Assembly: GCA_003194525.1 (NCBI GenBank)
Contig: NBIV01000110.1
Coordinates: 172,517 to 236,516, forward strand
Length of the DNA: 64,000 bases
Direction: 5' to 3'
DNA from: Gracilariopsis chorda
Taxonomy: Eukaryota; Rhodophyta; Florideophyceae; Gracilariales; Gracilariaceae
Each line of letters starts with the position of its first letter. Position 1 is the stretch's first letter. The notes beneath the pieces were generated by a model, which worked only from the letters and a program-made list of their open reading frames with translations, was not told where the DNA came from and did no database searches. Below are positions 1 to 64,000 of the stretch, in pieces. The position numbers and the translations under genes were made by a program.

Positions 1-387
1 ATGTGCAAGGGGGGTGAACTTCCGTACACTACGGTGCTTCCCTCCAAGGAGGAGTTGAGAACACGCGGAGGCGGTAAAGCTCAGAGCCAATTCCCCAGGT
101 TGGGGTCCCTTGTTGGGGAAGGTTTACTGGTGCAACGGCAGTGCGCCGTCGCACTAAGTACTAGCTTCCCAGAAATGGGTGTGAAAATAATAAATAAAAT
201 TAACTAAAATACTCCACATTCCGTGGCAACATCCACTACTGTGGCCAACCGCCAATTGACCCAAAACCGTGTCCCACGTGTCCATACCCACCATTGTGGG
301 GCGTAGTTCATATACACACTACACAACCGATAATATCGGGAAAGCGTTCAAGTACCCAGAATCCCTCCCTGAGGGCGTTGCACTTCA
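1..387 (-). repeat. Rt1-family LTR, partial, cut by the window edge
   Basis: This is the reverse complement of the first part of the Rt1 LTR at 34047-34879. Its outer terminus reads TTGCACTTCA on the plus strand at 378-387, and the rest of the LTR lies beyond base 1. It sits directly against the broken 5' half of a Harbinger transposase, so an Rt1-type LTR was inserted into that gene. The other flank is outside the window, so neither a TSD nor solo versus full-length status can be checked. Confidence 0.85.
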
Positions 388-1159
388 CTTGTGCATGTTG
401 TTCGGCATATCAGCATCGGTATGCTCGCTGTTTCTTCGTTTCGGGAGGCAACTTGTGTTGCGGGCATTGAAGGATGATGATAACGCAGCTGTCAGAATGC
501 CAACAGCTGAGGAAATAGAGGCCTTTCAAAATGCATTCTCTGCCAAATACTCTACCCTAGGTGATGTTTATGCTGTAGCAGATGGTTTGAAGCTTTACTT
601 GGAGCAATCTGGGTACTGCGTAATTCAGAATATGTTCTATAATGGATGGACGCATGATCATTACGTCGGCAACGTCTTCGTGTTTGCTCCAAATGAATGC
701 ATCATTGCATGCGCAACAAACGCTCCAGGAGCCATGCATGACTCTACTATAGCTGAATGGGGAAACATTTATTCGAAACTAGAGGCCTGCTACGAAAACT
801 ACGGAGGGCGATGTGTCGTGGACTCCGCTTTTTGTAAGGCACAGTACCCATTTCTTATTAAGTCTGCACAGGATCATTTCAGCTCGGCTGTTTACGCTAT
901 AGATGTCGTACGCATGCGCCAAGCAACGTCTGCAAGGCAGGCATCCGAATGGGGAATGCGTGGATTTCAGGGAACTTTTCCTCGCCTCAAGGACCGAATG
1001 CCGTACGAGTAGAGAGGCAAACGTAAGCTAATTTTACTCTCAGTGGTTCGGCTATTCAACCTTCGGGCAAGACTGGTGGGGATTAATCAAATCGTATCAT
1101 CTTATATGCCACACATGGGCGCAGAAGTAAACCATCTATTGTTCTCTATGAATCCGTAA
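388..1159 (+). pseudogene. PIF/Harbinger-type DDE transposase, 3' part
   Basis: This encodes the C-terminal half of a DDE_Tnp_4-type (Harbinger/HARBI1-like) transposase. Visible blocks are the first acidic position in the VADGLKLYLE stretch, QNMFYNGWTHDHYVGNV, the NAPGAMHDS block and the last acidic position in CVVDSAF, then a basic tail. The N-terminal half is missing because an Rt1-family LTR abuts at 387. A TAG at 1010-1012 interrupts the frame. Reading continues in frame for 48 more codons of similar character, with basic hydrophobic residues typical of the family C-terminus, to a TAA at 1157-1159. It is therefore a truncated copy with at least one nonsense change. It converges on the accessory Myb-like ORF, with stops 6 bp apart, matching the two-gene layout of PIF/Harbinger elements. 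Confidence 0.8.
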
Positions 1160-1165
1160 AACAAG

Positions 1166-2506
1166 CTACTTCTTGACCAGCGACATCATCAACATCTCCA
1201 TCATACGTTCATGTCGCTTGGTCTCTTCCTGCCGAATTGCTCGCTCCTCTGCCCGCTGCGCCGCTCTTTCTTTCCTCTCTTCCTCTCGTTCGGCCTCCCG
1301 TCGAAGGCGCTCTTCACGCTGTTCCTGTCTCCATTTCTTTTCTTCCTCACGCTCTATAGATCTCATCGCCGTGTCCTCGTCCCGCCTCGCCTGATCCTGC
1401 ATCATCTGTAGCTTGTAAAGCTCAATCAGGTCAGCACTCGAGCTTCCTGGCGTCTCTTTTGCCCCCCTCTTACGCACGATAGGGCGTGCACTGGAAGGGC
1501 TCGGTGATTTTAGGGGGGTGTTCTCGCGCGCGCAGTCTGCTGAATGCAGTACTTCTGCGCCGCTAGGGCCGTCATCGAAAGGATTAGTCTCCGGCTCCTC
1601 GTCGCCGGAATCAAATGCACAAAGGATATCATCCGAATCTTCACCTTCCCCGATGTCCGCACGTTCTGTCATACTGTAACGAATAGGTTTAGCTTTCTCA
1701 ACATCTGGAGTAATGGTAGGATCCCCAGTTGGGATCCTGCGGCGATGAAGAGAGGCAAATTTACGCTTCAAGCTGTCCACGGTGCGCTTATACTCGGGGT
1801 ATCTTTCCGAATGAAGCCAGACGATATGGTCCCATTCCTCCTTAGCGAGCGGCAAATGTTCTTCTAGAAGCTCCAGTAAACTGTCTACTCCCTGCCTTGA
1901 AAATCCCGAGCCGCGCCCCCCACTCTTCTCGATCGTCTTCTTCCTCTTACGAATTCCACCCACTACCCTCGAAGCCGACTTTCGGCCACCTCTCTGCTGC
2001 CATGCAGCAGCATGAGAGGGTACATTTCTCGTCGCTGCGGCCCCGGAGAAAGTGGTGGAGAGGTTCCGGGGCATTGGTGGGGATGCGCTAGTCGCAGCGG
2101 CATCGGGCGGAACAGACGGCAATGCACCTTGCGCGTGAGGCATAGGCGTCTCGGAGGAAGGCTGGGATGGCGATGCGGAGCGAACTTGCGGCAGAGTCGC
2201 GACCGAAGGGCTTCGGTGACGTGACAGAGAAGCTTGTGTTCTCCCGGGGTTGCATTCCGAAGAGCGTTGTACGGAGAGCGGAGCCGGTATGAAAGGAGGA
2301 GAGGGAAGCGATGGGGGCTCAGGGAAGCTCTCCGAAGGATCGTGGAGCGGGTGTTGTGCGTAGGCGGTATCTTGACCGGCGGGTGGGGCAGGGGCAAATC
2401 CGCTTGGCCGGAGGAAGTCATTCTGCACGTGCGAGGAGGTGCCCGGCGGGAGGTAGTCGGTTTTGGAAGGGGGGTAGGCGAAGGTTGGTGGACACAGCTG
2501 GCACAA
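1166..2506 (-). CDS. Harbinger accessory Myb/SANT-like DNA-binding protein (DUF6818-like)
   Basis: This intact 446-residue ORF has a Pro/Ser-rich N-terminal third, then a compact block at about residues 185-280. The block contains GSGFSRQGVDSLLELLEEHLP, an EEW core and a basic PTGDP stretch followed by a VEKAKPI segment. This is the layout of the Myb/SANT-like domain (DUF6818 type) found in transposon-borne proteins of fungi, oomycetes and plants. A Glu/Asp/Ser linker and a strongly charged Arg/Glu coiled coil (about residues 370-440) follow. PIF/Harbinger elements usually encode such a protein beside the transposase, where it helps the transposase reach the nucleus and bind the element ends. 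The convergent position next to the DDE pseudogene supports that role. Its intact frame contrasts with the broken transposase, so it could still act in trans. Confidence 0.75.
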   Translation of the reverse strand: MCQLCPPTFAYPPSKTDYLPPGTSSHVQNDFLRPSGFAPAPPAGQDTAYAQHPLHDPSESFPEPPSLPSPPFIPAPLSVQRSSECNPGRTQASLSRHRSPSVATLPQVRSASPSQPSSETPMPHAQGALPSVPPDAAATSASPPMPRNLSTTFSGAAATRNVPSHAAAWQQRGGRKSASRVVGGIRKRKKTIEKSGGRGSGFSRQGVDSLLELLEEHLPLAKEEWDHIVWLHSERYPEYKRTVDSLKRKFASLHRRRIPTGDPTITPDVEKAKPIRYSMTERADIGEGEDSDDILCAFDSGDEEPETNPFDDGPSGAEVLHSADCARENTPLKSPSPSSARPIVRKRGAKETPGSSSADLIELYKLQMMQDQARRDEDTAMRSIEREEEKKWRQEQREERLRREAEREEERKERAAQRAEERAIRQEETKRHERMMEMLMMSLVKK

Positions 2507-2687
2507 AAAGTGGCGAGTGGGAATTTGTGTTCAGCACAAATCAACCTCGCACGTGGGCGAATGCCAACCACGGAGAAAAAATGCGCATACATATTTGGGG
2601 TGATTTTGGGGCGAACAGCCCTCGAAATGCCGAAATGTGCAGCAGTAAATTGGAATTTGTGTAATCAGGAAGCACCCATTATGCAAT

Positions 2688-2737
2688 CCACACTAATTAT
2701 GGTACGGAAAAATTGGTGTGGGCCACACTAATTTCAT
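2688..2737. repeat. CCACACTA motif cluster beside the Harbinger genes
   Basis: CCACACTAA occurs twice in about 50 bp. The second copy sits in the near-palindrome GGTGTGGGCCACACTA at 2715-2730. The same palindrome recurs at 37811-37827. The position 180 bp upstream of the Myb-like gene suggests subterminal or terminal motifs of the Harbinger element. Exact element ends were not resolved. Confidence 0.35.
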
Positions 2738-3044
2738 GTGACTTCATTATTAGGATGGTTTTTCTATCCGCCCTCACGCTCATTGGCGCACGCCCATTGG
2801 CGCACGCAAATCGCGACCCACTGCTGAAGAGTCTGGCGTCACGGTCGTGTGGCGAACAAGCTGCGTTGCTTCTTTGCTTCCATCTCCGCGTCCACGCACT
2901 CCAAAACACTCCCATATATGGCTTCCGACGCCGTACTTCTCCAAGCCAACCCAACCCCAACCTTTTGGGCCCCACACCCCACGCAACCTCTGACCCCTCC
3001 CCCCTTCTCACGCCCCCATCTTCTCGCTCCCTTTCTTTGCCAAC

Positions 3045-3426
3045 TTGAGGCGGCGGCTTTGCTCCAGCCTCACTGCATTACTCCTGCCCCGCCACCTTGC
3101 CCCCGCCTCGCTGCGTTACTGCCGCCTTTCCGCCTCACCACGTTGCCACCACCTCGCCCTGACGCGCCGTCTTGCCGCCGTCTTGCCGCCTTTCTGCTTT
3201 ACTGTCTTAACGCCTTGAAGCGGCCCTGCCGCCTTTCCACGGCCTTGCCTCGCCACTATGGGGCTCTATCACCTTGCTGCCGCCCCACCTTGCCGCCTTG
3301 CCACCTTTCCACCGCCTTGCCGCCTCCTCAACAGCCTTTGCATTACCTTTTCCCTTCGCCACCGCCTCTCCGCCTTGCAGCCGCCTCTCCGCCCTGCAGC
3401 TGCCTCTCCACCTTACAGCCGCCTCT
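3045..3426. repeat. Degenerate GCCTTGCCGCC-type low-complexity tract
   Basis: Irregular 9-11 bp units rich in GCCGCC and TTGCC run for about 380 bp. The tract resumes for about 50 bp at 34885, beyond the right end of Rt1, so Rt1 landed inside it. Long ORFs here on either strand come from the repeat composition and are not credible genes. The stretch 2740-3044 just upstream shows nothing recognisable. Confidence 0.6.
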
Positions 3427-4250
3427 TGTAGTCCAGCGCCCTGAGGGAGGCATTCTTGGTACTTGAACGCTTTCCCGATATTATCGGTTGTGTAGTTTGT
3501 ATATGAACTACGCCCCATTATGGTGGATATGGACACGTGGGACACGGTTTTGGGTCAATTGGCGGTTGGCTACAGTAGTGGATGTTGCTACGAAATGTGG
3601 AGTATTTTAGTTGATTTTATTTATTATTTTCACACCCATTTCTGGGAAGCTAGTACTTAGTGCGACGGCACGCTGCCGTCGCACCAGTAAACCTTCCCCA
3701 ACAAGGGACCCTAACCTGAGGAATTGGCTCTAGTTTTTACCGCTTGCGCGCGTGCTCTACTCCTTCTTGGAGGGAAACGCCGTGAACCACGGGACATCTA
3801 ACCCCCTTGCACATCTAAAGTGACCCATCACTGGGAGTCATATTATTCCAATTGCATTGGTGTTTCGCCCTGTATAGGGATATTGTTACCGGCATCGCCG
3901 TTCGCCCCCTTAATCTCGCGACTCACTTCGTCCTCTCTTCCTCCTCTTCGCCCTTCCTTTTCCCCTTTCTAGGGTAGCACCTCACGCTATCCGCGGCCCT
4001 CGTGTGCGCATCCGCTAACACACCCCCACTTACGTGGAAACCTACCTCTGGCGAGGACGCATTCCCGCTCTCGCGGATACCGAATCTTGTCCTAAACCCT
4101 CTTGCACTAGTCGCAAAGGGTGGCCTCGGTCTTACAAACTGGCTCAGCCGTGCCACCCCTAGAGGGGCTCTACCGGACTGGGTTCACCTCCACGGAGGAA
4201 AGATCCCGAACTTCTTTCGGTGTTTCTCCCCTTTGGGGCGTTGCACCACA
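3427..4250 (+). repeat. Rt1 5' LTR
   Basis: This 824-bp LTR (TG...CA) matches the 3' LTR at 34047-34879. Other copies of the family in the window are a fragment at 1-387, a solo LTR at 36426-37257, and the outer and inner solo LTRs at 39085-40750 and 39654-40480. The short ORF beginning MSHVSI or similar found in several copies lies wholly in LTR sequence, antisense to the element. Confidence 0.9.
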
Positions 4251-4253
4251 AAG

Positions 4254-4271
4254 TGGTCTCCCGACCTAGAA
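4254..4271 (+). other. Rt1 primer binding site
   Basis: TGGTCTCCCGACCTAGAA begins 3 bp after the 5' LTR. The identical 18-mer follows the Rt3 5' LTR, and a version with two transitions follows the Rt2 5' LTR. It is complementary to a tRNA 3' end of the form ...TCGGGAGACCA. That implies a C1-G72 pair with A73, the identity features of eukaryotic tRNA-Tyr. Confidence 0.7.
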
Positions 4272-4355
4272 TCGGTTTTTGTTTTCCCTCTTACGAGGTT
4301 TGTTTTCATTCACAGGAAAGTGCGTGATCGTTTCCCGTCGTAACGGTATTTTCTC

Positions 4356-5030
4356 ATGTCGAGAAATCCCTCCGATGCGGAGCCAGTGGTGACGCGTAGT
4401 CGCTCCCGCGACAACGCGGACACTTCCGAAGTTCGGTTCGTAGCCCGTATCCCTATACGGACAAGTTCCAGCCGTGCTGGCGCCGCTTCATTGCGGAATG
4501 ATACCCCCGACCTGGAACCCCGGAACCTCCTTTTGCCCTCGTTATCACCACCGCAGGAGAATGCAGCATCGACTTCGGCTGTTGCCGCAGTGCCCCAGGC
4601 ACCCCAGCCTGCTCCCGCTGTCGCGGCTTCAAGCCCCCATGGAACTGGCAATAACACCCCCCAGGGCACTTCCCTGGAATCACAGGTCCGCGCTTTGTGG
4701 ACCGCCCATGACACCCTTTTAGGGGAACTAAAATCCCTCCAAGAGGTGGTCTTGGCAACCCCCGTAAAGGAGGTTGCCGAGGAACTCCGTATTTTACGGT
4801 CTGACGTCAATTCCGTGTTGGAGAGTTTGGGACAACCCGCCACCTTCATCGAAGGAGTTGAAGCCCGATTTGATCGGATTGGTGCCCGCCTGGAGACGCT
4901 GGAGCAGTTCTTCCTCATGGACAAACCATCCCCGGATGATCCAGTAAACGAGGCATCGCACAACGACCAGCTTGCTGGGAAGAAGAAACGGCGTCATCGA
5001 CGGAAACACCACCAAAAATATTCGGACTCT
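4356..5030 (+). pseudogene. Rt1 gag, N-terminal part
   Basis: The ORF opens at ATG 4356 and reads 225 codons before running into the Rt2 LTR at 5031. It shows an N-terminal basic/Ser region, a Pro/Ala-rich linker, a predicted coiled coil (about residues 108-190, with repeated EEL, LRSDV and RLETLEQF) and then a Lys/Arg/His cluster. The same order occurs in the Rt3 gag at 20856-23003. About 270 codons that should follow, holding most of the capsid-like domain, are absent. The frame resumes at 27638 at the motif LRAR. This is the 5' piece of a gag that is both interrupted and internally deleted. Confidence 0.8.
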
Positions 5031-5802
5031 TGTAGAGCAATACCCAGAGATGGGAGCAGACACACAAGGCTGTTCGACGTCCTCCTCTGTGAGGGTAGCG
5101 CAGTGGCAAAACCACCTGTGGTGAGCACACGAAGCCGGGTGTAAGACCGGGACTCACCGTCACGACTAGCGTACAGGTGTAGAAACCACGACAGACCACG
5201 AAGTGGGAAAGCGGAAAATGCAGCGACACACGAGTGGTGGGCGACGCGCAAGAGCGGTGGGGTGTCCACACGAGTGGGGCGGTGGTAGCGAAGCAACAGT
5301 AATCACCGGTAGTCGCAGAAACAACGACACCTGTATACGGGACAAAAGAACAATGACCGCTGTAAAAGTGCGCACAGAAACAAACACAGTAGTGGTAAGA
5401 ATGTGCTGAAGCTCCACGAGGTGGGTAACTAGGCCTTCACAGGATGGCGTCTCTCCAGATGGAGGTGGACACTCACCAGGGAACCTGAGTTAGAGCCAGA
5501 CACTCGCTTGTTGCGTTTACTTAGACCTGGGCAGCCGGAGCTCACACACATAAGTAGTGGTGGCCCCGCCCTGACAGTACAGTAGTAATTAACTAATAAT
5601 ATCCATAAGGGGAAGCGTAACTATACACACGTGTGGCACAAGCCAGCAATGCTGTGCACTACACTTGTGAACCAAATTGGGGCCCTTCAAACGGAAACAA
5701 CATACTGTTGTAACACTCATACTCCATGGTAGAGAGGTTAGCATCGCCAACGCGGAATATGACTGCACCACGTGCTGATACCGCTATTAGCGTTGCACTT
5801 CA
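5031..5802 (-). repeat. Rt2 3' LTR
   Basis: This 772-bp LTR begins TGTAGAGCAATACCC and ends GCGTTGCACTTCA on the plus strand. It matches the right-hand LTR (26134-26279 plus 27011-27637) nearly base for base. Both termini resemble those of the Rt1 LTR (TGTAGTGCAA and TTGCACTTCA), so Rt1 and Rt2 belong to related families. Confidence 0.88.
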
Positions 5803-5818
5803 TCTCCCCCTCCTTAAG
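5803..5818 (-). other. Rt2 polypurine tract
   Basis: Read on the minus strand, CTTAAGGAGGGGGAGA directly abuts the 3' LTR. That is the expected place for the plus-strand primer of reverse transcription. Rt1 (34033-34046) and Rt3 (13930-13945) have a similar purine run ending in six or seven G and an A at the same point. Confidence 0.7.
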
Positions 5819-5872
5819 GAGCAAGAACCACCTCTGAGGAGTGTTCGTGGCGACATCGCGTTGTGCGTAAAT

Positions 5873-7735
5873 ATGTCCGCGTCGAGCGATGGCACGTTAT
5901 CCGACTCGGGGTTCTTCATCACGCAAGTGGACATACACCAAGAGCAGCTCGACAACTGTACTTCTCCGCCTATTCCGCGACGACCTTCCTTGTCTTCCGC
6001 TCCTACTGCGATGAATCCGCACGACACCAATCCGCATGGCGGGAACGATCTTCCGCCATCGGGTTTCTTCTCCGGCTTTCTGACTGCACCACTCCTGTCT
6101 TCTGCAGGTCCTCCAACCAACGCCTCAGGCGGTATACCTGCCACTCCGAGCATGTCGGTTCCATCGCCTGCGGCGAGCGCATTACCTTCATATGATGAGC
6201 TCGTTTCCGTTGATCCGGCCGAACATCCGTCTCGCTACAGCGGTGCGCCCTGGTTTCACCCAACATTGGTGCAGCATGAAGACCTCATTGAACAGTACGC
6301 TGATGGTAGTGGGCTCCTGCCGGGTGATCTTCATGTTTGGATGACACTCAGCTTCGACTGGCGTACCCGGGTTGCCATGCCAACACACGTTCTGGTCCAC
6401 CGTCGTGGTGAGAATGGGGCGCAAGCGCTTATCGCGATGATTCAACTCGCGTATCAGCGTGTGTATCGGACTCCTTCGGAATTCCCGGTCCCGGAAGAAT
6501 ATCACTTTGATATCGCATTCTACCGAACCCAAGGCGAGATGGGATATGGCGACCGCTTAGCAGCGTTGGCTCCGTCCATCCCGGAACGGGGTCCGGCAGC
6601 AACAGTCCACCAGAACTATCTGTGTTGGGCGAGACCGATCCTTCGTGCTGAGTTCCGTTATCTTCGCCATCATCCGCGGTCTAACTTTCTCCAGATGATC
6701 CGTTTCGAACGTCGCTCGCGATCCCGCTTCGGGAATATGATACCGTATCAGAACTTTGAAGCTGAGCGCATCCGACCGCAGTACATACGAGGCCGTTACG
6801 TTCCCCTACCCAGGATGTGGGCTGCCTACGAGGCTTGCAGGGATTGCTATATCGAGCTTCCGCCGTGCATCACCTTCATCGTTAGTCGACTGTGCAGCAA
6901 TCCATTCTGCGGGTGGTGGTCCGTTGTACTCACTGAGTGGGTCGCCCGCGCAGCGGCGTATCTTCTCTTCGAGGTCTACGACCAGTTCAGACTGTGGTAT
7001 ATCCCTCCGCGAGTGCGTAGCGGCATCTGTGAAGTGGATCTCTCCCTCGTTCTCGGCGGTGCCGGCAACTATAATGAGGCGCTCTCCCTGTTGGACGCGA
7101 TGGACCAGGTTGAATGGAACAGTATTCCCATTCAATGGAGTCGCCGTCATCAAGGTACCAACCCAGCCGACCGGTCTCCGGGGCGCCGTACTCCGTTAGC
7201 GGGTGATTACGTCTACTAAGATCCTGTAGAGCGTCGTTTCATCTCCGAACCGGAAGCATTGGCACTCCGCGATCGCGAGCGAGTTGTTCCACCGGGTCAT
7301 CCGACGGGCTACATCGTCACTGACGGATACTTCCAACCCTACGAGGAGGCCGATCCAATGATGGACAATGATCCTCCCACGACTGGGGTGGGCGCGAGCG
7401 GTGGCGATGGCCTTTCCTCAGCTGAGGGCTCCGGGATTCCAGCGTATACCACTTCGGGTCCGTCCGTGGCTCCTCCGGCTGGGCCAAGTCACGTTCTATC
7501 ATGGAACATTCCCCACGTCGGTGGTGGTCCCTTCCATACCGCTCCAGTTGGAAGTAGCGCGCCATCGGCGGATGTGTCCGGTCAAGACCGTGCAGCCATC
7601 ATTGTCCAATTCCTTGGCGAACTAGGAATGGATACTTCGGGATCTTCCGTTTACATCTCGCAAATTCGGGCGGTCATGCTAGCGCGGCTGGCGCAGCCAG
7701 GCCATCCTCATCAGAGTGGTGGTCCATCCTCTTGA
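5873..7735 (+). pseudogene. Rt2 antisense ORF (conserved retroelement protein of unknown function)
   Basis: This long ORF lies on the plus strand, opposite to gag-pol, between the chromodomain and the 3' LTR. It reads 448 codons from ATG 5873 to a TAA at 7217-7219, then stays open in the same frame for 172 more codons. The product aligns from end to end with the intact Rt3 ORF at 13988-15715. Shared blocks are GAPWFHP/NAPWFHP, an EQY/DQY box, EFRYLR, an ERR(S/T)RSR box, GRYVPLP/GRYVPIP, a Cys-Gly-Trp hydrophobic helix, DLSLVLG/DLSMVLG, a DQ..W box, PGR..LAGD and HPTGYI/QPTGYI. The stop replaces a residue that is Tyr in Rt3. I recognise no known domain. It is not an RT, protease, integrase or typical envelope with a signal peptide. 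Conservation between two diverged elements argues for past selection. Confidence 0.75.
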
Positions 7736-7827
7736 GGGAGCAAAGCGATGTTCCCAACGGTTGGCTTCCACCGTCCCTGATAGTGGGGGTCGTGGTAGTA
7801 GTAAGCGGGGGGAATTACGTGTTAACG

Positions 7828-7833
7828 AATAAA
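7828..7833 (+). terminator. Poly(A) signal AATAAA downstream of the Rt2 antisense ORF
   Basis: AATAAA lies 92 bp after the stop of the antisense ORF. Rt3 has AATAAA 75 bp after its copy (15791-15796), which supports a separate plus-strand transcript. Between here and the chromodomain (8029) is only a CT-rich stretch with a 23-bp direct repeat near 7900-7945. Confidence 0.5.
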
Positions 7834-8028
7834 CGCTAAACTTCCCTCGTGGGGCTTGTGTCTTTTTCTTCTTTTTCTTCTTGCTTCTTCCTATCCATGG
7901 TCTTCATCTTCTCTTCATGAGCCATCTTCATCTTCTCTTCATGAGGTTTCCAATCTTCTCGTCTTCTCGAGGCCTCCATCTTCACACCGGGAAACCGGGC
8001 TCGCGGTTCACCTGGTCAATTCAGTGGC

Positions 8029-11000
8029 TTACCCAACGAGCGCACGGTCAATTGTGCCGGGTATTCCCGTTCTGGTACGGTGGTGATACTGCACGATTTT
8101 CGATCGGGGCAATTTCTCTACCGGTTCGTCCGTGTCATGGGACGGCGGGTACCCATACCAGCGTACTTGGTACCGAATATATCCCTCTGGGTTGTAACTG
8201 TGCCCGACGATACGGTTGATAATGAACTCCTTCGAGTAAACATCACGCTTCGCGGTTCCGGTTGCAGTCCGCACGATGGTAGTTTCCGACGGCGGAGCCG
8301 GTGATGGCTCCGTCCAACGGTTCCTGTCGCTCGCTTGCGGCGTCGGCCACGGGATTCCCTGATGAGGTTAAACTGAATTCCTCGTTGAGGTTGAGTATAC
8401 CCCATTGGGTTCGGGAGATCGTACCGCTAAACTGCGAATGCTTCCTCGTCCCATTTGTGATGGTTGGCGACGGGGAGGCGGTTCATGGGCCACGGCGCGT
8501 GCCGGTTGGCAAGGCGTATCCAAATGGTTGGCTGTCGTCATCCTGTACTGCAGAGGTGTGTCACCATGAGTGGGGGTGCGGTGCACATCTCGCAACACGT
8601 GGCGGTCCGGCTCTCCTGCATATGCAGTGTGGGCCACCCCTGCTGGGGTTGACTGAACCAGTCTTTCACTACTGTGAGCTGAATCCAGATGATCTGAGCT
8701 GCTCGGTACAGTACCAGAGAGACTTCCTCTGATGAGAGACGATTGAAATTCAGATAACCCATCTGTGGGACCATGAGCATCCCTTTGCGAGGGTGTAGAA
8801 ACGTCCTGTACATCAGGGTTCCATAAGTCGGGATCTGGCGTGACTTCTTTAGTCTGCGCTGCAGCGGCGGGGCTCCTTACGACATCCTCGACGGTCGTCG
8901 GTGAGTGGGGAGCCAACGGAGCGTCCGGGTTCTGAGCCGGGCTTCCTGCGTCCATTCCTCCAATGGGAGATGATACAACAGCGTCCGTGTCCGGTGGCCT
9001 TGACAGCGTCTCGCGAGTGCGGTTGACAGTTCGCTCCCTCAACGGAGGTGACTGCGTAGCGTGCTCACGAGGCTGCCCATCGGCGGGGCCGGTCCTCCCA
9101 GTCTGCTGAGGTAGTTCCACGCGTGCGGCGGTAGCGTGCGATGTCCCTACTTCAGGTTGCCGTGTCTCACGAGAGTTTATCAGAGCTCGCGACAGCGGTG
9201 TAGACTTCGCTGAAAAGCGGGATTGACTGGCCTACTCCCCCTCCTTAGCCGGGGCGGCGACAGGGCTTGAAACAACGTCTGACGGTGGTTCGACACGCGG
9301 CGTAAAGCGTGAACGAACGTGTACCGGAGTTTCCGAAGATTGCTGCGACAGCATCGGTATGTCCGACAGTCCTCTCGACGGGCGCGCAACCCTAATTGTG
9401 CGGTGCAAGGATCCTGCTGCGGCAGTTGGAATCAATTGAGCGTCCGGGGTTCGGGGAGCAGAAACGACTTCCGAATGCGGGTAAGGGGCTCGTACGACAC
9501 GATCACGGCTGAGCCGTTCCTGAGAATCACCAACTTCCAGTACAACTGTTTCTCGGCTCACCGAAATGACTTTGTAGGGTCCATCCGCAATGGGCGAGAG
9601 TTTGTGGCGTTTCTCCTTCTCAGGGTTGTAGTATTCCTTCCTGACGAAGACGAACTGTCCTGCATCCAGCGAGGGAAGGGGCCGACGGGGTCGGGCATCG
9701 AAATTTCGTTGATACGCGCATTGCGCTCGCTTCATTGAAGATTTCGCGACCGGGACCATCCGTGTTAGCCAATCCTTCCATCGGAGGTAATGATCAACCG
9801 TTGACGGGTACCTGTCCTGCGTTGACTGCAACTCTATCGCCACAGGCAGCGGTGGACGCGAGAGCACCAGCTCGAAGGGTGATAAGCCGGTTCCTCTGTG
9901 TACCTGCGTATTATACGCGTATGTCACGGTATCGGTGTACAAATCCCAAGTACGAGGGTGCTCAACCGTATATGCACGCAGAGCGGACAACCATGTTCGG
10001 TTAAACCGTTCCACCTGCCCACTAGCCTGGGGATGGTATGTCGTTGTAAACAGATTCCTGATGTCAAGTATTCTACAAACGTCTTGGAAGAAACGTGCGG
10101 TGAACTGCGGTCCCTTGTCGGATAAAAGACTAACCGGTGGACTGTAGACGAGAACCCAGTGACGGACGAATGCTTCGGCCACTGAACATGAGGTAATCTT
10201 CTTCAACGGTACAGTCCCGACGAGTTTGGAGAACCTATCCGTTATTATGAGTAGAAACTTGTTACCACGTGAAGTGTGAAGGAACTCACCGAGGATATCG
10301 ATAGCGACAAGTTCTAACGGGGCCCGTGCCGGGAACAGGGTCAACTTCTTCGCATAGCGGCGCAGTTTCACTTGTTCACGAGCATAGTGAGTACAAGACG
10401 GAACAATCGCGTAGCAATCCAACGCAAGTGCGGGCCAGTAGAAATGCCAACGTTACGTCGTGTAGAGCCTCCTTCCACCAGGGTGTGCAGCTAACTTCGA
10501 GAAATGCGAGAGATGAAATACTCTCGACTGAAGGGAGTGGGGAACCACTATTTGTGACGAAGAAGACACAGTCCTTACCAAGTAACCTTGTGAGTCAGCT
10601 CCAAAAGGAATGTGGGCGCCTCCATTGAGTTGGGCACGAATCTTCGTACAAAACGGGTCTCCATACTGTTCGCGGATCATCTCTTCGGAAGTGATCGGTG
10701 CAAAGGATCCGGTATCCGGTTCGCCACCGTCAGCAACGAGCAGATCATCAACAATTTCATCTGAAACCAGATCATAACTTGAATTCTCTTCAAGGAGGAA
10801 ACAAGGGATATCATCGTCATCGACGGGAAGGGTTTCCGCTTCCGTTCCTAAACGAGATAGAGCGTCAGCCTGGTTATTTAGGGAACCCTTTTCATAGAAG
10901 AATTCATAATCGAACTCAGCGAGGCGTAGTCTCCAACGAATCAGGCGGCCCGAAGGTTCCGTGACGGACATTAACCAACGCAAAGCGGAGTGGTCCGTAC

Positions 11001-13307
11001 TAACGGTGAAGTGTGCGCCCATCAGATATAGTCTGAGTGTTTGCAGAGCCCATACCATGGCGACGCATTCCTTTTCAGGGAATGAGTAGTTCCGTTCGTG
11101 GACGTTGAGCGTTCTGGACCAAAAACCGATTGGTTTTCGTTCCCCATCGGGAGTCGTTTGGAATAACGCACAACCAATTTGGTAATCACTCGCATCCGTA
11201 TCCACGGTATAAGGTAACCCATCCTTAGGCAACGATAATATCGGTGCAGAGGTGACAGCCTCCTTCAGAGAGTTGAAAGCTTCCACCTGTACAGGGTTAA
11301 GGGGGCCCAGTTTTGGCGGTTGTCCTTTTCTGAGAAGATCATTAAGGGGTCCTGCAGTCTTTGCGAAGCTTGGAATGAACCGTCGATACACGTTACATAA
11401 CCCTAGAAAGGAGCGGAGTTCCGTTTGGGTTCTCGGGTGCTTGGCCTCTTTGACGGATTTGACTCGAGCTTCCTGTATCAGCAAGCGCCCAGGGCGAATG
11501 ACATGGCCCAGGTACTTAACCGACTCGTTAAAGAATTCGCACTTCCTCAGCTTTAGGGTTACTCCAGCATCACGCAACGTGGTCATGATTTCACGAACGT
11601 GTTCTAAATGATCATCCAAGTTGTTGGAGAAGACTATGATATCGTCAAGATAGATGAGGCAAGATCGCCATTTGAAGCGGGCCAAGAGGATATCCAACGC
11701 ACGCTGGAAAGTAGCGGGAGCGTTTGTTAATCCAAACGGCATACGCTTAAAGCGGTACAAACCTGAATGACAGACGAAAGCAGTCTTATCACGGTCTTCC
11801 GGTCTTACTGGTACTTGCCAGTATGCCCAGTTCGCATCCAATGTGGAGAAGACAGTCGCCTCACCGAGAGAGTCAATATACTCATCCATTCGCGGTATGG
11901 GGTACACGTCTTTCACGGTGGCGGCATTAAGGCGACGGTAGTCGATGCAAAAACGCCAAGTCCCATCGGGTTTCGGAGCCAGTACTACTGGGGATGCCCA
12001 CGGTGATTGAGCGGGCTCTATCACGCCTTCGCGGAGCATTTTATCCACATGAAACTGTTCCTCCTCCCTTGCCTTGGGGTCTGCCCTATAGGGGTGTTGA
12101 GCAATCGGCTTGGTGTCCGGTACTACATCAATCCGGTGTTCCGTGGCCGAGACCTCCCCGAGGGATCCATCCAACATTGAGGTGAACTCTCGCAACATAT
12201 TTCGCAACTTCTAGCGGTGCGAATACGGTACATGACCGAGATCCAGATCTTCTAATTCCTTTACAGGGTCCAAATTATCGTAACTCGTAGGAACGGCCTT
12301 CTTTTCTGAATCTTTCGTGTTGAGCGACTCCACAGAAGAGTGGGAACCCTCCCCCTCCTTAGCATGAGGCGTATCATTTCGTTCTTGAAGTAATTCGAGT
12401 ACATCGGCTGCGCACACCTTTGTAGGGATTAAAGCCGTTGGATGCGGAAGTACAGTACCAACTACTTGGTTCTTCGCCAGGTACTGCGGCTTCTTGCCAA
12501 AGTTGGCTATCAAGACCTGAAAGGGGTGTTCATTTGAGATCTGAACGACACCATTAGCCAGGGCCAATTGATACTTCTCGTACAGCGAGGGGAGCGGTTG
12601 AACAACACGCAATCCTCTTGGAGCGGCAGTTACTGAAACCCACGCCTGTGATTCGGGGGGTATGGAGATTGGCCGTGCGACACGTAGCTTGGGCGACTCC
12701 TTTGGAGGGGACGAATCCTGCAAGGGGACCGGAAGAGGAACCAACGTGGATGAGGCACGCCGTAATTAACGACGAACTATCGGAATGATGGAACCATCTT
12801 CTAGTTCAACTTCTCGCGCACGTGGACGAATTGACTCTACGAAGCGATTGCAGAAGTCACATCCCAAGATAACGGGGGCCGCTAGTGTCATACAGACGAT
12901 TAAGTCGAGCTGCATCGAACAGTTACCAATCCTGATCATCAGAGAAACCGTACCAGCCGTTTTCAACGGGTTGTTATTGGCATCAGCAACGTCCATGACG
13001 GGTCCTTGTCTAACACGAGAACGCACTTCAGGCGGTAAGAGAGATTCGACAATGAAATTGGGGCCGGCACCTGTATCCAGAATAGACAGATGACGCACCA
13101 TATACTGGGCGGAAAGGCCAAAATCAGCGAAAACTTTGTAGTTTCGCTTGGCCATTACCATGACTCTATCCGGTGACCGGTGATTCTTACACCGTATCCA
13201 CGGGCGACGTAACTCACCAAGGTGGGCCGAGTCCACGTCTGTGGTGGTCAATAATTTCCTTGAAAGGATCTTGACCGGGGAGCGAGGCTTTGACGCCTCG
13301 GGCGCCG
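8029..13307 (-). pseudogene. Rt2 pol (protease, RT, RNase H, integrase, chromodomain), disrupted
   Basis: Reading leftward from the Rt3 insertion site, the region encodes an aspartic protease (LDTGAGPNF near 13060-13090), reverse transcriptase with the YLDDI catalytic box near 11640-11660, RNase H, and an integrase with HPGGR and FYWP zinc-domain remnants. The integrase core has AIDILG, a modified LLSDKGPQF box and a QVERFNRTW box. A GPYKV module, a long Pro/Ser/Thr linker and a chromodomain (8029-8274, EFIINRIVGH...YQVRWYGYP) follow. In-frame stops occur near 12763-12765, 12208-12210, 10450-10452 and 9232, with frame changes in the linker. The second integrase Asp box reads SDKG instead of SDNG. 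Rt3 separates this pol from its gag at 23823-25873. Confidence 0.85.
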
Positions 13308-13312
13308 ATGAC

Positions 13313-13366
13313 TGTGATGCAAGGAGTATCTTGGTCATCCGAGTTACTCCTTGCATCACAAATTCG
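13313..13366. repeat. Extra 54-bp fold-back segment at the Rt3 3' end
   Basis: Between the left TSD and the 3' LTR lie 48 bp that form a hairpin. The arms are TGTGATGCAAGGAGTA and its exact complement TACTCCTTGCATCACA, with 16 bases between them, followed by AATTCG. Each arm copies the first bases of the Rt3 LTR. AATTCG repeats the spacer that lies next to the 5' LTR before the PBS. The right end of the element has no such addition. Confidence 0.8.
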
Positions 13367-13929
13367 TGTGGTACAACCACTAGGGGCGCGAGGCCACTCG
13401 GTAGCGATGTGGATGTCCACGAATTACCCTGATAATAGGGGTGCCGCTTGCGGCGGCAAGGCCTAGGGGTGCTTCTGTCCGGGTAACCGGGGTTCGGTCG
13501 CGTGAGCACGGGTGTAGCACGGGAATCCGTGTGGGGTGGAAGCTTAGCGGGAGACTGCAAGTTATAACTAGTCCGGAGGTCCGGTTAAGGCTCCTGGAAC
13601 TAGGAACTTGGGTTCCGTGCCCGATGATCTTCCAGTTTACTGAGGTGCGACCCTTCCCGTCACTAAGTACTGCGGAGTGCCGCACTAGCTACAGTAAATA
13701 ATATTCGAAATATCTAGATAATTCTAAGTAGATGGCCCGTGGCCAGCACCTACTGTGCACATCCCAAATAAAGTGGAAATCCACGTATGAACCGCACCCG
13801 CTCGTGCATCGCTCAGTGTCCCCTTGTGACAACCCTCGGGTTACCGAAAACACGTGTGACGTATGAACCGTCGCGTATCGACTTGGTGATTTCCGCACCT
13901 CGGATGACCGAGTTACTCCTTGCATCACA
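13367..13929 (-). repeat. Rt3 3' LTR
   Basis: This 563-bp LTR reads TGTGGTACAACC...TTGCATCACA on the plus strand. It pairs with 23218-23780 and differs at three bases, all between about 13590 and 13630. Confidence 0.9.
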
Positions 13930-13945
13930 TATCCCCCCCGTTAAG
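13930..13945 (-). other. Rt3 polypurine tract
   Basis: On the minus strand CTTAACGGGGGGGATA abuts the 3' LTR, the standard plus-strand primer position. Its G run and trailing A match the tracts of Rt1 and Rt2. Confidence 0.65.
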
Positions 13946-13970
13946 AGCGGAGTATATCGGCGAATTCGCC

Positions 13971-13978
13971 TATATAAG
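13971..13978 (+). promoter_or_regulatory. TATA box upstream of the Rt3 antisense ORF
   Basis: TATATAAG lies 41 bp inside the element from the LTR and points toward the antisense ORF. Transcription starting about 30 bp downstream would begin after the ATG at 13988. The effective start codon may therefore be the next in-frame ATG at 14105. Confidence 0.55.
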
Positions 13979-13987
13979 GAGCGAACA

Positions 13988-15715
13988 ATGTCGCGGTATC
14001 GCAGCATTCGGTCTGCTTCTCCCCCTCACTCCTGTGAAAACCAAGCTCTCATCGAACACGACACTGATACCGGCCACCTCAGCGCTTCTGAATTCCAACT
14101 AACGATGCAACCATCTGAGAATCCCCAGCAACCCCCTTCGCACCCTTCTGCATCAAACTCCGGACCCGTTCCGACCACGGCATCAGTGCCACTGCCTCAG
14201 CCTCAGCCTTTGCCGTACATACCGGCGTATGTCTCGAATTCCGCGGTTATCCGCCCTCCTCAGCGACGCATCCATCAGTCATTCCCGCACCCTGCGGATT
14301 TAGTGGGCATTAATCCCTTAAGCCGCCCCGAGGCGTTTGCTAATGCTCCGTGGTTTCATCCACAAGGGGTGCGCGATGAGGGCCTCCTCGATCAATACCA
14401 GGTCGCTGGGCGTCTTTCCGATGGACTCCCGCTTCATGCGGTGTATACTGACGACTGGCTCGCGCACTGCGCGCTCCCGGACAACTCGATATCGCGGTAT
14501 GGCAACGAGCGTATGCACGAAGCGCGGGTGCGCTTCACCAAGCTGGTGTATCAGCGGATACGCCGCATCATTGGAACAGTCCCTCTGGACGATGCGTGGG
14601 AATTCGACACCTGGTTGGCCAGAACCAACGGCGAGGCTTACGCCTACATAGAGCAACTCGGGGATCTGCCCACTCGACGTTGGCGAGGGACCCATGGCGT
14701 TCGCCAGGAGGCACTCTGTTTCCAGCAACCACTTTTTTGCGCGGAGTTCCGCTACTTGCGCAAGCGCGACATCCCTTTCTGGGAATTCGCTCGTTGGGAG
14801 CGACGAACCAGGTCAAGACTGGGGTACCTCGTTCCATATCAAATGGTCGAGGTTGATCGCGTTCGGGCATCTGCTCGGCTTGGCCGATACGTTCCAATTC
14901 CAGATCACTGGGCTGCAATTGAGGCTCCTCGGGGTTGCCCAGTGGAGATTCCTCCGGTTATTACTTACTTAGGCTCTCACCTAGTGAATGATCCCTATTG
15001 CGGGCTCTGGGTCGTGGCACGCACGGAATTCATTGCCAAAATGGCAGTCTTCATCCTGTGGGATGCGTACGACACCTACCGGGTGTGGTACATGAGTCCG
15101 ACGGCTCGGGAGTACGCGAGAAATCTCGATTTGTCTATGGTGCTTGGCTCTCGCGCCAACCAGGAAGACTTTCGTCACCTTATGAACGTCGTGGACCAGA
15201 TAAACTGGGACTTGGTACCAGCTGATCAAGCAGCGCGAGGTAATCGTTCGCGACAGCGCGAGTATTCCCCCGGTCGGACGGCTGATGCCGGAGACTTCGT
15301 ATGGTATGATCCATGGACCCGTCAGCATCTGACATCCGAGCAGGCTCGGTATTTGCGGCAAAACCCGCGGGCTCAACCGGCTACCCAGCCAACTGGCTAT
15401 ATTTTCGAGCCGGATGCGGCCGTGATGGACTATATGTCCGAGGATGGAGATGCTGATTACAGCGAAGAGCCATACGAGATGGATACCGAAGCTCCGATTC
15501 CGGAAGAGGACACCACGTTCAACCCGTTACCTGTGAACCTGGGCTACCAGCAGCCTCAGCAGAATTCTGCGGATGACGAGTCTGAGCTTGAGCTCTTGAG
15601 GAGGTTCCTCGAAGAGGCGGGGGTTCCCTTAACTTCCGTTCAGGGGGACCGTCAGCATCTGCTGGGGTTGCTCCGTGCCAATCTCGGTCAGGATCCGAAT
15701 GAGCCGAGCGCTTAA
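13988..15715 (+). CDS. Rt3 antisense ORF (conserved retroelement protein of unknown function)
   Basis: This intact ORF gives 575 residues from ATG 13988, or 536 from ATG 14105 if the TATA box at 13971 sets the transcript start. It lies opposite to gag-pol, between the chromodomain and the 3' LTR. After a Pro/Ser/Gln-rich N-terminal region of about 100 residues comes a folded-looking core with NAPWFHP, LLDQY, EFRYLRKRD, ARWERRTRSR, PYQMVEVDR, GRYVPIP, a Trp/Phe-rich hydrophobic helix (CGLWVVARTEFIAKMAVFI), MSPTAREYARNLDLSMVLG and PGRTADAGDFVW. An acidic tail ends in a short Leu-rich helix. The full length aligns with the Rt2 copy at 5873-7735. No signal peptide, zinc finger or enzyme motif is evident. 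Antisense ORFs at this position are known in some plant gypsy lineages such as Tat/Grande, but I cannot show homology to them. Confidence 0.8.
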   Translation: MSRYRSIRSASPPHSCENQALIEHDTDTGHLSASEFQLTMQPSENPQQPPSHPSASNSGPVPTTASVPLPQPQPLPYIPAYVSNSAVIRPPQRRIHQSFPHPADLVGINPLSRPEAFANAPWFHPQGVRDEGLLDQYQVAGRLSDGLPLHAVYTDDWLAHCALPDNSISRYGNERMHEARVRFTKLVYQRIRRIIGTVPLDDAWEFDTWLARTNGEAYAYIEQLGDLPTRRWRGTHGVRQEALCFQQPLFCAEFRYLRKRDIPFWEFARWERRTRSRLGYLVPYQMVEVDRVRASARLGRYVPIPDHWAAIEAPRGCPVEIPPVITYLGSHLVNDPYCGLWVVARTEFIAKMAVFILWDAYDTYRVWYMSPTAREYARNLDLSMVLGSRANQEDFRHLMNVVDQINWDLVPADQAARGNRSRQREYSPGRTADAGDFVWYDPWTRQHLTSEQARYLRQNPRAQPATQPTGYIFEPDAAVMDYMSEDGDADYSEEPYEMDTEAPIPEEDTTFNPLPVNLGYQQPQQNSADDESELELLRRFLEEAGVPLTSVQGDRQHLLGLLRANLGQDPNEPSA

Positions 15716-15790
15716 ACGCGATTCGATTGTGATAGCACATGTACCGGTGGCGTCCTGGCCTAGCACCAGTATATAGGGCGATCCCTAATC

Positions 15791-15796
15791 AATAAA
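15791..15796 (+). terminator. Poly(A) signal AATAAA downstream of the Rt3 antisense ORF
   Basis: AATAAA lies 75 bp after the ORF stop and about 100 bp before the convergent end of pol at 15895. The Rt2 copy has the same arrangement. Confidence 0.5.
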
Positions 15797-15894
15797 CTAG
15801 TTAACTAGAACTGTACTGCCTTAGACTGCGCTTCTTCGCCTTTCCTTATTCATGGGTCTCCACTTCTTTTTTTTCCACGCTAACGTGACGGTCC

Positions 15895-18800
15895 CTAGAC
15901 AATTTGGGAGTCCCCCATGATACCGACGAGAGCGTCACCCAAGTTCGCCGGTAACGGCAATCTCCTCCAGCGGTGATACCGCACGACATGGGATCGGGGG
16001 ATATTCTCGATCGGTTCCCATGTGTCCGCTTCAGGCGGGTACTTGTACCATCGAATTCGATAACGGGGCTTGAGGTCCTCCTCGTCATACGCGTGATCGG
16101 CGATTCGGTCCATCACGTATTCTTGCGGAGAGCCGCGCTCGTCTCGCTCTACTGAGCTCCCATTCTCCGGGGATTCCCGACTATCCTCCGGCGGAGTAGC
16201 CGGACTTTTCAGCTCCTTGGCTGTTTTTGCCGGTGCGGGTTTTCGTTCTCCGCTAAGTGATTTCGGGCTATTCCCGGTTCGTGTTACTCCCGGCTGGTCC
16301 GGACGGTTTAGCGAAGACGCAGCCTCTTCTGCTGCTGTACGCCTGAGGTGTACCTCGCTATGCGAGGGACTTGGAGACGAGATAATCTCGGGGTGACTGC
16401 TCTGGGGAGTCTTGTCGGCAAGGGCCGGGGTCACGGCGGATCCGTCCGCTGGAGGCGGCTTCCTCTCTTCCACCGTTGTGGGGTCAGCGCTTACGCTCTT
16501 TTCCTTTGGAGATGTTCTCCGTTGTAGGGGCAGGTTCGGTGGGCCTTCTTTCTGCTTGGTATCGTCAGCGGAATCGTCGTCTTCTTCACGCATTAGTGGT
16601 TGCTGTGGGGGCGGATGCTTTCCGTCGGGAGGCGGTTTGGTGTGAGTGACACTCTGGTTCGGCCAATCAGAGGCCTTCCAAGATGTGGGCTTGGCCACTG
16701 GGTACGGGTGGTCACGTGACGCTTCCCCTGTGCGCAGGATTTGGTTCAAATAACCGTCACGCGCTGATATACAGCGGGGTGTGACACTTACAGTACCATT
16801 TGGTGGCGGTTGTGCGCCGGATATATCGGGAGGCGGAACGTCGGACAATTCCGGGCTGCTGATTGGCTGAGAGATGACACTTGTCGTCGATTCGCCTTGA
16901 GTGGCCCCCACTGGCCTTGATGCGGCGGCTTGTACGGGCGTTCCGTCTCGCACGGGGTCAGGGGCTGTTACCACACGGTCTCGTGAAATTCGTTCGACGT
17001 TATCGTCTTCCTTGCGGATAACCACCGTCTCTGAGTCGAGTTCGACTACTTCATATGGACCAGATACTACTGGGGATAGCTCATGTCGCCTCCGGAGTTC
17101 ATTCCTTCCTTCTCGCGTCGTAGCGTCCGGACGCTCAATACGCACGAACACGTGACCTCCGACCCGGATATCCGGAATAATGGGGCGTAGTGTGGCATCA
17201 TAATTCCGTTTATATCGGGCTTGGGCCTTCGCTAGCTCTCTTGCGGCCTGTTCCGCGCGTCGTCTCAGGTCATCCCTCCACTTGAGGTGGTGTGAAGCCG
17301 GTGTCGGCGCCTCCAACTCGCTGTCTTGGTCCAGTCTGACTGGTAGAGCCGGCGGGCAGCGCGCCAAGACCAGTTCGAAGGGTGCCATTCTCGTCGTCGA
17401 GTGAACTTGCGTATTGTACGCGTAGCACAGCGTGTCTGTATACAAGTCCCAATCCTTGGGGTGGTACGTCACGTAATGCCGAAGAGCGGCGAGTAGCGTG
17501 CGATTGAAACGCTCCACCTGCCCGTTTGTCTGCGGATGGTACGTCGTGGTAAACACGTTCTTCACGCCGAGAATGCGGCATACGTCCTGAAAGAACTTCG
17601 CAACGAATTGCTTCCCATTATCTGATAATAGATTCAACGGTGGTCCGTAGACGTAGACCCACTCTCTGATGAAAGCTTGCGCGATTGCCGCGGCCGTGAT
17701 CCGCTTCAGCGGGACTGTCCGAGTCAGCTTCGAGAAGCGATCCGTGATTACCAGAAGGTATCTATAGCCTCGCTTTGTGCGAATCAGTTCCCCTAAGATG
17801 TCAATGCTGACGTACTCTAAAGGCGCTTTCGCCGGGAACAGCTTCAGGGGACGTTTCCGTTTCCACAGCTTAATGCGATTCTTCGCGCAGGTTGTACACA
17901 ACTTCGCCGTGGCGTGGCAGTCCATTGCCAATGTTGGCCAATAAAAGTCTTTCCTGAGAGTCCAGTATAACTTTGTGCCACCTGGATGTCCAGATAACTG
18001 GGAGTAGTGTGCGAGATGCAGTACTCTGCTCTTCAAGACGTGTGGAATCACGATCTGGTCCTGTGCTTCGACAGTTCGAACTAACACTCCTTGCTTGTCA
18101 AGGCCAAAGGGTAACCCCTCCCACCCGTTAAGACGGGAGCGTATGGAGGTGCAGAAGGCATCTGCGTGTTGCTCACGTAGAAGCTCTTCTAACGAGATAC
18201 GCTCGAGTTGTTCCGCCGGTGCGGTGTCTGTTGCTTGCGCAATTAGCAAGTCGAGGGTGAAGTCATCGTCGTAATCCGTGCAATGTTGCGCGCCGGCATC
18301 GGCTTGGAGATGAGGTGAGTCCTCAGCGAAGAGACAAGGGATGTCATCATCGATTTCAGTTTGGGTTTCTCCCAGTGTTAAGAGCCGTGATAAGGCGTCG
18401 GCATGGACGTTGGAGCGCCAATTTTTGTACTTGAATTCGAAGTCGAATTCCGAGAGGCGTAATCGCCATCGCATTAAGCGTCCCGACGGCTCGGATATAG
18501 AAAGTAGCCATCTGAGGCATGAATGGTCCGTATTGACGGTAAAATGCACCCCTTGAAGGTATGGTCGGAGGGTCGTAAGAGCCCAGACAACCGCAAGGCA
18601 TTCCTTTTCAGATACCGAGTAGTTTTGTTCCGCTGATTGCAGCGATCTGGACCAATAACCAATAGGTTTGCGTTCGCCGTCAGGATATTCCTGGAAAAGG
18701 ACACAGCCCACTTGATATTCACTGGAGTCAGTGTCGACCACAAAGGAGAGTCCCAGTTTTGGGAGGGCCAATACGGGTGCTGTGATCAGCGTCTTTCTGA

Positions 18801-20580
18801 GAGTTTTGAAGGCATCCGTCTCGGCTTCAACGAATTGTTTGAGTTGGACGGGCTGTCCTTTCTTCAATAATGCGTTCAACGGCGCGGCTATGTGTGAGTA
18901 GCGCGGGACAAATCGTCGATAGACGTTACATAACCCCAGAAAGGCACGCAATTGTGTTTGTGTTTGCGGGGGTGTGGCTTTGCGGATAGCCGCGGTTGCG
19001 ACTTCGTCCATCTCCAGCTGTCCTAGTTTGATCAAATGACCAAGGTACTTGACTTTATCCGTGAACCATTCACATTTCTTTAGCTTCAAAGTAATCCCAG
19101 CTGACTGGAGCTTTTTTAGTATCAACTCGACGTCTTCAAAATGGTTCTCCATGTTCTTACTGAAAATGATGATATCATCGAGATATACCAAGCAGGTCTT
19201 CCACTTGTAGGATGACAAGATGATGTCCAGGGCACGCTGGAACGTAGCTGGCGCATTAGTGAGGCCAAATGGCATGCGTTTGAATCGGTAAAGACCGGCG
19301 TGGCACACGAAGGCCGTTTTGTCGCGGTCATCATCCGCGATGGGCACCTGCCAGTACCCGGAATTAGCGTCCAGCGTAGTAAATACGGTGGCATCACCGA
19401 GGCTGTCGATGCATTCATCCATTCGGGGTAAGGGATACGTATCCCTTACGGTCACTGCGTTCAGTTTCCTGTAATCCACGCAAAAGCGTAATGAACCATC
19501 CGTCTTCGGGACGAGCACCACTGGGGAGGCCCAAGCGGATTGTGCGGGCTCAATGACCCCCTTTTCAAGCATGTCATCCACATGCTGTTGTTCGATTTCT
19601 CGCGTTCGGGGTCCAGCTCTGTAGGGATGCTGTGCAATGGGTCTTGTACCCGGGACGAGATCAATATGATGCTCTGTTGCGGCGATTTCGCCGAGGTTCC
19701 CATCCCACATGGACGAGTATTTCTGCAGTAATCTGCGTAAGCGATCCCGGTACTCCTCCGGTACATGGAACAGGTCCAATTCGTCAACTGACGGGAGCGC
19801 TTTAGCTAATTCCCGGTCTCCCGGTGTCGGTACTTGCTCCAGTTCAGCGGAAGTTGACAGCGAGATCTCGTCCGGCAGGGGTATCCTTAATACTTCCGCT
19901 AGGGAAATGTGCGTCGGTATGAGTACCGTGGGATGTGGTAAAGCCACGGCAACCATCTGATTCTTGTGAAGTTTCACAGGATGATTGGTGAAGTTGCTAA
20001 TCAACAATCGGAAAGGTCTGTTAGGTTGTACCTGGGCAACGCCGTTGGCGGCGGTAATTCCATTACGTTCGTAAGTGTGAGATAAGGGTTGAATCACGAT
20101 AAGTCCGTGGCGTTGTGTGGTTACGGTGACCCACGTCTGAGATTTTGGAGGAAGCTCCACCTGTTCCGCTACCTTAATCTTTGGAGAGGTTCTCCCACTA
20201 GGTCCAGCGTTCTGGGATGGGGGCAACGGCCCTGAATTGGCAGCCGGTTGCAGGGGTCTGCGCACTATTGGTACGGTGCTTCCGTCATCCATCTCCACTT
20301 CCCGAAGGCGGGGTCTTATTGCTTCCACATAGCGGTCACAGTAGTCACATCCAAGAACAACTTGGGCAGCCAGTGTCGAGCAGACAATGAACTCCAACAT
20401 GACGACATGGTTTCCCAAACGGACGACGAGGCGTATGGTACCTAGACATTCTAGAGGCTTCTTGTTTGCGTCCCGGACATCCGGTAGAGGACCGCTTCGA
20501 ATGCGGGTCCGATCATGAGGGCTGAGTTCAGATACCCTGATAAAATTCGGTCCTGCGCCGGTATCGAGTACCGCAAGACG
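15895..20580 (-). CDS. Rt3 pol: protease remnant, RT, RNase H, integrase, chromodomain
   Basis: This frame is open for 1561 codons (first ATG at 20418). In order it holds the protease active site LDTGAGPNF (about 20550), reverse transcriptase with FRFCVDYRKLN and YLDDI boxes (YLDDI near 19185), RNase H with VVDTDSS and TDHSCLRWL, integrase zinc domain (HYSQLSGHPGG...CTTCA), integrase core with SIDILG, SDNGKQF and NGQVERFNRTL, and a SGPYEVV module. A Pro/Ser/Thr linker of about 250 residues and a chromodomain (about 16125-15970: EYVMDRIADH, RYRIRWYKYP, DTWEPIENIP) complete it. Pol lies in the -1 frame relative to gag and overlaps its end, and the frame stays open upstream except for TGA at 20581-20583 and 20596-20598. 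These stops separate it from gag, so this copy is probably dead unless they are read through. Confidence 0.9.
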   Translation of the reverse strand, partial: RLAVLDTGAGPNFIRVSELSPHDRTRIRSGPLPDVRDANKKPLECLGTIRLVVRLGNHVVMLEFIVCSTLAAQVVLGCDYCDRYVEAIRPRLREVEMDDGSTVPIVRRPLQPAANSGPLPPSQNAGPSGRTSPKIKVAEQVELPPKSQTWVTVTTQRHGLIVIQPLSHTYERNGITAANGVAQVQPNRPFRLLISNFTNHPVKLHKNQMVAVALPHPTVLIPTHISLAEVLRIPLPDEISLSTSAELEQVPTPGDRELAKALPSVDELDLFHVPEEYRDRLRRLLQKYSSMWDGNLGEIAATEHHIDLVPGTRPIAQHPYRAGPRTREIEQQHVDDMLEKGVIEPAQSAWASPVVLVPKTDGSLRFCVDYRKLNAVTVRDTYPLPRMDECIDSLGDATVFTTLDANSGYWQVPIADDDRDKTAFVCHAGLYRFKRMPFGLTNAPATFQRALDIILSSYKWKTCLVYLDDIIIFSKNMENHFEDVELILKKLQSAGITLKLKKCEWFTDKVKYLGHLIKLGQLEMDEVATAAIRKATPPQTQTQLRAFLGLCNVYRRFVPRYSHIAAPLNALLKKGQPVQLKQFVEAETDAFKTLRKTLITAPVLALPKLGLSFVVDTDSSEYQVGCVLFQEYPDGERKPIGYWSRSLQSAEQNYSVSEKECLAVVWALTTLRPYLQGVHFTVNTDHSCLRWLLSISEPSGRLMRWRLRLSEFDFEFKYKNWRSNVHADALSRLLTLGETQTEIDDDIPCLFAEDSPHLQADAGAQHCTDYDDDFTLDLLIAQATDTAPAEQLERISLEELLREQHADAFCTSIRSRLNGWEGLPFGLDKQGVLVRTVEAQDQIVIPHVLKSRVLHLAHYSQLSGHPGGTKLYWTLRKDFYWPTLAMDCHATAKLCTTCAKNRIKLWKRKRPLKLFPAKAPLEYVSIDILGELIRTKRGYRYLLVITDRFSKLTRTVPLKRITAAAIAQAFIREWVYVYGPPLNLLSDNGKQFVAKFFQDVCRILGVKNVFTTTYHPQTNGQVERFNRTLLAALRHYVTYHPKDWDLYTDTLCYAYNTQVHSTTRMAPFELVLARCPPALPVRLDQDSELEAPTPASHHLKWRDDLRRRAEQAARELAKAQARYKRNYDATLRPIIPDIRVGGHVFVRIERPDATTREGRNELRRRHELSPVVSGPYEVVELDSETVVIRKEDDNVERISRDRVVTAPDPVRDGTPVQAAASRPVGATQGESTTSVISQPISSPELSDVPPPDISGAQPPPNGTVSVTPRCISARDGYLNQILRTGEASRDHPYPVAKPTSWKASDWPNQSVTHTKPPPDGKHPPPQQPLMREEDDDSADDTKQKEGPPNLPLQRRTSPKEKSVSADPTTVEERKPPPADGSAVTPALADKTPQSSHPEIISSPSPSHSEVHLRRTAAEEAASSLNRPDQPGVTRTGNSPKSLSGERKPAPAKTAKELKSPATPPEDSRESPENGSSVERDERGSPQEYVMDRIADHAYDEEDLKPRYRIRWYKYPPEADTWEPIENIPRSHVVRYHRWRRLPLPANLGDALVGIMGDSQIV

Positions 20581-20855
20581 TCACGACAACAAGTGTCAAT
20601 TTGTGCCGATATCTGGGTATACTTTATAGTTACGTTTAGCCAAAACCATAATAGGGTCTGTTCGTCTCCCAGGGCACTGGTATCGTCGCCATGGTCGACT
20701 TAATCCGCAGTCGAACTGCGTTTGACTTCCGGTCGAGCCGGACTTTCCTGGCCTAAGGAGAACCTTGGGCCTCCATACCGGGGAGCGGGGAGGTCGGTCC
20801 CCCTCAGCCGGCCCAATGGAATCGGACTGTGCCGACTCCCTTGGGGCTCCCCCCG

Positions 20856-20865
20856 TTAGTTTTCC
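20856..20865 (-). promoter_or_regulatory. Candidate -1 frameshift site at the Rt3 gag stop
   Basis: GGAAAAC directly precedes the gag stop codon TAA, and pol is in the -1 frame. Rt1 (28317-28326, GGAAAAC-TAA) and Rt2 (23823-23832, GGAAAAC-TGA) have the same heptamer, the same spacing to the stop and the same frame relation. It is not a textbook X XXY YYZ site, so a programmed shift is inferred from conservation only. A GGGG-AG-CCCC stem can form just downstream in Rt3, and a TCTCT-AGAGA stem in Rt2. Confidence 0.5.
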
Positions 20866-23003
20866 GACTTATTCGGAGCATATGCCGTTACGGCCACTGC
20901 GGGCGGGCCGCGAATCTGTCCGGCTTGAGAATGCTCCACATTCTGGGTCGTCGGAATTCCGCCCACGCGGTTGGGGTCACCGGCGACGAACGCCTTGGCT
21001 GTCCAATACATGGTGGCCGGTACTCTGCTGCGTTCAGCGTCTGTCAGTGACTCATAATTCGAGATAACTCGTTCCAAATCTCGAGCAGGTAGAGTACACT
21101 CCGCTGCTAAGTGGTGCCTCCCGTAGCACACGTGGCAGATGAGCCCTTCTCGGTGGGGCCGAAATGCAGCTGCTGAGCGGTAATTTCCGCGTTGGTCCAC
21201 CCATCCAGGCTTACTGGGCGTGAACCCGCCTTGTGGGGGAACCACTCCAGCCTGACGCTGACGTCTGATATCAGCTAGGAGGAGCTCGGACTCCTCCGTA
21301 GGGGTATCTGTAGTTGGCAACTCCGTCGTCGGAACTGAGGTGTCTGGATAATCCAGGTAATGAAGCGCTTCTTCCAGCGTGTGGCTTTGGTCCCGTGGTA
21401 TCAGGGATGACGACCGAGAATCCTCGACGGTCTCAGCATATAGGGCTCTGGCCTTTGGTTTAGCCGAACAAACCGGCGAGTCCTTGGGCGTTACGAATGC
21501 CGTTGTACGGCGCTGTTGTCCGCGGGCAGGGACCGCATCCCCTTCTGCTTGGGCATATTGGACGAGTTCCAAAAAGGTCATGCTGGCATGCTTTTCTCGC
21601 TGACGAGCCACTAAAGATTTGATCACTGGATCTAACCCATCGACGAATAGCGTCATCTTCTCATCCGTGGAGTGCACGTTCCCGCACCTGGTGGCTGCGT
21701 TATTCAGCCTTGAGCTGTATTCTACCTTCTTTTCTCCAGGCTTCTGGGTTACATCCCGAAGGGTGAGGATAGCCTCGCGGATGGCATTGGAGGTTGCGTA
21801 ACTTCGCAGGAGATATTGCACGCCCTCAGGCCAGTTGGTGACTCCACCTTCGTCGACCGTGAGCGAGCCGCTCACTGCTCGATACTGTTGTAGGGCAAAC
21901 CCTGTCAAGAAATGTGGTAGAGCCACGAAAGCCTGCGCTTCGCTCATACCAAGCATGTCTGCCTCGGTCACAAACCGGTAAAGGAAATCAAAGATTAAGA
22001 TCGTGTCCTTCCCGTCGAACTTGAGATCACTCATTCCTATCTTCAGTCTCTTGATCTGATCCTTAACTCTTCCCGTTTCGCGACTCGTTCGCTTGAGTTT
22101 GCGTATTTTCAAACGATACAGACGGTAGTCTATAATTCTCCGATGAAGCGGATTAGTACAAGGTAGCACCTTGAGTTCCTTCTTTGCCGGGCCTCTCTTG
22201 CGGCGTATCCAAGCGGATGTTCCGCGGTGCTTAGATTTCTTCCTCGATTTACGAGTGTCATCATGAGAGGAAGATTCCTCTGACGATTCCTCTTCAGATT
22301 CTTCTGAACTTGATCGGCTCTCCTCGGATTCCTCGGAATCTTCTGAATCTGAATTCAAGGCAGACCTCCGCATCTTTCCACGTTTCGATTTCGACTTCTT
22401 CGAACGGGTTTCCACGGGTGTGGGTCGTTCCACCTCCGTCTCGAGCGGGATGTTAACAGCACTCTGCGTGTGTACCGCTGCTTCCAGCCTCTCAAGGCGA
22501 GGGTTGAACCGGGTGAGGACTTCCTCGACGTCAACGGGTAGTCCCGATATTACCCCGGAGGCATTGCCTTGGCGTTCCATGACCTGATTGAGGTCCTCTC
22601 GGAGTGTCCGAACAGTAGCCGTGATCTGCGAATCGTGGGCTCGGCTCGCCAAGGCGTGGTGTTCCACAGGCAGGTGGTCCAAGGCACCAGTCAACGCAGT
22701 AATCTGCAATTCCATTTCCGTGAGACGGGTTCGATGGGAGTCGGACTCCTTCTGGAGTCGTTGCACCTCTGTGCGTAACTTGTCCTCAGTGGAGGTTCCT
22801 GCGGCGTTAGCCGCCATGTTCGCTTCCGGAGCGGGTACTTCAGCCTCTGCTGGGATGGCGCCAGTTGATCGGGCCCTTGATCGTACGCCTTGCCTATAAA
22901 GGCGGTTCCCGGCTTCGACCGAAGTTCCAAGCCGCTGCGTCGGCGGGGGTTGTGCAGAGGGACCGGGTTGTCCGGAGCTCGACTGACTTCGAGTCTGGAC
23001 CAT
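20856..23003 (-). CDS. Rt3 gag
   Basis: This intact 715-residue structural polyprotein would form the particle that packages element RNA. From the N-terminus it shows a Ser/Gln/Pro segment, a coiled coil (about residues 80-115), a Lys/Arg then Ser/Glu-rich charged stretch (about 200-270), and a capsid-like retrotrans_gag domain (about 310-480, with FDGKDTILIFDFLYRF and a YLLRSYATSNAIREAI block). A CCHC zinc knuckle C-HV-C-YGRH-H-LAAE-C lies near residue 630. It ends in Ser-Glu-Asn-stop, and the Rt1 and Rt2 gags end the same way except for the first of the three residues. The ATG at 23003 follows the PBS by about 190 bp. Confidence 0.9.
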   Translation of the reverse strand: MVQTRSQSSSGQPGPSAQPPPTQRLGTSVEAGNRLYRQGVRSRARSTGAIPAEAEVPAPEANMAANAAGTSTEDKLRTEVQRLQKESDSHRTRLTEMELQITALTGALDHLPVEHHALASRAHDSQITATVRTLREDLNQVMERQGNASGVISGLPVDVEEVLTRFNPRLERLEAAVHTQSAVNIPLETEVERPTPVETRSKKSKSKRGKMRRSALNSDSEDSEESEESRSSSEESEEESSEESSSHDDTRKSRKKSKHRGTSAWIRRKRGPAKKELKVLPCTNPLHRRIIDYRLYRLKIRKLKRTSRETGRVKDQIKRLKIGMSDLKFDGKDTILIFDFLYRFVTEADMLGMSEAQAFVALPHFLTGFALQQYRAVSGSLTVDEGGVTNWPEGVQYLLRSYATSNAIREAILTLRDVTQKPGEKKVEYSSRLNNAATRCGNVHSTDEKMTLFVDGLDPVIKSLVARQREKHASMTFLELVQYAQAEGDAVPARGQQRRTTAFVTPKDSPVCSAKPKARALYAETVEDSRSSSLIPRDQSHTLEEALHYLDYPDTSVPTTELPTTDTPTEESELLLADIRRQRQAGVVPPQGGFTPSKPGWVDQRGNYRSAAAFRPHREGLICHVCYGRHHLAAECTLPARDLERVISNYESLTDAERSRVPATMYWTAKAFVAGDPNRVGGIPTTQNVEHSQAGQIRGPPAVAVTAYAPNKSEN

Positions 23004-23194
23004 CTCCAGTACCTCTGTGCAACCTGTTGCGATATTGTCCCAGTCTTCTGGACGTCCCGTGTAGAGTCCGGCAGGCGGAGAACAAGTATGAAAATGGAGC
23101 TATGGCTCTTTTCAGGCGTCAGACTCGAGATGAATCGGTACTTCCGTAACCGGATTCCAAACGTGGCAATCCACGAGACAATGATGAAGCACAC

Positions 23195-23212
23195 TTCTAG
23201 GTCGGGAGACCA
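23195..23212 (-). other. Rt3 primer binding site
   Basis: On the minus strand TGGTCTCCCGACCTAGAA begins 5 bp after the 5' LTR. It is identical over 18 bases to the Rt1 site, although the LTRs of the two elements do not resemble each other beyond a few terminal bases. Confidence 0.7.
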
Positions 23213-23217
23213 ATTCG

Positions 23218-23780
23218 TGTGGTACAACCACTAGGGGCGCGAGGCCACTCGGTAGCGATGTGGATGTCCACGAATTACCCTGATAATAGGGGTGCCGCTT
23301 GCGGCGGCAAGGCCTAGGGGTGCTTCTGTCCGGGTAACCGGGGTTCGGTCGCGTGAGCACGGGTGTAGCACGGGAATCCGTGTGGGGTGGAAGCTTAGCG
23401 GGAGACTGCAAGTTATAACTAGTCCGGAGGTCCGGTTAAGGTTCCAGGAACTAGGAACTTGGGTTCCGTGCCCGATAATCTTCCAGTTTACTGAGGTGCG
23501 ACCCTTCCCGTCACTAAGTACTGCGGAGTGCCGCACTAGCTACAGTAAATAATATTCGAAATATCTAGATAATTCTAAGTAGATGGCCCGTGGCCAGCAC
23601 CTACTGTGCACATCCCAAATAAAGTGGAAATCCACGTATGAACCGCACCCGCTCGTGCATCGCTCAGTGTCCCCTTGTGACAACCCTCGGGTTACCGAAA
23701 ACACGTGTGACGTATGAACCGTCGCGTATCGACTTGGTGATTTCCGCACCTCGGATGACCGAGTTACTCCTTGCATCACA
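23218..23780 (-). repeat. Rt3 5' LTR
   Basis: This 563-bp LTR is nearly identical to 13367-13929. Its outer end abuts the TSD ATGAC directly, without the extra segment seen at the other end. Confidence 0.9.
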
Positions 23781-23822
23781 ATGACCTCGACTCAGGCGCC
23801 TCTCTAAAAGAGATTCCCCCAC

Positions 23823-25873
23823 TCAGTTTTCCTGAGCGGCATCAGTTTTCACGGGAATGATATTTTGCGGCATTGACGCGGTTAGCGGAGCCAGTTGCCG
23901 AGAAATAGAACCATCCACCGAAGCGGCTTGACTCGCAGAAGCGGTGGCCGGGGAAGAACCAGTGTTGGGTATCACTTCAGATTGAACTGGTGTAAACTTA
24001 CGAGGAAACTCGGTCTTCGCACGCAAGTATGCGGTAACAGGAACTGATGCCTGTTCTTCCGGGGTCAGGGCTTCGTAGTTAACAACCACTTTGGGCATCT
24101 CCCTCAGAGTTATGATACAATGCGGGGCCGTGTGTCCATGGTCGTAACAAAGGTACCAGATCAACGTCTGGTGTCTCCCGATGTTTCGTTTGTCCTGAAA
24201 CTTCACCGCCGACGAGCACGTATCCACCCAACCAGGTCTCTGGTAACGATTTCCGTTAGCATACGGGACTTGTGGGCCGCGAACGCGGTGGCGATCTGCA
24301 TACAGCAGTTGACTATCCGGTTCCACCGAAGGTTCCGTTGTGGACGGGAGCTCCGTTGTGGGTATGGAAATCAGATCATGCTGAGTAAAGTAAACATTAT
24401 CAACCTCACGTCGAGAGTACTCCTGGGGCAGCAGTGAAACTGATGACGGGGCGGCCTCCATGTTTAGGGCCTGCGATCTGACTCGGCTTCCGGAGCGGGC
24501 ACGTAGAGCATCTCCTTCCGCCTTCGCGTACTGTACCAAGTCTAAGTAGGTAACCTTTCTCCTGTCCTCCCGACGTTGGGCCACAAGAGTGCGAATAGCC
24601 GGATCCAATCCGTCGATAAACATTGTACAACGCTCGCTAGCGGAATAAACATTGCCACATCGGTGGAAGGCCTTGTTCAGTCTAACTGAGTACTCGGTCT
24701 CTGTTTCCTTCGGGCGTTGCTTAGTATCGCGCAGGGCCAGGATAGCTTCCTGTATTGCGGTTCCTGTCGCGTACGAGCGTAGCAAATACTGAACGTCTTC
24801 GGGCCAACAAGTGACCCCTCCTTCAGAGGCGCGAGACGAACCTCTTACAGAGTTGAATTGATCTTCAGCGATTCCACGTAAGAAATACGGTAGGGCGACG
24901 TAAGCCTGTCCTTCACTCATTCCGAGGATATCCGCCTCCGCTACAAAGCATGAAAGAAAATCAAGAACGAGAATCGGATCCTCTCCAGTGAAATTCTGGT
25001 TACGGAACGACAAAGCCATCCGCTTGACGCAGTCTTTTACCTTCCCATTTCCACGGGGTGTACGATCCAAAGAGGAATCTTCCAAACGTTAGTACCGGTA
25101 TAATAAAAGCTTCCTGTACAAACGGTTAGTAGGCTTCAGTTCCTTCAAACCGGAGTGCTTTCTTCCCTTCTGTCGGGCTCTAATCTCACCATGGGTGGCT
25201 GCTGAACGACGCAAGTGCGATGAATGAACGCGAAGGTCACCGTCAGCAGACGAGTCAGACGAAGCGGATTCCGCAGAGCGGTTAGAATTCACCGGTGACC
25301 GGGACGAGTCCGAGTCATAGTCGTTGTCATTCTGTTTCCGGGGGCGGTTCGTCGTGCGAGCACGGTCACCATGTCGATGGGAAACCACAGCTGGTGGGTG
25401 ACAGGACAGAACCCGATGAAACTTCGAGTCAACATCCTTCACCATATCTGGGTAGCCCCTCAAAACCTCCAAAAGGGAATTAACATCAGTCCGTAAAGTA
25501 CGTAGATCTTCAGATACACCTCCGACGAGATCGGCATCAATCCTCATACGGAGTGCATCAACCTCATTGACGAGGGCGGCGTGAGAACTTTCAAGCACCG
25601 AGGTCCGGGCTGGAAGGTTCTGCACTTGAGCCTCCAACTCGACAAGGAATGCGTCCTTCTCCGCAGCGGTGGGTACGGAATTCCTAAGCGGAGCATCCGA
25701 TGAACCAGCAACTGGCAGTTGGCACGACTAATTCGATGGCTTTCTGTTTCCAGATCTGCAGTTATCAACATCCGAACGTTCGGGAACTGACCGCGATCGC
25801 GGGGGTAAATCAGCGCCGACTTGTCGCGACCTAGACTGACCCAAACCATGGGATCCAATTCCAGAACGCATAA
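23823..25873 (-). pseudogene. Rt2 gag, degenerate
   Basis: This homologue of the Rt3 gag has two long segments, 25089-25637 and 23823-25085, in the same frame and separated by one TAA. An N-terminal part up to about 25873 is in another frame, so a frameshift is present. It has a coiled coil, a charged Ser/Asp/Arg linker and the capsid-like domain (FTGEDPILVLDFLSCFVAEADILGM and the YLLRSYATGTAIQEAI block). The zinc knuckle has Trp in place of the first Cys (W-YL-C-YDHG-H-TAPH-C), so zinc binding is probably lost. It ends Gln-Glu-Asn-stop. The linker to pol was split by Rt3 at the TSD ATGAC. Confidence 0.85.
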
Positions 25874-26112
25874 TGGAGGACACTGAAACTGATCGGAACA
25901 GAAAACACACAACAAACAAACGAACAAACCTCGAATGAGCGAACATCCACTCCTAAGAGTTACCACGCAACCACTTGTGGGAGAACACACCCGAACAATC
26001 GGCGATCCTCAACAACACAGTTGGTCACAACGCAAAATAAACTTCAACGAGTAATTCGGCAACCAGGTAGCTAATCCGGTAAACCGAGATCACAAAACAC
26101 ACTTCGCTCGTC

Positions 26113-26130
26113 TTCTAAGTCAGGAGACCA
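26113..26130 (-). other. Rt2 primer binding site
   Basis: On the minus strand TGGTCTCCTGACTTAGAA begins 3 bp after the 5' LTR. It has two C-to-T differences from the Rt1 and Rt3 sites. Confidence 0.65.
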
Positions 26131-26279
26131 GTTTGTAGTGCAATACCCCGAGATGGGAGCAGACACACAAGGGTGTTCGACGTCCTCCTCTGTGAGGGTA
26201 GCGCAGCCGCAAAACCACCTGTGGTGAGCACGCGAAGCTGGGTGTAAGACCGGGACTCACCGTCACGACTAGCGTACAG

Positions 26280-27005
26280 TGTGGAATAGCGGACGTGCGG
26301 GTACGGTGGGGAATGCGGGTAACCGGGCGGGCGAGTTATGTGCGAGCGCAGCGTGCGGAGCGCCTAGTGCACACGTTGCAGGCGAGTGATGTGCGAGCGC
26401 AGCGTGCGGAGCACCTAGTGCACACGTTGCGGGCGAGCGGCCGAGCGGATGACGGACCAGGAATCGGACAGGTTGTACACGTGCGTGCTTGTGCACATGG
26501 TCGGAATGCGTACCGAGATTTTCCGTGCGGTACACTAATTTTTAGTATTTCTAGCTAGGGTAGTATTAGTGACCCATGTGCGGCCGACGGGCCTGCACCT
26601 CGAGGCCCATTACAGTGCCCTCGAGGTGCGCCACTAGGGCCTGGGCTAGTATATAGGTACCACTACGGTCACTACCCCTCTTCGAGTAAAGCCAGACGTT
26701 CCTTGACCAAGTCTACGAGCACCTACTTCTAGTTCGCGATACAGACGGCGCACTAGGTAGCGCAGCTAGTCCGACCGGTCACCACTAGTGGTACACGACC
26801 GCCAACACCCAACGCGTGCACACTGACCACGCCTGGCGCAGTTGTCCGTCTGGTTCCACCGCCCTCGCCCGACGTCTCCTGACCGACCGCTTCGGATCCT
26901 TGAGCCCATCCTCCGTCCGGGCTTTCTAGGAAACTACACCCACCAACCACTGAAGCCTCGGCCGACCGGTTGGCACCTTTCATTTAAGCACTATGCATCC
27001 CCACA
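26280..27005 (+). mobile_element. Rt4 solo LTR inserted in the Rt2 LTR
   Basis: A 726-bp segment begins TGTGGAATAG, ends CATCCCCACA and is flanked by the TSD TACAG (26275-26279 and 27006-27010). The TG...CA ends, 5-bp TSD and lack of coding sequence identify a solo LTR. A TATA-like TATATAGG at 26650-26657 sets the likely orientation. No internal region of this family appears in the window. Confidence 0.85.
26338..26436. repeat. Two tandem ~51-bp units inside the Rt4 LTR
   Basis: Two adjacent units contain GCGAGCGCAGCGTGCGGAGC then CCTAGTGCACACGTTGC, with only a few differences between them. They lie upstream of the TATA-like box, where tandem regulatory repeats of LTRs often sit. Confidence 0.7.
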
Positions 27006-27637
27006 TACAGGTGTAGAAACCAAGACAGACCACGAAGTGGGAAAGCGGAAAATGCGGCGACACACGAGTGGTGGGCGACGCGCAAGAGCGGTGCGGTGTC
27101 CACACGAGTGGGGCGGTGGTAGCGAAGCAACAGTAATCACCGGTAGTCGCAGAAACAACGACACCTGTATACAGGACAAAAGAACAATGACCGCTGTAAA
27201 AGTGCGCACAGAAACAAACACAGTAGTGGTAAGAATGTGCTGAAGCTCCACGAGGTGGGTAACTAGGCCTTCACAGGATGGCGTCTCTCCAGATGGAGGT
27301 GGAAACTCACCAGGGAACCTGAGTTAGAGCCAGACACTCGCTTGTTGCGTTTAATTAGACCTGGGCAGCCGGAGCTCACACACATAAGTAGTGGTGGCCC
27401 CCGCCCTGACAGTACAGTAGTAATTAACTAATAATATCCATAAGGGGAAGCGTAACTATACACACGTGTGGCACAAGCCAGCAATGCTGTGCACTACACT
27501 TGTCAACCAAATTGGGGCCCTTCAAACGGAAACAACATACCGGTGTAACACTCATACTCCATGGTAGAGAGGTTAGCATCGCCAACGCGGAATATGACTG
27601 CACCACGTGCTGATATCGCTATTAGCGTTGCACTTCA

Positions 27638-28326
27638 CTTCGTGCAAGAACTCCGAACAATCGGTCTAAATCTGCCAAGGCGTTGTTGCTAGAGAGCGAA
27701 GCTTCATCACTCCCGCTCACTGCGGATGGGAACCCTGGACAGGGATTTGATACCGTTCATTTAGTGCAGGGGGATGGTGTGTCGATACCCACCAGTGATT
27801 TGCCGTCGACGACGGAGATGACCCGTGATACGGGAACAGAAGATTCCATTCTATACGGTGGTAACGGTCGGGTCCAACCCCAACGACTCCCGTTTTCAAA
27901 CGGTCATTCCCGTTATCAATGGCCTGGATGGACTGACACCCGCCCTGCGGTTCGCTTCTCCGATACTCGGAATAATAATCCGCATGTCGCGGTGTTGGCT
28001 CTCATTTGCCACCTTTGTTATGCCCATGGCCATACCTCGCCTCAGTGTATCTGCTCACTGAAGGATATGGCCAAGGTGGTGGCAAACTACGAGGCCCTCA
28101 CTCCAGAAAACGTCCCGTCCCGACGGCTTCCTACCTCGGCGCTAAAACGGACTTTTCCCATGCCCTACCACAGACCCCGCGTGCGTGGCAAGCTTCATAC
28201 GCCCTGATTCGTGAGATCACGCAACCATCCGTTGCAACCCCCGCTTTTGCGGATAGAAACCCCCGTCAACGGGATGAAGGACTCGTTGTCGAGGAACCCA
28301 ACCCACCGCCGAAGGCGGAAAACTAA
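27638..28326 (+). pseudogene. Rt1 gag, C-terminal part
   Basis: The frame resumes exactly at the Rt2 LTR boundary with LRAR, which matches DALRAR in the Rt2 gag. It continues through a degenerate linker to a CCHC zinc knuckle C-HL-C-YAHG-H-TSPQ-C near 28010-28050. A single-base frameshift near 28105 moves the reading to another frame, which ends Ala-Glu-Asn-stop at 28324-28326. The preceding heptamer GGAAAAC matches the other two elements. Confidence 0.8.
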
Positions 28327-28343
28327 CTGAGGGAGTTTCCCCT

Positions 28344-31300
28344 TTGGGAGAGGCCTCCTCAGACAAGAGGCTGTTGGCGCCCGAGGCGTCCTTGCCTCGC
28401 TCCCCGGTGAAAGTCCTCACGAGGAAAGACACTGCTGACGCGGACTCTGCGCACCTCGGTGTGTTGCGTCGCCCGTGGATACGGAGTAAAAATCCCCGGA
28501 TTCCCGGTAGAGTCTTGGTCTTGGCCAAGCGTAATTAAAAGGTCTATGCCGACCTTGGCCTTGATCCCCAGTTTATGGTGAGGTTTCTCACCGTCCTGGA
28601 TACAGGTGCAGGCCCCAACTTTGTTGTGGAATCATTGTTACCCCCGCTTGTGCGGTCTCGTATCCGCTCTGACACGGTCCCCCACATTTCGGATGCGAAC
28701 AACAATCGGTTACAAACGGGGGGCACAGTGGACCTCGTCGTGAGACTTGGTACCTCTGTGGTGAAGTTGGACTTCATCGTTTGCCGTTCATTGGCAGCAC
28801 CAGTCATACTGGGATTTGATTACTGCGACAGATTTGTCGGCGCAATCAGGCCCCGCCTCAGGCGTGTAGAACTTGACTATGGATCGTCGGTTCCGATTGT
28901 TCGCCGCCCGCTAAAGCGGTCCTCTCGGAAACTAGGTCCGCTCCCTGCTGCGCAGGAACCACCGCCCGCGTCCCACGAGTCCACCAAGCTCCGCGTCGCT
29001 GCCTCGGTTTCTATACCACCTTAGTCCCAAGTCTGGGTGCAGGTAAATACCCGTCAACACGGTCTTCGGGTTATACAACCCCTCGCCTCGTTATACGAGA
29101 AATCCCAGCTGGCGCTGGCTAATGGAATTGTCTCCATTTCCCCGGATGTTCATTTCCGGATACTGGTTGCCAACCTTGGCAAACACTCCCAGTATCTGGT
29201 AAAACACCAAGTAATTGGGAGTGTAACCCCCCATCCTATGGGAATGCTGGCAACCAAGATGACAGCCGCCGATGTATTCGGAGTTACCACCTCTTCTGAG
29301 GAGTTCGCCCCACCGTCCGAAGACCTCAAGTCTAAGGACGGGGAGGAAACCGCTACTTCAGCGTCGAACACACCGAGTAACTCGGAATTGCGAACCACAC
29401 CTGTTCCACAGGACAATGCTCCATCGAGCAACGACCGGATTCATCCGGAAAAGGCTCTTGAAGCGCTGGACTTCAGCCACGTGCCAGAGTCGCACCGCGA
29501 CAAACTCCGTACTATGTTACGGGAATTCACCACAATGTGGGATGGCTCGCTTGGCGAGATTGATGCAACGGAACACCGGATCGATTTATTCGCCGGTGCG
29601 CGACCGGTTGCACAACCCCCTTACAGAGCAGGTCCGAAAGCTCGGGAAGAGGAGCAGTCCCAAGTGGACAAGATGCTCCGCGCAGGTGTGATTGAGACCG
29701 CTCAATCACCCTGGGCATCCCCAGTTGTACTGGCTTTGAAGGCCGACGGAACCTGGAGGTTCTGTGTCGACTACTGCCGCCTCAATGCCGTGACTGTTAG
29801 GGACACGTACCCTATCCCTCGTATGGACGAGTGTATTGACTCCCTCGGAGACGCCACCGTTTTCACGGCTCTCGATGCCATTTGGGGATATTGGCAAGTA
29901 CCTGTCAGACAGGAGGATTGCGACAAAACCACATTCACCTGCAACGCAGGAACGTACCGCTTCAAGCGGATGCCATTTGGGTTAACCAACGCCCCCGCCA
30001 CCTTTCAGCGTGCAGTAGATATTCTACTCAACCGCTTTAAGTGGCGGAGTTGTCTGGTCTACCTTGATGATATTATCATCTTCTCCAACTCGTTGGACGA
30101 CCATCTCACTCACGTCCGAGACGTGCTGACTGTACTCCGCGATGCGGGAATTACCCTCAAGTTGAGGAAATGCGAGTTTTTCCCAGATACTGTGAAGTAT
30201 CTAGGTCACAATATCCGTCCTGGACGGTTAGCGATCGAGAAAGCTCGAGTCAAATCCCTCGTTGAGGCGAAAGAGCCCCGTAATCAAACGGAACTGCGCT
30301 CCTTTTTGGGGCTGGTCAACGTCTATCGACGGTTTATCCGGAACTTTTCGGATACCGTGGCGCCTCTGAACGCCTTGTTGCGAAAGGGGAACCCCGCAAA
30401 ACTGGGAACATTTACGCCCGAGCAATCGGAAGCCTTTAACTCCTTGAAGGAGGCTGTCACATCAGCACCAATTCTACATCTCCCAAAACTTGGGTTGCCA
30501 TACTCCGTAGATACGGAATCGAGCGACTACCAAGTCGGGTGTGCTCTTTTTCAAACCACCCCCGAGGGGGAACGACACCCAATTGGTTATTGGTCGCGCT
30601 CGCTCAATGTTCATGAGCGGAACTACTCCGTATCGGAGAAGGAGTGCCTCGCCGTCGTATGGGCGATGACCACTCTGTGCCCCTGCCTTATGGGAGTTCA
30701 CTTCACCGTGTACACGGATCATTCCTCATTGAGGTGGTTAATGAATATCTCCGACCCGTCGGGGCGCCTCATGCGCTGGAGACTCCGCCTCGCGGAATAT
30801 GACTTTCAAGTCATTTATAAAAAGGGCGCGCAGAACACCCAAGCCGATGCCCTGTCGCGGTTACCCACAAGTGGGGAAGCACTCCCAACGGAGGATGATG
30901 AAGTCCCATGTTTCATGGCCATAGACCCGGATGATCAGGAATGTGCCGTGGAGGCTGGGCCAGAAAACTGGGACGAGGATGCTGACTTTGACGAACTACT
31001 CGCATCGCGAGATGAATCTGAGAACCTTTTACCGGGAAACTTTGTACCGGTATCACCGGAAGAAATGATCCGAGAACAATTTGGCGACCCATTCTGTACG
31101 AGGATTCGTGCCCGTCTTAACGGTGGTGAAGATCTCCCATTCGGGGTAAACGACAAAGGCTACCTCGTAAGGAAGGTCGAAGCCCGCCCACAGATTGTGG
31201 TACCTCATTCCCTGCAGTCGCGGGTGTTACATCTATCACACTACGCCCCCATTGGATGTCACCCAGGTGGGAGACCTCGATTCTTCGCGTGAAACTCCGC

Positions 31301-33789
31301 AAAAATGCGGAGAAGATGAAACTATTCCCCGCAAGGGCGCCGCTCGAGTTTATCGCGATCGATATTCTCGGACCACTACTCACCACGAAACGTGGAAACA
31401 AGTTTCTACTTGTTATTACCGATCGCTTTTCTAAGCTGGTACGGACTGTCCCTCTTCGGAGGATAACCGCTCTCACGGTGGCCCAGGCTCTGGTGACGCA
31501 CTAGCTTTTCGTCTACGGTCCCCCTGTGGAGGTGCTCTCCGATAACGGGAAACAATTCGCGAGCAAGTTCTTCCAGGATGTTTGTCGCATCCTGGATGTC
31601 AAGAACTTGTTCACGACTACCTACCACCCCCAGCGTAATGGGCAAGTTGAACGGTTTAACCGGACGTTACTCGCGGCGTTACGTTCCTACGTCGCAGACC
31701 ACCCAAAGAAATGGGACATGTACGCTCATGCGTTAACCTACGCGTACAACACGCAGGTACACCGGACTACCGGAGTTTCGCCATTCGAGTTGGTTCTATC
31801 TAAAACACCCCCGCCTGTGGCGCTGGAACCCCAAGCTACCTTGGACAATTTCCCATCAGTGGGTATCTACCACCAGCAATGGAAGCAATGGCTTTTCAAG
31901 CTGGTCTCCGCTGCGCAGAAGTCTATGGCACGGGCCCAAGCCGCTTACAAGCGGGATTTGGATGCTCGCTTGCGAGGGAAACCGTCCCCGATAGGGGCGA
32001 ATAACTAGGTCTTCATCAGGAAGGAGTACTACAACCCGGAACGGGAGAAGCGCCATAAACTCTCGCCTGCGGCGGATGGACCATTCAAGGTCATCTCTGT
32101 AAACACCGACACTGTCGTGGTAGAGATGGGCGACACGCAAGAACGGATTTCCCGTGATCGTGTTGTCCTTGCCCCTCCTCCATCGTCAGAAGTAGTCCTG
32201 GATTCCGGCAACCCCGTTTCTACGGACTCTGCAACACCGGAATCATCCGGGAGTACTAGGCCTACGGTACTACCACACCCCAGCCGGGGACTCTCAGACC
32301 TACCGACCCTGTCGGACTCACCGGCTCAGCCGGGTAATTCGGGCCTCTCAGCGCCCGTCCCTACCACGCCCGCCCCACTGGCGCGCATTTATACCCACCA
32401 AGCGGGGAATGTTATCCCTTATCCCGCCACTCCGTCTAAGGAGGGGGAGGAGAACACTCGTTTTTGAGGAACGATATCGCCGTCGCAACGGGAAACAGGT
32501 AACATGCGGAACACTGACCGTGGAGCACGGAGTATGTCACACGACACTAATCCCCCGTTCTCGGGCAGTGCTGCGCATGTACCGCACACAACTGTCAGGG
32601 AAGGATCCCCGATACGATAGTATGGTGACGATCGCCCCCAATCCCCTGAGCAGAGCGATGCATCGAAGCCGCCATTGGCGGAAGCCTCCTCAGAAGCGGT
32701 CCAATTAGGGCCAGCAGACCCGCGCCCCGCGGAGAAGAGGCGCCCAGATACGCCAGCGCCACTGGGAAATACCCACACCCCTCTTGGGGAAAAAGGCAGC
32801 CAAGCCGCCGTCGAAGCTTCAGGCCCTGGCGCGGAAGCACCGGAAACGCCTCCGGTCGTCGACGGAATCGAAGCCCCCGCTCTGGGGAATAATTTGCGCC
32901 AACTTCCGCAACGCTGCGGCGAAGAACCGAGGAACTCGGGAAAAACGCGCGCCATCGCACGCTCGAAACCGGTCGTACCTGACGCTGCCCCTCCTCATGG
33001 AGACGGTGCACCGCGCTTAGCGGCCAGGCCCCTGAAAAGGGTGTCATCGGCAAATGCCCGGCACCCCCCAAATGGGAATTTTAACCACAATGCCGGTGTA
33101 CCGGAGTTAGCCTTAGGCAACCCCCCAGTAGCCGGGGACACCACGGCACAGCCGGAACGTATGGCAGAGAACGCTCGTGACCCCCCAGGGGAGGCGGAAC
33201 GCTTACCAATCACCGTGTCGCACGGGACCCCGCAAGGGATGTCGCAAACACCTTTCCCGCATACGCGGCAAAGACCCCGCAAGCTCGCGGTTCGCGAAAA
33301 AGATTGCACTCGCGGAGTTCAAGTCCCCCGCCGGTTGGCAGTTCGCCCGGCCTACCGTGATGACGGGAACAAAGACGCCCCTCCGGGGAATGACTTGCCG
33401 GTGAAAATCGTGACGCCACACAGCCTCTTGAGGGATATCTTCCCGCATGAGCAGCTGCCACTAGGACAGCGCACGGCAACGCCGAATACATCGCCGACAA
33501 CCCGGATGGGGGGCAACATACTGCACAGCGGGCAACCCTCGCAAGGGAGTACAACCACCACCCGGCACGGCCGGAAGGTCTACGAACGAGAGTTCGTAGT
33601 AGACCGACTTGTCAGACACACCTGGGACCAGGACGGTGTTCTACAATACCGCGTCCGCTGGTACGGGTAGAACCCCAGTCGGATTACGTGGGAGCCACTC
33701 GAACACCTCCCACGGTCGCAGGTCGTGCGATACCACCGTCAAACGGGAAATGCAGCCCCACCTACGCTGGTTAATGCCCAAGTCGGGTA
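28344..33789 (+). pseudogene. Rt1 pol, heavily mutated
   Basis: In order this region encodes protease (LDTGAGPNF, about 28597), reverse transcriptase (RFCVDYCRLN; YLDDIIIFSN about 30060), RNase H (TDHSSLRWL), integrase core (AIDILG, SDNGKQF, NGQVERFNRTL, 31350-31680), GPFKV, a long Pro/Ala linker (to about 33540) and a chromodomain (EFVVDRLVRH...YRVRWYG, then TWEPLEHLPRSQVV). Stops occur at 28536-28538, 29022-29024, 31502-31504, 32006-32008 and 33668-33670. At about 31285 the sequence jumps from HPGG to just before the integrase core. That deletes the FYWP/CxxC part of the integrase zinc domain and shifts the frame. An RT box reads ALDAIWGYWQ where Rt3 has TLDANSGYWQ. Confidence 0.85.
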
Positions 33790-34032
33790 ACGTTGCCCCG
33801 CAAGCGGAGGGCGATAGGAAAGGATAACAAGGCTAGGTCCGTCGAAGACGGGGAACTCAAACGAGAATCACCGTTCTAAACGGGAACGTTTATTCAAGGG
33901 AGCAGCTAGCTCCCCACAACACTATACTACAATAGCTGGCTATGCCAGGAAAGAAGAACCGGAGACGGCGCACGCACTTTTATCACCCATTTTCGTCTGG
34001 GAACCCTCCGCGTCCGCGGTCGTTTTCCCGTC

Positions 34033-34046
34033 TTAGGGGGGGAATA
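34033..34046 (+). other. Rt1 polypurine tract
   Basis: TTAGGGGGGGAATA abuts the 3' LTR on the coding strand. The stretch 33790-34032 between pol and this tract has no long ORF on either strand, so Rt1 lacks the antisense gene carried by Rt2 and Rt3. Confidence 0.65.
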
Positions 34047-34879
34047 TGTAGTGCAACGCCCTCAGGGAGGGATTCTTGGTACTGGAAAGCTTTCCCGATA
34101 TTATCGGTTGTGTAGTGTGTATATGAACTACGCCCCATTATGGTGGATATGGACAAGTGGGACATGGTTTTGGGTCAATTTGCGGTTGGCCACAGTATTG
34201 GATGTTGCCACGAAATGTGGAGTATTTTAGTTGATTTTATTTATTATTTTCACACCCATTTCTGGGAAGCTAGTACTTAGTGCGACGGCGCACTGCCGTC
34301 GCACCAGTAAACCTTCCCCAACAAAGGCCCCAACCTGGGCAATTGGCTCTAGTTGTTACGGCTTGCGCGCGTGCTCTACTCCTCCTTGGAGGGAAACGCC
34401 GTGAACCACGGGACATCTAACCCCCTTGCACATCTAAAGGGACCCATCACTGGGAGTCATATTATTCCAATTGCATTGGTGTTTCGCCCTGTATAGGGAT
34501 ATTGTTACCGGCATCGCCGTTCGCCCCCGTCGCTCTCGCGACTCACTTCGTCCTCTCTTCCTCCTCTTCGCCCTTCCTTTTCCCTATTTCTAGGGTAGCA
34601 CCTCACGCCATCCGCGGCCCTCGTGTGCGCATCCGCTCACACACCACCACTTACGTGGAAACCTACCTCTGGCAAGGACGCATTCCCGTTCTCGCGGATA
34701 CCGAATCTTGTCCTAAACCCTCTTGCGCTAGTCGCAAAGGGTGGTCTCGGTCTTAAAAACCTACAAACCGGCTCCGCCGTGCCACATTTAGAGGGGCTCT
34801 ACCGAACTGGGTTCACCTCCACGGAGGAAAGATCCCGAACGTCTTTCGGTGTTTCTCCCCTTTGGGGCGTTGCACCACA
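34047..34879 (+). repeat. Rt1 3' LTR
   Basis: This 833-bp LTR runs TGTAGTGCAACGCCC...GGGGCGTTGCACCACA and carries short inverted termini. It is followed at once by the TSD CCTCT (34880-34884). It serves as the reference for the other family members in the window. Confidence 0.9.
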
Positions 34880-34884
34880 CCTCT

Positions 34885-35165
34885 GCATTGCCTTGCGGCC
34901 TCGCGGCGTTGACGCCTTCCTCGGTGGATAACTGCGGCAAGACTCAACGTTCTCCAATGCCGGGCAGTTGCCGTCGCCGCTGTCATTGCCTTCATCGCCC
35001 CAACTGACGCCTCGGTGTGGCTTATGCAGCATATTGTCGGCGCTCTTTCTTCCGTTCTTCAGTTGAGCAACGGTAATGATGATTTATTACTTGGTCATTA
35101 CCGTAATATTAATGTCGCGCTATTCTGCAAACATTTACACGAGACACACTGGTTCGAAAGGGAGA
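34885..35165. other. Pre-insertion flank of Rt1
   Basis: The first 50 bp continue the GCC-rich tract that ends at 3426. The rest is unremarkable, apart from a 10-bp inverted pair ACGGTAATGA/TCATTACCGT near 35070-35105. No gene is seen. Confidence 0.5.
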
Positions 35166-37647
35166 TCACGCTATCTCCCCGACAACTTGAACCTCAAAGT
35201 GGGATCGATACTTGCATATAATTGCCTGCAGTTGAGGGAATAACTGCCTTTCCTCCCACTTCCCGTTCAGGTTCAGGGCCATTCCGCACCGTATCATCGC
35301 TTTTCGATCGTAGCCCACACCGTCGCTATCGCATTGGGCGCTTACTGCGCGAACAGACTTCGTCGCTAGCTTGAGGAAATGACGCTTTCCTGGGTTGGTA
35401 AGTTTGCCTGACGACCTCGTGCCATCCGACCACAACCCATCATCTAACGCCTCCATCTTGTAATCATCCCACTCATTTCGCCAGAACGTTTTCAGCTTCT
35501 GGATAATAAAGCCAACCGCAGGTTGTACAAAGTGCGTCGCATTGAATGGAAAGAATCTTATTTCAGTATTACTCTCTTGTAGTGCGGCCTTCACCCCCTC
35601 TGTTACGTCATGCGTGTTGACATTGTCCATGTAGAGAACACGTTTGTGCCCGTTCGGTAGGGGTTGAAACACACGTTTTTTTTGCACCCACTGCAGAAAA
35701 ACCCTTTTGTCCATCCATGCTTTAGGTCCCGTACGGTACACCACCCCAGGAACATTATCAGGGAGACCACGGATTGGATAGTTCTTGACCACGTTTTTAA
35801 ATATCAGCATTGGTGTTTCGAGACGCGCAGTAGGGCCTCCAGAGATTAACACCATCATAGTCATTCCGTCGTCACCAGATACAACATCTGCATATCTGAA
35901 ATTCTTCTCACCAACTAAAGCCAACGTCTTGTGATTGTCCATGTTTATGCAGAAATGAGTCTCGTCGGCGTCGAATACATCTTCTTCTTTAAGTAGATTT
36001 GAACGAAACTCTCTGGCCAATTGACCAAGATGGAACGCAACCTCTCGTTCAATCTGTTCTTGCTTCGTTGGCGAGACCATTAGCTTCCCGCACTGCGCTC
36101 GATTGACAATATTACTTTTTTCCATGAACGACTGAATCCATCGCGGAGTTATACAATCTTTGATTGGTTTAACGCTCTTAAGGTCCGTCATGTTTTGATC
36201 ATATTCGCCGTCTGTTTTTTCCCGAAATGAGGTGCATACTCAGCTTTCAAAGGATACGAGCATTAAATTTGATTCCCGCCTTCTTCATGCGATTGAATTC
36301 TTCTAGCAAATGTTTGTGGAGAGCAGCTACCAACGGTATCATTTTACGGCCACGTGCTCTCCCAGCTTTTGGATAATGTCGCTGCAATCCATTTTTCGTG
36401 TTTCTGACAAACGAACGGTTACTTCTGTGGTGCAATGCCCCAAAGGGCAAAAACACCGAAAGACGTCCGGGATCTTCCTCTCACGAGGTGAACCCAGTTG
36501 GGTAGAGCCCTCCCAGAGGTGTCACGGCGAAGCCGGTTTGTAAGACCAGGGACACCTGTCGCGACTTGCGCAGGGAGGTGAAGGCGAAGAATCGGTATCC
36601 GCGTGAGCGGGGTGTGATCCTCAGTAGAGGTATGCTTCCGCGTAAGTGGGGAAGTGTGAGCAGGTGCACACAGGAGGACCGCGGGTAGCGGGATGTACTA
36701 CCCTGAAAGGGGGAAAAGAGGAGAGTGAAGGGAAAGGAGGAAGAGTGGGCGAGGGTGAGTCGCGAGAGCGACGATCAAATACGGCAATGCTGGTGGACAG
36801 GACTCCCTATACAGGGCGAAACACCAATGTTATTGGAACAATTATACTCCCAAGGATGGGCCTCTTTAGATGTGCAAGGGGGTTAGATGTCCCGTGGTTT
36901 ACGGCGTTTCCCTCCAAGGAGGAGTAGAGCACGCGCGCAAGCGGTAAAGACTAGAGCCAATTCCCCAGGTTGGGGTCTCTTGTTGGGGAAGGTTTACTGG
37001 TGCGACGGCAGCGTGCCGTCGCACTAAGTACTAGCTTTCCAGAAATGGGTGTGAAAATAATAAATGAAATCAAATAAAATACTCCACATTTCGTGGCAAC
37101 ATCCACTACTGTGGCCAACCGCCAATTGACCCAAAACCGTGTCCCACGTGTCCATACCCACTATTGTGGGGCGTAGTTCATATAGACACTACACAACCGA
37201 TAATATCGGGAAAACGATCAAGTACCAAGAATCCCTCTCTGAGGGCGTTGCACTTCAACTTCTTTTTGAAACCTGATCTTCAGAAGCAGTGAGACCGTAT
37301 CGGAGCTGCCAATACCGACTCGCTCTCTGCAAGTTGGCTTTCGGAGTTCCTCTGAAAAGCTGGGGAAACTGTTTGACGGTGAGGGAGATGATGTGCTTTT
37401 TCTCTTTCGCTTCGCCTATTTGAATCATCCACTTAGCTACACGCGCCTTGTTAGTGTTCGTGAGAACATTTTGGACTTTTCGTTTAGTCTGGGCAGTGTG
37501 AAGGGCAGTTGATGCTGGTCCTGGGGCGCTGTTGTCTTTTGAAGCGATAGAGATATTTGGTGCAGTGGCGGCGTCACTGAGGGCTGGATTGGCCTGCGGA
37601 GCTGAACGAGAAAACGCGGTATGCAGCGGAGAGCTGTAGAGGGGCAT
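35166..37647 (-). pseudogene. DDE_1 (CENP-B/jerky-like) transposase split by a solo LTR
   Basis: The N-terminal 128 codons start at ATG 37647. The frame is cut by an Rt1-family solo LTR at 36426-37257 and resumes exactly in phase at 36425 when one copy of the TSD (ACTTC) is removed. A TGA at 36247-36249 and a frame change near 36200 follow, then a 341-codon open stretch (36191-35166). That stretch has the catalytic-domain marks VFDADETHFCINMDN, VLYMDNVNTHD and FPFNATHFVQPAVGF, typical of DDE_1 transposases of the CENP-B/pogo/jerky group. A helix-turn-helix-like region lies in the N-terminal piece. The gene was already decaying or has decayed since. Element ends were not identified. Confidence 0.8.
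36426..37257 (-). mobile_element. Rt1-family solo LTR in the DDE_1 transposase
   Basis: This 832-bp LTR begins TGTGGTGCAATGCCCC, ends GCGTTGCACTTCA and is flanked by the TSD ACTTC (36421-36425 and 37258-37262). No internal element sequence adjoins, so the full element was lost by LTR-LTR recombination. Confidence 0.92.
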
Positions 37648-37765
37648 GCTTATGCTTTTGTGATGGTTTCATGAAATGAAAGCTCTCAGGTGGAGTGACG
37701 TTCTCCTACTTTTGGTGACCTGTTTTTACGCGCGCTTTCCGTTCGAATTACAAAGAGGTGCCCCG

Positions 37766-37837
37766 AGCCCACACTATTTTGGTGAGGATACTGGCTCCCG
37801 CCACATAAATTAGTGTGGGCCACACTATATAGCGTTT
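37766..37837. repeat. Second CCACACTA motif cluster
   Basis: CCACACTA, TAGTGTGG, CCACACTA and CTACACTA occur within about 70 bp, including the near-palindrome TAGTGTGGGCCACACTA at 37811-37827. The same palindrome core is at 2715-2730. It probably marks the end or remnant of a related DNA transposon, lying 120-190 bp upstream of the DDE_1 gene start. Confidence 0.4.
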
Positions 37838-38147
37838 CTACACTATTTTTGAACCCACAATAATCACAGAGTTCACCTGTAGCTTTGCAATGCGGGGATG
37901 GACTTGGAACTTGGGCGGCCTTGTTTCGGTGGTGGCGCCATTTTGTAGCCAAAGGTACGGCAAGGCTTTACACCACTATTGAATACAGTGCGCGAAACGA
38001 TAATAAATACACCCTACTCTGCTTTCTTTCTCGCCACCTACCAGACCATTCTAGCACTCCCAACCAGAAACCTAGGTAGTGAATAGGTAGATATAAAAAC
38101 CCCCGGTCGCCTGTCGAACACGTACAGCTGATCTGTACTTATAGCTA

Positions 38148-38186
38148 CGAAACAGTTATAAATACACGAAACAACAATAAATACAC
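38148..38186. repeat. Inner inverted repeat of the mariner element, left copy
   Basis: Two tandem CGAAACA...ATAAATACAC units occur here. The right partner at 41012-41069 has three units in inverse orientation. These are candidate transposase binding sites. Confidence 0.65.
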
Positions 38187-39084
38187 TTTACTTTACGTGC
38201 ATCTACGCATAGCTCAGTACTTAGTAGCACTCCCCTTCTTATCCATAACAGCAAGGAGCCTTCTCGGTATAGACCTGTACAGCTGTTGAAGGTAATCTCC
38301 AGCTACATCGTCCCATACAGCAGTGATAGCGTCCTTAAGATCAGATACATTATTGTACTGCTTTCCACGTGCATAAACACGCCTAGCCATAAGTCCCCAC
38401 ACATTTTCAATAATGTTCAAATCCAAGGACTTTGCAGGCCACGGTAGAACGCGTATATTCTTGGTACGTAGCCAGTTCCTTGTGTAGATAGAGGTATGTA
38501 TGGAAGCAATATCCTGTTGAAAGTGCCACGTCCGTTCTTCACCGAAGACACCACCTATCCATGGTAGTAGATTAGACTCTAGTGCCTCACAGTACTTTCT
38601 AGAATTCTGATTTCCAGTAATAAAAACCAAAGGACAGACTCCATAAAAAGATATTGCTCCCCATATCATAACCAAATCTCCTCCATTTTGACGCTTGGAA
38701 AATCGTTGAGGTTCCTTCCGAAGATCATGCCAATAGTATGCGAAACCATCCGGTCCATCTAGATTAAACTTCTTCTCATCGCTGAAAATTAACTTGCACC
38801 AGAAATAGTCCCCACGAGATATACTACGATGTGCGTATTCTATGCGTGCAGTTTTATGCTTCTGAGTCATTAATGGACCGGTTTCCATTTTGCGATATTG
38901 AAGATGTTCACATTGAGATAATAATTGCTGCACTCTTCGCACCCCGATGGGTACATTAAGCGAAGATTTTAGTTGAGAAGCAGATTGAATGCCTTTGGAG
39001 GCTTCCCTTAGTAGTGTTCTCTTCTGTTGCACTGACAACTTGGACTTTTTCCTGACGTTTCCATGCGGTTTAGATGTTGTTTTG

Positions 39085-40750
39085 TGTAGTGCAACGCGCT
39101 CCGAGAGTGATTCTTTGTACTTGAACGCTTTCCCGATATTATCGGTTGTGTGGTGTGTATATGAACTACGCCCCATTATGGTGGATATGGACACGTGAAA
39201 CACGGTTTTGGGTCAATTGGCGGTTGCCCACAGTAGTGGATGTTGCCACGAAATGTGGAGTATTTTAGTTGATTTTATTTATTATTTTCACACCCATTTC
39301 TGGGAAGCGAGTACTTAGTGCGACGGTGCACTGCCGTTGCACCAGTAAACCTTCCCCAACAAAGAACCCCAACCTGAGCAATTGGCTCTACTTGTTACCG
39401 CTTGCGTGCGTGCTCTACTCCTCCTTGGAGGGAAACACCGTGAACCACGAGACATCTAACCCCCTTGCACATCTAAAGGGACCCATCACTGGAAGTCATA
39501 TTATTCCAATTGCATTGGTGTTTCGCCCTGTATAGGGATATTGTTACCGGCATCGCCGTTCGCCTCCGTCACTCTCGTGACTCACTTCGTCCTCTCTTCC
39601 TCCTCTTCGCCCTTCCTTTTCCCCCTTTCTAGGGTAGCACCTCACGCTATCCGTGTGGTGCAATGCCCCAAAGGGGAAAAACACCGAAAGACGTTCGGGC
39701 TCTTCCTCTCACGAGGTGAACCCAGTTGGGTAGAGCCCTCCCAGAGGTGTCACGGCGAAGCCAGTTTGTAAGACCAGGGACACCTGTCGCGACTCGCGCA
39801 GGGAGGTGAAGGCGAAGAATCGGTATCCGCGTGAGCGGGGTGTGATCCTCAGTAGAGGTATGTTTCCACGTAAGTGGGGGTGTGTGAGCGGATGCGCACA
39901 CGAGGGCCGCGGATAGCGGGAGGTGCTACCCTAAAAAGGGGAAAAAGGAAAGGCGAAGAGGAGGAAGAGAGGACGATGTGAGTCGCAAGAGCGACGAACA
40001 GATACGGCAATGCCGGTGGACAGGACTCCCTATACAGGGCGAAACACCAATGTGATTGGAACAATTATACTCCCAGTGATGGGTTTCTTTAGATGTGCAA
40101 GGGGGTTAGATGTCCCGTGGTTTACGGCGTTTCTCTCCAAGGAGGAGTAGAGTACGCGCGCAAGCGGCAACAACTAGAGCCAATTCCCCAGGTTGGGGTC
40201 CCTTGTTGGGGAAGGTTTACTGGTGCGACGGCAGTGCGCCGTCGCACTAAGTACTAGCTTCCCAGAAATGGGTGTGAAAATAATAAATAATATTAACTAA
40301 AATACTCCACATTTCGTGGCAACATCCACTACTGTGGCCAACCGCCAATTGACCCAAAACCGTGTCCCACGTGTCCATATCCACCATAGTGGGGCGTAGT
40401 TCATATACACACTACACAACCGATAATATCGGGAAAGCGTTCAAGTACCAAGAATCCCTGCCTGAGGGCGTTGCAATTCAATCCGCGGCCCTCGTGTGCC
40501 CATCCGCTCACACAGCCCCACTTATGTGGAAACCTACCTTTGGCAAGGACGCATTCCCGTTCTCGCGGATACCGAATCTTGTCCTAAACCCTCTTGCGCT
40601 AGTCGTAAAGGGTGTCCTCGCTCTTAAAAACCTACAAACCGGCTCCGCCGTGCCACCTTTAGAGGGGCTCTACCGTACTGGGTTCACCTCCACGGAGGAA
40701 AGATCCCGAACGTCTTTCGGTGTTTCTCCCTTTTGGGGCATTGCACCACA
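39085..40750 (+). mobile_element. Rt1-family solo LTR, itself interrupted
   Basis: LTR sequence at 39085-39653 and 40486-40750 forms one LTR of about 834 bp, flanked by the TSD TTTTG (39080-39084 and 40751-40755). It disrupts the mariner transposase. A second LTR of the same family lies inside it in the opposite orientation. Confidence 0.92.
39654..40480 (-). mobile_element. Rt1-family solo LTR nested in another Rt1-family LTR
   Basis: This 827-bp LTR starts TGTGGTGCAATGCCCC, ends GCGTTGCAATTCA and has the TSD ATCCG (39649-39653 and 40481-40485). It is the last visible event in this nest. Confidence 0.92.
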
Positions 40751-41011
40751 TTTTGCGTCTGAGTGCTGATTTTACTGCTTCTAGAGATCAGTTGATAGTG
40801 TCAGCAATTTGTCGAAGAGATATTCCTTCATGTCTCAGGGTATGAATCTGGCCGAGTTCGAATTCAGAAAGATGAGGGCTTTTAGCCATGTTTGGTTCGG
40901 CAAAAGACTGGGCAAACGTCGTCAAGATGTGGCAATGAACTGTTTATTTGATGGTGCTAAGTATCTAGGGAACGGCTAAGGTGGTTTGAATATGGCGCGG
41001 TTTTTGTGGAA

Positions 41012-41069
41012 GTGTATTTATTTTTGTTTCGTGTATTTATTTTTGTTTCGTGTATTTATCACTGTTTCG
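41012..41069. repeat. Inner inverted repeat of the mariner element, right copy
   Basis: Three tandem GTGTATTTAT...TTTCG units of about 19 bp are inverse to those at 38148-38186. The copy number differs between the two ends (three versus two). Confidence 0.65.
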
Positions 41070-41255
41070 TAGGGTGTAGAGAAGTTTTTTATATTGGTGA
41101 AGTGACATTCTGCCTTGTGCAAAGTTGTGAGTTACAGGGTTGGTTTAGGAGTAAATAGCCTCTACATTTACTAAGGCTACATGGCCACAAACGGAGAGCA
41201 AGACGCCAAGTCTTTAGGAGTGCTGCGTGTATTTAATGTTGTTTCGCGGACTGTA

Positions 41256-44200
41256 GAATACTAGACAATTTTCGCCTATTGGAACCTTCGTTACGGGAAA
41301 ATTGACGTCTATCTATTGCCTATAGAAACCGATAGAAATAGCCACGTGGAGTACGGATGCCTTTTTCGCGCTGTCGCTAACATTTACCCTTCAGAATAAG
41401 AAAAACAAGTCAAGCTCATCTACAGTTCAATGGTTCTTATCCCACCGAATTAAACGAAATCGTTGAGTTCGAACGAACTTTCAAGGTTAGATATCCCACT
41501 CCGTCGATGGTGATATCATTGGGGACAAACTTGATAACGATTTCGGTCCTTCGATTTCGATATGACTTCTCTATGATCGAATAATTCGTGCAATTACCAG
41601 TCACTCGTACATGTATAACAAGTCTATAAAGTATAGAACGCTCCGTATGAGTTGTTACATCGTCGAACAAGTGCGGATTACGGGGCACGAGAAGGAGCAG
41701 AACTGGACCCAAGCCGCAGGTGGGGTATCAATTCTCCCTGCGAGTGGCCCGCAATTGCGCGAGTTCTTCGGTACAACATGCTTATCGCACTGTTGCTGAC
41801 GCGTAGCCAATCAACCGCAAGGCAGGCATGCTTGAGAAATGAACAAATGAAAACATATATCGAAATCAAGGGGCCGATATCGTTATCACCACCGCAGGAT
41901 TGAGATAACCATGGACCGTTGAGTTCCTCTCACCGGTACGGTGCGATAACGTAGAAACCTAGTGGAGGCATTGGAAGCCTCTCTGCTATGACATGTGCAG
42001 TAGAAGACACCAAAACTTAACGATCAGAGAGTCACAGAGAACAGAAAGCCCGAGATGTGGGATGCAAGCAAAGTGATGCCCTATTCTCGATAGATTTGGT
42101 CCTCAATCTCTAGTCGAAAAAAGTGTGCGAAGTGCCCAACCAGTTCCGGACGATAAGTCGTAGTTTCTTTAGCTACAAATCAGTTTTTTACTTTAGCAAA
42201 AATTTCTAACATCTACGCAAAGCCCTGCGCTCTTGTGGCCTGTCAATCCAATACCCTTTACCATTTGGAGAAGATGTCGTTCCAGCTTCTACAATAGGCC
42301 TGAGAGCTAATCCTGTCTCGCAAAAGCTCCTTCAATGAAGCATCCTCCAAAGAAGCATCCTTCTTAGTCCCATCTCTCGGAGAGAAAGTGAAGTAAAGCA
42401 TTAAAGAAATAGTGCCCTGCGCCTCACGCGGGACCGTTGGTGACAAAGCGCTTCACTGGTCCATCCCAATCATGTCATTTCAGTTCTAGAGGCACAGCTT
42501 TGACACCTTGTATACGCTTGGTACTACGCACCAAGTTGGTACGAAGGGCAGTACGTAGGTTGTGTTCTATATTTTTACTAGCTGACTTTAAATGCCAGTT
42601 TGTGGAAATCTGAAGCTAAAACATAAAGCACACCTCCCAAGCTTTACCCAGGAGAACGGAGGAGTGCTTCTCGTTGTTGCTTAGTCTGCAACTCACCTGT
42701 CTGGCCAATGGCGTCGTACATATCCCTACGAAAGATGACGTACATTTCATGCTAGCACGATCGGCCCACAGCACCGATTGTACTTCTCAAACGGCGCACA
42801 GACAAATATTTCAGTTGTATGATCTCAAGACGCCACTCTCGATATCGTGATGATTAGATATGTATCGGTAGGACAACGGTATACAATCTCTTTATAGCAT
42901 CTGGTAAGACAAGCCCTGCGCTGTTTGTAAAAGGTAAGGTGTGCCGCTTTGAGTTTTTATTCGTGCGCAGCTTCCTCAAGCTACAAACGATGACCAGTTT
43001 TTGTGTGTGAGCTAGTGTCTTCAATTCCAAGACTACGGTAGTGATTAAATTGAAACCGATCCCTCTCTCTCTAGATAAACTAACAACTTGTCTGGCCATC
43101 TTCTTTTTGTTCTACCCAATCGCCTGTCCCTCTCGCTTCCCTCGTTACTGCTGGAAAGGACTGGTGCACGTGAAGGAGGATCGGCTTGTACCGTAGATTT
43201 TTTATTTGTAGAAGAAAGCGCGTTCATTTCTGATGGTCGGAGCTTCCATGGTATCTATTAGTGGTGGTGATGCGCATACAACTCGATATGTTTAAGGAGG
43301 GGAGGAAAGCAACCAGCCATCCCTACCCACATGTGATATCAGTACTACTGAAATGTACGATATTCTTCGCTGACGCACAAATCGGAATTACCCTTTGTGT
43401 AGCCAACAAACTGAGAAACTGTAATGTGAGAAGAGGTGTGCAATGTCGATAAGCCAGACAGTAGCCTTCTGCCACGGAAAACGCTTCGTAACCAAATGAA
43501 CTTTGACTTGGGATCGGGGAGAAGTGTGTGGTACATCATATTGACGTGCTTGTCTGTGGCGAGAAATCGATATGAGCGGGGGGCCTACCCACGTGTTGCC
43601 ACAGATTAAAGTTACCAGTAGTCTACCCTTGAGAAGCTTTAGTTTATATTCTTTTCGTTCGTATCGTCTGACCTTTGCAACCTTTTCTCGCTTATTCTAC
43701 GCTTGCGGGATGCGGCCTCATATGGCTGCTGGGAACGAGTGTGACAGCGTCACATGAGTACCATATTGTCGCCTTAGAAACAAACTGGAAATAGTTCGTG
43801 ACGAGGCGCCGTTTTTCTTCCATAGCTTGTTTTCGACTGGTACTGTTGTACGATATTCGCCCAACGTTTTGAACTCAGTGGGCCAGTGAAACTGTATGGA
43901 AGACACCTGCTGTTACGTGACGTAAGTTCCTTTTCCCAGAGCAGCCTACCATCGCCTGCCGTGGTAGAAACGCGGTTTCTAATAAATTGGCATCTGTATA
44001 CCCTAAAATTGTTTGCCGTTATGATTGGTGTTAGAATAATTAAGAGTGTTTCCGTGTCAACTTTTTCGCCAAGGTATAGTAGGTTTGTTCAGACCTTTCC
44101 CATTCTGCACTGTCTGAGGGAGCGCAAATTGATCTAGCATTCCTGTAGCTTGGCACCATGTTAAGGAACACGGAAGCAATGCGTTGTCTCTCAGCGTTGT

Positions 44201-46399
44201 TCTTTTCGGTAGATGCAGTGTATCGTAAACGATTGTTCCATGAGCACGGGAAGCCTCTAGGAAGGACAAAAGGATTAGTTGAGACTGAACCCGTTGTGTT
44301 TAACATAAGTCACTAATTGGTAGTTGCGTCAGCGTTAAGATCAAGAAGGTCAATGTTGCAGGATAAACTGTGGAATGTAAGTGAGGCACGAAATCGTAAG
44401 GGGGAGATTGTTCCAGAAACAAGGTAGACTATGAACAGTGCGCCATGGAGATGATGCTCTCAAGCTCGAACAACGATACAGAGTATGCTTGTAGCACAGT
44501 CGCTTTCGAGGTAACTGCTAACCCTTACAAGCCGATCCGCGTTCACGAAGGTGTACGCGTGTTCCTTCCGCCAACGAGGGAAGCGAGATGGACAGGAGAT
44601 TGGGTGGCAACAAGCTTTGTTTCACAGTCGCTTTTGGTTTTGAGGTGACAGAGCTCTGTTAGTGTTTGTAACAGCTCTGAAACGACATTGCGCATTTCAA
44701 AGCACGAAGTTTGTACACTGTACGAAGAAGGGTTTCGTTGTGGGCAGTGCACAAGATTTTCGCAGCTTGACACTAGAGGTGAAGCGATACCCGTACAGGG
44801 GAATTGTAAGTTTGCCGTTACCCTGTATGGATGGAGATTGGTACAGGAGAGGCAGAAGAGACGAACGTTGTAAGGGGAACGGTTGGCAATGTTAAGCTGC
44901 CATGAAGAGGCCACTGACAGCGTTTGATGGGGTAGAGTTAAACAGAGGTACTGTATTTCAGGGTGCGACTGCTGAAAATGCAAGTATACAGATGTAAAGT
45001 GGTGACATGTGTGAATTTACAGGATGCATTTCCAAGTAGCTTTCTTTGGGTTGATGAAGGTCCTTTTTTAAAACTCGGGTGTGGTTGAAGAGAAAGCACA
45101 AGGGTGGAACACATATGTCAAACACAAGTTACGAAGAAAGAGAAGTGTGTTGTGTTTTGAGGAGACGCGCGATTACGGGTAATCGGCGGGCGTGTTTTGC
45201 ATATATTCTGTATGAGGAGAGTTGGAAATAAAGTGTATATTGTGTGTGGGTAGTTTTTTGTCGGGAGATACACGTACTGTTGGTAGCAAGCGGACGGGCG
45301 GCAAGTCACGAGAGTGGTTGCGGTGTTCTACTATATTGTGCTGCGAGGAAGGTTGTTGCCCCGGAAGTGTACAAATCTGCGCTTTGTGGTTAGACAAATG
45401 GAGCAGGCGGTGAGCTGTATTGGCAGCGTTAACCGTTGTGCACAGCGAAGGGTAGTTGCTCGAGGGGCGTTGCTGTAAAAGAGGAAAATGGTTGGGGATT
45501 CATAGTTGACAAGGGGAGCCGATCTATCAAACGAAAACGAAACATGGTGAGGGGGTGTTGTGAAAATGACTGATGGCAGATACTGAAGCTGGAAAGAAGG
45601 CATGCAAGAGAAAGCACGCAACACGTATTTTAACGGGAGCGGCGTGACGGCAGGCGAGAGGCGCGTGTGAAATAGCGTTCGACACAACCGCGCAAGCGAG
45701 TGGAGTCGGGCGCCAGTTGACTGCGCGACAGCAAAAAGACAGACAAGTTAACAGGAGCAGGGTGCGGAACTGCATATGGGTACGCCCCCACTGGAGGGGC
45801 ACATGCGGCTGTTGTGGGGGCGAGCTGCAGCTGCTGCCGTCCGGCGCGAAGCGAAACGAAGCCGCTTTCGGCGCGGACGCGCAGTTTCTCGCAGAAAGCG
45901 AGAAACTCGCGTGTTGCGTTGGTAGTACACACGTGCGCTATTTGCGCGCTGGCTCTCCTTTCGCTGCCCAAGCTCTCCGCAAGCGCCTGCTGACGGCCGC
46001 CGTCACGACGCCCGCACCCCATGCGCACACAGCCTTGTCACGTCATCCCACCGCCCCAACGAGCGCAACGCCCCGCCTCGGCGCGCACACCTCCGTCCAG
46101 CCTCCACCGCCCGCCGCAAAACGGAGCCGTCACTCTCGCTCGCAGCCACGCTGTGTACGATTTTAAATTCGCATCCCCGCGCCGTGCCCGCCAGCCCTTT
46201 TCCACGACGCACTCATTCTTTTGCACAACCGGACATCTCATTTTCAATCTTTTTGCGCGCTCCATACTTGCCTCATACGCATCCCACCCCCCCCCCCCCC
46301 ACCACATGCTCCGCTCAGCACGCGCGTATCGATAAAAGCTTTCTCTTACACCTGCAAACTTTATTCCCCAAACTCCGTCCGTTTCGCGCCCGTCATACA
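41256..46399. other. Gene-poor 5.1-kb stretch
   Basis: I find no ORF with recognisable protein character, no tRNA or rRNA and no transposon ends. Most ORFs are under 120 codons and overlap on both strands. The last 700 bp (about 45700-46400) become GC-rich with CpG-like composition, and a run of 14 C lies at 46287-46300. That part probably belongs to the promoter of the gene at 46664. Confidence 0.6.
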
Positions 46400-46407
46400 T
46401 ATATAAG
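46400..46407 (+). promoter_or_regulatory. TATA box for the gene at 46664
   Basis: TATATAAG lies 257 bp before the ATG. Between them is a strongly pyrimidine-rich stretch (46490-46660) that would be the 5' untranslated leader. Confidence 0.5.
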
Positions 46408-46663
46408 TTACCGTACGCGCGCACGCGCACGGCGGACGCTAAAGCCTTAACCCTTAGTCTACCACCAGCAAGCGAGCACAGTGTGTGTCGGTGAGTCTCT
46501 TTCGGTGTGTGCTCCACCCACTGCGTGTCTCTCACACGTTCCCTCTCTCAACTGTTTCACACACCATTCTTAACCAACCCTCTCCTCCCCCACTCCTCTT
46601 CCTGCTCCTGTACACGCCCGCACCCCCGACCCACTTCCCAAGTCCCCGCTTCTCTCCCCCAAC

Positions 46664-48415
46664 ATGCCTTCAAATCGCCCCGAATTACTTCAACCCAACA
46701 TGCTTGCTACCATCCCTTCCCCGCCGCCCTTGCCCTCTCCGCTTAACAAGCGTTACCCAGCAGTGCATCACGTCATCGCCCCACCTCGTCGACCCCGACG
46801 ATACCCCCGTCTCATCACCTTCGACAACAACGGTGAACTTCAGCCCAACCCCGTCAAGTCCGCACTCAAGCTAGGCGCTACATCCACCAAATACAGCCTC
46901 CCTCCGCTCTCCTCCGCTATTCCGATCGCTAACACCTCCACCAATGCCTCAACATATCATTCCGCCCCCGTTTCACACCGCCATCCGCCAGTTGCACCAC
47001 CGCAGCTACCCCCACCTGCCTCTGCAAGAAAACCCTTTCCACTGTCTTCAGCTGCACCATCCGCTCCCACACCACGTACCGCCGCTTCCCATCCACCTCA
47101 TGCATCCACCGCACCGTACACTGCACCGAGTCTTCCCCATCCATCCACCGTAACCCAACCGTATACGCCATCGCTTTCCAACATGCCCCCACCCTCTCAA
47201 CCAACATCTGCCCCTGCGCAGTATGCATCTACTCCGTACACCTCAACCCCTTCTTCATCGGCTCCATATGTATCCGCTTCTTATGCACCGCCACCGAATG
47301 CATCAACCTCTACTCCACTCTCTGCATATCCATCCTACTACTCTCCGCCGCCACTATCGTCGCCGACGGCCTCCACTTTGCCTCCTCCGCCCCGACGCCT
47401 GCCAGTGGAGCAGCGTTCTTCCGGACCACCCTCGCTACGCAAGCCGCCCCAACCGGAACCAATGTCTGCCGATGAACGACGTTACCAGCCCACGTACTGG
47501 AACCACCAAGCCGCCCCGGAAAACCATACCGCCCAAGTTTATACTGCATCCCCGCAGTCTACTATCGCGCCCGGCACCCCGTCCATATCGGCACCATCCA
47601 CTCACTCCGTATCGCCGTACACCTCAAGCCCGTACACAACCCTGCGTTCAGCCCACCCGCATCCAAGGACCGCAGAAACTAATCAAGCTACACATTATTC
47701 TCAGTCTGGTGCTCAAGTCAGTTGCAGCATCTCGGAAAAACCTCCCACCCGGCCGCTTCGCTCGGACGAGAGGGTGCAGATTAGTAACTTGACCACTCAA
47801 CAGCCGAGTCCCACAATGCACGCCGCTTACCGCGAGCGCACTGTGAACGGCTATGGGGTTTCTACTGCTACCAACGGCACATCGCTACCTGTTTACCAGC
47901 CGCGGCCTGTGGAGCCGATGCATTCGCCGTTTGCCGCTCAAAGGGACGGAGCGATGTACAGGAGTGGAGCTAGCACAATGAATGAGGGGACGGCGGCGGC
48001 GTACTGGCATGGCAGCCGCACTGAGGTTGATCAGCGTGGGTCAGGGACGCATCGACCATCACACAATGAATTTCGGCGAGTTCGTTTGGTGCGCGACACC
48101 GAGCTGCAGCGTGTGCAAACGATAGCTAGAAACAAAATGAAAGTGAAAATGAACTTGCGTGGTCGTACCAAGATTGAACACTGGCTGCTGAAGGGTGACG
48201 TGGTGTCCAAGGCGATTGCGTTGTTGGTTAGAGCGTTCGGATTAGATTCGATGGTTCTGTCGTCGAGCGCGCCGGCTCGGAAGGCTTGTCTGGAGAAAAT
48301 GAAGAATGACGACTTGCGATTGATGGAGGCGTTGATGATTCGTTTGGGAAACAAGAATGGGTATGAGAGCTGGGAACTCCTAACAGAGCGTTTCACTCCA
48401 GACAGTTTTTGTTGA
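46664..48415 (+). CDS. Pro/Ser/Thr/Tyr-rich protein with compact basic C-terminal domain, function unknown
   Basis: This 583-residue ORF begins at ATG 46664, the first in frame after the leader. Residues 1 to about 440 are low in complexity: Pro, Ser, Thr, Tyr and Ala dominate, with repeats such as PYTS and SAPY, so this part is probably disordered. The last 115 residues differ sharply. A basic start (EFRRVRLVRDTELQRVQ), a KMKVKMNLRGRTKIEHWL segment, a hydrophobic helix (SKAIALLVRAFGLDS) and a further helix pair ending in ERFTPDSFC resemble a folded domain that I cannot name. The codon pattern stays in one frame throughout, which supports a real gene. The layout suggests a regulatory or scaffold protein, but that is a guess. 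G-runs at 48583-48600 lie downstream, mirroring the C-run upstream. Confidence 0.65.
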   Translation: MPSNRPELLQPNMLATIPSPPPLPSPLNKRYPAVHHVIAPPRRPRRYPRLITFDNNGELQPNPVKSALKLGATSTKYSLPPLSSAIPIANTSTNASTYHSAPVSHRHPPVAPPQLPPPASARKPFPLSSAAPSAPTPRTAASHPPHASTAPYTAPSLPHPSTVTQPYTPSLSNMPPPSQPTSAPAQYASTPYTSTPSSSAPYVSASYAPPPNASTSTPLSAYPSYYSPPPLSSPTASTLPPPPRRLPVEQRSSGPPSLRKPPQPEPMSADERRYQPTYWNHQAAPENHTAQVYTASPQSTIAPGTPSISAPSTHSVSPYTSSPYTTLRSAHPHPRTAETNQATHYSQSGAQVSCSISEKPPTRPLRSDERVQISNLTTQQPSPTMHAAYRERTVNGYGVSTATNGTSLPVYQPRPVEPMHSPFAAQRDGAMYRSGASTMNEGTAAAYWHGSRTEVDQRGSGTHRPSHNEFRRVRLVRDTELQRVQTIARNKMKVKMNLRGRTKIEHWLLKGDVVSKAIALLVRAFGLDSMVLSSSAPARKACLEKMKNDDLRLMEALMIRLGNKNGYESWELLTERFTPDSFC

Positions 48416-51400
48416 CAAGTGATCTGTAGACATTAAAATAGTAACAAGTGGTTTGTAAGAGCGGAAGCTTTTATTAGAACGTCGTCGGATATCGTTATGT
48501 ACACGAGGTAAAAAAACCTTTGTTCCACGTTGACTCAAGATGGAAGAGCAGTGCAATGTTAAACAGCTTCCACTGGCAGGATGGGGGGGGGGGTGGGGGG
48601 ATTCAGGGGTCAGGTATATCTCTATCGCGACGGCATGGGAGAGGGGTGCTGATTCGTTTACAAAATACATGCTTGGCTGTTGTGTTGTATCAACGCACAG
48701 AGCACAGCGGTGTGTGTGCTTTGTTTGGGGGGGGTAGATAAGCATTACTGTACAAAAATCTGAATCGATGATGATGAACATGCGACAATTGCAAATGATG
48801 GAGATCTTGATTTAGTGGCCACGCTGTGCTCGTCCAATAGAAGGCGGGTGAAGGTACATGGTGGCCCTCGTTACGAGACAGGGGGGACAGGACTTACGTT
48901 TGGTGTCAAAGTTTGAGAACGTGAGCAGTTGTCTGTCTCGCATTCATTGCATTCATGAAAACTTTCGGGTGACGATAAGTATCGTCACTCGGAAGCAGTC
49001 ACGCTGCCAAAAAAACGCTAACCAGCAGCTCCGATCATCAACGGTAAGTGGACGCTCTTCCCTTAGAAGTGTTTTTGGTACACGCACTGTTCGCGCAAAA
49101 GCTTCATCCAACGTGGCACGCGGCCGCTTTGCGTGCGCGCACTGTTCAAGTAGCGCCATCTTTTGAAAAGACACTGTAACTTTGTGCTTCTAAATCATTG
49201 AAAATGATGGAACATGTTGTCAGCTGGGTTGTTGAAGCTCCCGTAAAAGAGTCAGACAGTCCCCCATACGTGCCACTCCGAATGAATGGACAACGGCTCC
49301 CGCCCCACCGAGTCACGCGCGTGACGTGACGTGACGATACGGTACAAGAGCTCAATTCTTCGTACCACTAACTCCAATGTTCCCGTATGAAAAGGTATTT
49401 CTTTAATCTTGGTGATCACTGCTTTGACAGATATCGACAGCACGTGCCTCACGAAACTTCTCGCACTGAATAACATGCGCAGACACTGCTACCTTTGCGT
49501 GCAAGCTACCAAGGGTACCGAAGCATACCAACAGTACCAAGGGTACCAGGTATCCACACCTGCCAAGAAATAAAGCTGACTCGTTCGTTTTTTCTTGTTG
49601 TGAGGTAGGTTCTTTGCTTACTACCTCTATCGGACGGTAAAGAGGACAATGATGGAATAGACTATCTCACAATTTTTTGCGGATGGTAAGAAAGCGTTTT
49701 TGCCTTCTCACCATTCTCAAGGATGGCGACGTAACCCGCTTACAATGTCACATTCATTGCTGCATGCATGTAATCTAGTCCAAGAAATACAATAAGCACC
49801 TTCCTCTACTTACCGTAAAAAGGAAACAAAACAAAGCGCAACCTGGTTCTCTGTTCTTTTAAACACATCTAATTCAAAAATATCTTTTTGAACCCAGTTA
49901 AGCAAAGCAATGTGTCCTTACTTTCCCACAATTTGTAAGCATAATGAGATGGCCCGCTTACAATGCCACATTTATTGCTGCGTGCATGTATTCAAGTGCC
50001 AAGAAGATGAATAATGTCTTCCTCAGCACTACTTTGGTTTCTGTTCTTTCAACCCAATTTTATACACAACTATCTTCTTAAGCCCTACATACTAAAGAAA
50101 TCTGTTCCTTTTCGGACTGAAAAACGTATTATTCCACGACACTTGTGATGCCTATGCGTCGCACTTGAAACTTGCTTTCTTTCCGAGCTTTACAGCCATC
50201 CTTCAACCCTTTGGCACTCTTTGCAACTTACTGTAGTACTTCCGAAGGATACAACAGTGCATGTCGAAATGTTTTCTCTGACGCGTGACGCCTCATGCTG
50301 CTGGTATGATCTTTATAGCATGTAGATAAGATCCATTGCCCATCGAGTTCATGGCGGGAGGCTGCTCGACTTTTTTCTCGGAAGCATTATTCTTTTGCGA
50401 ATAACCTTACGCACCCTGTACAGTATACTCCTTACGATGTTGTCCTGCTTGCCGCACATATAAAACTGCACAAGTTAACTCCAAAGCTTGGGGAAATGTT
50501 GTCAAGTGACTCCTCACCCGATGATACCGTTCAAAAACTAAATACGTGAGCGACACAAGTGCAGAAGAGAGGCTTTGCTCGCGCGTTATGTACATAAGCT
50601 GAGTCTAAACGCTTGCTTAAAGCTACAACTCATCACTGGTATGGAAATTTGCTCCGCTTTGTCTGAGGATACAGGTCTCTCAGGCTAGATATTATTCGAA
50701 GGACAACTCGTTACAGCGTTGCCATCTGCAGAACAAATGACGATGTCAATTTGCACTGAGTGGAGTACTCCTGACTCAACCCTGCTCAGCATTAATCGTC
50801 GTAAACCATTGACGTCAAAACATTCATTGCAGCATTCGTCATGTACGGCGATAAAGCGAAAGAAAAGTAGAAAAACAGCTACCGCGTACAACTTGTTGGG
50901 CAGATATCTCGTCACGTGAAGTCCTTCGGATCATGCCCGTTGAGAATTCATGCTTCCAAGCCACTGCTGTACGCGTATAAAAGATTCAATTTCGGAATGA
51001 GTTTATAATCTCACGCATACAGAGCCGGCCCACCCCACCCACTGCCGTGCGTACGTTAGTTGGCTGAAACCGGCGTAGCTGTGGTGTAGTTTAGTTTCCA
51101 GAACTTGTGGCTCACTCTGATCGCGGTGTTTGTATCATACGGAAAGCGCAACAAGGTTTGATCACCTTTCCTCCTTTTGAACATTCTCCTTACCGAAGAA
51201 TTTCTCCTCAAACGATATCTCACTGCCTCAACTATTCCCTGTATTATGAAGAGCCTTTTCTTGTGACAATCGGTCGCCGACGGGTGGTTATTTCTTGTTG
51301 TAGAAAAAGCACCATCTGTGCTGGAACTCGAGAAAATGTGCACTGGCAATCACAGAGAGAAGAACTGTAACCTATCAACATTATCTTTCGCTATTGAACA

Positions 51401-54381
51401 TCATGTTTATCACCATGTAGAACTCGTGATGCAGTGAACCCACCGTCAGCCATTGCTTGAGTGCCACGTTTACAAAAAACACATCTGACACTTGCCGAAA
51501 TGCAGCCTTGAGAAAGGTTTGTAACTTTAAATTTAGTTAATCTTTGCCCTCGCTGCGCAGGAGGCCAGTTTTAAAAGTGATTGAAGTAGGTCTGCAAATC
51601 TAAGGGCCATATGCTTCCCTGTGACAGACTCATACATCTATCAAGCTTATTGCGCAGCTTTTCTCTTTCAAGAGCTCCACGGCAAGCCCCTCTTCTCGCA
51701 GCTTGGAGGCATGCTCTGTTGGCATGCTTGAAATTTGACCCTTTCCTCGATTTTCTCGTCGGCGGAACTAGAAACGCCGTAGTTATGAAACGAAAGCCCC
51801 AAGCCCAGAGTGCTTGCCACTTATCGGCTTCTTTTGTTTTGAAGGCATCAAGTGTGCTTCTTTTTCCCCTACCGTTGGCACTCAAAAGGTCGGTGAAGAG
51901 GAGGCGCTTGTGGTGTCCGTAAACTGTATCAAGTGACCGCCATGCGTTTCATGAATTGTACCTTGTGAAGCTGATAAGGCTGCCGTATCCTGATTTAAAA
52001 CTTGTTCTCTACGGGTGCATGAATTGCCAAAAACGGGGCTGTCTGATACAAAAAGGGGAGTTACGGTGTGACATGCGCTCGAAGCGATACCGAATAAGGA
52101 CATTCAATGTTCTGCTGAGCTTAGAGTACTTGACAACGAAATACTGATTATTGAATCTCAAATGTTTGTACAGCGGCATTTTTCAACAGTGTAAGGGCAT
52201 CTCTGTACCCTTATGTTTCTCGTGAGGAGGTTGAGTTACAACTCTGCAGAGCGTGCTTGCAACATGTCACGGAAAACAGTCACGTTGATGTTTCATTATT
52301 TCTGTAACCATGACTTCTGCTTTGGCAGTTTGCCGGGACGGTACAGTAGTTCTATCTACAGCTAGTTAATTCTTTCAAGTTTAGGGGTTTCTACAGAAGC
52401 GCAACCAACCATGATACACCTTGCCAACCTTTTTGGCCCCCCGTATTCCACAAGCAAGCGCGATACAAGCTCGATCCTCTCATTGTCTTGAGAGATTGCA
52501 TGCACAGCTGTTCACGTGTCGAAGGCTCACCGTGCAATTCATGCACAAATGATCAATGATCATTCCATCCGCACATAGCTTTGGTACTTGGTCAACTATC
52601 CTGCAAAAACTCCTCAGCTGGAGCTACAAGGCCGTCGTAATTTGATTCGAATCTTGACCTCGAGATTGTTGGACTCACAGAAAGCACAATACTGATACAA
52701 CATTGGCTGTCGCTTATGAGAATCATTTCGGTCTGCAAAATGTACAACATGAATTGACCATGTGCCGCCGTGACAGCATGTAACATGCGCGGCTGCTTTG
52801 GACTTTCTTAAGGACCGCAGGTTTTACTCCATATGTACAGCTCCCGTCAGGTTCGCGATGTCATGTGAAAGAGCCGCACCAGTTTCGTAGCTCGCGTTTT
52901 CACTCAAGGAAATGATTGCACGATTTCTGAGTTGCCCGCCAAACTTTGTTCACATTGCCATTTGTGTTTGCCAGCTTACCGGCAAACTCGTCTCCGAACA
53001 ACTTGCTCGTGGAGTGTTTTCAAAGGGCTAACAGCCCTGAGCTTGCTCATGTCTGAGCAGAGCCTCGAGCTTTCGAATGTAAGAGGAGGGAGTAAACTAT
53101 GCTTGCTCGTAGCACGTGCGTCACACGTGCCAGACACCAAGGATGAAGGCTAGCAATCTAACGTTTACCCGTGTAATTAATTACCTCTGGAACCCTTTAT
53201 TCTTTAAGGCTAGCGCTTCACCCCATGTACGTACCATTTACATAGCTCAACTTTTTAACCTCATCTTTCTACTGCATGACAAAACCTTGAGGAGGTATGC
53301 TCGAGAAAAGTGGAGGTATTTCCAGTCGTAGAAATTGACTAATGGTTGAGCATAGGAGGCCATCTATCTTTACTAGGATAAAAAGATAATCCTACGGTTG
53401 TTTCCAGCCCGCATTTCCTGAAAAAGGTAGCTGAAAGAAGAGTAAGGAAAAGTTTTTGAATCGGCCCGAAGCATAGCATGGTTCATATTTTCCATCTTTC
53501 AAGGTTTCAAACATGCTACGAGACATATTGAAAAAGAAGAGAAAGCAGTCCACGTGGGCATGACCAATTGATGCTTTCAAAAATCTGTGAAGCCATCGTG
53601 TCCATGAAGCACAAGACCATGCTTTTAATAGCTTTAAACAAACGCTTCACAGCTTTTAAAGACCGGTAAGTTGCATATTCAGAGTCTCGATTGAGTTATC
53701 GCTGTATACATGTCAACTATCATAGCGGGGTAAGTTAACTTATCATGCACTTCCAAACATCAGAAAAATATCTTGGCGCTGTCTTCCGGTCTCACGTCTC
53801 CGGAGCACAATAATGTGACGAGCAGAAGGCATATTCCCCCTTCGCAGACGGAAATAACGTGCCCTCGGAATAACAGGAGAAAATGAAACCGAATAATCTG
53901 GAAGTGGGTCACAAAATTTTAAGCTGCACCGCACATGAAAAATAATTTACGACTCAGACATATTAATTTATAGGCGCTTGATATTATTAACTCGTAACGG
54001 ACCAACACCAACAATTTTTGGTAACGTTGTGGTGGGCAGCCGCGTTTAATTTCGGAATTCCATAAGCAAGCTGTCGAAGCATGTGCACTGCAGTGCGATG
54101 TGCGGCGTGCTGGACACAAGCACGAAGATTAGGGGGGGTCAAGTACGACCTCTTGTCCTTCCTCAAAACCCAACGGTTTGCCAGCTCACGAAAACTGTTA
54201 CACGCACTCTTAACTCCTCAGGAACTCTCCATATGTTGCGCGCTTTCTCTGCAATTGGTTGCTCATGAACTCGAACGGCATAATCCAAGAATACTGTGCC
54301 ACAGGATACATGCTGAACCGCATTTGCTATTCAACCGAGGATACGTTTACTTCCTAAGCTTACCGAAGTTAGAAACGCAAC
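48416..54381. other. Gene-poor 6-kb stretch
   Basis: I see no protein gene, structural RNA or transposon end that can be supported. It holds G-runs (48583-48600 and 48727-48734), a short GTGACGTGAC repeat near 49320, two ACCAAGGGTACC copies near 49510-49550 and the duplicated segment listed separately. ORFs are short and overlapping on both strands. The final part, roughly 54100-54381, must include the promoter of the ABC ATPase gene. Confidence 0.6.
49727..50090. repeat. Diverged tandem duplication, unit about 215 bp
   Basis: CCCGCTTACAATGTCACATT near 49736 recurs with a few changes near 49952. Both are followed by GCTGC-TGCATGTA, CCAAGAA, a CTTCCTC block, TCTGTTCTTT and a CAACTATCTTCTT-like stretch in the same order. 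No coding function is apparent. Confidence 0.65.
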
Positions 54382-55141
54382 ATGCTTCGAGTATCGTGTC
54401 TCACCAAGTCGTATAACACAAGTACTATACTGAACAGCTTTTCGCTGCACCTCAACCCTAAGGAGATTCTGTTTCTTGTTGGACCCAGTGGTATCGGCAA
54501 GAGTAGTGCGTTGCGTTGTATCGCCAACCTTGATCGTTATGAAAGCGGGGAAATCACATTCTACGACAAGACTCCGCAGCAACTGGGGTTTTGTGAGTGG
54601 CGTCGGCATATAACATACGTTCCACAACATCGAGTCTCCTTCAAAGGCACGCCAATGGAACTTTTCAAACGCTCGCTGGGACTTCGCAGTCGCCGTAACG
54701 TGTCCAAATCAACCGAGACTCAGAGGTTGGGCGAGTACTTGACAATATGCAAAAGCATGGGACTAAATCAAGACAGCATCCAATCACAGCAGTGGGTCGA
54801 ATTGTCTGGAGGTAAGTCAAACCCACTGTTATCAAAGCGCTTTAAGTCAGATTGAGTTGGGGATTGGAGGTGAACTATACACTGACTACTTGATACAAAA
54901 AGGCCAAGCTCAGAGAGCGATTATCGCGCTTTGCATTGCGATTCGCCCGGACGTCCTATTGCTAGACGAACCGTCCAGTAGTTGTGACCAGAGTTCCACG
55001 CTTCTGGTGGAACAAGCTATCAAGGACTCTGGAATTGCTGCTATTTGGGTGTCACATGACCCGACCCAACCGCACCGAGTTGGCGGCCGCATTATGAACA
55101 TGAGTCCACCAAAAGGTTCGCCACCTGTCCGATTACACTAG
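54382..55141 (+). CDS. ABC transporter ATP-binding protein, FetA(YbbL)/STAR1-like
   Basis: Two exons, 54382-54811 and 54903-55141, join in frame to give 222 residues, a normal size for a stand-alone nucleotide-binding subunit. Visible motifs are Walker A GPSGIGKSS (residues 34-42), Q-loop YVPQHR (about 79), signature LSGGQAQR (split by the intron), Walker B VLLLDEPSSSCD and the switch histidine WVSHDP. The RRHITYVPQ...FKGTPMELF pattern and short size resemble bacterial FetA/YbbL and plant STAR1. Those proteins energise an ALS3/FetB (UPF0014) membrane partner in metal or UDP-glucose export. No such membrane gene is in this window. There is no obvious transit peptide. Subfamily assignment is tentative; the ABC ATPase fold is certain. 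Confidence 0.85.
54812..54902 (+). other. Spliceosomal intron in the ABC ATPase gene
   Basis: This 91-bp intron runs from GTAAGT to AAAAAG. It interrupts the second glycine codon of the LSGG signature (phase 1). Removing it restores LSGGQAQR exactly, so the call is strong. It is the only clear intron in the host genes here. Confidence 0.88.
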
Positions 55142-55974
55142 GGTCCTTTTTTCCTGCCGGGAAAGGATGCACTTGAAATTCTTGTACAACCAACCTTCGC
55201 TGAATGGGTGAGAACGTACATTTGATCACCTTGGAACGGCAAGTTTTTTCTGATCAGCATATCACAGGAGCTCGTGGTTCCCACTCTGTGAGATCCCATC
55301 ACGTTTGTGGGGTTGGACTGTATATCGATTGTTTGTTCTTTTCATTCCCTAAGGCATAGTTTGCGCTACACATTCATCCCCCTCCCATCGACCGAGATAT
55401 CGTTAAACTCCTCCAGGCGCCTGGCGCGCTTCGCGCTGATAGCTTGTCCCGTCTTGCCGCCGGCGCTTCTGGGTGGCAGGGGATTGGCACGCTAGATCCG
55501 CCTTGGAGGTGTACCGTTTTCCTCACAGCCTTGGCAACAGAAGAAGGTAGACGACGACGAGAGCGCAGTGCGAGTCAGGTCAGGAACAAATGGATCTGAA
55601 CACACACTCCCCATAGATGCTTGATTTAATATGGGGGTATGTCAACCTGGGAAGACCGTCACAAAAAGGCCCCCGCTAAGCTGTGCGACACAGCGGGCAG
55701 CGAGCTCAAACCGTTTCGAAGGTCCCGTTTTCCCTGGCTTCTCCAAGGCAAGGTCATTCCTGCCCAGGAGCAGAAAATGTGTAGCCAAGAACCAGAACAT
55801 ACTATGCAATACGATACCATCCTCTTCGAAAGAGAAGATCTGCATCGAACAGTATTGTTTCTCTGATAGGGGGATAGAGGGTTAACCTTTTGTGGTTCAA
55901 AACTATGGATCCTTCGAAGTAAAGGTGCTTTTATTCTATTTCCCATCCCTCAACACAACTAAGGTTGCCCGCCA
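55142..55974. other. Intergenic region between convergent ABC ATPase and EGY-like genes
   Basis: No gene is recognised in these 830 bp. Overlapping ORFs of 60-95 codons near 55630-55950 occur on both strands and have no protein-like features. The region must hold both transcripts' 3' ends, but no clean AATAAA was found. Confidence 0.55.
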
Positions 55975-58308
55975 TTATGCTGTCCCAAAAAACTTGCACG
56001 ATGGATAAGGTAGCAGTATTCCAAGCATTAAAAGCATGAAAACGTAACCCACTATTGTCCGGAACGCATTCGGTTCCGTTATCTCGTCCTTCGAAGGTCG
56101 ATCAATGCTCCATGGTCCGAAGGACATGGCTGCTAGGTACATAATGAAGTAAGGCGTCTTGGAGCTCGCCAGTAGAAGAAACAGCATGGTGACCCGAGAC
56201 GCAGTCATTGCCGTTTTTCGTCCATAGAGAGCGCCGATAATGCGCCCGCCGTCGAGCTGGCGAATGGGAAGCAAGTTCAGCGCAGCAATCGTCAAACAGT
56301 TTGCCCCTATAACCGCTAGGGGATGTAGCCCAATTAATGAGCGCCCGTAGTCAACGAGAATCTTTCCATTCGGGACTTGTTGAGTGAGATAGCCAATTAT
56401 TACAGAGCTCGATACTACAGACATCGGAACTGGTACCACTGTTGAGAAAGTCGTCGACATTCGCAGTCCAATAATTAAGCATACAAAGGAGACTGCAACC
56501 ATTGTTGCCATTCCTGCCAGCGCGATATCAAATAGAGCAGATCGCGAAGGAGTCGGGGAGGCAATTTGAACAACCGCGCCAAACGTCCCAAGTTGGTACG
56601 AGGGCAAGAAGAAAGGAAGTGCAACACGAGTCTTGTGGCGCGTCGCGACTAATCTTTGCACGATTTGCGCGACAATCACGATAATGCCGATAAAAGATGC
56701 CACCGCAAGAGAAGTGGTGAACGGAAGATCAAACAGTCTATCCAGCACGCCGCTTCGGGGCGGCGGACCATGCATGGCACGTATGTTTGGCTTCAGAACG
56801 GATGCGAAAAATCCTCGGCCTAAGCAAGTCGATGCCGTCATTGCCGCAACTATAAACGCAAGCAGCTTTTGACGTGGTGCAGCGGGCCTCTTGTCCCGTG
56901 CCGTGGGAACAACCACCACAACTGGACGATGATCCTCTTCCCCCTCAGCAAGACATAGCGTGTATTTGTCACCCAGCCTCTTAGAGAGCTTTCCCTCCAG
57001 CTTCGAAATCGCTGCTCTCGGGTCACCTCTAAGATTTCCCCGGAATATTAGACCACCTGGCATGGACACCGTCTCCGTGGCAAAGAAAGTTTCGGAGCCA
57101 AAAATAAGACGGATCTCCGCAACATCTCTTTGCGGTATGGTCATTATGTCTACAAGGGATGGGCTTATTTCCACATCTCTGTTCTTTGGCAGCGTTCCAA
57201 CGTCTTCTTCCTTTTGTTCTGGATCTTCGGATTCATTATCTCCCTCACCCTTTTCTTCTTCTTTAGCTTCTGGTACTGAGAACGTTTCATCAAATTTCTC
57301 ATCTACTTCAGCTTTCTGCTCTTGAGAAGCATCGCGATCTGGGAAAGCTTCAGGTGTTTCTTGATTCGTGTTGTCCAGATTGTTTCCTGAAGATTGTTCG
57401 ACAAAAGTAGTCCCTTCCTCTTGATTTTCCTTCCGTTTCCATGGAAGTCTAAACCAACGGGTTTGGTCAGGTTTCTGCGGAATCTGCTCCGTTTGAATAC
57501 CCGGTGGCGGCTGGTACAATTCTCGTATGCTACTGCGTACCTTCGTGTTTTGGTCGCTATAACTGTCCTCATGAACCATGTTTTTGTCATTCACCTCTTC
57601 GCTGCTTTCATCGAAAGAGCCCTTTTCGGAATTCTGCACACGTTCTCGGTTTAGTCCAGGGGCGATTATCTTTGTTACTTTCTCAAGCCGTTCTTGCAGT
57701 GTGGGTTTCTGCTGTTCTTGTTTTGCTTCCGCTTCAGGCTTTTGTTTCGTATCCCGTAACAGCTTTGAATCCTGTGTTTTAGCCCATATTTGCGCTTCGG
57801 TGGTTTTATTCTTGAGCGCAACGTCACTTGTATACTTCTTCTGCCAAGGCCATCGCTTGCTCTGCTCCTCTCCCTGGTCCTGTTCTCCAGTGCTCTCATT
57901 TGTTACATCTGATGTTTCCTGTGGTTTGTTGGTGTTGTTCGAAACTGCCCCGTTCGAGCTAGCACCCTCTCCGTCTTCATTCCTATCTGCACCCTCGCTT
58001 TCGCCCTTCTCTTTTGATGGAAACCAAACTTTTAAACCAGAAAACCATGACTTCTTATCCTTCTCATGGTCTTGCGGGTCTTGCACAGAACAAATCACAC
58101 GGCTGTGAATTGGGACCGGTCGTCGGCGCTTGTGAGATGAGCTGAACCATACGGGATGCAGCGATGTTCTAGGTGAGCTTGTCTTAAATTTCTTGGCTTC
58201 GCGCACGTGCCACGAAGATGGTAACGAATTCGGAACGACGTACGCAGAAACAGTGGTAAACTCTGGTCGGTTCATGTGTTGATGAAATCGAGGCCCGATA
58301 TCATTCAT
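55975..58308 (-). CDS. EGY3-like site-2 protease homologue lacking the HEXXH motif (plastid)
   Basis: This 777-residue protein has a second Met at codon 12 that would start a Ser/Arg-rich, acid-poor plastid transit-like peptide. Residues ~90-400 are highly charged (Glu/Lys/Gln-rich). Then come the EGY hallmark GNLRG (near 423) and seven or eight hydrophobic segments. Family features LPFFLPSYQLGTFGAV and NLLPIRQLDGGR (near 683) are present; the latter matches the NPDG/LDGG metal-ligand motif of M50 proteases. The HELGH site that precedes the PFF-P motif in active EGY1/EGY2 is replaced by QIVQR (about residue 545), so the zinc-binding His and catalytic Glu are gone. That resembles plant EGY3, an inactive thylakoid-membrane relative linked to stress responses. 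It is divergent from PRP28, about 980 bp apart. Confidence 0.85.
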   Translation of the reverse strand: MNDIGPRFHQHMNRPEFTTVSAYVVPNSLPSSWHVREAKKFKTSSPRTSLHPVWFSSSHKRRRPVPIHSRVICSVQDPQDHEKDKKSWFSGLKVWFPSKEKGESEGADRNEDGEGASSNGAVSNNTNKPQETSDVTNESTGEQDQGEEQSKRWPWQKKYTSDVALKNKTTEAQIWAKTQDSKLLRDTKQKPEAEAKQEQQKPTLQERLEKVTKIIAPGLNRERVQNSEKGSFDESSEEVNDKNMVHEDSYSDQNTKVRSSIRELYQPPPGIQTEQIPQKPDQTRWFRLPWKRKENQEEGTTFVEQSSGNNLDNTNQETPEAFPDRDASQEQKAEVDEKFDETFSVPEAKEEEKGEGDNESEDPEQKEEDVGTLPKNRDVEISPSLVDIMTIPQRDVAEIRLIFGSETFFATETVSMPGGLIFRGNLRGDPRAAISKLEGKLSKRLGDKYTLCLAEGEEDHRPVVVVVPTARDKRPAAPRQKLLAFIVAAMTASTCLGRGFFASVLKPNIRAMHGPPPRSGVLDRLFDLPFTTSLAVASFIGIIVIVAQIVQRLVATRHKTRVALPFFLPSYQLGTFGAVVQIASPTPSRSALFDIALAGMATMVAVSFVCLIIGLRMSTTFSTVVPVPMSVVSSSVIIGYLTQQVPNGKILVDYGRSLIGLHPLAVIGANCLTIAALNLLPIRQLDGGRIIGALYGRKTAMTASRVTMLFLLLASSKTPYFIMYLAAMSFGPWSIDRPSKDEITEPNAFRTIVGYVFMLLMLGILLPYPSCKFFGTA

Positions 58309-59292
58309 TCATTCAAAGATAGTCCGGTTTTATGAGGTTTGTAATCGATTTGATAAAACCTTGTTGAGACTGGCTTGCTGATTGCGTTTATGTTCTCGAA
58401 CTTAAGAGAGAGTACAACTGAATAGCAACAGCAGGGGTGTCATGAAAACTACCAAGCAACGCGCAAATCGCCCTCAATCCAGTTATCCCTGGTAACCAAC
58501 TAACTCCAGGTGCGATGTAAGCGCAAAACAACGGTCGCAGAGAGTTACTCAGCTCAACTCCAATTCGTGGAATTTAGATGGGTTAGGGCAGCTAGCCTTC
58601 CTTTGGCTATGTGTGGCTGCGTGGTGTGTGCCTAATATGATATCCGAACATGACATTCTTAAAAAGGATGCGACAAGTCTTTGGAAAAATTAGGGTTTTT
58701 AATGCTCTGTCACTTTGACCTCTAGTAGTGTTCGAGACTTATACTTCGAGTACAGCATGCGGACCAAGCTAGGTAAACTACCAAGAATAGTGATTGCAAC
58801 CGTTGGTACCGTTTACCTTTGTACATAAGATATCTGTGATACTCCGATTTCTATTGGGAAATACCAACACTCTACGTGGGAAACGCCCTCTATATGGTAC
58901 CTTTGGTAGCTAATTCCATGACTCAGCTCTTCGCTTTGCACTAAAAAGTGCTCTTCGTGCTTTCTGTTGGCGTCGCTGCTCGCTGCACATCTCTTAAGAA
59001 GCATAGCAGCACAGAAATGTGCTTTGCCTAGCAATATTGAGTACATGGTTATTGCATAGCATAAGTATCATTCTGTGAAGAGCCTTATCTAGTGACAGTC
59101 ATTACCACAGATACTTTTGCCTTACATGGTGGCTAAGTTCATTCATCTAACGCCGAGTGTGAGTTACTTTCTTTTCTTCAGTCTAGTATTCAGGAAGTTT
59201 CAGAGGGAGACGATATCCGATTGATTGGTGATCAAAGACGCACTTCCCAAGTTAGGAATCGATCTGTTGTTTGTTGCAAAGAAGAGTTTGAT
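58309..59292. promoter_or_regulatory. Divergent promoter region of EGY3-like and PRP28 genes
   Basis: The 984-bp region drives both genes. It contains two GGTACC sites (58805 and 58897), and three overlapping ATG in an ATGAATGAATGA run just upstream of the EGY-like start, which give short out-of-frame starts. A pyrimidine-rich tract ending in CAG lies about 110 bp before the PRP28 ATG. No firm TATA box was seen. Confidence 0.45.
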
Positions 59293-61059
59293 ATGCGTGT
59301 TCCCATCTCTTTGGAAGACCTCAAGCGCAAGAAAGACGAAGAGGAGTCAAAGGCTAGTCGTCCAGTATTTATCAGCAAAGCCACACGCCGAGAAACTTCC
59401 CGTAAGGAGAAGAAGCGCAAACTGGAAGAATATCATCAGCGTCCTGCTCGCAATACTACAAAGAGATTTCGGGCAGAACAGACTGGTGAAATGCCTGAAC
59501 ACGATACAAGCAAAGGTGCAACAGAACGAATCCGGAACGTTTACAAACGTAATACTGGAACGAAATATGTTACGTCGTCACGTGGAAGGCACTCGTCTAA
59601 ATTTCGATTCGGTTGGGACGAGTCAGATGATACAGCAGCAGACGATGAGTTCCGCCACGTAGGTGTACCAACTCCACAGTTTGGACGCGGTCGCCTTGGA
59701 GGTATGTCTGGCATGTTTGATGTTAAGGGTGCAATTCATTCTCATCTGCGTGACTCACGGCATTGGTCAGAAAAACCTCGAGATCAGATGAGCGACCGCG
59801 ACTGGCGCATTTTCAGAGAAGACTTCCTGATTTCAACTCGCTCATCAAGTATGCCCGCTCCGAATCCCGCTAGAAGTTGGGATGAAACTGGACTCCCGCT
59901 GAGAATTTTAGATCTGATCAAGAGAGTTGCAAGATATCACCAGCCAAGCCCTATTCAAATGGCAGCTATCCCAGTTGGGCTAGAAAAACGTGATTGCATT
60001 GGTCTCGCAGAGACTGGCTCCGGAAAGACAGCTGCATTTGTTCTTCCGATGATTGTTCATCTGATGAACATGCCTAAAATGACCGCAGCCATTGCGGGCA
60101 ATGGACCATATGCTCTAGTTGTTGCGCCTACTCGCGAGCTAGCTCTGCAAATTGTGACCGAAGCGAAGAAGTTCACTGAACCGATGGGTTTTCGCGTTAT
60201 CGCGATCATTGGTGGGCAGGAAATGGATGTTCAGGCTATGTCCCTCCAAGCAGGATGTGAAGTTGTGGTATGCACGCCCGGGCGAATGGTAGATTTGCTG
60301 TCCAGACAAATGGCAGCACTCGGTAATTGTAATTATCTTATCCTAGACGAAGCGGACCGCATGATCGATATGGGTTTCGAACCACAGTTGGCTGATGTAC
60401 TAGACTGCATGCCTAGCGAGGGACGTCGAACATTCATGTTCAGTGCCACGATGTCACGAGCCGTTGAACGTCTAGCTAGAAGTTACTTGAAAGATCCAGT
60501 TGTTATATCAGTAGGAGAAACTGGGAAGGCTGCCGACAATGTTATTCAGCGTGTTGAATACTTTTCTTCAGAAGCACGTCGACGGAAACGCTTCATTGAG
60601 CTTTTGGAAACTTTGGAGGCTCCAATTCTTGTTTTTTCTAATACAAGAAGCGGCTGTGAGATGATCGCTCGAAATGTTGAATCAAATTCAGTTGTACGGC
60701 CAGTAATTATGCATTCTGGCAAATCTCAAGAACAACGGGAAAAGACGTTAGAAGGGTTTCGAACAGGAAGATTTAATGTTCTAATTGCAACTGACGTTGT
60801 GGGAAGAGGAATTGATATAAAAGGCGTCAAACATGTGATTAACTTCGAATTGCCGAAGACCATAGAAACGTACACCCACCGAATTGGTCGTACAGGGCGA
60901 GCCAGCGAAAAAGGCACGGCATGGTCTTTAGCAACTGATGTTGACAAACTACTCTTTGCGTCGCTTGCGTCATTGTTGCAAAAGAGTGGAGCTAGTATAC
61001 CGTCAGAAATTCTACGAGAAGCGAAAGGTTCTCGTGGTTCTAGGGCAATAACGGATTAG
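59293..61059 (+). CDS. PRP28: Pre-mRNA-splicing ATP-dependent RNA helicase PRP28/DDX23-like
   Basis: This 588-residue DEAD-box helicase of the U5 snRNP exchanges U1 for U6 at the 5' splice site in the nucleus. The ATG at 59293 is chosen because it opens the conserved N-terminal PVSLEDL-like segment (MRVPISLEDLKRKK, then RPVFISKATRRE). The Prp28 signature DRDWRIFREDFLI...PNPARSWDE precedes the core. Core motifs are Q (SPIQMAAIP), I AETGSGKT (about 239), Ia PTRELA, Ib TPGR, II DEAD (about 351), III SAT (about 383), IV ILVFSNT, V ATDVVGRGIDI and VI HRIGRTGR (about 529). All catalytic motifs are intact and there is no intron. The Arg/Ser-rich extension of animal DDX23 is absent. Confidence 0.93.
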   Translation: MRVPISLEDLKRKKDEEESKASRPVFISKATRRETSRKEKKRKLEEYHQRPARNTTKRFRAEQTGEMPEHDTSKGATERIRNVYKRNTGTKYVTSSRGRHSSKFRFGWDESDDTAADDEFRHVGVPTPQFGRGRLGGMSGMFDVKGAIHSHLRDSRHWSEKPRDQMSDRDWRIFREDFLISTRSSSMPAPNPARSWDETGLPLRILDLIKRVARYHQPSPIQMAAIPVGLEKRDCIGLAETGSGKTAAFVLPMIVHLMNMPKMTAAIAGNGPYALVVAPTRELALQIVTEAKKFTEPMGFRVIAIIGGQEMDVQAMSLQAGCEVVVCTPGRMVDLLSRQMAALGNCNYLILDEADRMIDMGFEPQLADVLDCMPSEGRRTFMFSATMSRAVERLARSYLKDPVVISVGETGKAADNVIQRVEYFSSEARRRKRFIELLETLEAPILVFSNTRSGCEMIARNVESNSVVRPVIMHSGKSQEQREKTLEGFRTGRFNVLIATDVVGRGIDIKGVKHVINFELPKTIETYTHRIGRTGRASEKGTAWSLATDVDKLLFASLASLLQKSGASIPSEILREAKGSRGSRAITD

Positions 61060-61384
61060 TCGTAAGACAGTACACGTAGTTGAATTACCTTGCAAGTCCT
61101 CGTAAACTATATATATGTTGTATACCCGTTACTGAAGGCTTTGGCTGCTAGATATTGTTCAACATGCCTTTATCAGAATCTGCAGACCCACGGCAGGTGC
61201 TTTATGGATTATGTTTGAAGTACAGTCATTCTCCGCAAAAGAGGTAAGTATAACCATTATACCACCCTTCGCAGATTAATGACGACACTCCTAGTAGCCT
61301 TGGCAGATCTTCTTAATCAGAAATGGGACACCTGTACGAGGTGCTGAATGATGTCTTGCTTGGTCCATCAGTTCAAATTTGGTT
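61060..61384. other. Intergenic region between convergent PRP28 and APE1 genes
   Basis: In 325 bp there is an AT-rich stretch (CTATATATATG at 61108-61118) and a GTAAGT-like donor at 61242. A short ATG-led ORF (61164 onward) ends at that donor. It may be a small spliced gene, but no exon 2 in the right phase was convincing. Confidence 0.4.
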
Positions 61385-62611
61385 TCACGTAGGGTCTATT
61401 CTATAATCTAAAATAAGTGGGTAGTGATCGCTGCCTTCCACGTTCGGTCGAACAAAGCAATCACTCAGTACTCCCTTCTCAAAAGTTGCCTTATCCACAA
61501 CATGATAATCCAATCTCCAACCTTTCCCAGAGTTCTTCAGTCTTGGTCCAAATCTTCGAGAGTAATATGTATACCCAGGATAAAGTTTGTAAGAATGCCT
61601 CCAGCAATCTACCCACCCTTTCCCGCTTTCAAGCAGTCTGCCAAACTCCTTCCTTTCTTCTGGTGTATGTCCAGCGCTTTTCTGATTCCCCTTACTGTCA
61701 TGAATGTCAATCTCTTCATGAGCCACATTCAGATCACCACAGTAAACTACATTCCAACTCTTTGCAGTGTCATTCAGAAAAGCTCTCATTCTTGGTTCGA
61801 AGGTCTCTGTTCTGTACCCGAGTCGGGCCAGTTTTCCACCAGAATTTGGGACATAAGCGTTAATGATAGCCAGTCCATTATTTAAGTATAGGGACAATAC
61901 TCTTCCTTCAGAATCAGAGACATCATCTCCAAAGCCTTCATTCACTCGTTCGACTTTGACGTTCAACGACGCTACGTTGTCATTGACAAAAACTGCAACT
62001 CCTGAGTATCCCTTTCTCTTAGAGTGATGCCAATACACGGTATATCCTTCAATCTTCGGTATATCTTTCATTGCTGCCTCAGTCATTTTTGTTTCTTGCA
62101 AACATAGAATATGGGGGTTCTCACGTCCCAAATACGATTGAAAGCCTCCAGACTTGAACACCGACCTAAACGAGGATACATTCCAGGTCACGATACGCAT
62201 AATCCCTGAGGGGATCTCAAAAGGTTTGCTGTCATGTTCCTCAGGATAGATTTGCATATGAGACCCAGATTCGAGCTCCTTCGATTTCGGTTCTTCACAA
62301 TTTATATCTTTTCCTGGATTATCCATACGGCTTGAATCAGCTGACGTGATAGCAGAGGGCGCTTGCGTAACAGATGACTTCGTTCTCCGGAGTCGTTTCT
62401 TTTCATTGGTCGAACTCGGGTCAGGTGATCTGGAAGTGTTTTGTTTCGGAGCATCTCGGTTTCCATTAGTTGGGCTCCGTTCTACCTGGGACTTGGCGCG
62501 AGACCGTTTCCGTACACTCTTATTCGTTGAGGAGTCCTGATTCACATTGTTTGGAGCCGAAGACTGATCACGACGACTAAGCCGATCGCTGCGACGAGGC
62601 CTTTCTGCCAT
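61385..62611 (-). CDS. APE1: AP endonuclease, ExoIII/APE1 family
   Basis: This 408-residue base-excision-repair endonuclease cuts 5' to abasic sites in nuclear or organellar DNA. From the ATG at 62611 (MAERPRRSDRLSRR) there is a basic, Ser/Pro/Asn-rich, disordered N-terminal region of about 130 residues, likely with nuclear-localisation character. The catalytic domain follows. Its active-site motifs are TWNVSS (Asn), CLQETKM (Glu, metal), NAYVPNSG (Tyr), GDLNVAHEEIDI (Asp and Asn), GWRLDYHVVD (Asp) and EGSDHYPL (Asp-His), so it should be active. The frame remains open upstream with an ATG near 62815, which would add about 70 residues with possible organelle-targeting character. That longer start is possible but less likely. 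Confidence 0.93.
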   Translation of the reverse strand: MAERPRRSDRLSRRDQSSAPNNVNQDSSTNKSVRKRSRAKSQVERSPTNGNRDAPKQNTSRSPDPSSTNEKKRLRRTKSSVTQAPSAITSADSSRMDNPGKDINCEEPKSKELESGSHMQIYPEEHDSKPFEIPSGIMRIVTWNVSSFRSVFKSGGFQSYLGRENPHILCLQETKMTEAAMKDIPKIEGYTVYWHHSKRKGYSGVAVFVNDNVASLNVKVERVNEGFGDDVSDSEGRVLSLYLNNGLAIINAYVPNSGGKLARLGYRTETFEPRMRAFLNDTAKSWNVVYCGDLNVAHEEIDIHDSKGNQKSAGHTPEERKEFGRLLESGKGWVDCWRHSYKLYPGYTYYSRRFGPRLKNSGKGWRLDYHVVDKATFEKGVLSDCFVRPNVEGSDHYPLILDYRIDPT

Positions 62612-63582
62612 TTTAGACGCACCTACACGAAGCCCGCACGTAGCCGTTCTGGCAACTGACAAATATCGGAAAGAACACCAGGAACGGTTGAGATTGGGTA
62701 AAATGAACAAGGCACCAAAGGTACTCCACTCATAAACTGAATTAGAACAGTTTATAACCTTTCGGAATGAACCACCGCGTTTGGGAGGTATGACACACGA
62801 GATATGGTTCAGCATAGCGTGGGGTCGAACTTCATTTCGGATTAGAACGTCGCGAATAATTCCTTGTGGTTGATCCAATCGGGGCAACCCTCTTGGTATG
62901 AGAGTCCGTCATCATCCTCGCGGATCTCATCGGAATCGACTGGGCTACAAGGGGTTCGAATCGCGCAGAGAGTATCCTTAAATTCCACAGGCTATCTAGC
63001 GCTGGTAATCGTTATTATCCCATGTACGAACCCGCAGGAAGGATGGGAATTTATCATTTTGAAATATACTACACTCATAGTGACTGTGATTAATGTGGGT
63101 AAGGGTTAACACTACAGTACTGCGTTTCCGTTTTTCGAGCCAAAGAAACACCTTATAATGCGGCCCATATTAGCCTTGCGACTTATAGAACACCGGTTCA
63201 ATTGAGATCTAACCGTGCTGTACCAACGGTAGTGAACTCGACAACCCGTTCATTGTCTTCGGCCTTCAACCGCCTCGTTTTTCCTCGGAGTTGTTGTCTT
63301 ACTTTTATAAAGCCGTACCCGATTGTGAGATCTAAGTAAGTTTGCGTCTTCTAAGAACGAACCGGGTTCGAATCGTTCTAAATTGTTGCACAACTTATTC
63401 ACAAAGTTTCGAATAGCTCGGCTGGAGTTTTCTCCAATGCTCTGCTAGCCCGTACATGAGCGACTTACGTTTCAACTTCACTGTCACTCTGCAGGCCTCG
63501 ACAGTTACTGCGAGCACCGGATTTCATGAAGCTTAACGTCAGCAAAACGATGACAGGCCAGTAAACAGTATCACGATATGAA
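62612..63582. promoter_or_regulatory. Divergent promoter region of APE1 and the gene at 63583
   Basis: About 970 bp lie between divergent start codons. The first 280 bp could encode an N-terminal extension of APE1. Two GGTTCGAATCG stretches (near 62953 and 63366) resemble the tRNA T-loop, but no acceptor or anticodon stem can be built around them. No repeat or ORF of note otherwise. Confidence 0.4.
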
Positions 63583-64000
63583 ATGGCTGAAACATGGGAA
63601 GACTGCGTCGCTCTTCTCAGAGCTGGGGCATCCCCGTCCGACGTTTTGCCCAAGTTAAGAGAGCTTATACACTCCGAACCACGTGCCTCTATGTCTCCAA
63701 TGGAGGTAGATTCTGAGGCTTCAGAAGCACTCCCTATTCTTCGCTACAAACTGGATGGTACGGTATTGCAGCTTCCATACCTTCAACCACCTCTTTCACT
63801 ATGGCAGGCGTTGTCAAATTATGCAGATGATTATTGCTTTGATACTGAAGCCACCGTTGATGTCTTGGACGAGTTTGCACCCATTTTTGTTGGACCCCCT
63901 GAAGAAGAAGTGACGCAAATGCTAGCTAGAATTAGTGTAGCAGATAATCCTGGCACATTTTCATCTCAAGACGATTGCGAACATGAGCACGATACTGTTC
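63583..64000 (+). CDS. Unrecognised protein, 5' part, runs off the window
   Basis: An ATG at 63583 opens 139 codons with no stop to the last base. The product begins MAETWEDCVALLRAGA, continues with an amphipathic PSDVLPKLRELIHSEP helix, an acidic MEVDSEASEA patch, and then PILRYKLDGTVLQLP and LSLWQALSNYADDYCF. It is acidic and looks helical, like the N-terminus of a large soluble protein. I do not recognise the family. An overlapping ATG at 63578 is in another frame and closes quickly. The smooth amino-acid composition and its place opposite APE1 support a real gene. Confidence 0.65.
   Translation, partial: MAETWEDCVALLRAGASPSDVLPKLRELIHSEPRASMSPMEVDSEASEALPILRYKLDGTVLQLPYLQPPLSLWQALSNYADDYCFDTEATVDVLDEFAPIFVGPPEEEVTQMLARISVADNPGTFSSQDDCEHEHDTV

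Follow-up and report, generated by a model that had tools for sequence, protein, structure and literature searches.

An antisense accessory gene family in chromodomain Ty3/gypsy elements of the red alga Gracilariopsis chorda

Nested elements and their antisense frames

The window (the whole stretch of 64,000 nucleotides analysed) originates from the red alga Gracilariopsis chorda and contains three Ty3/gypsy elements, which are nested as Rt3 in Rt2 in Rt1. Their LTRs and coding regions were located as follows.

3427-4250, plus strand: Rt1 5′ LTR (93.8% identity to 34047-34879)
34047-34879, plus strand: Rt1 3′ LTR (self-comparison and reading of the flanks)
5030-5802, minus strand: Rt2 3′ LTR (self-comparison with 26133-26286 and 27006-27637)
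8032-13357, minus strand: Rt2 pol (in-frame stops interrupt it; the chromodomain lies at 8032-8232)
23823-25727, minus strand: Rt2 gag (separated from Rt2 pol by the nested Rt3)
26133-27637, minus strand: Rt2 5′ LTR (split match, interrupted by an insert at about 26280-27005)
13358-13929, minus strand: Rt3 3′ LTR (99.3% identity to 23209-23780; element on the minus strand)
about 13930-13940: Rt3 polypurine tract, read as its complement, directly after the 3′ LTR
15895-20580, minus strand: Rt3 pol, protease-RT-RNase H-integrase-chromodomain (PF00078, PF17917, PF00665, and PF00385; protease assigned by position)
20856-23099, minus strand: Rt3 gag (PF03732, E = 4.2e-8)
23209-23780, minus strand: Rt3 5′ LTR (self-comparison, partner 13358-13929)

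The two Rt2 LTRs matched at 98.3% over 632 bp, and CCTCT was present on the outer side of both Rt1 LTRs. The chromodomain of the Rt3 pol frame was located at residues 1488-1530 (PF00385, E = 4.1e-8). Judging from its LTRs, gag, RT-RNase H-integrase order, and chromodomain at the integrase C-terminus, Rt3 is classified as a chromovirus, i.e., a chromodomain Ty3/gypsy element.

Rt2 and Rt3 carry homologous antisense frames between pol and the 3′ LTR, as the first-pass annotation had proposed; their products aligned with 35% identity over 392 positions (E = 8e-68). The accompanying claim of a long ORF in both elements held for Rt3, whose single frame is open from 13772 to 15715 (plus strand), runs opposite to gag and the pol-chromodomain frame, and ends 179 bp short of the latter, but not for Rt2, whose frame begins at 5714 (plus strand), is open to a stop at 7217-7219, and is then open again to 7735. 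L011, a sister copy of the Rt2 gene, is open throughout. The starts first suggested (5873 and 13988) are probably wrong, as a conserved methionine was found at 6011 in Rt2, at 14105 in Rt3, and at a comparable position in every family that was read. This start codon is 139-221 bp inside the LTR edge, i.e., outside the LTR.

6011-7735, plus strand: Rt2 antisense accessory gene (broken by the one in-frame stop)
14105-15715, plus strand: Rt3 antisense accessory gene from the conserved start (536 aa; ORF list, homology, and conserved methionine)
13787-14104, plus strand: upstream in-frame extension into the 3′ LTR, open in Rt3
5868-5873, plus strand: TATA-like box, proposed antisense promoter of Rt2 (65 bp inward of the LTR edge)
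13971-13976, plus strand: TATA-like box, proposed antisense promoter of Rt3 (41 bp inward of the LTR edge; judged by consensus and position only)
33950-33956, no strand: Rt1 deletion junction (antisense gene of the relatives, L042 907-2684, missing; TATA-like box kept)

The Rt3 extension is probably a leader and not protein, because the matching Rt2 segment is less constrained (dN/dS of 0.40 vs 0.13) and the matching segment contains a stop in the L018 group. A TATA-like box precedes the conserved start in six of eight families (none in L039 and L041), and in all six the first ATG at least 25 bases behind the box is the conserved start; these counts come from a test devised after looking at the sequences, in families related by descent. 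Because the conserved start stands behind such a box in these six families, the antisense gene may have its own promoter.

Copies, selection, and loss in the Rt1 lineage

The antisense gene was found at 302 or more distinct places in the G. chorda genome (fragments included), which is beyond chance. These copies form eight diverged families and many are intact; stop-free matches numbered 66 among 78 scored in one young family and 62 among 76 in another. Protein identity between families was 29-60%, and the products were alignable although synonymous sites were near saturation. The gene was antisense to pol and 3′ of it in all nine gene-carrying elements that were read on the pol side (Rt2, Rt3, L039-L044, and L053; pol is broken in several), and it has the position that defines an aORF-3R, a long ORF that runs opposite to gag-pol and sits between pol and the 3′ LTR. 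For at least 74 of the 146 RT matches, an antisense partner was listed on the opposite strand, 3,060-4,156 bp away in the 3′ direction; on the same strand the count was 0 of 146. A further 71 were without a listed partner, and the partner count is a lower bound; equating this state with lack of the gene was rejected, as L053 has an intact gene and no listed partner. Among RT matches at least 77% identical to Rt3, 27 of 32 had a listed antisense partner. The deep split of the antisense-gene tree agreed with the pol tree. As expected of an aORF-3R, the gene was present in most family copies and conserved like other element proteins, the exception being the Rt1 subfamily.

Between two sister subfamilies, the dN/dS of the core was 0.131 (72 pairs), with an unsaturated dS of 0.33, and substitutions at codon positions 1, 2, and 3 were 0.057, 0.037, and 0.207, respectively. 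Among the other frames, low dN/dS (0.21-0.26) was seen only in the mirror frame, a frame with shared third positions and 20-21 stops. The low core dN/dS and the predominance of third-position changes mean that selection acts on the protein. The antisense gene is therefore protein-coding and under strong purifying selection between lineages; the proposal of a real conserved gene stood, and the test of whether conservation tracks only RNA came out against RNA. The other suggested sign against a gene, dN/dS near 1 across many copies, was approached within recent copies (0.55 in the Rt3 family, and 0.77 and 0.81 in the Rt2 clades), but not in the core between lineages. Values of 0.55-0.81 are those expected for differences arising after insertion and give no evidence of selection.

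Rt1 lacks the antisense gene, as first noted, but this is not the original state: its closest relatives carry the gene, and the loss is a secondary deletion. The same deletion junction was found at 40 or more places; a single deletion removed the gene from the Rt1 subfamily. Splicing was dropped as the cause, since inspection by eye found no fitting sense-strand sites at the junction. One Rt1-type element read had long open gag and pol frames (pol, 1742 aa) and no antisense gene. A lineage without the gene has thus been amplified, with gag and pol open in one member; therefore, the antisense gene is a conserved accessory gene that is not strictly needed in cis.

Protein features and searches for relatives

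The Rt3 product comprises a proline-rich N-terminus, a conserved core, an acidic linker, and a short C-terminal helical segment, the last taken from the first structure model alone (15 sequences; pLDDT of 48, i.e., poor). Ten of 11 products had a best 19-residue hydropathy of 0.93-1.48, and the remaining one reached a borderline 1.65; the rule of thumb for a membrane segment is 1.6. In agreement with the initial view that no known domain is present, scans against Pfam, PHROGs, and NCBIfam yielded no family above the cut-off, with weak Pfam hits only (best E = 0.018). Single and profile sequence searches of PDB found nothing, and Foldseek against PDB and BFVD, as well as VIA-align, gave nothing usable. 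Viral and prokaryotic contigs gave 19 and 21 pattern matches, respectively, and no relatives; all named relatives were red algal. No DNA-binding domain was recognised in the product, which counts against a regulatory role; nor was any known enzyme domain, which is in line with one. The plant TRP28 domain (PF04195) had no match up to an E of 10 in 10 family members (A3) or in the six-frame genome, where a single hit below the cut-off came from the 14 controls, leaving the sensitivity of that search unproven; membership in the TRP28 family was rejected on these two results. Origin as a Gag duplicate was likewise rejected (hhalign probability of 0.2% against a 4-sequence Gag alignment).

Possible function of the antisense product

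Among the systems with which the gene can be compared, neither Grande nor RIRE2 is a chromovirus, HBZ belongs to the bZIP proteins, and VANDALs are Arabidopsis transposons of another class than the LTR elements studied here. Retand is also a non-chromovirus lineage, in which, according to passages of one study, 97% of clusters encode TRP28 (PF04195) (PMC11963269). Most copies of Grande (GENE23), RIRE2, and Retand are likewise described, in parts of another source, as having one long antisense ORF between pol and the 3′ LTR, and GENE23 as having a nuclear product and its own promoter (PMC7264820). The suggested parallel with plant Grande-type elements was borne out in position and strand but not in domain content: the red-algal carrier has a chromodomain, and PF04195 was not found in its antisense protein. 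Outside plants, brtn of Boty/BcGypsy1 in the fungus Botrytis cinerea is also described as antisense between pol and the 3′ LTR (PMC7264820; PMC8365987, one passage citing Zhao et al. 2011), a likeness of position and strand in a fungal rather than a red-algal host. Retroviral antisense genes, HTLV-1 HBZ among them, are presented as having a promoter within or beside the 3′ LTR and a regulatory role (PMC7264820, PMC11963269); unlike HBZ, the red-algal protein has no Pfam domain above the cut-off. Antisense accessory genes are thus already known in plant and fungal elements, and what is new is this protein family, in red-algal chromodomain elements.

As proposed for plant antisense genes, the product would most likely be a trans-acting regulator of the element. 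The gene would be transcribed independently of the genomic RNA, from a TATA-type promoter of its own immediately inward of the 3′ LTR. The soluble product, with its presumably disordered N-terminus, conserved core, acidic linker, and C-terminal helical segment, would act in trans, and most likely as a nuclear protein, on transcription of the element family or its silencing. Rt1-type elements would either receive the product in trans from relatives that carry the gene or manage without it. We give about an even chance to this reading as a whole, namely an accessory gene of a red-algal chromodomain Ty3/gypsy clade whose soluble nuclear product, made from its own promoter, controls family expression in trans.

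A strict anti-silencing factor, binding element DNA and removing or blocking host repressive marks in trans, is a less likely alternative. VANC of VANDAL transposons, an accessory protein proposed to act in trans, is a precedent in manner of working only, and an independent gene with many copies, whose loss in a sister lineage could be made good in trans, would fit; however, an arms-race protein is expected to change faster than the core does. We also find it doubtful that the product is a replication cofactor that binds element RNA, cDNA, or the preintegration complex and assists in packaging, import into the nucleus, or the choice of target. The agreement with the deep pol tree and the strong constraint are in line with such a role, but a gene antisense to gag-pol needs its own transcript, the product has no similarity to Gag, and an amplified lineage, including the copy with long open gag and pol, lacks it. 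Rather improbable, in our estimation, is a new-fold protein, expressed from an antisense promoter of its own, that opens up, in trans, the silenced chromatin of elements of its family. If so, Rt1-type elements would be free riders that dropped the gene, kept gag-pol, and still multiply at a cost to the relatives that carry it.

A captured host gene, or the leftover of another transposon, carried as a passenger is very unlikely: named relatives are confined to red algae, but the constraint spans many families and the deep split follows pol. No free-standing host relative was noticed among the best-scored candidates, which carries little weight. There is hardly any probability that the antisense RNA itself matters (e.g., through dsRNA control of the genomic RNA, to whose 3′ part an antisense mRNA would be complementary) and the reading frame is incidental; the third-position pattern, the frame-specific dN/dS, and the alignability of the protein between families contradict it, and 3000-35500 gave zero Rfam matches. 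The envelope-like role first entertained, or a movement protein giving an infectious stage, matches only the placement between pol and the 3′ LTR and is extremely unlikely in view of the antisense orientation and the lack of a membrane segment, hydropathy exceeding the rule of thumb solely in the borderline product.

The role of antisense genes in LTR retrotransposons is described as an open question in the passages of one source (PMC7264820). Such a gene is here seen in hosts only distantly related to plants and fungi; its protein shows no match to the plant domain, selection at the codon level is clear, and intact copies are very many. A natural sister lineage misses just the antisense gene, and the member that was read has both gag and pol open. 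Since gene-bearing and gene-less lineages occur in one genome, the question of function can be tested by comparing both.

Nested elements and their surroundings

Three Ty3/gypsy elements form a nest, in which Rt2 is inserted into the gag of Rt1, and Rt3 lies inside Rt2. Matches to Gag, RT, RNase H, integrase, and the chromodomain are present in Rt3, where 179 bp separate the end of the antisense frame from the pol frame.

LTRs of the three nested elements
3427–4250 and 34047–34879, element on plus strand: Rt1 LTRs, 93.8% identical to each other, with CCTCT at the outer side of each
5030–5802 and 26133–27637, element on minus strand: Rt2 LTRs, the second one interrupted
13358–13929 and 23209–23780, element on minus strand: Rt3 LTRs, 99.3% identical to each other

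The primer-binding site TGGTCTCCYGACYTAGAA, located just inside the 5′ LTRs (4254, ~26129, and ~23208, respectively), is common to Rt1, Rt2, and Rt3, and the same tRNA therefore probably primes all three; ARAGORN found no tRNA genes in the window. The insert in the Rt2 5′ LTR (26280–27005, ~726 bp) has TACAG on each flank and, by eye, TG...CA ends; it contains a tandem repeat (26327–26437) and probably represents a solo LTR from a different family. Directly outside the Rt3 3′ LTR, a 48-base hairpin-like stretch (13313–13360) represents the U3 end of the LTR in both orientations, with 22 bases identical to the inner end of the Rt3 LTR, and looks like an aberrant integration end. Further Rt1-LTR-like stretches, some inverted, surround the nest (1–390, 36421–37261, 39085–39653, and 39654–40750), and the frames at 260–1012 (plus) and 1166–2530 (minus) resemble, by eye, a Harbinger-type transposase and a Myb-like partner.

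Selection on the antisense frame and its product

The ORF running opposite to gag-pol, between pol and the 3′ LTR, is almost certainly an accessory gene that codes for a protein and is under selection. For the 72 pairs formed between 9 loci of one Rt2 subfamily and 8 of its sister subfamily, NG86 gave a dN/dS of 0.131 in the conserved core of the product (dS 0.33), 0.225 in the segment preceding the core, and 0.403 upstream of the conserved start methionine. The corresponding substitutions at codon positions 1, 2, and 3 were 0.057, 0.037, and 0.207 in the core and 0.176, 0.168, and 0.265 in the upstream stretch. Across three pairs, the antisense frame showed dN/dS values of 0.10–0.13 and at most one stop; its mirror frame, sharing third positions with it, reached 0.21–0.26 yet contained 20–21 stops, and the remaining four frames ranged from 1.8 to 5.8. 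The core was also more constrained than a C-terminal stretch of pol in the same lineages (228 codons, two pairs; 0.45–0.57). Recent copies compared among themselves gave values of 0.55 (Rt3) and 0.77 and 0.81 (Rt2 clades), as expected if most of their differences arose after insertion. Between families, protein identity was 29–60% and synonymous sites were near saturation.

The product consists of a proline-rich N-terminus (11–15% Pro), a core of ~365 residues with 54 invariant columns in an alignment of 10 members, and an acidic region (pI 4.1–5.1 in all 10 products extending that far), with a C-terminal helical segment predicted in a poor structure model only. The best 19-residue hydropathy was 0.93–1.48 in 10 of the 11 products and 1.65 in that of locus L039. 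Two relatives found in protein searches (P0015 and P0016) terminate in basic stretches, which by eye could be nuclear signals. A second structure model, based on 19 sequences, was mostly helical (pLDDT 69, pTM 0.68) and had no match in PDB or BFVD; a model of this quality leaves room for a new fold without establishing one.

Start codon and candidate promoter

A methionine, chosen by eye, precedes the core at a similar place in all 11 products, as MN in eight of them. The LTR edge, recognised by the C-rich complement of the polypurine tract, lies 139–221 bp ahead of it in eight families. The leader between the two carries a TATA-like hexamer in six of these families, at offset 63–66 in Rt2, L043, L044, and L053 (the last with an additional box at offset 35) and at 41–43 in Rt3 and L040; none was found in the leaders of L039 and L041. 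Counting from 25 bases behind the box onward, the first ATG is the conserved start in all six box-bearing families. The presence of a box at offset 58–70 in four of eight families was matched by none of 5000 shuffled-leader trials, where the motif set and window were picked after inspection and the families share descent. Judging from these leaders, the antisense gene likely has a separate promoter of its own.

Distribution, possible exchange, and absence of the gene

In the assembly of G. chorda (Rhodophyta, Gracilariales; 91.3 Mb, 1081 contigs), at least 302 distinct places, fragments counted, matched the antisense protein when the results for six query proteins, five of them encoded in this genome and one from another source, were united. 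This is a lower bound, since only part of the matches entered the union (66 of 73, with seven fragments omitted, 32 of 86, 78 of 78, 64 of 81, 76 of 76, and 8 of 82) and the searches score best candidates only. Scored matches were stop-free in 66 of 78 cases for the L043-type family and 62 of 76 for the L053-type family. L053 and six further elements (L039–L044, several with broken pol) likewise have an antisense frame 3′ of pol. Among 146 RT matches, 74 had a listed antisense partner on the opposite strand, 3,060–4,156 bp in the 3′ direction, and none of the 146 had a partner on the same strand; one has the deletion junction, and 71 had no listed partner, which does not mean that the gene is absent, because L053, initially placed in that group, carries an intact gene. 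RT matches at least 77% identical to Rt3 had a partner in 27 of 32 cases. In protein searches (~8,000 best candidates scored in each), relatives with an organism name were red algal, including hypothetical protein BWQ96_08668 of Gracilariopsis chorda (P0011, 96% identity) and eight 'unnamed protein products' of Agarophyton chilense, also of Gracilariaceae; the viral and prokaryotic contigs searched yielded no relatives.

The RT+integrase tree, with some pol rows assembled from broken frames, and the antisense-core tree gave the same deep split (support 100 in each), separating Rt3/L039/L040/L041 from Rt2/L042/L043/L044/L053. Within the latter group, the positions of Rt2 and L053 differ between the trees, and the antisense genes of L042 and L043 are 97% identical although their pol sequences are more diverged, suggesting that elements have exchanged some of their sequence. 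When L011 is compared with L018, and likewise in two similar pairs, the gene is more diverged in its first half (0.78–0.88 identity per 250 bases) than in its second half and most of the flanks, and dS is 0.13–0.15 in the pol C-terminus vs 0.33 in the antisense core; this pattern suggests segment exchange between subfamilies.

Rt1 grouped with L054 and L042 in the pol tree (support 97 and 99). Relative to L042, it is missing bases 907–2684, which contain the whole antisense gene from the conserved start; the TATA-like box is retained. The junction stretch (33650–34046) occurs in one piece at 39 other places (40 including Rt1), with 93–95% identity. At one such locus, L054, the pol frame is open over 1742 aa, and the gag frame covers 522 aa before running into the end of the examined stretch; the locus lacks the antisense gene save for 27 codons of the leader. 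Eight junction loci are 80–88% identical to one another over 2.8–3.3 kb; thus, the gene-less elements represent an established subfamily. The antisense gene is therefore dispensable in cis, or else its product is supplied by relatives.

Among the open-licence papers listed in searches on retrotransposons of red algae and other algae, judged from titles and the first part of the abstracts, none dealt with an antisense gene of this kind in red algae; an earlier record may exist. The antisense ORFs of Retand elements carry TRP28, and a regulatory role has been proposed (PMC11963269); TRP28 was not found in the red algal antisense product. From where the gene lies, what looks like its own unit of expression, its architecture, and its dispensability, we infer that this product may have a regulatory function, a statement that, taken whole, we give an even chance of being correct.
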